DNA from: Branchiostoma floridae
Lineage: Eukaryota > Chordata > Leptocardii > Amphioxiformes > Branchiostomatidae
Direction of reading: 5' to 3'
Length of the DNA: 64,000 nucleotides
Assembly: GCF_000003815.2 (NCBI RefSeq)
Contig: NC_049980.1
Span: forward strand, 6,674,828-6,738,827
Positions 1 through 64,000 of this stretch are shown here, piece by piece. Under the pieces are notes generated by a model. It was not told where the DNA came from. It made no database searches and saw only the letters and a program-made list of their open reading frames with translations. The stretch's first letter is position 1. Each line of letters starts with the position of its first letter. The position numbers and the translations under genes are program-made.

Positions 1-1143
1 TTTGAGTACCCTAAATTACTTTGTAACTTTTCTACATACGAATGAAGGCTCACCTTGGGGATAACCGCTAACCGCTAAGCGAACCCTTCGGTAACCGCAA
101 AAAAGCGACCCCTTACGATCGGACTTCCGAAATTTCAAACATAATGTGCTTTACTTTCAACACTTGAATATCAAAGTAAAACCCGTGGGCAAAAGGTAAA
201 AAGTGATTTGAGTACCCAAAATTACTTTGTAACTTTTCTACATACGAGTGAAGGCTCACCTGGGGGATAACCGGTAACCGCTAAGCGAACCCTTCGGTAA
301 CCGCAAAAAAGCGACCCCTTACGATCGGACTTCCGAAATTTCAAACATAATGTGCGTTACTTTCAACACTTGAATATCATAGTAAAACCCGTAGGCAAAA
401 GGTAAAAAGTGATTTGAGTACCCAAAATTACTTTGTAACTTTTCTACATACGAGTGAAGGCTCACCTGGGGGATAACCGCTAACCGCTAAGCGAACCCTT
501 CGGTAACCGCAAAAAAGCGACCCCTTACGATCGGACTTCCGAAATTTCAAACAAAATGTGCGTTACTTTCAACACTTGAATATCATAGTAAAACCCGTGG
601 GCAAAAGGTAAAAAGTGATTTGAGTACCCAAAATTACTTTGTAACTTTTCTACATACGAGTGAAGGCTCACCTGGGGGATAACCGCTAACCGCTAAGCGA
701 ACCCTTCGGTAACCGCAAAAAAGCGACCCCTTACGATCGGACTTCCGAAATTTCAAACAAAATGTGCGTTACTTTCAACACTTGAATATCATAGTAAAAC
801 CCGTGGGCAAAAGGTAAAAAGTGATTTGAGTACCCAAAATTACTTTGTAACTTTTCTACATACGAGTGATGGCTCACCTGGGGGATAACCGCTAACCGCT
901 AAGCGAACCCTTCGGTAACCGCAAAAAAGCGACCCCTTACGATCGGACTTCCGAAATTTGAAACAAAATGTGCGTTACTTTCAACACTTGAATATCATAG
1001 TAAAACCCGTGGGAAAAAGGTAAAAAGTGATTTGAGTACCCAAAATTACTTTGTAACTTTTCTACATACGAGTGAAGGCTCACCTGGGGGATAACCGCTA
1101 ACCGCTAAGCGAACCCTTCGGTAACCCAAAAAAGCGACCCCTT
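1..1143. repeat. 206-bp satellite array (family A)
   Basis: A tandem array whose unit begins TTTGAGTACCCAAAATTAC. Unit starts at 1, 207, 413, 619, 825 and 1031 give a constant 206-bp period; the sixth copy is cut at about 1143, where a second satellite begins. The copies are nearly identical, which suggests recent amplification or homogenisation. Each unit contains a short internal duplication (ACCGCTAACCGCTAAGCG). No coding potential is supported. Confidence 0.95.
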
Positions 1144-2572
1144 ACCTTGGAAAGGTCCATTAGCAAGGAATCGAAAGATGCAAACCTCAAAATGTTGTGA
1201 TACTTCCTTCTCGAGATATTCTTGAGCATATGGGCTCTGTTTAGGTGTAACCGCTAGCTCCTTTTTTGGAACACCGCCGTTCACGGCACCGGGTGGGGGT
1301 GACTTACGGACGCGATTGTAGCTTGGACTTCAAGTTCCGGCCGTGCAAGCTTGGTATGGTTGGAAAGGTCGCTTGGTAAGGAATCGGAAGATGCAAACCG
1401 CAAAATGTTGTGATACTTCCTTCTCGAGATATTCTTGAGCATATGGGCTCTGTTTAGGTGTAACCGCTAGCTCCTTTTTTGGGACACCGCCGTTCACGGC
1501 ACCGGGTAGGGGGTGACTTACGGACACGATTGTAGCTTGGACTTCAAGTTCCGGCCGTGCAAGTTTGGTATGGTTGGAAAGGTCGCTTGGTAAGGAATCG
1601 GAAGATGCAAACCGCAAAATGTTGTGATACTTCCTTCTCGAGATATTCTTGAGCATATGGGCTCTGTTTAGGTGTAACCGCTAGCTCCTTTTTTGGAACA
1701 CCGCCGGTCACGGCACCGGGTAGGGGGTGACTTACGGACGCGATTGTAGCTTGGACTTCAGTTCCGGCCGTGCAAGCTTGGTATGGTTGGAAAGGTCGCT
1801 TGGTAAGGAATCGGAAGATGCAAACCGCAAAATGTTGTGATACTTCCTTCTCGAGATATTCTTGAGCATATGGGCTCTGTTTAGGTGTAACCGCTAGCTC
1901 CTTTTTTGGAACACCGCCGGTCACGGCACCGGGTAGGGGGTGACTTACGGACGCGATTGTAGCTTGGACTTCAAGTTCCGGCCCTGCAAGCTTGGTATGG
2001 TTGGAAAGGTCGCTTGGTAAGGAATCGGAAGATGCAAACCGCAAAATGTTGTGATACTTCCTTCTCGAGATATTCTTGAGCATATGGGCTCTGTTTAGGT
2101 GTAACCGCTAGCTCCTTTTTTGGAACACCGCCGGTCACGGCACCGGGTAGGGGGTGACTTACGGACGCGATTGTAGCTTGGGCTTCAAGTTCCGGCCGTG
2201 CAAGCTTGGTATGGTTGGAAAGGTCCATTAGCAAGGAATCGAAAGATGCAAACCGCAAAATGTTGTGATACTTCCTTCTCGAGATATTCTTGAGCATATG
2301 GGCTCTGTTTAGGCGTAACCGCTAGCTCCTTTTTTGGAACACCGCCGGTCACGGCACCGGGTAGGGGGTGACTTAAGACTGCGATTGTAGCCTAGGGTTC
2401 AAGTTCCAGCCTGGCAAACTTGGTATCGTTGGAAAGGTCGCTTGGTAAGAAATCGCTAGCTACTTTTTTAAAGCACCGCCTGTCGCGGCACCTGGTAGGG
2501 TAAGATAGACTGCGATTGTAACTTAGAGTTCACGTCCCGGCCCAGCAAACTTGGTATCATTCGAAAGGTCCT
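1144..2572. repeat. 214-bp satellite array (family B)
   Basis: A second tandem array directly abuts the first. The word GGAAAGGTC recurs at 1149, 1362, 1576, 1789, 2003, 2217 and 2431, a 213-214 bp period. Copies are near identical up to about 2400 and then diverge. Family B shares a similar unit length and an ACCGCTA core with family A, so the two may be old relatives. The open frames on the minus strand (1330-2297) simply follow the repeat. Confidence 0.94.
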
Positions 2573-2575
2573 TTA

Positions 2576-3637
2576 AGCCCCGGTCACAAAGCGCGTACGA
2601 TTCCTTGCGATGGACTATTCCGCATATCGTACGATGAGCGCAGTACATCGCAAGAAAATCGTAAGCATCGCAAGCCATCGCAACGCATCGGATGGTGTTC
2701 AAAATTTTTCCAGCGTCGCACGATTTTTCACTTGTGTCTCTTCTGTATAGCCGTCTGACCGCTTTTGTGCTTCTTTAACCAACAAAATGTGGACATAGCT
2801 GTTAAATACCTTCCTATAATATCTTTAACTGTAAAAATAAATTAAAAGAGACCATGACAACAAGAGTATTACAAGCAAAAGTTCAAATCAAGCGTGAGTA
2901 CTGGTATGGTTATCTCGGCCTGCTTGCCGGCTCTACGTGTCAGGCTCTTTCGAAGATCGTATCATGATATGCTATCAACAAAAAGATGCCATCATACAAA
3001 ACTCATACGATAAGCATTATATCATATATATTTCCGACTCATAGAGCCTGCCTTTATGTTCGAGTTGTCCCCATGGTTATTACGATTATGGTAAACTGAC
3101 CCAAGACCGACGAGAGCTGAGATTTGATCTAATTATAAACTCACGTGCATGAAGCGATAAAACAATTGTCTGCATCACCTGTGCGGGGCGCGCTGTTCTC
3201 TGGTTGCGACTGTGGCAGTTGCGACTGATATATTTCCCCTTTTCGTCAATATCGACAATATCAGGGAAAACTGAAACCATCACAACATGCTAAAACATCA
3301 TAAATCTATAACCTCATCAGTAGACAAAAATTGCCGTAATGAACTCTGTTATGGGGGCAAATAAAATCTTACGACGATAGCGAAATTTTGAACATGTTCA
3401 AAATCCATTTCAGCTCTATTTTTCGCCATACGACGCTCCCCGATTTACTATGATTCACTGCGATTGACGCAGGCACGCTCTTATGACCTCATCGTACGAT
3501 GCACTACGCGCTTTGTGACCACGGCTTTATATACTTAAACCATTGCTTCCGATTCTCCCCCGACTTACGACGCACTGCGCTTATCCTGCGCATCGGAAGG
3601 AATCGCAAGGAATCGTACGCGCTTTGTGACCGGGGCT
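2576..3637. mobile_element. Harbinger-like non-autonomous DNA transposon
   Basis: The 1062-bp element has terminal inverted repeats of about 35 bp beginning AGCCCCGGTCACAAAGCGCG at 2576 and ending as the reverse complement at 3637. It is flanked by a 3-bp duplication TTA (2573-2575 and 3638-3640). TTA/TAA duplications are typical of the PIF/Harbinger superfamily. No transposase frame is visible. It split a family B satellite unit: the sequence before it (GGAAAGGTCC) and after it (GTGAGGAATCG) read on as one unit. An extra diverged copy of the right end sits inside at about 3497-3530. Confidence 0.85.
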
Positions 3638-3640
3638 TTA

Positions 3641-4060
3641 GTGAGGAATCGACGGTTGAAAACCGCAGTTCAATCGGATTCATCCTTCTTGAGTTATTTT
3701 GAGTATAGGCGCTCTGTTTAGGCGCTCTCTTGTCGAGATATTCTCCATTATAGGTTCACCCTAACTTACCGCTAACATACCCTTACGCGCTTCTATACGC
3801 CGATGTAGGGAATTGTAATCCGCAAACCGCATTAAATATAGAATATTTTGCTTTGTTGTCGAGATATTCTCGATTATAACCCTAACTTACGGCTAACCTT
3901 CCCCTTACGCGCTTCTATTTTTGCAATCTTCACGATCTTCAAATGTGTTGAACTAGGTATTATTGGAAAGGTCCCTTAGTAGGAAATTTTAATCCCCAAA
4001 CAGCATGGAAATATTGTGCTTTGTTGCCGAGATATTCTCGATCATAGGTACTACTGTCTC
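3641..4060. repeat. Degenerate satellite-like units after the insertion
   Basis: Diverged units related to family B continue here. Recurrent words are GAGATATTCTCGAT, CCTAACTTACCGCTAAC and CTTACGCGCTTCTA, with repeated GGTCCCTTAGT unit starts. Divergence rises away from the array core, as expected at the edge of a satellite block. Confidence 0.75.
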
Positions 4061-4228
4061 TTTACAAGAAGGAGTTTACAATTGGCGGTAATCGTAAGGA
4101 TGCCTAGTGACATGTAATGACATGAAAGTAAGTGCCCCAGGTGCAACCATTAGATTGTAAGGAAGGATATGAAGTGCTCACACTGGGAAGGACCCCTAGT
4201 CTTTTCACTAAGTGTTATGGGTTCTTAA

Positions 4229-4745
4229 AGGGGCATTCCACTCCACACCGGAGTGTTTTTTTCCGATATATATATAAATTCTAGGAAATGATAAATGCAT
4301 ACTACTTCACATTATACGATAAAGTACCCGGTTGTTCCACGTGCCTCAAAAAGCGTTCAGTCTTCTACTAAACTCCCCAGGTACCCTCTAACTGAATTAA
4401 TCCTATGGCTGAATACAATGCAAAACTTTTAGGCAAGGTTACAAAACGAATTTCAGGTTCGCTAAGAAATCTCGTCTTATTCTTGTATTCTTTGCTATCT
4501 TATGAGCAATTTGCCTTCTCGGTGTGCTTAGCGAACCTCATTTATTCCGAAAATATGCACAATAAACAAAGTGTCTATGCGTATCGGGAATGCATGGGTA
4601 GGGTCTGCATGGGATTAGTGAGTGTCATATTGTTTTCCAAAACACACATCGCGCAATTCATCCCAAGGTGAATTCGGCTGATTATGTATTCATTGACACA
4701 TGATCTATTGGAAAACACTACTCCTTTCTGGAGTGGAATGCCCCT
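4229..4745. mobile_element. TTAA-flanked miniature element
   Basis: Inverted termini AGGGGCATTCCACTCCA (4229 onward) and the complement ending at 4745 enclose 517 bp. The element is flanked by TTAA on both sides (4225-4228 and 4746-4749). TTAA target sites are typical of piggyBac and Kolobok superfamilies. The frame at 4405-4671 lies inside and resembles no transposase. Confidence 0.75.
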
Positions 4746-4794
4746 TTAAACGTGCTTTAATAAATAGGTGTTGCTCTTCTCTAACACGGGACCT

Positions 4795-4965
4795 CCGCTT
4801 AATGTCGTATGTAAGGGACTCTCCTGAAAGTAGCTAGGTACTCATTTTCACCTGCACGAAGTGAAGAAAGTTGTGTAAAGCGCCATTCCTAACAACATTG
4901 GAGCATACTATAGTATATGGGGTTTGAACTGAGCTAAACACACTACTTATCGTGCTACATGATGC
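4795..4965 (-). mobile_element. tRNA-derived SINE fragment
   Basis: Read on the minus strand this shares its layout with the SINEs at 14640-14880 and 29350-29643: a B-box-like GTTCAAACCCC, then a GGCGCTTTACACAACTTT block and a GTGAAAATGAGTACCTAGCT block. The copy is degenerate. Confidence 0.55.
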
Positions 4966-5484
4966 CACATTTTCCTAATTATACTAGATTCTATATACAC
5001 AAAAGTGAATGTCTCCTGCCAGTTTTTGATTACTTGAAGACAAATCTCCAACAAAGCTAACTGAAAGGAGAACATACATTGTTTGTATGAAGCATCCTGT
5101 GAAGTGTGAGCCAACGTACAATAAAATGTGATGTTATTGGATGGAAGTACTAGCCTATCATTGTAATTTCGAATTCCCCATGCAGAAAAGAACGAACAAG
5201 GAATGAAGTCTTTCTTGTCCCGTCACTACCTGCTTCAATGACAGTTTTCACATATGGAACTCGTGTTTCTGTAATATGGGTAACAACCGTGCCATTTGAT
5301 GGTTTATGTTGTTGTTGTCTCTCTAACCGCTTCAGTTCGTCGGTATATGGTCACATGTGCTTTACTATGCAAACTGGCAATGACCATGGTGCTGATAACG
5401 CTATCCGGAGCTACATGCCCTGTCATGTCACATAGATCTGCTAGGCGGCGCTTCACTACAGTGCCACAGCTGCTGACTGGGCGT
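4966..5484. other. Intergenic sequence upstream of LYPLA
   Basis: No gene or clear repeat seen. Sequence is AT-rich up to about 5400 and becomes GC-rich with CpGs towards the LYPLA promoter. Confidence 0.6.
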
Positions 5485-5494
5485 TCTCGCGAGA
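5485..5494. promoter_or_regulatory. TCTCGCGAGA promoter motif
   Basis: The palindrome TCTCGCGAGA occurs 328 bp before the LYPLA start codon, in a locally GC-rich, CpG-containing stretch. In animals this motif marks many TATA-less housekeeping promoters and is bound by BANP (earlier linked to Kaiso). Its position fits the LYPLA core promoter; the transcription start itself cannot be read from sequence. Confidence 0.5.
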
Positions 5495-5821
5495 GCCTCT
5501 CAGCACGAGATTTTCGTTCTCAGGCCGACCCAGCGAACATCCATCGATCTGTGAGTTTGTGGGACCATTTCCCCGTCATTTTTGTCCTCAAAAATTCTGG
5601 CGTTTCGGCTCGCTTCTCCCATTAGGAGAAACACAGGCATCCTTCTGCCCTGTGTCTTTCTCTTGGGATCGGTGCGAGGTTCGTTCTTCGGCGGCGCTGC
5701 GTGGAAGAAGGGCTCGTCGGTTGAGGAGGAGGGGTGTGAGTCGACCGGGAGTCATCACCATCCTGCCAAACAGCCACCTTGGGGTTCAGTCGCCGGCACA
5801 CCTCAGCAGTTGAACCGTTTT

Positions 5822-25728
<19,907 letters not shown>

Positions 25729-28700
25729 ATTCTTATCCTCCAAGAGCTTTGAAACCACTGGTTCATCTCAGGCCTTTGTTGGAACTGTACATGGGGAAAT
25801 GTCATCACCACACTTTAAAGCTTTCCACCCTCCGGTGGTTTTATGGTATATAAGAGATGTTAGCAGTAAAAGAAGGATAGTAGTTTGCATATGGTCTTTT
25901 CTGTTTCATGTTTCTTGACTGTGTAGTTCTTATGGTGACGGTTTTATAAGATCATATCATGATTTATCTGTGGCCGTCCTTGATAATATGACAAATAATA
26001 GTGACACAAGCAACTTAGTTATGATTTTGGAAACGGTCAGACGTTTCATCAGTGACAGTGAGTAAAATGTGTTGATCTACAGATTTATAGCCAAAAAAAA
26101 TATGGTTTGTTATGTAAATGAGTTGAAGACAAATACATGCTTTTCATTGACGTCATACTAATTATAATTTGAATCCTCAGTCGACCATGTTGGCGGGTAA
26201 TTGAATTAAGCAGTCACCGTAGCATCTTCGTTAGTCTGTGTAACACAAACTCCGCTGTCCAGGGCTGTAACTGGCCCCTCCCAGTTCCCCTGACTAATAG
26301 GGCTATTCTTTATCAAGCTTCTAGCAGGCCGGCAGATGTTTGGCATGCTGCTATCTATAAGCGAGATTTAATCAGGCTACATCTTCATGACACTGTGGTT
26401 TACAGACGTACGCTGTGATCCAACATGGCTAAGGTGACGTCATAAAAAGTATACTGTATACTAGATAGTCCAATAGGAAACCAAAATAAGACAAAGTCTA
26501 TACAAGGATGATGCCAGTTAGCTCCTGTTGTCTGAGTACAGTAGCTACAGTAATGTTGTCTCACAGGGTAGGTAGGGTTACATGTATATCCCTAGTACTG
26601 GATAGTTGGATAGTTGAAGGCCGCCTTTCTTGATTGTCAAAATTTGTCAACTTATTTACAGATCAAGTCATTGCTTTTTGTTATAAACCTGCTGATCAAC
26701 AAATCTTACTCAGTGTGACTGACAAAAGACTGTAGACACTGTCTGAAACATCAGTTGACCATTTTCAAAATCATATCCAGTTGAATAACAGTTACATGTA
26801 CTGTATATTACTATTGTTTGGCATATTGTGTTTCCTAGATGTCTAACCTTTATCGGTATTCTTGATAATTTATATGTTGTGATATGTACTTCATAGAGCA
26901 TTTAGTTTATTGATCAGACCAATTTGAAAACTGAGATTTTGTCCAAAGTTTTCAAAGAATTGATTATAATAATTGTGCTTCTTGTCAGTAGACTTGTGCT
27001 CTCCCTGTAGTGTAGGTACGGTTAATATATGGGATGAACCTAAGTAATGAAGTACTATTAAAGATCATGACAATATGATGTTAATGGAGTAGTATACATG
27101 GGGAAATATTTAAACATGTACAAAAGCTCACTATACCTTTACCCTGTAAAATACCTGGAACAAGAGAGGATATACGTTACAGGAAAAACCTAGTTACACC
27201 CCACATACAATGTAATTAATGGAGTACCAATAGAAGTTCCATAGAAATGTCTTGTCTACTACTGGTGTTGGTAGTTTCCAAGCAGATTATGGGAGGAAAG
27301 ATGATGATCTTGTTAACTGATGAGAGGGCTGAAACAGATTGGAGCAGCCAGGAGACGTGAATGATCTTTCCTCCCAATAGCTGCTTAAGACTACTTTAAT
27401 TGGAGATCACATTATAGCATGTATGGTGACAGTTCCACATTGTGACTTGTATTCCCTGATGTAGAGTACCTACTAAGTACTTGACTTCATGTTTGACAAC
27501 TCTATAGTAGTGACTATAGGACACACACATCCGTAAAAAACACAATAATTGAACCCAAAAGTACATTGTACAACCTGTATAGCAGTATTCCTTAACAACA
27601 TACTACATAACCAGTAGCATCCTTTCTATTCGTATGGTAACGCAAACATCCACGGAATTCAACTTTTCAAACAATTTGTTTTTGTTGTACCAAGAAGAAA
27701 AAGTCACTCGATGTACACTCATATATACAACCGTCTTTTACACATAGCATACATGTATCTGCATGCTAATTACACAATTGTCCCAGTCTTGTTATTATTA
27801 TTATTAATCCCATACAATAGGCAGCTGCATAAGAAGATGATATTATAAAGATTGTAAAGCCATGCATTTACTGTCAAGACTGTAACTTACTCCAGAGAGG
27901 CCTATACATCACTTCTAGTTTCTTCTATACTAGTGTATTTTAAAGAATTACAAGTACATTTAAGAGAAAGAATCTCAGACCACTATAGAATTTATCAGCA
28001 TGGAAGGAAAGTCAGAAAACACCATATTACATGTACATGACACACACATATGATTTAACATTGTTTGTCTCTTTACTTTGATTGATGATGTAAGAGTTGT
28101 GATAATAAGTCTGCGGCCTCACCCGGAAATAAGGCAAACAACTCAAACTATCGGGCATAATTGTAATGTTTAAAGCCATTTGTGAGTGCCTAGTATAGTA
28201 ATTGAAATCATTCTGAATATTGCTTTGCAGGCGACACCCAGTAACAGTAGGTGAAAGAGAAGGGAAAAACATGGACAATTGAGCTGTATCTGATATGTGC
28301 AGATAAACGTGCAATTGCTCTGCTGATAGAAAGTCAGATACCCACTTCTTTCTTGTTGAATTACAAAGCCTTAGGGATTCCTCATCAAACGTCTTCTTAG
28401 ATTTCATGGAACATGACCCACACAGCTCTCTTCATAGAATACCTTAGTTTGTTTTTTCACTTACCTACTGCTTTTCAAAAAGACATCAACTGGAAGTATA
28501 TGAATGATCACAATAATTTGGTGGACATTGATAAAAGACTAAATAGTATGATATTGCTAATTATGATGATCAAAATTTGAGTTGTAAACTATATTTCAAG
28601 GTGAGGCCAACTTATTAATCACTCCTTGCAATGGTGAATGCCCTGTAACTAGCTATAGAAAGAAGTACTTAAGGTAAAATCAAATCATACTGGTAATCAT

Positions 28701-28930
28701 TTATTGTTTTAACCTCGAATATTTGAAAACAATATAGTGTAACTGCTATGTACACTGTATGAATCCCTGGCAATTATCATGCTTCAATTGATAATGGGAT
28801 CCACTGTTCATCATTTTTTTGTCTATGGTGGTTATAAAAAAAGTAGAAATATATTGAAGTCTGTGACTGATGTATGACATTTGTCAATCATTTCCTCATT
28901 TTTCCAGATAAGAGGGCATCTGTCAGGGTG
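25729..28930. other. LYPLA 3' region and intergenic sequence
   Basis: Holds the LYPLA 3' untranslated region (no clear AATAAA seen) and AT-rich intergenic sequence. Two copies of the CATATCCAGTT repeat lie here (25990-26052 reverse, 26738-26862). The 126-codon frame at 28027-28407 (minus) shows no family I recognise and I do not call it a gene. Confidence 0.55.
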
Positions 28931-28957
28931 TTTTTTTTTTTAAGCCAACTTCTGTGC

Positions 28958-29155
28958 TAGTTCAACTTTTTACGAAGGGTAACTATAATATCCATTGTTT
29001 TTAAAAATAATATTTTGGAATATCAAGTTGATGTTTTCTAACTGCCAAATTTTGCTACTGTTGCAATTTGAAACCACCGTACATTATTGATATCCCTAAG
29101 TACCCTGCATTTAAAACAACGGATATATGTCACTCCTGGGACAAAGGTAAACTAG
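28958..29155. mobile_element. Degenerate GCTAGTTCACCTTTA-ended element
   Basis: Ends GCTAGTTCAACTTTTTACG and ACAAAGGTAAACTAGC are inverted repeats of the family at 35296-35515 and 55718-55935, with the same internal GCAATTTGAAACCACCGT and TGATATCCCTAAGTACCCTG. Confidence 0.6.
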
Positions 29156-29349
29156 CCAGCCGCTACACAGTGACACCTGGCTTACCTGTGACAGTCCACA
29201 AACATGAAGAAACTGTGTTTTTCGAACTTGAATTAAAATCAACATAGTCGCAACATTTCATGCAATGTATACAATGCATTGACTTTTCACGCTGACTAAA
29301 AGCAAAATTACATTGCAACATTGAACAAAACTGACCAAGATAAATACCC

Positions 29350-29643
29350 AGTGGGACCGCATAGCGCAACGGCAGCGTGTTCAGCTCGGGACGGAGAGGT
29401 CTCTGGTTCAAATCCGGCTGCCGTGTTACTGATCTTATGCCCTTGAGAAAGGCACTTTACACGACTCTCATTACTTTACTCAGGTTAAAATGAGTACCTA
29501 GCTTTGGCTAGGGCCGTCCCTCGGATAGGACCCTTAAATGGAGCCATACCCCAGGCACGTTAAAGAACCCCACACGTGCGATGGTGCGGTGTAAGTGGTT
29601 CAGAGAGATAGATAGATAGATATAGATATAGATATAGATATAA
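29350..29643 (+). mobile_element. tRNA-derived SINE with GATA-type tail
   Basis: The head resembles a tRNA: A-box TAGCGCAACGGCAGCG and B-box GGTTCAAATCC, correctly spaced. The body continues GCCCTTGAGAAAGGCACTTT and ACCTAGCTTTGGCTAGGG, and the element ends in a simple GATA/TATAGA repeat (29607-29643). A true tRNA gene is unlikely because the head runs on into the shared SINE body. Confidence 0.8.
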
Positions 29644-29948
29644 TAAGCCATGTATTGCAATTTCAATAAATTTAAATCTAAACGAGTCAAAATCACAAAG
29701 CAATCATTGTTTATCAGAACAGGTGTCAAAGCCTACCTTTTTTGATTAGCCTAAGAAAACAAAAGAGGGGGCAAAATGATTCATCAGTATACAAGGAAAG
29801 GAAAATTTGTGATTGTACAGTATCTTATGATACAGATATGAAATACCTGTGCAGTTTTTAGCAGTCTTCGTATATCGTGCAAAGATATATTTGATCGCTA
29901 GGTGGCACTACTGGACTGGACATGCCTGAACCTGAACCAAGCCGACAA

Positions 29949-29960
29949 TTTCGCGCCAAA
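29949..29960 (+). promoter_or_regulatory. E2F-type site upstream of MDC1
   Basis: TTTCGCGCCAAA matches the E2F/DP consensus on both half-sites. It lies about 1.6 kb before the MDC1 start codon, where a 5' untranslated exon and promoter are expected. Possible untranslated-exon donors follow at 29989 (CCG|GTATGA) and 30281 (CAG|GTAAAT). Confidence 0.5.
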
Positions 29961-31140
29961 AATGAGGATGAGACCATTCTAAACGCCGGTATGACAGCTC
30001 ATTTGTTTCTTTATCAGATCTATTTCTGATAAATTTGTACAATCTAATTTACTCTAGATATCAATTTAAATGTAATTTTGCATGCTTTACTCCAAAATAA
30101 GTATACAATGTACAATATCTGGATATTGATATTATATTTTGTCTACCCTATTGTGGAATGGTAACTCCCGAAAGAGCCTTTTCAAAACATGGCCGAAAAG
30201 AAGTGAGAAGCGGCGTTGGTTCTGTTCATTTCAAGTTTATCGCTTTCACCTTGCTTCTAACCTAGGATTATACTGGACAGGTAAATTTTGAGAAAGGTAA
30301 ATATCTTCTCTATATTATTTTATCAAGCTTTGACAATTGTCTTGAGGGTGAAATTAGATATAATATGCGTCTAGCAGTGAGTGAAGTTTATAAATTTTTC
30401 GCCCCCCTCCCCTTTTCGGAGGCCAAACTTTTTTCAGACAAATTATCAATTATCTGATGATATGCTGATATATTCTATGTGTTTTTCTATGGTGTGATTG
30501 GAGAACTAAACAGTGTTCTCATGTTTAATCGGTCAGTAGAAACGTAAAACTTGAAAGAGCTTCACCATGAATTTGGTTTGGAAACTTGAGGCATTATTAT
30601 CAAAACAAAGCCCTGAGTCGTGACTTTTAGTAGTTTTACATATGGTGATTAGCTCATTTGCACATGTATGGATTTTCCTAGCGTAGAGGCTACTAGTATT
30701 CCTGTCGACCTCTAAGGCCCTATTCATGATGCAAAAATCAAAATGCTTTACTAGTAATTTGACTTGGCGTACAAGTCAACTTTAAACGGTTTGCATTTTG
30801 CATTTATGATGCAAACTTGTTAATAGGTTGTTGTGATCCTACACAGCCTTGTGCATTTGCTTCAGATTCTTGATCTTCAATTAGCACGTCAGAAGTGCTG
30901 TCTATAAATAAATAATATACTATAATGTTGAAGCCACGTTCCTCCATGGCCTTGGGTATATAACCTCCTTGGATAATTTAATACTCAAAACCAAATTTGA
31001 AGCCGATTTGATCCAAGCCAGGCACAGATTCGGTTTAGAGTGTTTGTGCTCACAACTTGTAGGGGCTTGGGTTGCCAAATCGAATGAACAGTGTTGATTT
31101 TTACATCATGAACGGGGCGTAACAGCCCCTATGTCATTCC

Positions 31141-31557
31141 TGTGACGAGAAAATGTTCGATACAGGTGTTCCGGACCGGGCCGCTACGATTCCGTATCGC
31201 ACAGGTTCGAAACGCGTATCACACAGGCTTTCTTCGAGTAAATCGAACCATTTCGAGCGGGCCGAATACGGCTCGGCAATTCGAATACCTGATTCGGACG
31301 TTGGAACATTGCTGTTGCAACACTTTTGGTTCGAGGGCACCGAATTTGTTCACCTTCTGGCGCATTTCGCATCAAAACATGGGTTTTCTCAGGTGGGTAT
31401 GACATAAATAAAATACAACACGGTGTATTCCGCATCACCCTCGGTCTCAGTCCTCCCGCGGGTCGGATCACCCTCCGGCCTTCGGGTGATCCGACCCACG
31501 GTCGGGCTGATACCTTGGGTGATACTGATACGGAATACACCGTGTCGTATTCTATAT
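31141..31557. mobile_element. Palindrome-rich element before the first MDC1 coding exon
   Basis: Begins GTGACGAGAAAATGTTCGAT. A related copy runs in reverse at 47632-47990, where the same start appears as ATCAAACGTTCTGTCAC. The 3' half forms nested inverted repeats: 31412-31440 with 31517-31550, and inside them GGGTCGGATCACCC (31460-31473) with its exact complement (31483-31496). It ends about 30 bp before the ATG exon. Confidence 0.65.
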
Positions 31558-31587
31558 GTACTGTATGATGTTCTTATGTCTCCACAG

Positions 31588-34500
31588 ATGGACCTTGACC
31601 AGACCCAGGCCATTAACTGGGACCAGTACGAGGACTCTACTGATGATGAACTGGACACTGATCCTAAACCTGTAAGAAAATAGAATACAAGTTTTGTTAC
31701 ATATTGTTCCAAGATAAATATGAAAGTTTATTTGCAACTTCACGGTAGAAGCAAATAAATTGACTATGGTAGAAGCATATAGGATACATACATGTGACAA
31801 TGAAGATGTAATTTGATGCTATCATAACAAAAGATTAAACAAATGCAGTATCTAATCTCTTTGATTTAAACAAGTTGCGTTTGACTTGTGGAAGACAAAA
31901 AGCCCCAGTTTTTCTACAATTTGTAAATTCATTCATTTGATTTTAACAGGAAAGCAGCTTTTTTTGTCTGTGAATGTGGGAAAGTTTGGATAGGTCTCGG
32001 TTACTCTTTAGGATAATAGTATTGTTATCTTCCTGTCTGTTTCAAGGTGGCCCACCTGAAGGTGATGTGTCAGAGAGGGTTTCCTGAAACTCTCTTTCCA
32101 ATCCACCAAGGAGACAACCTGATTGGCCGTAGTGACACATGTAATGTTCATGTTCCTCTAACGGTATGTATCATTGAATTTGTTTTTCTTTATATTTTGA
32201 TCTAGTCAGTAAGACTTTTGTGTCATGACTGTATAGTTTTTATGTAACAAATTTTTAAGTACGGTAAGGCCATGTTGATGCACCCGACATAATGTATGTA
32301 ATGTATGTATGTAAGGCCATGTTGATGAAGTTATATGAGTGACATCTGCATGTGCATCATTTTTTGTCCTTATCAAAAACAGAAAAAGTTTCCAACAATA
32401 CCGTAAATGATACAAAGATAAACACTAGCCACTGACAATAGACAAAAGATGCAGTTTGAAACGTCTGACGGTTTCCAAATAATATCCAGTTGTAAAAGAA
32501 ACTGTTACCTTTGGTATCTTATTACCTTGATGTCTAACATTCATTTACGAATGTTGTTTTGTTGTTTATTATTGTTTGCGTTCCACCCACAGTCACTATC
32601 AAAGAAGCATGCCTGTATCGAGGTTCGAGGAGACACCCACTTCATCTACGACTGTGGGAGTAGAAACAGAACCAGGCGCGGAGAAAAGGTTTGAAATCAA
32701 CAAGAGCTCATTTTTCATACACCACGTATGTGAACTGTGTACCTAAACTCAGGTCCAGATTTAGGTTCTGGTCGGGACTTACAAGTCCGGTCTAAAAATG
32801 TGTGTTAAGATTGACCAAAGATTTCTTTTGATCGATCCTACTTCATACAGAATGTGTTTGAGATGAAGACTTGTGTACTTGTACTGACAGGATTAGATAG
32901 TAAAATGACAGCTTTTGAACAAAGTCTGGTTGTGCACGCATTCTTGCCCTGAATACTGTGGTCAAACACTGACAACGTGAGAGAGTCTCTCGCTGATTGT
33001 GCAGTTGTAAATGCCATTACTGTTGTTTCATAACTCGAAATTGGGAAATATCTAATAGAAGTTAAATCACCTCCAGAAAAAAAGTTTGTTATTGGATATG
33101 CAGACATAAAATGTGTGTATTTTTTCATTGAACCCAGTGGTTAATTCAAATGGTTGTATGGCCACTATGGAGCCTTGTAACCAGTAAAAGAGAAAGTAAG
33201 TGATAGGATCCAGTTTAGCTCACTGAAAAGTTTTTCTTCTACTGTTCATTGCAAAAAAGATGGACTCTGTGTACAGATTTTACATGTTAATTGTCGCTCA
33301 CTCACTCACTATCCGGTTTAGCATCCGTTGTTCCCTGTCTTGCAGAGGTTGGACGTATTGTTAAGTCGTTTCGGTCTAATTGCTGCCCTCCATCCGTCTC
33401 TGTCAAGGGGGTTGGCTTTTTGCAGGTCCAGTTTCCTAAGATGTTCATTGTGCCAAGAAAATTGCCATGATAGCTCATTTTGACAATGAAGAGGTGAATG
33501 ACACAGCCAAAATTTAACCTCACAACTTCTAGTTCGAAAGGCAGGGTCGTTAAACACTGGACTTTGCATGCTATCAGGACGTTGTGCCATGGCAATGACT
33601 GACACATCTGACCCCTGCAGCTGTTCCTGGTGCCGAACCAGCGATACGAGCTGCAGCACGGTGTGAAGCTGTACTTTGCCGATGTCAGCTGTGAGTACGT
33701 CAGGGAAGAACAGCCTGCTGTCCAGGTGAGTGAGGAGAAACATGTAGAATCTCCAGAGTGCTTTACTTGTCTATGTCAGTGGACATTGGTGTTCCTCTGA
33801 CCCAGGGCTATCTCCAGCTTTAAGTTGTTTTTTTCTGTCCCACTTTTTGTTTAGGAGCTCATCTTGTTAATTTGTTATGTTATGGAATGGTAATCTTGCT
33901 GAGCTGTCATTTTAAGCCTGAAAAAACACAAATGTCATGAACAACTTTCTGTTACATTTCAGTAAGGCAGGTATCCAATGCATATTGGGGCATACTAGAG
34001 GGCTTGAGAATCCCTGCCTACCAACTACAGCCACAGGGCTTGAAATACTGGGTGCATGTGCACTAGGGCTGGGTATCGGTACAGTGTACCGGTACAAAAC
34101 CGGTTTTTCTTCTTGGACCGGTCCGAAAAAACCGGACCTGAAAAAAGTCCGTGGACCGGATGCTGGACCGTTTCGAAAATTCACGTCAGTAACAGACTAT
34201 CGCTACTGGCGATCTACGGTCCAAGACCAAGACTAATAATATATTACGACCAAACAGAGCTGCTACATGCAGCTGTAAATAATATCTCGGAGTTAAAACG
34301 GTTAAAGGATGTATCAATAGACGGAGATGTCAGTGAAGGTACTTTGTTTTGAGTAAGTTGTTTGTTGTTTGAGTATAGATAGCTATCATTCCCATCTACA
34401 GTTAAACACTCACAGAGACCTGTGTTTGAATCTATCTCTCCAAAATTTCATATGCATGACATAGTACTGCTGTTCTACTGTAATCAGGTCCAGGTTCAGG

Positions 34501-37500
34501 TCCGGACCTGGACCTAATCCTCTGGACCTGAACCGGACCTGGACCTGAATGTTCTGTACCGGTACCCAGCCCTAATGTGCACCCAAAATTGGAGATGTGC
34601 ACCCAATTTTTTTTCAGTGGGTGCACTGGAGCACCCAAATATGTTTGTAGGTTTACGTGTGTAAAGATATTAAAGTACACTGGTATACACCTTTTAGTAC
34701 ACAACATTTTGTTATAAATTTTTATATTTCTGCCTGTAGGAGTCTGCTGACGACTCAGGTTCAGAGACAGGCTCCGAGTCTTTGTTCACCGGACTGTCAG
34801 AAGAGCAGCAGCCAGACAACGACAAGGTACTTTTGATTCAATGGTCACATTTATTAACATGTACTACTGTTAAGAGAAGTGCATGGTAAAGACATCTTTT
34901 TGTGTACTGTAATTCACTTTGTCTTCTCGGTACCAAACTTTCACGGTCTGAGAAAATTTAACTTGTTCTCTGAACTAAATGTTCACGATAGCAGCAGGTG
35001 CGCATAAAAAAAGTCTGTGAATTATTTGTTATCTGTAATGATAAGTTCATGTTATAGTCGTCACAGTGAAAACCGTGAACATAAAAGTACAGTGAAAAAA
35101 TCAGGAATTACAGTATACAGCAACCAATATAAATTTACAAGTTTATAAATCCAGTCAATCCTTATCAATTGTCCGTACATGTAATATGCCGCAAAAGGTA
35201 CAATGTACAGCTATTTGCATAACCTTTTTGAGGCCGTAGGCATAGGGTCAGTGGATTGTTATCCTCTGCCTTTTTAACTCCCCAATTGTATTCAGGTAAT
35301 GCTAGTTCATGTCTATCCATGGGGTGACCTTTATCCATTGTTTGTTTCTAAACATGGTATTTTAGGGATGTCAGACTGTGGTTTCAAATTGTAATATTTT
35401 CAAATCATGCAGTTTGAAACCGTCATCTGTCGACCTGATCCCTAAAATAGATACCCTGTCGTAAAGACCAAGGGATATAAGTTACCCTGCGGATAAAGGA
35501 GAACTAGCGTTACCCATTTTTGCACCTTGGTGGAATGGTCAAAGCCAGATTAAGTGTCTTTTGAAAGGCCACAACACCATTGTCATGTCAGAGGCCAGTC
35601 ACCCTAACTATAACACTTTAAATGTAACCATTACACCAACATAAGGCTAAATATGCGGTAACATTGCCAGATAAATACAGTTTTTCTCGCTTTGTGAAAC
35701 CATTTTCTTACAGCCTAATCAGATTCCCAAGACCCCGGCCGGGCCCACCTTAGAACAGACTCGCCTGTATGTGGAGGAGTCTGACAGTGATGGGGAGGGG
35801 GGCGGCAGGAAGAGCATCAACACGAGCGACTTCATCGTACAAGACTCACAACCTACTCCACAACCTGGCAAACTGGGTAAGGCTCGAGTCTTTTTAACTC
35901 CGGGAAGGGGGAGTATTGTAGTTGGGGCTGTAATTCTGTTTGCAACTGTATCTCACAATCCCTTTGCTGCATTACTATGTACTTTGGCATGTCAACTGCT
36001 TATACATGTATATGAGAGATGATGCACATTGTTTTTGTTTCAGTTATATTTCAGAAAACACCCCATCTTCATTGAAATGAAAGTTTTTTTTTATGTTCAA
36101 AAATGAAAGGATTTCGTTGTTATAGTATGTTATCCCTTTCCACTTTGTTTCAGCTATTCCCTTAGTATTTGGCACTCCTGAAAAGGAAGAGAACCCCGTT
36201 CAGAAGTCATTTGCCATCCTTGAGAGCAGCGAAGAAGGTATGGAGGCAACCTTGTCTGAATTGCTTGTGAAGCAATGCCACCTAGTGGTTCAAGTTAAGA
36301 TTGCATGGCCTTCACAAACACTATAGATGTACTTTATCAAATTACCCCAGATGTCTGCCTTCCTTATCTCAGGGTTGACTTTGGTACATGTTTTGAGTTT
36401 TATTTGTGACCCGTCCTTCCACTCGACCTCGTTAAAAAGCATCATCACAAGGGGTGGGTACTGGTACAGAAAATTCATGTACAGGTACGGACCAGGTCCA
36501 GAGGATCAGGTACAGATCCAAACCTGAACCAGGACCTTATTGTTTGGGAATGGGCAATACTCAAAACCATAGTTCATTTTGCTACAAAAGAATCTGTTTG
36601 GTGGAGTATCCTATCTTCATGTAAACAACGATAACTGCCTCTGTTAAGTTAGCCCAAGTTTGACTCTAGAAAACTTGAAGTTGGTAAAAATGACTATCAA
36701 CTCTCCTCTACTTGTCCATTGCTATTTTCTTGGACCAATAAGCCTCAAAACGTGTGAATGCCTGCTGCCGTTGTTTCAGTTTAATCTGTTCATTTTCTAG
36801 TCAGTCCAACATCCGGTTCTCTACATTTTTTCAGGTCTGTTTTTTCTTGACCGGACCAACAAGAAATAAAACGGTTTTGTACTGGTACACTGTACCCCTA
36901 ATCCTTGCAGAGACAAGCCATTCAGATTAAGTAAAGGCTTTGACTTGGTCTGACTAGTTCCTTTTCTCATACACAGATGATGATGACAGGCCCCTCCTGG
37001 ATGACACAGACATTGCTGGTGCACCCACTCAGGCGTACGCACTCAACAGCTCGGTAGACACGGGAGACGATGAGGATTCTCTCCCCGACATCGCCATGGA
37101 GCCTACCCAAGCCTACGTCTTAAACAGCTCACACGAAGAGGACAACTTTGCTGACTGTCCTACCCAAGCTTATGGCCTGGACAGTGACACAGATATAGGT
37201 AAAGTCATTTCATAAAGCAAACACACAGAAAAATTATAAGACCCAAATTTTTTGGCTGTTTTCGTCAGCCTTGTTTACAGAATGGACTCATCCACTGCAA
37301 ATTCCAGGACTTGATGTTAGAGCCACGTGGTGACTACAGCAAAGGGTCGTAAGTACCAGATAACCTGTGTCGCCCCCCGTCTCTCCCGCTACCCTCCCTG
37401 CAGTCACATGGCTCTAACATCACATACCGGAAGTATCAGTTAGAAGGGTCCAGTCTGTGGTCAGCCAAAAGTGACAAACTTGACAAGCCCCAATTCTTCT

Positions 37501-40500
37501 ACATGTATGAGCTGGTTATGATTAGTTCTGTTGTCATTGATAATACCACTGCATGTTAGCATTTTTTTAAATGACCCATTTTTTAAAGACCTGATCTTCC
37601 TTCTTGTACTTTTCATCTTTATTACTGCTTATTTCTTTGCTGGCTAAATTTCAGAAGAAGCTGATGATGGAACTTCTGCCCCCACCCAGCCAGTTGAAGG
37701 ACATACATCTGAAAGGATCACTAATGGAGGTACATATTTGTTGTTCTTAGTTAACGTCCTCCTGTGCAGAGCTGAATCCTTGTTGTAGAAATTCCTCTGT
37801 ATTCATCTCTGTTCCCCCTTAGATTCTGATGACCATATACAGTGAAACTTGTATAAGCGACCACGTCCGTAAGACGACCATCGGCCTATTACGACCGCTT
37901 TTGGCCGGTCCCGATTTTCCTCCCCATAGACACAAGCATTAAGCAACGTGGCCAAAGCGACCACTTGTCTTCTGTGACCGCGACCACCCCGAATCCGGTC
38001 CGCCCGCGACCGAAATGTTGCCGAAGACGACCGCGTCATTTTCAAGTGTGTAGTGGCCTCGATTTTTGATGATATCCGGCGGGAAATCCGCTAAAATCGG
38101 CTTGTGTTTTGGCGAAGAAAACTTGCCGAAACGACTGCGTCATTTTCAAGACTGTAGCAACTGCCGATATTTGATGATAACTCGGGAGAAATATCGCTAA
38201 AATTGGCTTATGTTTTGGCAACTAAAATGTTACCGAAACCACTGCGTCATTTTCAAGGGTATAACAACATCATTTTTTTTTATTATAACTGCCGGGAAAT
38301 TACGGCAAAATCCGTCTGTTTGGGTTCTGTTATCGCGCCGAGCCAAAATCAAACATGGCGCCCAAGAGGTCAAACGGTGTCATTGGGAAAGTCCACTGGA
38401 GTGTAGGTAAAAATGTTGCGTGCGTTGTTATTGTACTCTAGATTTAAACCCTACAAAATGCAAATTTATTTTCATAAAACTTGTTTGAAGTAAAGGTAAC
38501 AGACATAAAATATCTTTATGACTTTATAACGCATTTTATTAGAGAATAAAAGGTGTCTGTGTGTCTTCTTGAGAATCTGCTCACCCTTGCTTCTAGTGAA
38601 GCGTCGATTTGTCAACATCTTCATGATTAGAAGCGTCGGTGGGGTTAAACTTGTTTTTCTCGGCAAATTTTAGCCTTCTGGGCAGCGTTGAGACTTTAAG
38701 ACCCTCGCCAGAAGAGAAACAAACTCACACACATTATTTTCATGGGTAACGTCGTTGAAGTGAACCATTTATTTTTCTGCCGTGCTGCCGATTTGAAAGA
38801 AGGTTCCCGTCTTGTCGGGCATGTGTGCGCGTGCTTTTTGTTATGGCGGTAAGCTCCCCAACTTATTTCTGGCCCGTTGGCTGTGATTCACAAAGTAAAG
38901 ATAGGCAATTAACGTTGTTAACACGAAAATCGCATTTTAAAACGCTCGTGGGGCGTCGGGTTCTCCACCGAAAACAGCGATGTTTTTGTAAGCAATATGG
39001 ACCATTGTCTTGACGGTGTCGCCTATTCACAAGTTTTTGACAGACAATACCGGCGGGGAAAATGACGCTGCTCGAGCTCCGGCTACAAAAAGCTACGAAA
39101 ATTTGAAAGAAAAGCCCTAAATTTTGGAAACGTTTCAATTTTACATCAGTTGGTATAACAATACTATATGAATCATACAAGAATACAACAGTGATAATGT
39201 TTCTCATGTGCAAATGTACAGGTTCGTGGAATTAAACTATTTTAAAGACCATTCACTTTGAAATCATTGTGTCTGTCCAATCTTGTCAATTTTTCTTTCT
39301 TTGCACAAGAAGACCACGTGTCTAAAACGACCACTTTGCACTGGTCCCCAGGGTGGTCTTCTTAAACAAGTTTCACTGTACATGTATTTTCTTACACTTT
39401 TCAAACTTTGTTCACTTTGTGTGTGCAGACAGGGCAGCTACACAGGAGTGCAGTGAGGAGGATATACATGTACCTACAGACGAGGTCACACAGGTGAGAA
39501 CAACTTTAATGTGTTTGTAGAAACAGTCCAAATATGTAGCAAAGCCAAGGTAATATCCGCAAGTATCAGGTGTAATTAATGATAATATGCAGAATGCCAA
39601 AAATGTTACAAAATTTAAGTGTTACTTGACAATTGATATGAAGTTGAAATATTTTCCCGCAAGTATAACTTATCAATTTCTTTTTCCTTATTGTTTTGAA
39701 TTATGATATTTGTGACCCATTTTTACATTTCTATATAATCTTCCTTTTCTAGCCATTGCAAGACTCCATTGACAGGAATGAACCAACTCAAACTGTGGGG
39801 GACACCTTACCATTCACCTCTGCAGACCAGGAGGAACCTCCTCCCACCTTACCTGTCCACCCCCACGATGAAATGGAAGGTACCCTGCCTGTTGCAGCCC
39901 TAGGGGATACTGGGAAGGCAGACGAACAGGCAACCCTGATGATTCGCAGCGAGGAAGCGACCCTAAGGTCCGAGGGAAGTAACGGAACAAACAAACCACA
40001 GCTGAACAAGAACAGAGCAGACAGTTCTCAAGGATTTGTAACGTCAGAAAACGGCAGTAAACCAAAGGCGTACCCATACGATACAGATTCAGAAACTGAA
40101 AAGAACAGGAATGCTTTTGAGGAAGCTACCCAAGCATATGCTCTGGATGAAGAAGGTATAGAGGAAGAGATGACACAAACCAGAGGACAAGAAGAAAGGA
40201 AAGAACACCAGATTGACAATGCAGAGGAATCAACTCAAGCATACAAAAGTGAAGAAGAAACCTTAGAACCAGAGACACAGTCTTTTGAGGAAGGAGAAGA
40301 AAAAGGAAATGAGGAGTCAACCCAAGCTTACAACAGTAATGAGGAAGACACAGTTGAAGAGACGCAAGCATCCGGTGATTCAGACGTTGAACAAGGAAAA
40401 GACTCAAACATCGCAGAAGCAGAGACTCAAGCCTATGGTGATGATGAAGACACTGATAAAGGAAGAAAAGCCGTCAGCAGTACTGATGTTGATGATGACG

Positions 40501-43500
40501 ACTTTGCCAACATGGAGACACAGGCCTATGGAGGGGAGGATGAGGAGATGGATGACTTGGCCAATGCTGCAACTCAGGTTTGTCTATTGTACTGTATGTA
40601 TACTGTACTTGTCATATAGTAAAACGTTTTACACAGTACCCAATAGCCTGGATTCCATACCCCAACCTCAAGATATATCTTTCGTGTTGGGGTCTGGTAA
40701 CATGGCTGTAGAAAGGTTCTCGAAGGCCCGTTGATCAGTGGGAGGAGAACCTAGGATTGATGACCACTCTCACCACAGGTAGCCAGCTACAACACACCAC
40801 AGTTGGTCAGCAGGCTATCACAGTAGCGAATCAGCTACGTTATGGATTCAAAAAGGACAGTTGGGGGTCTTTAACCAATCATGGCAGGGGTGTAATTACC
40901 TCCTGCTGATCCTGTGTTGTTCTATTGGTGGGGTTTTTTGCCCACTATAAGGTGCAAAATTGAGAAGAGTTCCTATCCCATCCGGCCAGACCCCTGCACG
41001 ATAGATACTTGAGATCGGGCTGGGGTTTGGTAACCAGGCTAAGTACCCAAAGTAAGGCACTTACTCCAAAAAGTAGTACTCAAGCAACTGGATATGGTTT
41101 TGGAAACGTTTTTTGACTGTTACCAAAACCATATCCAGTTGCTTGAGTAACTACTTTTGGGCATATCTTGTTACCTGGATGTCTAATTTACGTCGACGTA
41201 CATGTAAGGCAGCTACTAACAAGATTTTACACAGTTTGATCCCTCTCAAGTTGTACTGACCCCAAGTTTATGTCAGTAAGAACCAAACAACTGCAAACAA
41301 GAAGTCTTCTGTCCTTGCAGTGTTTGCAAGGTATAATGTCATATTTTTTGGCAAACCAAAAAATTGAAATACATTTGTACAATCTGGTTACAAAGCTGTA
41401 AAAAGCACACAGTAGATTTTCAGGGACCTTGACATTCCTTGACAATGTGATCAACCTAAATTTGGTATCATAGCTAACGTTCCATTGTATCCTGTGATGG
41501 GAAGTAAACTTGGTCCGACACTTTCATATCAGGGACTTCATTCCTAACACAACACATTATAGCATTCTTAACATAATGTTGTAGAGTGAAATTACACAGT
41601 TAGGTTGTCTCTACTGTTATTCATAAAGTAGATTAGTTCTTTATTATTGTTAGATATCAGCAACAGCAACTGCCATTTTTGTACATGTTGCCATACATTG
41701 TACACCTGTTACAATAATAGCACAATAAAGTTCTGTCTACATGTTGTTTGCAGGCCTATGGCTTGTTCCAGCAAGAAGATGAAACACCGGAGACAGATGA
41801 GATAGCCACTGCTGAGACCTTGGCTTACGGTGAGGAGGACCTGATGGCGACACAGGCATGTGGTGTGGACACTGACGAAGAACCAACACAGGCAGAGACA
41901 GAAGAGTCCCGAGACATTGCTGATTCACCTACCATAGCTTATGACGATCAGCTTGGTGAGACAAACATTGCTGAATCACCGACCATGGCTTACGAGGACC
42001 AGCTTGGTGAGACCCAGGCTTATGGAATTGAAGAGGAGAAGGAGGAAGTTCATGAAGAAGAAGAGGTATGTTTATGTTTATGTTTTTATAGTGATTAACG
42101 TATTATTTCTTTTACAACTGTAGAGTAGAAAGTTGGTCTCTGTTAAGCAATGGTTGTAAAGCGCTGATATAGATCATGGCTTCTTTAATCCCTCTAAGTT
42201 TCTTAACACATACATATAGAGTCATCTGGACAATCAGTCACACTGGATGAAATGTCCCAGAGAGGTTAAAGAAATATATCTACCAATATATCAGAGCTTT
42301 ACAACCATTGCCTAACAGAGACAAAGGGCACCATAGACTTTATGCAACTTATGATCCACTGCTCACCAAGTCACATGTGCTATCTACATAATGTGACAAA
42401 GACTGAAGCTGTTCAGTCAAATTTTCGTGTTGGAAATTACGGTTCAACTTTCCCAGTATGTTTATTTGACATGTATGTGATGTGTTCTGGTGTCTGTACA
42501 GGTTGTTCCTGAAACACAAGAGGATGATGGAGACGCAGCCACACCCATCCCCCTCCCCCCGCTGAAGTCAGCCCTACACAGTCCTGACCACCCCAGGAGG
42601 CAGGTCAACAGGGTCGGCTTTACCGACCGCGTACGGGACGTCGAGCCAGCTGTGGCTCCCGATGACCAACTTGTGGAGACTCAGGCTTACGGAGTAGCAG
42701 AGGATGAACAGACTGATGCAGTTGTCAAGGTTAATTAATATGTATAACAAAGAAGTGTTATTTGCATTATTCTGCATTTACAGTAACCAGTTATGATAGA
42801 CTCTCCATCATAACTGGTTACTGTAAATGCAGAAACTTTCACGGTGTCTAATATTTGTGGTTTTTGTGGTGGCCACTTCACCGCGAACATAAAACCACTC
42901 AAATATTTTTCCATGTCAGTAAGAGACTACAGTACATGGTGCTACCGGCGTGAACTTAAAACCACTGCGAAAAGTCTTTTTCCCGCTACCAGGAAATCAA
43001 ATCCCTGCAAACTTAAATACATTTACAGTATTTGGTTAGCAAGCAGAAACAGCAGTTGATACTGAGGATGGTACCCAGGCTAAAAGCAAGTACCAGTAAC
43101 TTTGAACTACACAACTATACATGGCAAGAATAATTATCTGTGGGACAGATTCTTCAATATCTTGCATTTGATCAAACAAGAAGCAAATCTTGTAAAAAGA
43201 CTGGAAAAGAAAGTTCTACTTTACTTTCTTGAACATTCTTGTCAGTAAGCATTATAATGGAAATATTTTCTTCAGTTAAGAAAAAACAAGAATGAAAATC
43301 TTTGTGTAGGAATTTACATACAAAGGTTTTATGGGGGGGTTTCTTGATTTTTCTCAACCTTTCTTAATAGTTACAAGAAACTCTTTCTCTCCATAAGAAA
43401 AAAACAAGAAAAATAAGAAAAAAGATTTTTTGTAGTGTACAACCAGATCTGCTGTTTTTAGTGAGAATTCGATGAATACAGTAATTGAGGTAAATTGTGA

Positions 43501-46500
43501 TTTGCTTTCCTCCATAGGCCACCACTGGTACAACAGAAGTACAGGGTTCAGGACAGGATGTAGAACCAGCTGCTGCTTCTGAATCTGACGATCAGCTTAT
43601 GGAAACTCAAGCTTATGGACTCGAGGAAGGAGAAGAGAAAAGTGCAGTCAACCTGGACACTGAGGTACGACAATGTTTTCATTGTTACTGGGTGGGCCAG
43701 CTTCTTTTTATTAACAACTAGGGGGCTGAATTTGGAGGAACCTACGATTGGTAGAGCTGAATTGCAAGGGTCTATGATGGCAACCTGTATGCAGCGCTTA
43801 GTGACTTTAATACAAGAGTAACTGGCCCAGTTGCGGTCATAGGACTTTGAGAATATGAACCACTGACATCGAGAAGGACCCTTACTCCTTACCACAAGTC
43901 TGGTGGGTTTTTAACATGCTCGATGTGTAGAAGTCCACTGTGTCCTGCTGATGCAGTGGTCTGGACACTTTGCATCTGCAATCAGTCTTTCTTCAACGCT
44001 CTCCACTTCATCCTGTTCATCGTAAGGTTCCTTAGCTCCTGTAGTTTTCTTTCTGACCGCAATGGTTTGAGTCCTCTGTCCTCGAGTTGTAGCCCTCCTC
44101 AAAAGTGGGACCTACATTTTATGTCTTATCAGAAGGAGAAGACAGCTTCTCATTCTCATCTGGTTGTCTTCTTCAAATGAGCTGTCTTCTTCAAATTCCA
44201 GGAAGAAGAAACAAAGGAGGAGGGTCCAACTGCAGGAGCTAAAGCTCTGAAAGTAGACAAAAGCCAAGAAATGGAAGAAGATGTACAAGCAGGTAAAGAA
44301 GTCATTGTGTCTCAGGCATTACGTTATTGGTTATGTAAGTTAAGGCCATGTTGGTTTGATTATATGAATGACATCAGTGTGCACAGCAACGAAGCAGCTG
44401 CAAAATGAGCAAAGAAATGCCGTAAACTGATACTAATGTAACAGTTGTAGAATGCCAAACTCCATTCCAAAGTCAAAGAAGAAGATGTGAACGAACAAAT
44501 GAAGTATCTATTTATCATTTTGGTATTCCTTTCATTTTTCATTCTATTCCGTATTCTTTGGTATCAATTGTCATTTGTGAACATTCCAGACCACTTAGAT
44601 CTCATAATGAAGACAACTTTTTTTGCCAAACTTTTTTATTTTGCATGCTGGCACAAGTTTTTGGGATCTCAGAGGATGTCATCCATATAACCAAATCAAC
44701 ATAGCCTTATGTATACTAAATTTTAATGGTGCTTTGATTTTTCCAAGAGATGACTATAGCTTCACAAATTCTGGAAAATCTATTAATTCTCCTTTCCAAT
44801 GGATACTAATATCTTTCCTTGATATGAAGTAACATGGTACATGGTATTATTCTTTTCCTTCCAGGAAGCAAAAAAGGAAGGCAGAAACGTGGAGGTAAAA
44901 TTCCATCCGAGGAAAAAACTTCTCCAGAGTTGGAAGACACACTCACAAGGAGGCGTACCAGAGGTCACAAACAAGACGATTCAGAAGACAAGGATGGTCC
45001 AGCTGTTAGTCTGCCAGCTGAATCAGCTGCAGAAAAACCAGTAAGGTTGGGACGTGGGAGAAGGTCCGCGCCTCCAAAAGCACCTGTAGAAGGAAAAGGA
45101 GCAGAAGATAAACCTCAGTCTTCCAGGAGAGCTGGCAGGTCCCAGCAAGAAGAAAATGAGAAGAACGTCCAGGCAGGCAGCAGCAATAACACCAAGAAAC
45201 CAAAGACAAAGGGGAGGAAATCTGAGCCAGCTCCAAGCACAAGCAAATCTGATCACAAGGAAGAATCTACTAAGACTGTTGATGCAACAGATGACAACCA
45301 AGAGGAGGTACCAGACAGAGTACAAGACATTGCAGAGGGAGCGACAATTGGGAGGACAACAAAGAAAGCGCGCGGAAGAAAATCTGAACCAGCTCCAAGC
45401 ACAAGCAAATCCGATGACATGGAAGAAACTACTAATACTGTTGATGAAACAGATGACAACCAAGATACAAACAGTGTACCAGATATTGCACAGGGAGCGA
45501 CAACCGGAAGAACAACAAGGAAAGCGCGTGGAAAGAAATCTGAGCCAGCGCCTGTAAGCAGTGTTGTAGAATCAACCACTGCTACAGGTACTAGGGGCAA
45601 AGGCAGAAGAAGAAAAGACAATGACACAGAAAGTGTTGCGTCGGACGTTACAGACGACCTAGAAGAGGCCAGGCCTTCAAGACGATCAGTAAGAGGCAAG
45701 CAGAAAGAAGACTCCAAAGCTAAACAGGGAGGAAAACAGGAAGGTAGAAGGAGAACGAGAGGAAGAGCAGCTAAGGATGATGATGATGAAGAGACAGGTG
45801 ATGGAGATGAGCAAACTGATGTGAATGGTGCTGAAAATATTAGCAGTGATGCTGCAAAGGGTCAGGTTGTAGAGGAAGATGCAGCTCCAGAACATTTACC
45901 AGCAACCAGACGAGGTAGAGGTAGGAAGAGTGTTGCAGCATCTACGAGAAGAGGTAAAGCAAGTGCTGTGGAGAAAAGTGCAGAGGACTCCGTGGAAAGT
46001 GCAAAGAGTGTTGAAAATGAAGTGCCAAAGATAGTTGTAAGTGAAGAAGCCCCTGGACCAAGCGGCAGACAGACAAGAAAAAGGAAAGGAGCAGCTGTCG
46101 AACTTGAAGAAAACGAGACACACACTGCTGAAGACAGCAAAGTTAAAGAGATAGTTGTAAGTGAAGAAGTCCCTGGACCCAGCGGCCGACAGACCAGAAA
46201 AAGAAAAGGGATGGCTGTCAAAGAAAATGAGACACACACTGATGAAGATAGCAAAGCTCAAGAAGCTGAGGGAAGCCAGAAGACCAAAGGAAAGAGAGGA
46301 CGACAAGCATCCAAGGAAGAAACCAAGGAAACAGCAGAAGAGAACAGTCAGCCAAGGGGAAGAGGAAGGAAAAAGACTACAAGTGGACAGAAGAATGAAG
46401 GGGGAGAGGAAAATACATTGGTAAGAGTGTAGTATTTACCCACTTTGTAGTCATATTTTAACACAACTTTTATTTTTGTCAAGCAAATGCTAGTTATTGT

Positions 46501-49500
46501 TGCAGTCATCAAGTACATGTTGGGACAGTTGTTCAGACATCATCTTTTAAACCTGCAACAAGCTCTTTTCTTTTATCTTTATCATTTTCACTCTGTTAGA
46601 GCACTGCATCACAGTCTACACAGTCCAGCAGTGCCACAGAGAACGCTGATCTACAGGTACATCTGTCCTCTCTACAGTTAAACATGTGTTAATGATTATT
46701 GTGAAAATATCTATAAGGACAGGGCTCGAAATACCATCTGCATGATATGCAGGTTAGTGCAGGTGAAATTGGAGCTGTGCAGGTATTTCTGATGTCTACC
46801 TGCACCTAACCTGCACTGGTCCATGTACTGGATTTTATGCATGAATGTCATATGATGTAGGTGTATGTGGATTGTTATTACAGGGGGTAGCTGCATTGGC
46901 TGTTAGCACCTATAAAGTATAAAAGAAAAAATAATGTTTCCTGAACAATTTTAGTATGATCCGAACTTCCTAAATTCAGAGTGGTGCATGTAAAATCTGG
47001 CTGGTGCAGGTAATGTTCAATGTTACCTGCACCAGTGCAGGTATGCAGAAAAAAGTATTTGATTTGACTATGCGGATGGCATCCTCCAGGCAATGGAAAA
47101 CTGATACAAGGCTGAGAAAAGAATAAAAATGGGCCAAATAGAAGCAACCTTCATTTCTAATGGCCAGCAAAAAATTACAAATGACTGGTCTTACAAACAA
47201 GCATTTACTGAACAGTAGTTTCTTTCTTTAATGTGTTCTTGTACATTTTCTTGGAATACTTTTCTTGGAGTATGTCATCCATATAATTGAATCAAGGTTG
47301 CCCTAACACATGAATTTTTTCAAGCCTACACCAGTTGCTGCCGCAAACATGTTCCAAGCACTAGAGATATTTTGAGACACGGGTATGTTCTTCATGTTCA
47401 TTAGACAAGAGACATTGTTAAGAAAAAGAAATTGTCGTGACCAGTATAGCATTCAGCTTTCTTTACATCCTTTCTGCAGGAAACCACCACAAGCCGCAAA
47501 CGTGGCAGGAGTGGCCAAAAATCAGCCGAGAGCGCAGCACCACAAGTCTCAGCTAAACTGACTCCACCTGAAACACCTGCAGGTTTGTAAATGTAACAGA
47601 TAATGCATTAATGTACAGAATTCAATGGGGTGTATTGAGTATCACCCGAGGTACCAGCCTGACTATGGGAGGGATGGCCCAGAGGCCAGCTGGAGATCCC
47701 ACCTACTGGACACCATGTTGTACTTTATTTATGTCATACCTGCCCAAGAAAACACACGTGTAAAATGGGCCAGGAATTTTTCGTGTGTTCCAACCAAACG
47801 TGGAACAACAGCAATTCCAACATCCGAGTTGAGTTCAGCGTTCAATTTTGAGAGTGCCATACTCGGTGCACTCGCGTGTTCTAACTATTCTATTAAAGCC
47901 TAATAGTATGTGATAATGTAGATTTCCATGAGATAACTCAAGTTATCACCCAGTCCAGAACACCTGTATCAAACGTTCTGTCACGGTGCAGGTATGACAT
48001 GATATTGGACTAAGTCACTTGGTACAGAAAGATTAACTTGCACCAGAAAAAGAAATCATGGTTCTTTGCTCTTTGCTCTACCTTTAGTTAATCTTGACAA
48101 AGGTCTAATTGACCCTTGAGGGCTGTTTTTCATAAAGGTGGAGAGTATACAGCTAAACTCTGGTCATTCAAATTTTTCCTTCCCAGTTTTAAGCAGTCCC
48201 AGCCAAAGGACCAGGAGGGCTGTCTCAGGGGACAGTAAACCCAGGATAATGTTCACTGGTGTGGTGGACAGGCAAGGAGAGAAGGTTAGTTTAACTTAGT
48301 ACTGTAGGTCATGGCATTGTCTATAGAGCTTCCTCACTGTGATGCATACCTAGCTGCACACTTGATCTGTGTGCTTAAACCTTTCACTTGTACATGTAAC
48401 TGTAAAATTGTGTAGGTACAGGTCCTGACTACAGTCTGCCTGTACCTGTACCCAAACAAACTGAATCACTAGTGGGCACCACTTTTTCAGACTGAGGATA
48501 AGTAAGTCGTTTCTTAAAGATGACAATTTTGATAACCTGCCAGTTGAAGATTGAGAAAAGTTACGAATTGACTTGTTTTGAGAATCAAATGCGTAGCTTT
48601 TCATATAGAGGTCATAGTTTACCTCTAATTGTCTGAAAAGACAGATAGTTGACCATGATTGTTTATTTATAGTTCTGGATTTGTGCCTTAACTATTGTAC
48701 CTGTGCCTAAGATTTGTTAAGGTAGACAGGTCTACTTACTATTACAACTATATATTTGCAAGCCCTTGTCATTGTCTTTCTTATAGTTTTAATATCGATA
48801 AATAGTTTATTATGAGTGGATTTATGCCTGTTGTGCGTAAGAGAGATGATGATTTAATGACCTGCCCAAAATAGTTATAATTAGTAGCATCTAATGATGA
48901 AAGAACAAAAGATTTTCCTGGGATGAAGTGCTTTATGAGGTGAATGTTAGCATCTGATAGCAAATTTGATGGATGGATTTATTTCTTTAAATCATATTAG
49001 AATGCAACTACATGTACATGTATCTTGAATTTGTATTCTAGGAGTCTCTAGTGGCTAGATTTATCGTTCTGTCTGTTTTGTTGAAGTGATGACAAATATC
49101 ACCACCTGTAAAGGTTTTACGATGTGATCCTTTGTGTCATACTGTAAGACAGGAAATGTTTGCAGTCGTTTTATGTTCGCGATGACCTTGTCTCTGTGAA
49201 ATAGATAATTATATGCCTCTGCCAAAATTTTGTACTGTCTTCAGGCTTCCTCCCCTCAACCGTACACTTAAAAAACACAAACACTCCATTTTTTTCCTTG
49301 ACGCAAAATTACATTTTGTAAATCACACCTAACATTTCTCCTTTTACAGTAATTCACTGCTAGGATTTTGTTCTGCATGATTTACTCATAAATCTGTTGT
49401 GTATGCTCTCTAATTGTGTCCTTAATAGATAGTGAAAGACCTGGGAGGTGATCTGGTGGACTCTGTCATTAACTGCACACATCTGGTGACAGACAAGGTG

Positions 49501-52500
49501 GGTATCATTTTCAGTTTATCGAGTTACTGTTGTACCCAGAATGATGAAACTGCTTTATGAAATGGATGAGTTGACATACTAAGTATTTATGAAAAGAGCT
49601 ACTACTCTCACAATATGATTTTTACTTAATGAGCTCACTGCTCAGTTTTGTAGACATAAATGAAGAACAGTATTGGAACAGCCAGTAAAGTTGTTTTTCT
49701 TTCTAGTAAACACTAGTTTGGGTAGAAATTAATGAAAGATTAAGTTGAGTTCAAGACCATGAGTTAGAATAGTGCAGAACTGGGCTCTAGCCAGCTCAAA
49801 ATTTTTTTCCGTCAGCCAATTCCCATTGTCGCGAAAATGAGATTATTGTATGCAAAAGGGCTCCGACACACTTTGTCAACAATAATAACAATAGCAAAAC
49901 TAACAGTGTGTGGACGATGTCCCCAAGCCGCCTGTAGCTTCCACCAAGGATTTTTGTCCGTTAAGGTTGACGGATTGGTTTTTAAAGTTTTCCGTCACAC
50001 GCAGCAAATTTCTGTCAATTGACGGAAAAACGGACGCTGTCTAGAGCCCTGGTGCAGAATGTCCCTTTTGTTCGGCAGGTGAGGAGGACAGTGAAGTTCC
50101 TGTGTCTGCTGGCACGAGGTCAGCTCATCGTCAGCACAGACTGGCTGGACAGGTGTAAGGACTGTAGGACCTTCCTAGGTAAGGTTGGACATACATGTAT
50201 GAGGTAATGGTAGCAAGGGTGTTTGGCACAGAACCCAACAATCCTGATTCCAAATTCCCTGACATGCTTTGACATGGTGCCCACTTCACATTGACTTTGG
50301 TTGAGGTCCGATATTTAAGGAAAGCCTCACCTCAAGTATGTTAAATAGATTCTGACTGCATTTATTGAAATGGTAGACTACGTGATCCTTTCCTGTGTAA
50401 GTAGATGAAATGAATCTGTCAACATGTGCAGCTTGTGTGCCTCCTGTAATGTCAGTACCCCTGTAGTGCCTGTACCCCTGAAGTGCCTGTACCCCTGTAG
50501 TGTCTGCACCACCTGTAAATTCTGTATTTCTGAAGTGTCTGTACCCATTGTCATTTTATTGTGAAAAATAGAAATGCTCCATAATTACTACAAACTGTGT
50601 CTTATCACTGTGTACAAGCTATGTCTTATCACTGTCAATGATAATCATGCATGCTTTTCAGAAACCAAGGCATGCTGTACTATAGCTCTAATAAGAATAA
50701 GCCATACATTGTTTCTACAGATGCTGCTCCCTTCATGATAAAGGACCCAGCCACAGAAAAGCAGTACAACTTCAGTCTGGCCACGTCACATGAGAAGGCA
50801 CGTGATGCTCCCATGTTGGAGGGGTACAGACTACACGTCACTGCTGGGGTGAGACCTGACCCTACACAGATGAAAGGTAATACATTTTCTATGTTCTATG
50901 TTCATTGATAGTTGATGTGCATTACTACAGTAAACTGTAATGTTGGTTTTATGTTTGCAGTTTTTGCAGTACTTTCTTCACTGTCAACTCAAGACCACTG
51001 TTGAAATCCTTGTTCTGTCTTAGCATACCTTTTAATTTGTTTGATTGCTTTATGTAATTGTTACATTCTACACATCGTACAGTATTGTGATAGTAGAAAA
51101 GTATGTTGTGTACATTGTACTCATATCCACTAGGTAGTTAGATCAGTGACAATTGGTCACGTAAATAGTGCAAAATGCGACTTTCCAACTGTGGCCGTCC
51201 CTTGCTGGTGATTTCCAACTGGCTGTCCGTAAAGGTTTTGGTGTTTCCGATTTCTATAGCAGCATGCATATGTGACTGTAGTACTAACACAAACTCAAGA
51301 CCACTGCAAACACTGACAAAACATTTTCTCCTTACTGTGAAATGAAATCATCGTGAACTTGAGTGTGTTTACAGTTTGTTGTCACTTGCAGTTAGCCTTT
51401 GGGTAGGAATTTGTATTAAAGATTATTATCATTATATTGAAGTAATAAGGAGTATGTAATAATGATTCAAGAAACAACAATTCATCACTGCCAAGAGGAT
51501 ATGAAGAAATCTTAACCAAAAAACAGATAGTGAGGAAATTACTATAAATTAAGAATTTGCCATGAAGAATGCACCTTCTTGAATTCTAAACAGAAAAAGC
51601 CAAAAATGTTAACATGTACAAATGTAGAATACAACGCTGTGTATACCATATCATCTGATGTAGTATCCCAATGCACAGGAGGGCTAGGACAGAGGGTGAT
51701 GCGGAATACATGTACATCGTCATGTATTTTGTTCATGTCATACCCAAACACATATTTCTTTGATGGCTGTGCAATACCAAAACATACAGACCAGTCCAGA
51801 GGACCTGTTTTGACCACCGTCCCATCCCTGGTATGCAAAATATAGAAACTGTGTGTTGCTGTTCCCTATTCAATACTAGATTAAGTGTCCTCACAGATAT
51901 TACATGTTCTCTGTCTCCTTTCCCAGATATTATCAACTGTGCGGGAGGAGAGGTACAATACTTCCATTCTTGATAGTGTTTGCTTTTGACCTTTTGCAAA
52001 TTTTGATACCAAGATTCAATTTCAGTTTAATGTACAGTAAATTCTGTCTTTGTTTCCTATAGCAATGGTTTTGTTTGAAGACTTTGTGTCTTTCTACCAC
52101 TGTTCTTTGCTCAGAAATGTTTCGATTTTCATGTGCTCTAATACAATTTATTTCACATCTCTTTGTTTTCTCCATGAAAAGTTTCTAAAGACGATGCCGA
52201 AAACGCACACAGACGGGACAGTAGTGGTGTCGTGCGAGGCAGACAGGAAACAGTGTGACCCGGCTCTGAAGGCCGGTATCCCTGTCGTCACTGCAGAGTT
52301 CCTCCTCACGGGAATACTGCGCCAGGAAGTGGATGTCGAGGCATATCCTTTTGCGTAAAACCTCAAATAATATGGTGTCTTGGGATTTCAGGGTTAGACA
52401 AGTCCATTGGCCCAACTGCGAGTAGAAGCACTAATCAGGCAAATGCATGTCTTACTGTACCTGCTCGATTGGTCAAGCAGGTGTGAATTTTCCATGGGCA

Positions 52501-52992
52501 GATATAGGTAGATATTTGTCCACTAGTCTGACTTGACAGCACTTGGCATCCACACAAAGTGGAAATTATCAAGCAAGCTGAAATAAAAAGTACTTGGTCT
52601 TGTAAATAAACACTGTTACTTTTTATGAAAAAGAGGATCTACTTGCTGCAAGTAGAAATGCATAGAAATAGTTATGAATGATGAAATTCAGGCCAGTAGA
52701 TTTTTTATGTGTTAGTGTATTTTCTAGAATTTGCCAAATATCCAACCCTTGATTTCATTTAGAATTCTAAAAGTTCTCTGTCATGAAATGAAAGATAAGT
52801 ATTCTGCCAATGTATGCTATTTTTCACAGTTATCTTGAGTCGCATTGAAACTTCTGAAATTACGAATTTTACAGAGATAGATCTTTAACCTGGTCCACTC
52901 ACAGACTGTTTGCAGACTTTGACAGAGGTTCCAACAAGAGGAAGAGTACTGCACCGGCTGCTGACACTGGCAAGAGGTCCAGGCGCCGATAG
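31588..52992 (+). CDS. MDC1: Mediator of DNA damage checkpoint protein 1, 25 coding exons
   Basis: Nuclear scaffold that binds phosphorylated H2A.X at double-strand breaks and recruits ATM, NBS1 and RNF8. Exons: 31588-31671, 32047-32163, 32593-32688, 33621-33725, 34740-34826, 35714-35876, 36154-36237, 36977-37198, 37655-37729, 39429-39493, 39753-40577, 41754-42065, 42502-42729, 43518-43664, 44202-44292, 44865-46420, 46600-46656, 47480-47582, 48187-48284, 49429-49497, 50079-50178, 50721-50876, 51927-51952, 52182-52354, 52905-52992. Total 1708 residues (human about 2090). Order: N-terminal TQAINWD (human has TQAIDWD), FHA (about 29-134), acidic TQ-rich region (about 246-870), basic repeat region (about 901-1419), two BRCT domains (about 1490-1690), basic tail. 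The start follows an acceptor directly (CAG|ATG). Identity is secure from both ends; some internal exons rest on frame and splice sites only. Confidence 0.93.
32047..33725 (+). other. MDC1: MDC1 FHA domain exons
   Basis: Three phase-0 exons encode the forkhead-associated phosphothreonine-binding domain. Visible FHA residues: Gly-Arg in DNLIGRSDTCNVHV, the SLSKKH block, and Asn in YDCGSRNRT, in that order and at usual spacing. In human MDC1 this domain binds phospho-Thr4 of another MDC1 molecule and ATM. The N-terminal TQ at residues 6-7 (DQTQAIN) corresponds to that Thr4-Gln5 site. Confidence 0.9.
34034..34650. mobile_element. CAGGGCTTGAAATAC-ended element hosting a nested hAT-like element
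   Basis: Left end CAGGGCTTGAAATACTGGG; arms repeat GTGCACCCA. The middle is replaced by the insert 34064-34574. The right end is not clearly preserved (about 34650). Confidence 0.6.
34064..34574. mobile_element. hAT-like element with exact 8-bp duplication
   Basis: Inverted ends TAGGGCTGGGTA and TACCCAGCCCTA bound 511 bp. An exact 8-bp duplication ATGTGCAC flanks it (34056-34063 and 34575-34582). Subterminal repeats are AGGTCCGGACCTGGACC-like. It lies in MDC1 intron 4. Confidence 0.9.
34905..35118. mobile_element. TACTGTAATT-ended miniature element
   Basis: Starts TACTGTAATTCACTTTG and ends GGAATTACAGTA; inside are ACTTTCACGG and CCGTGAACATAAAA. The same words occur at 42818-43030, 50925-51380 and 57050-57170, a loose dispersed family. 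Confidence 0.55.
35296..35515. mobile_element. GCTAGTTCACCTTTA-ended miniature element
   Basis: Inverted ends TAATGCTAGTTCATG and GGAGAACTAGCGTTA, with GGGTGACC near the left and GGTAACTT-like near the right. The interior carries GTTTGAAACCGTC and TGATCCCTAAAATA. Same family as 28958-29155 and 55718-55935. MDC1 intron 5. Confidence 0.7.
36449..36900. mobile_element. hAT-like miniature element in MDC1 intron 7
   Basis: Ends AAGGGGTGGGTACTGGTACA and TGTACCCCTA are imperfect inverted repeats; AGGTCCAG subterminal repeats as in 15150-15525. It ends 76 bp before exon 8. Confidence 0.65.
37840..39378. mobile_element. pogo/Tigger-like non-autonomous element
   Basis: Inverted ends CAGTGAAACTTGTATAAG and CTTAAACAAGTTTCACTG, flanked by TA on both sides, as in Tc1/mariner-pogo elements. 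Length 1539 bp. Near the left, three diverged copies of a roughly 100-bp unit follow each other (about 38030-38280, word ACTGCGTCATTTTCAAG). No transposase frame. It fills MDC1 intron 9 and ends 50 bp before exon 10. Confidence 0.85.
40644..41041. mobile_element. TAGCCTGG-ended element with 9-bp duplication
   Basis: Ends TAGCCTGGATTCCATACCCC and the approximate complement ending CCAGGCTA bound 398 bp. The 9-bp flank AGTACCCAA is exact on both sides (40635-40643 and 41042-41050). MDC1 intron 11. Confidence 0.8.
41066..41160. repeat. Head-to-head pair of a dispersed repeat, forming a 38-bp stem
   Basis: 41066-41103 and 41123-41160 are near-perfect inverted copies (AAGCAACTGGATATGGTTTT and complement) separated by 19 bases. 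This is two copies of the CATATCCAGTTGCTTGAG repeat facing each other in MDC1 intron 11. Confidence 0.85.
42772..42832. repeat. Perfect 25-bp hairpin in MDC1 intron 13
   Basis: CTGCATTTACAGTAACCAGT and five more bases (42772-42796) are followed, after 11 bases, by their exact reverse complement (42808-42832). It begins 43 bases after the exon 13 donor. The right arm continues into a TACTGTAAATGCAG-ended miniature element that ends near 43029. Confidence 0.85.
44341..44708. mobile_element. TAAGGCCATGTTG-ended miniature element
   Basis: Ends TAAGGCCATGTTGGTTTGAT and ATCAACATAGCCTTA are inverted repeats; ATGACATC follows the left end and GATGTCAT precedes the right. Partial copies at about 32265-32345 and 47150-47320. 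MDC1 intron 15. Confidence 0.7.
44865..46420 (+). other. MDC1: MDC1 basic repeat exon (PST-like region)
   Basis: One 1556-bp exon encodes 518 residues rich in Lys, Arg, Ser, Pro and Glu. It holds RGRKSEPAPSTSKSD repeats (at least two near-exact and one diverged), and two VVSEE(A/V)PGPSGRQTRKRKG repeats near the end. RGR and RGRK cores resemble AT-hooks. Position and the TRGRK/PSTST flavour match the PST repeat region of vertebrate MDC1, which binds chromatin. The unit sequence is lineage-specific. Confidence 0.85.
46720..47058. mobile_element. CAGGGCTCGAAATAC-family element, right end truncated
   Basis: Left end CAGGGCTCGAAATACC, arms with GTGCAGGT/ACCTGCAC; the right end stops at AGTATTT without the GAGCCCTG. 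MDC1 intron 17. Confidence 0.7.
47632..47990. mobile_element. Reverse copy of the 31141-31557 element
   Basis: Shares with 31141-31557, in reverse order and complement, the words around TTTATGTCATACCTG, AACATCCGA and AACACCTGTATCAAACGTT. MDC1 intron 18. Confidence 0.6.
48410..48730. mobile_element. Degenerate hAT-like element (18518 family)
   Basis: Shares AGGTACAGGTCC, CTGTACCTGTACC, AACAAACTGAA and GATGACAATT with 18518-18927 in the same order. Ends are eroded. MDC1 intron 19. Confidence 0.55.
49780..50051. mobile_element. hAT-like element next to an MDC1 splice acceptor
   Basis: Ends CTGGGCTCTAGCCAGC and a diverged GCTGTCTAGAGCCCTG; an exact 8-bp duplication GTGCAGAA flanks it (49772-49779 and 50052-50059). 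Same family as 19132-19481. Its right end is 27 bp before MDC1 exon 21. Confidence 0.9.
50450..50535. repeat. 17-bp tandem repeat in MDC1 intron 21
   Basis: The word AGTGCCTGTACCCCTGT repeats about five times with small changes. Confidence 0.75.
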
Positions 52993-54308
52993 GTCATGGT
53001 AGTCGTGGCCAGTCCCAGTATTTAACTCTATGTGATACATGTGCAACATTTTACTTAGCCATATGGTAGTTGAAAACTTCTGTGTCTTTCTCGACTACCT
53101 CCAGGGTTCTCACCAGCACAGTTGGACGTAGGGGTCCCTAACCTGTGATTTGTATCCCCTATGCTGTGATTTGGGCCATTACACTGTTTCAATTAAGGGG
53201 GTTTTGTTGTTTGGAAACAAAGGTAACAAATGCTGGCTTTATTTTATTAAATTTGGCTGTCAAAATGCATGAAAAGATGTTTCTGAGTCATAAATTAAAA
53301 AACATTTTCAGGGGGAGGATGCCCCCAGACCCCCCTACAATGTTCTTACAAATGTACGTCTTCTACTTTCCATGTGGCTTCTTTAAGCACTAAGGTGTCC
53401 CCTATGCTGTGAAAAATCCTGGTGAGAACCAGTGTGACTTTCTTGGTTTTGTAGATACTGGAAAATGAAGTAAGGAAAAAAAGACATCTTCATGTCATTG
53501 AGAAATCTGTAGTCAAGTTGAAAGATAAGAAAAAAGTGTAGTTGTTAAGGTATTGGTTAAGGTAAACCTTAGGTTTGTATTGTTTTAAAGTAATCTGTGG
53601 ATATGCCTGCATATTTTAATAGTAAAGGAAGCATTCCAAAAGGTCAGATGTTCCAAATATACATGTTTCCACATTCCGAGCCACATTCCACTTGCTCAGT
53701 CTACAGCTTTTTACAATGTTTTGTTTGGAGTTATGACACTGACATAAGTTTTTAAGAATCGTACCTTACTTGGAAGATACTCACATAGTACTATCCACTC
53801 TGTATATACCTGCTCAACTAAAGCAAGCAGTCATAGAAGTTACAAGGCATATGCATGTATTTTTTAATCACTTGGGTTTCATAACAAACATCACTGTGAC
53901 AACATACAGTGTATTTGATACATATAGTCTCAGTAAAATAACTCTTTAGAATAGCAAAAAGTTTTTCTTGTCATTCTTTTAAAATACACGTATCATGTCA
54001 TTTTTAAAACTTTTTTCCATACATATGTGTGTGTGTATCATATCATCCTTTGACATAAGTCCTTATTTTCCTTAAGTACAATATAAATGCAGCAGTAAAA
54101 GCCTTCATTGTTTTCAATAGATTCACACATCACTGCATCAAAGCATTGCCACCAACACCAAGAGAATACATCATCTTACAGTGCTATATTGTGCATAAAG
54201 TAGATGCTTGCGTACATATTTCCAATTTTTTTTGGCAGAACTCTGGACATATGCATCTTCACGTTTTGTATAAAGAACACAGATAAGGTCCCCTCTATAT
54301 ATCGGTTA
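52993..54308. other. Convergent 3' regions of MDC1 and the receptor gene
   Basis: Holds the 3' untranslated regions of both genes, which end facing each other. A CAGGGTTCTCACCAG-started insert with inverted end CTGGTGAGAACCAG spans 53102-53431. No other gene seen, and no polyadenylation signal can be placed with confidence. Confidence 0.55.
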
Positions 54309-57300
54309 CTATACCCTACTCCCAGATAGTTGGTCCTGAGTCACAATTCTTGAGGAATTCCTGCGACTCACTTCAACGTAGACCGTCGGCGTCAGGCTGT
54401 TCATCCGGTCCCGCTGCTCACTTCTCCTAAGGGACGACAGTCGGGTACACGCAGCCGCCTTGGTAGAGTCCAGTTTCCTGGCATACTCTTCAGGCTCCAA
54501 ACAAGCCTGGTACCAGTTCACCAGAAACGACTTCCCGGGTTTCCTCGTCACCACGCTCTTACCGTACACCACGGGGTTAACGCAGGCGTTGGACACCCCA
54601 AACAGGTACAGCACGTCGAAGATGATCTGGTTGATCGGGTACTCGTGCTGGAAGAAGAGGTGCCACATCATGACGCAGTAGAAGGGAGTCCAGCAGACGA
54701 AGAAGGTGGTGAGGATGCCGGCGGCCATCTGTAGGGTCCGGACTTTGGCCTTGGAGAAGAGGCGTTCCCGCTGACCGGTCTTGTTGCCAGTCTCCAGGTT
54801 GTCTAAAAGGGACAAACAAAGACAAGAAAAAGTATAGAACCTGAACTGCTCATCTACATTGTGTATAGGGTAGAATACTATCCTTATAGTCCCCATTCCC
54901 TTCCTACTATCCCTAATTTTACCGGACATTTCGCCTATTTCTCCCAACCCTTGCTTTCCCTCTTCAAAAGTCAAACTGTGTGATAATATCTCCCCTTGTT
55001 AATCTCTGCTCATATGGAAACGTCCTCATTTGCATAACTCCCCTGATTGGTTATCCTCCTAAATTAAGTTAATTGGCCACCTGTCTGTGGCGCGCGGGGA
55101 CAGGTGTAGCGCTGTGAATAGTGTGCCCAACGTAGAATACATACAGTCAAAACTGGTCGCGCACCACCTAACGTTACAGTCACAAGCCACATTAAAACAG
55201 TTCCGTCCATTTTCACATAGTTAACTCCACTCTGTCCTATGCAAACACCAGTCCCCAGCAATAATTTTCTACTTCTCAGTCCCTTGAGTGGTTGCTGAAT
55301 CCAGGTTTGTATTTGTAACTTTGTCTCGTTTGTTTATATAACACCTGTTGGCGACAACGTTGCGGATTTTCGACAAATTTTCCCTCGCGCTTACACTGAC
55401 ATGCGACGCATTTGCTAATGAAGCCCAGCTAAGCAGTTTTTTTTGGAAATCGTTCTTTAGTCATCGCATTAAAAAATGATAAAAATAAATGTTAGTAAGG
55501 TATCTACATAGGGATGGCGATACCGACTTCCGACGAACTTTAACCCAGTGAGAAAACAAAGACGATGCAGTTGTTGGGACAGATTGTTGAAGACCGAGAG
55601 ACTCGGTCGAAAATACTGGTTAATGAAATTTTTCGCAGTTGGAGAAAAGTTTATTTGTCAATAACCGCTTATGTGTTGTTTTGCTATGCATGTTTCTTTC
55701 TTCTTTTCATATATAACGCTAGTTGACCTTTATTCGCAGGGTAACCTATATCCGTTGTATCTAAAAACAGGATATTTAGGGATATCACGTTAATGGACGG
55801 CGGTTTCAAATTGCATTTTTTTTTCAACATAATGCAGTCTGAGACCACCGTCCGTCGACTTGATATCCACAAATACCCTGGTGTTAAATACAACGGATGA
55901 AGGTTACCCCGCGAATAAAGGTGAACTAGCGTTACATGTAGATACTCACTAGTTCCCCTCCAGTGCCTAAAGAGGCTGACGAAGATGCAGACGTAGCAGG
56001 CGACCATGATGACCATGGGTGCCGGGTACATGACCACGAACACCAGCATGTTGTACAGGTCCTCCTGCCACTCTGCCGAGTAGAAGTTGTACGTCACACA
56101 CTGGTGGAACGACGGTACGTACTGGTGAACCTCCACGTGGAAAATCACGGCCTGGGAAACGTAATGTTACACAGAATGTCAGCTACCATCATCTGAAAAC
56201 ATGCAGCCTGAAACGTAATGTTACACAGAATGTCAGCTACTATCATCTGAAAACATGCAGCCTGGAACGTAATGTTACACAGAATGTCAGCTACTATCAT
56301 CTGAAAACATGCAGCCTGGAACGTAATGTTACACAGAATGTCAGCTACTATCATCTGAAAACATGCAGCCTGGAACGTAATTGTTACATAGAATGTCAGC
56401 TACTATCATCTGAAAACATGCAGCCTGGAACGTAATGTTACACAGAATGTCAGCTACTATCATCTGAAAACATGCAGCCTGGAACGTTATGTTACACAAA
56501 GAGTCAGCAACTATCATCTGAAAACATGCATTCTGAACGTTATGTTACACAGAATGTCTAGATCTGCTACTATCTTTTGAAAACATACAGTCTATTTTTC
56601 AACTCCATACACACGTATTGGTTTCAAAACCACAATAGTGTGGACTGACAATGCATGTGCAACAACTAGGGGTGGGTACTGGTACAGGAAATTCAGGTCC
56701 AGGTATATGGTCCAGGTCCAGAGTATCGACCTGAACCTGGAACTAACTGTCTGTGAAAACTTGTGATTGGGAGATACAGTATACTGAAACAAATTAAAGG
56801 TCCAATTTGCTACAAAGAATCTGTCAATCGCAAATGCGTTGCACGTTAATGTGGTCGTAAGCCGGTAAGGGTAAATTTGTGGAATAATCGCAATTGAAAT
56901 GTTTGGTCGCAAACAGGTGCTAGGTGCAGCCCAGTGATATACGCGCTTTAAACAACAGTCAATGACAAGGAAGCCATAAAATATTGTAAACGGACACATT
57001 TCGCAGTGGTTACGTTAGCGTGGTTGAAACTGCCATTGAGGCTAGAATTTTACTGTAAAATTGGAAATGTTCGCTGTAGTTTTTTTTGTTTATTTTAAGT
57101 TTGCGGTGATGAAGAGTTCATCGCGAAAAATCATCACACAAACCACCGCAAATATTTCCCGTTTTACAGTCTGTTTTCATGTATTTCCCAACATCATGGC
57201 ATTCGTGCTCCATTCATAGTGCCACACATGCACCTGTCCCCGCACACCACGGCCAGGTGGTCAATTAACTCAATTTTACAGGATAACCAATCAGGGGAGT

Positions 57301-60300
57301 TATGCAAATGTACACATATGCTAATGAGGTAGGGGGAAAGGTGCACAGTTTGACTTTTGGGAGGGAAAACGGGAGGTAGTGGGGAGAAACAGGCGAAAAG
57401 TCGAGTAGAATAGGAATAGTAGGAAGGGAATGGGGATGTTCAGATGTGAAGAGGTGGGTAGTATCTTTACCCCACACACCCACCCTCTTATGGATATATT
57501 CTTTCCTTGCTCTCTGGTCAAGGATGGGGACTTTTTCCGCACCCTTGCCTCATTTTTCGGCGGTGTATGGTTGTCGCGTTGTGAACTTTCCACTATTGAG
57601 GTCAACATAATGACATTTAATATTATCTTACCTGCGGTATGCAAAAGATGAGGCTGAGCGCCCAGGACACGATGACCATGCTCCGAGCTCTCTCGGGAGC
57701 CTGTCCCTTCTTGAGTGGGAATGCGATGGCAACACATCGGTCCAGACTGATGCACACAGTGATGTAAGTGGACAGGTACAATCCCAGCATCTGCGTGGTA
57801 AACATTAGCTTTCAGTATATATACTAGTATTGTGGTCTAACGTGAGAGGGAGTATGAGGTAGCCCTCTCGCAGATTATTGCATACAAGCTATTACCAGAC
57901 ATTGAAACGTCCCCTGCAGTTCGAAATAAATGTGCTAGAGGGCCCAATCTCATGCCACCTATTCCCCGACTACAAAAGCTATCTACTAACCAAAATTCTG
58001 AACATCAGAATCAAAATTGGGTGCTCCACTGCAGTACCATACCTAGCCGTAAGGGGTGCTAAAATCTAACAGTTTTCCTTTGACTAACACCTGCAAATGT
58101 CACCAAGATCCATCCACAGACAATCCAATACATGCACCCGAAAACGTAACCTTCTTTGTGAGGGTATTAAAATTCAACAAGTACACTGTCACCATGTCAG
58201 CATTTCTTTCATTGCAACACGAAAGCTCACCTGGCCGTACTTGACGATCCTACACATGGTATCTCCCGCCCACCAGGAGACGGTGTAGGCCCAGATGGCC
58301 TCGGACGGCATGGTGATACACGTGACCAGCAGCTCCCCTACCGACAGGTGCAGTAACAGCAGGTAGATGCCGGACCTGCGCCGCAGCCGCAACGTCGCTC
58401 GGGCCTGCAGATGGTTTAAATCGGACGAAAAGAACAACGGTTGGTGCATGGAATAGTTGTTACAGTATTAGGCTAACGTCGCATTTCTATACCGGGCCCG
58501 ACCGGGCTGTTTGTGGAAACATAAGATAGAAATGCATACACGTAAAAACACTAATAATGGCAACGACTATTCTCTTTAGGTCTTGTGTAGTTTGGTGTCT
58601 TTTATATCATACTTTTCGTTCTCGAAAGTTGCTTGGCCGGGTCGCGGTTTGGAAATGTGACGCGTGCCTTAACAACAAACCAATACCATGTAACATTAAG
58701 GAAAATTGTGGACACCTTCGTCTATGAATAGTTTGCCGCATGAAAATGATTGCCGGGGGTTTGTGAATATAGATATATTTCGGTCTGTGTGTTTGTTCTT
58801 TTTATTTTCCGCAGTTTATATGAATAGTGTAGAGTGACCGGATGTGAGGCGGACGACAGTACATGTAATAGTGTAACGGGGATTGGCAGGATGGGAAAGT
58901 TGTCTTGGCCCCGGTCCAAATTTGCCCCCCAAAGATGAGGAGGTTGATTTGGCCTGGGTCCAAGGTTGTTCCCCAAAGACGAGGAGATTGATTTGGCCTG
59001 GGCCCAAGTTGTATAGACAGAAAAGCGAGATATCCACAATAATGAATCAAGCAGAAAATTCACAATCTCAATATCTTAACGAGGTATGGGATCTTCGATT
59101 TCTTTTACTAAGTTTATATTGCACAAATGCACTGCCTTTTGACAATGTCCTTCTGATCTCATTTCCATTGGAAGAAAGAGAAATGGAAATGGACCTCACT
59201 TTAGATCTCCGGCCTCATTGTGGCAAATGTGATAGGATGAATACGAACCGGGGGTCAAGCCCAAACGACAGAGCCCTCAACGAATTTCATACCTAAAATC
59301 ATTTTACATTGAGTATGTTCCGTTGACTCTTCAGTCATCATTTTGCATGTTATTCAAATTATAAAGTCAAGCGTTACAGAAATCCAATTTAGGTCACGGC
59401 GAGGTCGAAACATCCTCCTACGCAGGACAGCCAAACTGCCTGTCTGGATGTGCCCTGCTCTTTCAACCGTCACTCTTAGTTCCTGGGGACGTCCCCCCAA
59501 ACCAGCTGTCAGCCAAACAGAGAATAGACTTTTCGTTATTAAAAGCTGTCTCGCATGTATAAGGCNNNNNNNNNNNNNNNNNNNNNNNNNNNNNNNNNNN
59601 NNNNNNNNNNNNNNNNNNNNNNNNNNNNNNNNNNNNNNNNNNNNNNNNNNNNNNNNNNNNNNNNNNNNNNNNNNNNNNNNNNNNNNNNNNNNNNNNNNNN
59701 NNNNNNNNNNNNNNNNNNNNNNNNNNNNNNNNNNNNNNNNNNNNNNNNNNNNNNNNNNNNNNNNNNNNNNNNNNNNNNNNNNNNNNNNNNNNNNNNNNNN
59801 NNNNNNNNNNNNNNNNNNNNNNNNNNNNNNNNNNNNNNNNNNNNNNNNNNNNNNNNNNNNNNNNNNNNNNNNNNNNNNNNNNNNNNNNNNNNNNNNNNNN
59901 NNNNNNNNNNNNNNNNNNNNNNNNNNNNNNNNNNNNNNNNNNNNNNNNNNNNNNNNNNNNNNNNNNNNNNNNNNNNNNNNNNNNNNNNNNNNNNNNNNNN
60001 NNNNNNNNNNNNNNNNNNNNNNNNNNNNNNNNNNNNNNNNNNNNNNNNNNNNNNNNNNNNNNNNNNNNNNNNNNNNNNNNNNNNNNNNNNNNNNNNNNNN
60101 NNNNNNNNNNNNNNNNNNNNNNNNNNNNNNNNNNNNNNNNNNNNNNNNNNNNNNNNNNNNNNNNNNNNNNNNNNNNNNNNNNNNNNNNNNNNNNNNNNNN
60201 NNNNNNNNNNNNNNNNNNNNNNNNNNNNNNNNNNNNNNNNNNNNNNNNNNNNNNNNNNNNNNNNNNNNNNNNNNNNNNNNNNNNNNNNNNNNNNNNNNNN

Positions 60301-63300
60301 NNNNNNNNNNNNNNNNNNNNNNNNNNNNNNNNNNNNNNNNNNNNNNNNNNNNNNNNNNNNNNNNNNNNNNNNNNNNNNNNNNNNNNNNNNNNNNNNNNNN
60401 NNNNNNNNNNNNNNNNGGTTGAAAGAGCAGGGCACATCCAGACCAGGCAGTTTGGCTGTTGGATGTCCCTGCGTAGGAGGATGGGTCGAAGCGCCGTCTA
60501 GTGATATGAGAGGGGGGGGGGGGCTTCAACGTTCTGGCAAATGGGACTGTAGAACGTATTGCTGGAGTTCGACCTTCACTTTCTCATGTCATTGGTTGTT
60601 TTTATCTGGCTGGCCCACCTTGTCCCATATCAAACTAACGTGCGCTTTGCGAATACAAATACAAATGCAATTTCAATCTCTACAACTGGATATAAAACGA
60701 GGGTTTACTTCCGGACGTTTCGAGTGACATCCATCACTCTTCTCCTGCGTTACTAGAATGAACTGGCAGAACAATTAAATACAGGTACAGCTAACTAAAT
60801 TTAGTTGAACATGTAAAATCACTAACTCCTAAGGATCGTATGCAAATGATACATTTGAGTGACATTTACAAACGATTCATAGGAGTTAGTAAATTGACAT
60901 TGTAAACCAGTTTTTTTTCTTGTTTGCTGTACTTGTATTGAATGATTCTTTCAGATCATTCTAGTGACGCTGAAGAAAAGTGATGAATGTCACTCTAACC
61001 TTACAGAAGAAGACATGTCTTTTGACATTGACCTTCGTACAAGTACACTTCAGAATATAATCCGATTTCTTCATGTCCACACGAAATGACATAAAGACAT
61101 AAAGACGTATTGAACGACAAAGGAAACTATAGATAGCGCACTAATGGAGATTTGAATCGAATCAAACACCAAACCAGACCAAAGCACATTGGGCTTTTAA
61201 TTTCATTTTCTAACTGCCTATAAGGGAAAATATGTCTGAGGAGGCCTTGATTATACTTGACGAAATAGCACTAGTGAAGTTATGGCTGTAATTGTAGGAG
61301 TGCCATTAATTCGGTAGTTGTAAGCGTCACAATTATGGTAGCCTTGAGTTTAGTTGCCAACAAAAACTGAGCTACCATTCTACTGTCATGCTGTGCACTT
61401 CTTCGGATACAAGAATAAAAGCCTTACTTGCTGTGATACGATGTTTTGTCACATCAATTCTTGCTATGGTTTATATCATGAAAAATCGGGCATCTCTTTT
61501 TTACCCATTTTATTTTTCCCACCCTCTGGGTTTGATTTATAGTCTGTTGTGGATGTCACCCATAGAATATAATTCTTGTGGCCTAATGGACCAATCCGAT
61601 CCACCCACATACACATGTCAAAACGTAGAAATACAGAATAAATACAAATGTTTGACGGACATGCGGCCACTCTGTCATTGGTCGAATCGCTAATTGCCGT
61701 GCTATCATTGGTTGGACCACTAATTGTGATGGACATTCAGGATCGGTCTAGTATAGAAATGAGTCTTGTCCCTGGTGCTGAAATGTGAATAGCTGTACTG
61801 CAAGAGGTTTAAAGCCATTAGTGTGCGACTGGCGTATGAAAACGTTCATCCCCACAGAAGTCATTATCTTTTATCATTTCATCATCATGATAATCTATTC
61901 TTTATTAGGGAAGGTAATCGCTGGAGCGTTTTAGAAATATTGCAAGACAATTGATCGCGAAACGGGAATTACCTAAATATATGTGGAGAGGCTAAAGCAG
62001 CTGGATAATCGATTTCTAATAGGCCCTTTAAAAGATAACAATGCTAAATTGCGTAGTAAGTGGCAATATACTTTAAGCAGCAATTTCATTGATAAACAAC
62101 CCCCTGTTTCGAAATAAATTGGGAGGTACATTGTGGGTCGTTTGCTCGGCTCATCCCAATGCATATGTTGCCCTCCCTTCCTGAATTAAGGTCAATGCTA
62201 GACAAAACTTTATGCCAGTTATCCAATTGAATTTATCAATGCCTAATAATAGGAAGTACAGGAAGTAAGACACAGATTTGCAAGAACCGAACGGACTGCT
62301 TTAACTGACCGAATAACCTATATCTGGTATTACTAGTATATAAGTGGGTGAGGCATACTGTAGCAATTGAAACATCTTAAGCAGCTGTGAGGCGTGTACC
62401 ATGGCTACTAATTCGCGGACCAAGAAATTGGACGTCATTTACTTAAGATACTGTGACTTGTATATACACAAACCTTGGTGGAATTACAAACCAACACACG
62501 ACTCTATAGTTTCCTTACTTCCATCTCTGCAGAAGCCAATTGAAAGCTAACTACTAGGAAAACTCCTCCCATGGAATCCTAATGACAAAGGTAAAGTAGG
62601 TCACCAATTCTAAACTACTAATGACCAAGCCAAGAATCACTAGTATTAGTCTTCTCTTTGAGAACTTTCGGGTCGATACCTCCGACGCCAATCGGCTTAA
62701 GCGTTTGGCACACTCCTTGGCCATTCACCTCCCCGTGTCTGTACATAGGAAAATCGAACTGCTATGCCAAGTTTTTCTTCACTTTCTTTTCTTTCGCACT
62801 GGCCGTACTACCGTCGATTGGTCCTGCCTGCACGTTTTTGCACTACCTGATGTAATGCCAATATCATACTATATTAGATAAACGTCTGTAAACTGTCCTT
62901 GTTGCTTTTAGAAATGAGCCCTCGGCCTGATACAAAGAATGAAATATGTGAAAAAATGAATAATTGAAATACATTGTCTAGACGAAACCGATTGTGACAG
63001 AAACATGTCACTGAAGAATGATAGTGGATTCTACCTGAAATGTCTGACTTTTCCAAAATCATGTTCAGTTGCTTGAGTAACTGCTATTTGGCGTATCTTA
63101 TCACCTTCACGTTTAAACATCGAAGTGACTAAACATGTCAATGTGGAAAAGACCTGATTGACAAGACAGATTGTATGGTAGGTAATACTACCGGCCAAAC
63201 TTTGCAGGCGCTTCAATTATTTGATAGGGTAGGAAATATCAATGATGATAAGCAGAGCAGATAAGATATCGTTAATATCTACTGGGATAAAGTAGAAAAA

Positions 63301-63556
63301 CTTGAGACCGTTAACGTACCATGAACAAGTTGCCTATGGCCGCAATGACAAACAGGATACAAATGATGACGATCTTGGTCAGGGTCCACGTCGTGAACTC
63401 GGGAAGATTCAAGTCGCGATCCATGGTCTTGTTGTTTCTTGACGTCTCGTTGATTAACTCTGGATCAGAAGTCTCATTGAGAAAGTCTTGCAAGAAGACA
63501 TCCTCTCGGAAAAACACGCTGTCGTTTTCGGTTCGTGGTGACTGTGAAGGAGACAT
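54309..63556 (-). CDS. GnRH/corazonin/AKH-type G protein-coupled receptor, 5 coding exons
   Basis: Class A seven-transmembrane receptor, probably for a GnRH-, corazonin- or adipokinetic-type neuropeptide. Exons in reading order: 63556-63320, 58404-58231, 57790-57632, 56151-55950, 54802-54309; 421 residues. N-tail with NET, NET and NKT glycosylation sites; TM1 TLTKIVIICILFVIAAIGN; TM2 HLSVGELLVTCITMP; TM3 LYLSTYITVCISLDRC; QCVT in loop 2 (pairs with the TM3 Cys in DTMCRI); TM6 VCWTPFYCVMMWHLFF; TM7 SNACVNPVVYG; Ser/Thr-rich tail. ARxxTLxM before TM6, QCVT and the WxxxLYN spacing are GnRH-receptor-superfamily traits. The first coding exon follows an acceptor at 63581, so an upstream non-coding exon is expected. 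Odd: Glu103 in place of the TM2 Asp, and DRC at 154-156. The exact ligand cannot be told. Confidence 0.9.
55718..55935. mobile_element. GCTAGTTCACCTTTA-ended miniature element in receptor intron 4
   Basis: Inverted ends ACGCTAGTTGACCTTTATTC and GAATAAAGGTGAACTAGCGT-like; a second inverted pair inside (TTTAGGGATATCACG with TTGATATCCACAAA). It ends 15 bp from exon D, that is, right after the 5' splice site on the minus strand. Copies at 28958-29155 and 35296-35515. Confidence 0.8.
56152..56590 (-). repeat. 54-bp minisatellite carrying copies of a splice acceptor
   Basis: The word ACGTAATGTTACACAG starts at 56159, 56213, 56267 and so on, about eight copies of a 54-bp unit, the distal ones diverged. 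On the minus strand each unit contains AACATTACGTTCCAG|GCTGC, a copy of the true acceptor AACATTACGTTTCCCAG|GCC at 56152. The 54-bp unit is open as 18 codons. Confidence 0.92.
56664..56770. mobile_element. Partial hAT-like element
   Basis: Left end TAGGGGTGGGTACTGGTACA with AGGTCCAG repeats as in 15150-15525; the right end is not found. Confidence 0.55.
58905..59015. repeat. 44-bp tandem repeat in receptor intron 1
   Basis: TTGGCC starts recur at 58905, 58949 and 58993 with shared CCCCAAAGA(T/C)GAGGAG. Confidence 0.75.
59406..60490. repeat. Long inverted repeat flanking an assembly gap
   Basis: 59406-59467 (words CATCCTCCTACGCAGG, GCCAAACTGCCT, GGATGTGCCCTGCTCTTTCA) is found as reverse complement at 60417-60487. 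The gap 59566-60416 lies between, so the arms probably are the ends of a transposon or palindrome that assembly failed to cross. Frames spanning the N run are artefacts. Confidence 0.8.
59566..60416. other. Assembly gap (851 N)
   Basis: A run of N within receptor intron 1. Its odd length suggests an estimated rather than fixed gap size. Confidence 0.98.
60721..60998. mobile_element. Miniature element with GAGTGACATCCATCACT ends
   Basis: CGAGTGACATCCATCACTCT...ACTAGAATGA (60720-60760) is matched in reverse by TCATTCTAGTGACGCTGAAG...AGTGATGAATGTCACTC (60955-60993). A second inverted pair CTAACTCCTA/TAGGAGTTAG lies inside. Confidence 0.7.
61000..63319. other. Receptor intron 1, 5' half
   Basis: AT-rich, with the dispersed repeat 61340-61600 (shared with 21340-21690) and a copy of the CAGTTGCTTGAGTAACTGC repeat at 63030-63122. 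No exon seen. Confidence 0.55.
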
Positions 63557-63580
63557 CGTTTGGCGCGCGACTGCGGTCAC

Positions 63581-64000
63581 CTGAAAGAGTTGTTCAGGGT
63601 GTTAAACTCAGTGGTCATGTAATAGAATAAGTACTTATCTTCAAAGAAATTATAGAGCAAACATTTCTGAAACATCCGGACAAAATGATGACAACATTTT
63701 GATTTAAAATAGCGGATATGTTACTTACGGAAGTTAATCTACATGTAAAATTGTAATCCACCGTTTGGGATACCGATAATGATTTCAGCAAAAATGAACG
63801 CTGTCTTCCTGATGACGAAACTAAAATTGATAGTGTTGTGATTTCTTTCGTGATACATCTTCCTTCATGCGCACCATCTACGCACAAACACGCACACGCA
63901 CACACGCGCTCACTTACACACTCACTTACATACACACTTTTTCACACAGAATGAGCGTGAAGCATGGTCATTGTATCAAGCACGAATATCTGAAACGATA
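63581..64000. other. Upstream of the first receptor coding exon
   Basis: On the minus strand the exon is preceded by CTCTTTCAG, so this is probably intron. A CA-rich simple repeat lies at about 63880-63945. Confidence 0.55.

What the first reader, a model, noticed from the sequence alone, without database searches (positions are those of the whole stretch)
36977..43664. Expanded TQAY array in MDC1: a candidate multivalent RNF8-docking platform
Twelve T-Q-A-Y motifs plus one TQSF are encoded by exons 8 and 11-14, three times more than the four TQXF sites of human MDC1. Nearly all carry Tyr, not Phe, at +3, a residue the RNF8 FHA domain is known to accept. Decayed copies (TLAY, TIAY, TMAY) show birth and loss of units, and the DQLxETQAYG context suggests spread by short duplications. 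Such an array could turn ATM signalling into graded ubiquitin-ligase recruitment. Motif count is seen; function is inferred.
Basis: partly seen in the sequence, partly recalled or inferred. Interest (0 to 1): 0.8.

Follow-up and report, generated by a model that had tools for sequence, protein, structure and literature searches.

The report
Amphioxus MDC1's repeated damage-signal docking sites
A DNA-repair scaffold protein of the lancelet carries thirteen copies of a short phosphorylation motif that probably recruits ubiquitin-adding enzymes to broken DNA; the array is real and conserved, but it looks like the old animal pattern rather than a lancelet invention, and humans simply keep fewer copies.

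Summary
My spliced model of the window's MDC1 gene (25 exons) has twelve TQAY and one TQSF in exons 8 and 11-14; one TQAY is split across the exon 11/12 junction. Shuffles of the region give 0.16 such motifs on average and never more than 3. The Branchiostoma floridae record P0001 has the same thirteen.

The docking interpretation is well supported but untested. In 107 MDC1 proteins an aromatic residue sits at +3 after 42.4% of TQ but 4.8% of SQ, as expected for a phosphothreonine reader. The same genome encodes RNF8 and a Pellino, both keeping phosphate-contact residues.

Larger arrays occur in molluscs, crinoids and a nemertean, and TQAYG is already common in cnidarians, so neither number nor Tyr is a lancelet novelty. 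TLAY and TMAY are unchanged in four lancelet proteins, not decayed. One short duplication is visible in the DNA.

Verdict: a new member of a known kind. A lead: Pro(-1) sites tend to come first along the array.

The parts
31588..52992 (+). MDC1 gene, 25-exon coding model, 1708 aa
   Evidence: P0001 of B. floridae matches over the whole length except a 40-residue stretch in exon 16 and the last junction
31603..31614 (+). N-terminal TQAI site (aa 6), counterpart of the first TQ of other MDC1 proteins
   Evidence: TQ in the first 25 aa in 109 of 120 proteins, +3 I/L/V in 106 of the 109
32119..33677 (+). FHA domain (exons 2-4)
   Evidence: Pfam FHA 6.6e-11; best solved structures are MDC1
36977..37198 (+). 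exon 8: three PTQAY sites (37027, 37105, 37162)
   Evidence: all three unchanged in four lancelet proteins
37183..37198 (+). SDTDI(E) motif at the end of exon 8, running into exon 9 (aa 315)
39753..40577 (+). exon 11: five TQAY (40128, 40233, 40320, 40425, 40518), TQSF 40275, and the first half (TQ, 40572) of a sixth TQAY
41754..42065 (+). exon 12: second half (AY) of the junction TQAY, TQAY 42012, plus TLAY 41817, TQAC 41850, TIAY 41931, TMAY 41982
41914..42013 (+). 51-bp tandem duplication carrying TIAY and TMAY
   Evidence: 88%; 87%
42502..42729 (+). exon 13: ETQAYG at 42679
43518..43664 (+). exon 14: ETQAYG at 43605
48187..52354 (+). C-terminal tandem BRCT region (exons 19-24)
   Evidence: best match human MDC1 2azm, 1.4e-55; Pfam BRCT families

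Best explanation
Exons 8 and 11-14 encode an acidic stretch of MDC1 with thirteen ATM-type TQ sites whose +3 residue is Tyr (twelve) or Phe (one). MDC1 sits on damaged chromatin through its BRCT domain; ATM phosphorylates the threonines; each pTQxY/F becomes a docking site for the FHA domain of the ubiquitin ligase RNF8, and probably also of Pellino; many sites give redundancy and avidity. Shown here: the gene, the motifs, their conservation, the threonine-specific aromatic at +3, and both reader genes in the genome. Inferred: phosphorylation, binding and recruitment in amphioxus. Speculative: a graded response. The array is the likely ancestral animal form with lineage-specific copy number.
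For: 13 motifs against 0.16 expected. Aromatic at +3 after 42.4% of 1947 TQ, 4.8% of 763 SQ, 2.5% background, in 107 of 120 proteins; TQ share above SQ share in 104 of 107 proteins, below in 1, tie or no site in 2. Twelve copies with twelve codon sets and saturated third positions. With sites defined in one lancelet protein, 53 of 56 motif columns invariant in the other three against 409 of 588 others. RNF8 FHA and RING exons and Pellino FHA exons in the same genome. Human TQXF bound by RNF8 and PELI1/2 (PMC11884936); TQXF-to-AQXF nearly abolishes 53BP1 nuclear bodies (PMC6858307).
Against: No phosphorylation, binding or transcript data for amphioxus. Twenty-four hymenopteran MDC1 proteins show no TQ/SQ contrast (16 of 340 against 16 of 232), and Tubulanus has one aromatic among 44 TQ, so the code is not universal. 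In lancelets the SQ control is small and not zero (4 of 26 SQ). That RNF8 accepts Tyr at +3 is recalled; the text read describes Phe +3 for RNF8.
Confidence: 0.78

Rival explanations
1. The main reader of the array is Pellino (FHA plus RING-like E3 ligase), and RNF8 uses only part of the sites.
For: PELI1/2 FHA binds all four human TQXF phosphopeptides, and a +3 Tyr peptide at 0.42 uM (PMC11884936). A Pellino FHA is encoded in this genome with the residues that correspond to PELI1 Arg104, Ser135 and Arg136. Six of 13 sites have Glu at -1, the residue that makes a salt bridge in the PELI1 complex.
Against: Only 1 of 13 sites has an acidic +4 residue, the feature credited with tight Pellino binding. 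Hymenopteran MDC1 lacks the aromatic code, although insects have Pellino (recalled, Drosophila), while Aedes and Drosophila lack RNF8 (PMC6849265); RNF8 in Hymenoptera was not tested.
Confidence: 0.14
2. A plain ATM/ATR target cluster: phosphorylation adds charge, and no FHA domain reads the sites.
For: 22 TQ in 625 acidic residues is a TQ-rich cluster, and 9 of the 22 lack the aromatic.
Against: A plain cluster gives no reason for an aromatic at +3 after TQ but not after SQ.
Confidence: 0.05
3. A neutral repeat: the copies are by-products of local duplication without function.
For: One 51-bp duplication is visible, and some neighbouring units resemble each other.
Against: Codons of the twelve copies are randomised while the peptide is kept; motif columns are more conserved than the rest of the region; the +3 aromatic excess after TQ is seen in cnidarians, molluscs, echinoderms, hemichordates, lancelets, vertebrates and the nemertean Lineus.
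Confidence: 0.03

Closest known systems
TQXF cluster of human MDC1 (T699, T719, T752, T765), docking RNF8
   Same: Same protein, same stretch between FHA and BRCT, ATM-type TQ with an aromatic at +3; amphioxus exon 8 (MEPTQAY) resembles human T719 (DEPTQAF)
   Different: Thirteen sites instead of four; twelve have Tyr; Gly follows in 7 of 13; sites spread over about 590 residues (aa 263-851) instead of 70
The same human TQXF sites docking Pellino 1/2 (PMC11884936)
   Same: An FHA E3 ligase that prefers +3 F/Y; a Pellino gene is present in this genome
   Different: Binding not tested here; acidic +4 largely missing in amphioxus
TQxF repeats of invertebrate MDC1 and TQx-hydrophobic repeats of plant BCP4 (PMC11014961)
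   Same: Multicopy TQ repeats in proteins with a C-terminal tandem BRCT
   Different: The passages read give no copy numbers for invertebrates and do not mention Tyr; plant BCP3/4 lack the FHA domain

Membership tests
MDC1 | N-terminal FHA domain | tested here: met
   Pfam FHA 6.6e-11; best solved structures are MDC1, 1.6e-14
MDC1 | C-terminal tandem BRCT | tested here: met
   human MDC1 2azm 1.4e-55, ahead of PAX-interacting protein 1 at 3.7e-35
MDC1 | binding of gamma-H2AX | not testable with these tools
   no assay; pocket-region residues vary between the lancelet proteins
MDC1 | N-terminal TQ site with aliphatic +3 | tested here: met
   TQAI at aa 6
MDC1 | SDTD motif | tested here: met
   one SDTDIE at aa 315 in the window; present in all four lancelet proteins
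MDC1 | PST repeats (mammals only, PMC11014961) | not tested
   not examined
TQXF-type RNF8 docking array | TQ with an aromatic at +3, in several copies | tested here: met
   13 sites, 12 Tyr and 1 Phe
TQXF-type RNF8 docking array | Phe at +3 in the strict sense | tested here: not met
   1 of 13 has Phe; vertebrate proteins in the sample have 138 Tyr and 157 Phe, so Phe is not strict in vertebrates either
TQXF-type RNF8 docking array | RNF8 present in the species | tested here: met
   FHA and RING exons on contig C1
TQXF-type RNF8 docking array | phosphorylation by ATM and binding to the RNF8 FHA | not testable with these tools
   needs experiments
Pellino docking sites | Pellino with FHA present in the species | tested here: met
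   PF04710 in four exons; PELI1 9if9 2.1e-27 for one exon peptide
Pellino docking sites | acidic +4 (tightest human site) | tested here: not met
   1 of 13 sites acidic at +4; an affinity feature, not a requirement for binding

The most novel reading that the evidence does not exclude
The MDC1 array is an ancient, ordered docking scaffold built from an ancestral unit like [P/A/E]TQAYG. Its copy number drifts widely (0-1 in some proteins to 27 here) while a threonine-specific +3 aromatic code is kept by selection. Pro(-1) units tend to come first, in lancelets, molluscs, echinoderms, a nemertean and vertebrates, and in lancelets Glu(-1) units come last, marking two classes of site for two ligases (RNF8 and Pellino).
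Probability: 0.25. Interest if true: 0.65.

Novelty: new member of a known kind. Interest (0 to 1): 0.42.

Why it matters
Human MDC1, with four TQXF sites, is the textbook case, yet it sits toward the low end of the animals sampled here, and its all-Phe code is probably not the ancestral form. Animals with 13-27 natural copies, the lancelet among them, would allow a direct test of how site number and +3 residue set RNF8 or Pellino recruitment. The TQ/SQ contrast gives a sequence-only sign of where an FHA reader is in use or lost.

Tried and rejected
Tried and rejected: chance occurrence; a bare ATM cluster without an FHA reader; the FHA domain of MDC1 itself as reader of the array, because the N-terminal TQ has +3 I/L/V in 106 of 109 proteins whereas the array has aromatics (that the human MDC1 FHA binds this N-terminal site is recalled). 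Against that control: in Hymenoptera the N-terminal site has Tyr at +3 in 16 and Phe in 1 of the 23 proteins listed. TLAY and TMAY as decay products. A general Glu(-1)-last rule: it fails in vertebrates, and Ala(-1) versus Glu/Asp(-1) runs the other way in molluscs (2 for, 14 against) and vertebrates (9 for, 39 against). I saw no mammal among the listed rows, so the human count rests on PMC11884936. Huen et al. 2007 and Kolas et al. 2007 are not held. Paper searches for amphioxus with MDC1 and with RNF8 gave one listing each, neither on this motif by its title; MDC1 with TQxY gave none. An outline of Pellino evolution was looked at in passages only (PMC4484250) and says nothing of amphioxus.
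Full report
What is there. The window carries a complete MDC1 gene on the + strand. I picked and joined 25 exons, every intron GT-AG, giving 1708 residues with an FHA domain (Pfam 6.6e-11; best solved structures MDC1) and a C-terminal tandem BRCT (best match human MDC1 2azm, 1.4e-55). The database protein P0001, named MDC1-like of Branchiostoma floridae, is the same in the alignment except for 40 residues of exon 16 that it lacks and the last junction; neither touches the array. Its listed contig length, 35,136,500, equals that of the contig on which the window lies.

The count. Twelve TQAY and one TQSF lie in exons 8 and 11-14. One TQAY is made by splicing exon 11 to exon 12, so unspliced frames show only eleven. 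In the 625 residues of exons 8-14 there are 22 TQ; 13 have Y or F three residues on. In 20,000 shuffles of the same residues the mean is 0.16 and the maximum 3.

Is the peptide under selection? The twelve TQAY copies use twelve different codon combinations. Their pairwise third-position difference is 0.61 against 0.58 expected if codons were drawn from this gene's usage, so synonymous sites look saturated while the peptide is unchanged. Four Branchiostoma proteins (floridae, floridae x japonicum, lanceolatum, floridae x belcheri) have 13, 16, 14 and 14 sites. Sixteen aligned sites are TQx[YF] in at least one of the four and eleven in all four. With motifs defined in the floridae x belcheri protein alone, 53 of 56 motif columns are invariant in the other three against 409 of 588 remaining columns (Fisher p = 1.6e-5).

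Birth and loss. TLAY and TMAY are the same in all four proteins and so are not decaying. TIAY belongs to a 51-bp tandem duplication (41914-42013; 88%, 87%) and is present in two of the four. Sites that differ are TQAC (aa 674) and TQAS (aa 570) in floridae, TQAD (aa 527) in lanceolatum and TQGS (aa 556) in the belcheri-hybrid protein, each aromatic in most of the others. The units in exons 12, 13 and 14 share DQLxETQAYG but match at only 34-42 of 57 bases, so those duplications, if such, are old.

Other animals. Three searches with BRCT regions found 314, 943 and 125 proteins and list the best 120 each; together they gave 283 different proteins. In one search I used 107 of the 120 proteins, leaving out 13 isoforms or near-duplicates. 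After TQ the +3 residue is Y or F in 42.4% of 1947 cases; after SQ in 4.8% of 763; after TE 1.5%; after TD 1.0%; background 2.5%. No other offset tested after TQ exceeds 4.9%. Per protein, 104 of 107 have the higher share after TQ, 1 the lower, 2 tie or lack sites. The proteins are related, so these are not independent counts. FHA domains are specific for phosphothreonine (stated in PMC11884936), so the contrast is what an FHA reader would leave. In the lancelets alone the SQ control is small: 4 of 26. As an internal control, the N-terminal TQ is found in 109 of 120 proteins with +3 I, L or V in 106 and Tyr in 2; but in Hymenoptera that site has Tyr in 16 and Phe in 1 of 23 proteins listed.

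Not an amphioxus expansion. TQx[YF] counts among the proteins used: lancelets 13-16; molluscs 2-27 (Mercenaria 27); nemerteans Lineus 18 and Tubulanus 1; echinoderms 4-22 (Antedon 22); five cnidarians 4-11 (Nematostella 11, Rhopilema 10); 52 vertebrates 3-8. Human has four (PMC11884936). Among the later rows the contrast holds in 31 amphibian proteins (155 of 423 TQ, 8 of 253 SQ), 37 reptile proteins (122 of 279, 2 of 230) and 8 sharks (52 of 73, 1 of 121), some being isoforms of one species. Gly at +4 follows 55-63% of sites in cnidarians, nemerteans, echinoderms and lancelets, 15% in molluscs and 13% in vertebrates. Tyr at +3 makes up 97% of cnidarian, 84% of lancelet, 76% of echinoderm, 47% of vertebrate and 38% of mollusc sites. 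TQAYG with Tyr is therefore the likely ancestral state. Crinoids, Mercenaria, Lineus and Tubulanus show their own near-identical units, which points to repeated independent duplication.

Departures. Tubulanus has 44 TQ, one with an aromatic and 25 with I, L or M at +3, many of the rest with V, in short repeats. Twenty-four hymenopteran proteins, chosen by me from the rows, show no contrast: 16 of 340 TQ, 16 of 232 SQ; the one hemipteran has 0 of 6. Aedes and Drosophila lack RNF8 (PMC6849265, passages), which would fit RNF8 as the main reader. Against this, RNF8 in Hymenoptera was not tested, and PMC11884936 says that Drosophila MU2 has TQXF.

Readers in the same genome. The best hit, C1:12195325-12195540, is 52% identical over residues 411-481 (RING and tail) with E 8.5e-17; the next is at 2.2e-8. 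Upstream on the same strand two exons continue each other on the RNF8 FHA (C1:12180504-12180632 and 12181729-12181872), and a further RING exon lies at C1:12194667-12194756. The joined FHA peptide matches RNF8 2pie (1.3e-16) and 2csw (1.5e-16); the next protein is at 9e-4. The Ser-Arg pair that contacts phosphate in human RNF8 (Ser60, Arg61; PMC11884936) is kept as SRKH. I did not build the whole RNF8 gene. A Pellino FHA in four exons is at C1:25978963-25984309 and keeps the residues that align with PELI1 Arg104, Ser135 and Arg136.

Mechanism. In human cells ATM phosphorylates TQXF, and RNF8 and PELI1/2 bind through FHA domains (PMC11884936: introduction and two of three parts of the results read); mutating the TQXF threonines nearly abolishes 53BP1 nuclear bodies (PMC6858307, passages). 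The same working is the best explanation here. That RNF8 takes Tyr at +3 rests on recall and on the mixture of Y and F in vertebrates; for Pellino a +3 Tyr peptide is measured (0.42 uM). Graded recruitment is speculation: nothing here separates a rheostat from redundancy.

A lead. Sites with Pro at -1 lie before sites with Glu or Asp at -1 in 24 of 30 informative non-vertebrate proteins (3 the other way, 3 neutral; 0 of 2000 within-protein shuffles as high), but in vertebrates 9 for and 11 against of 24. Pro before Ala holds more widely: summing the groups, 56 for and 7 against of 68, vertebrates 18 for and 2 against of 23. Ala before Glu/Asp is reversed in molluscs and vertebrates. Tandem duplication makes neighbours alike, related species are not independent, and the test was made after seeing the pattern. 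In human, T752 (Ala at -1) pulls down much RNF8 and little PELI, and T765 (Glu at -1, Asp at +4) more PELI than RNF8, so a two-class array is worth testing.

What is in print. PMC11014961 (passages and discussion) analysed 119 metazoan MDC1 proteins and reports TQxF repeats in invertebrates; PMC11884936 says TQXF is multicopy in all vertebrate MDC1 and present in some non-vertebrates. The kind is therefore known. In the paper searches made I saw no count of Tyr sites, no TQ/SQ contrast and no polarity, but I saw listings and parts of papers only. An older survey held that MDC1 arose with vertebrates (PMC3969565, passages); the lancelet, mollusc and cnidarian proteins here do not agree.

Noticed in passing
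37183-37198 running into exon 9 at 37655 (aa 315): SDTDIEEA, an NBS1-type SDTD motif, follows the third TQAY and is kept in all four lancelet proteins; single SDTD motifs also occur in several echinoderms, Ptychodera and Mercenaria among the 18 proteins checked, although PMC11014961 reports only TQxF repeats for invertebrates.
   Followed up: partly
41817, 41982 (TLAY, TMAY): Threonine sites without Q but with the same -AY are unchanged in four lancelet proteins; they might be FHA sites for another kinase.
   Followed up: no
1-2455 and 56158-56558: Satellite-like tandem arrays: 206 bp x 5.6 (98%), 214 bp x 6.1 (96%) and 54 bp x 7.4 (95%).
   Followed up: no
45218-45549 and about 46050-46220 (exon 16): A 162-bp coding tandem repeat and a 40-residue repeated stretch present in my model and in the floridae x japonicum protein but missing from P0001: an allele or gene-prediction difference.
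   Followed up: partly
52340-52910 (last junction): My GT-AG model reads EAYPFALFADF where the four database proteins read EAHRLFADF; the true last intron is unresolved.
   Followed up: partly
52182-52354 (exon 24): The BRCT stretch PKTHTDG varies between lancelet proteins (PKAYKDG, PRALADG, PSTCRDG) where human MDC1 has PRSYKPQ; from recall this stretch holds gamma-H2AX contact residues.
   Followed up: partly
P0047 Tubulanus polymorphus MDC1: 44 TQ, with short repeats such as DEPTQAV and DEPTQPM and only one aromatic at +3: a natural switch of the +3 code.
   Followed up: partly
P0251-P0283 hymenopteran MDC1: The N-terminal TQ site has Tyr at +3 in 16 of 23 proteins listed, where other animals have Ile or Leu, while the array contrast is lost.
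   Followed up: partly
37946-39370 (intron 9): Repeated blocks of about 105 bp (families D3, D5, D10, 106 bp x 2.3), perhaps part of a mobile element.
   Followed up: no
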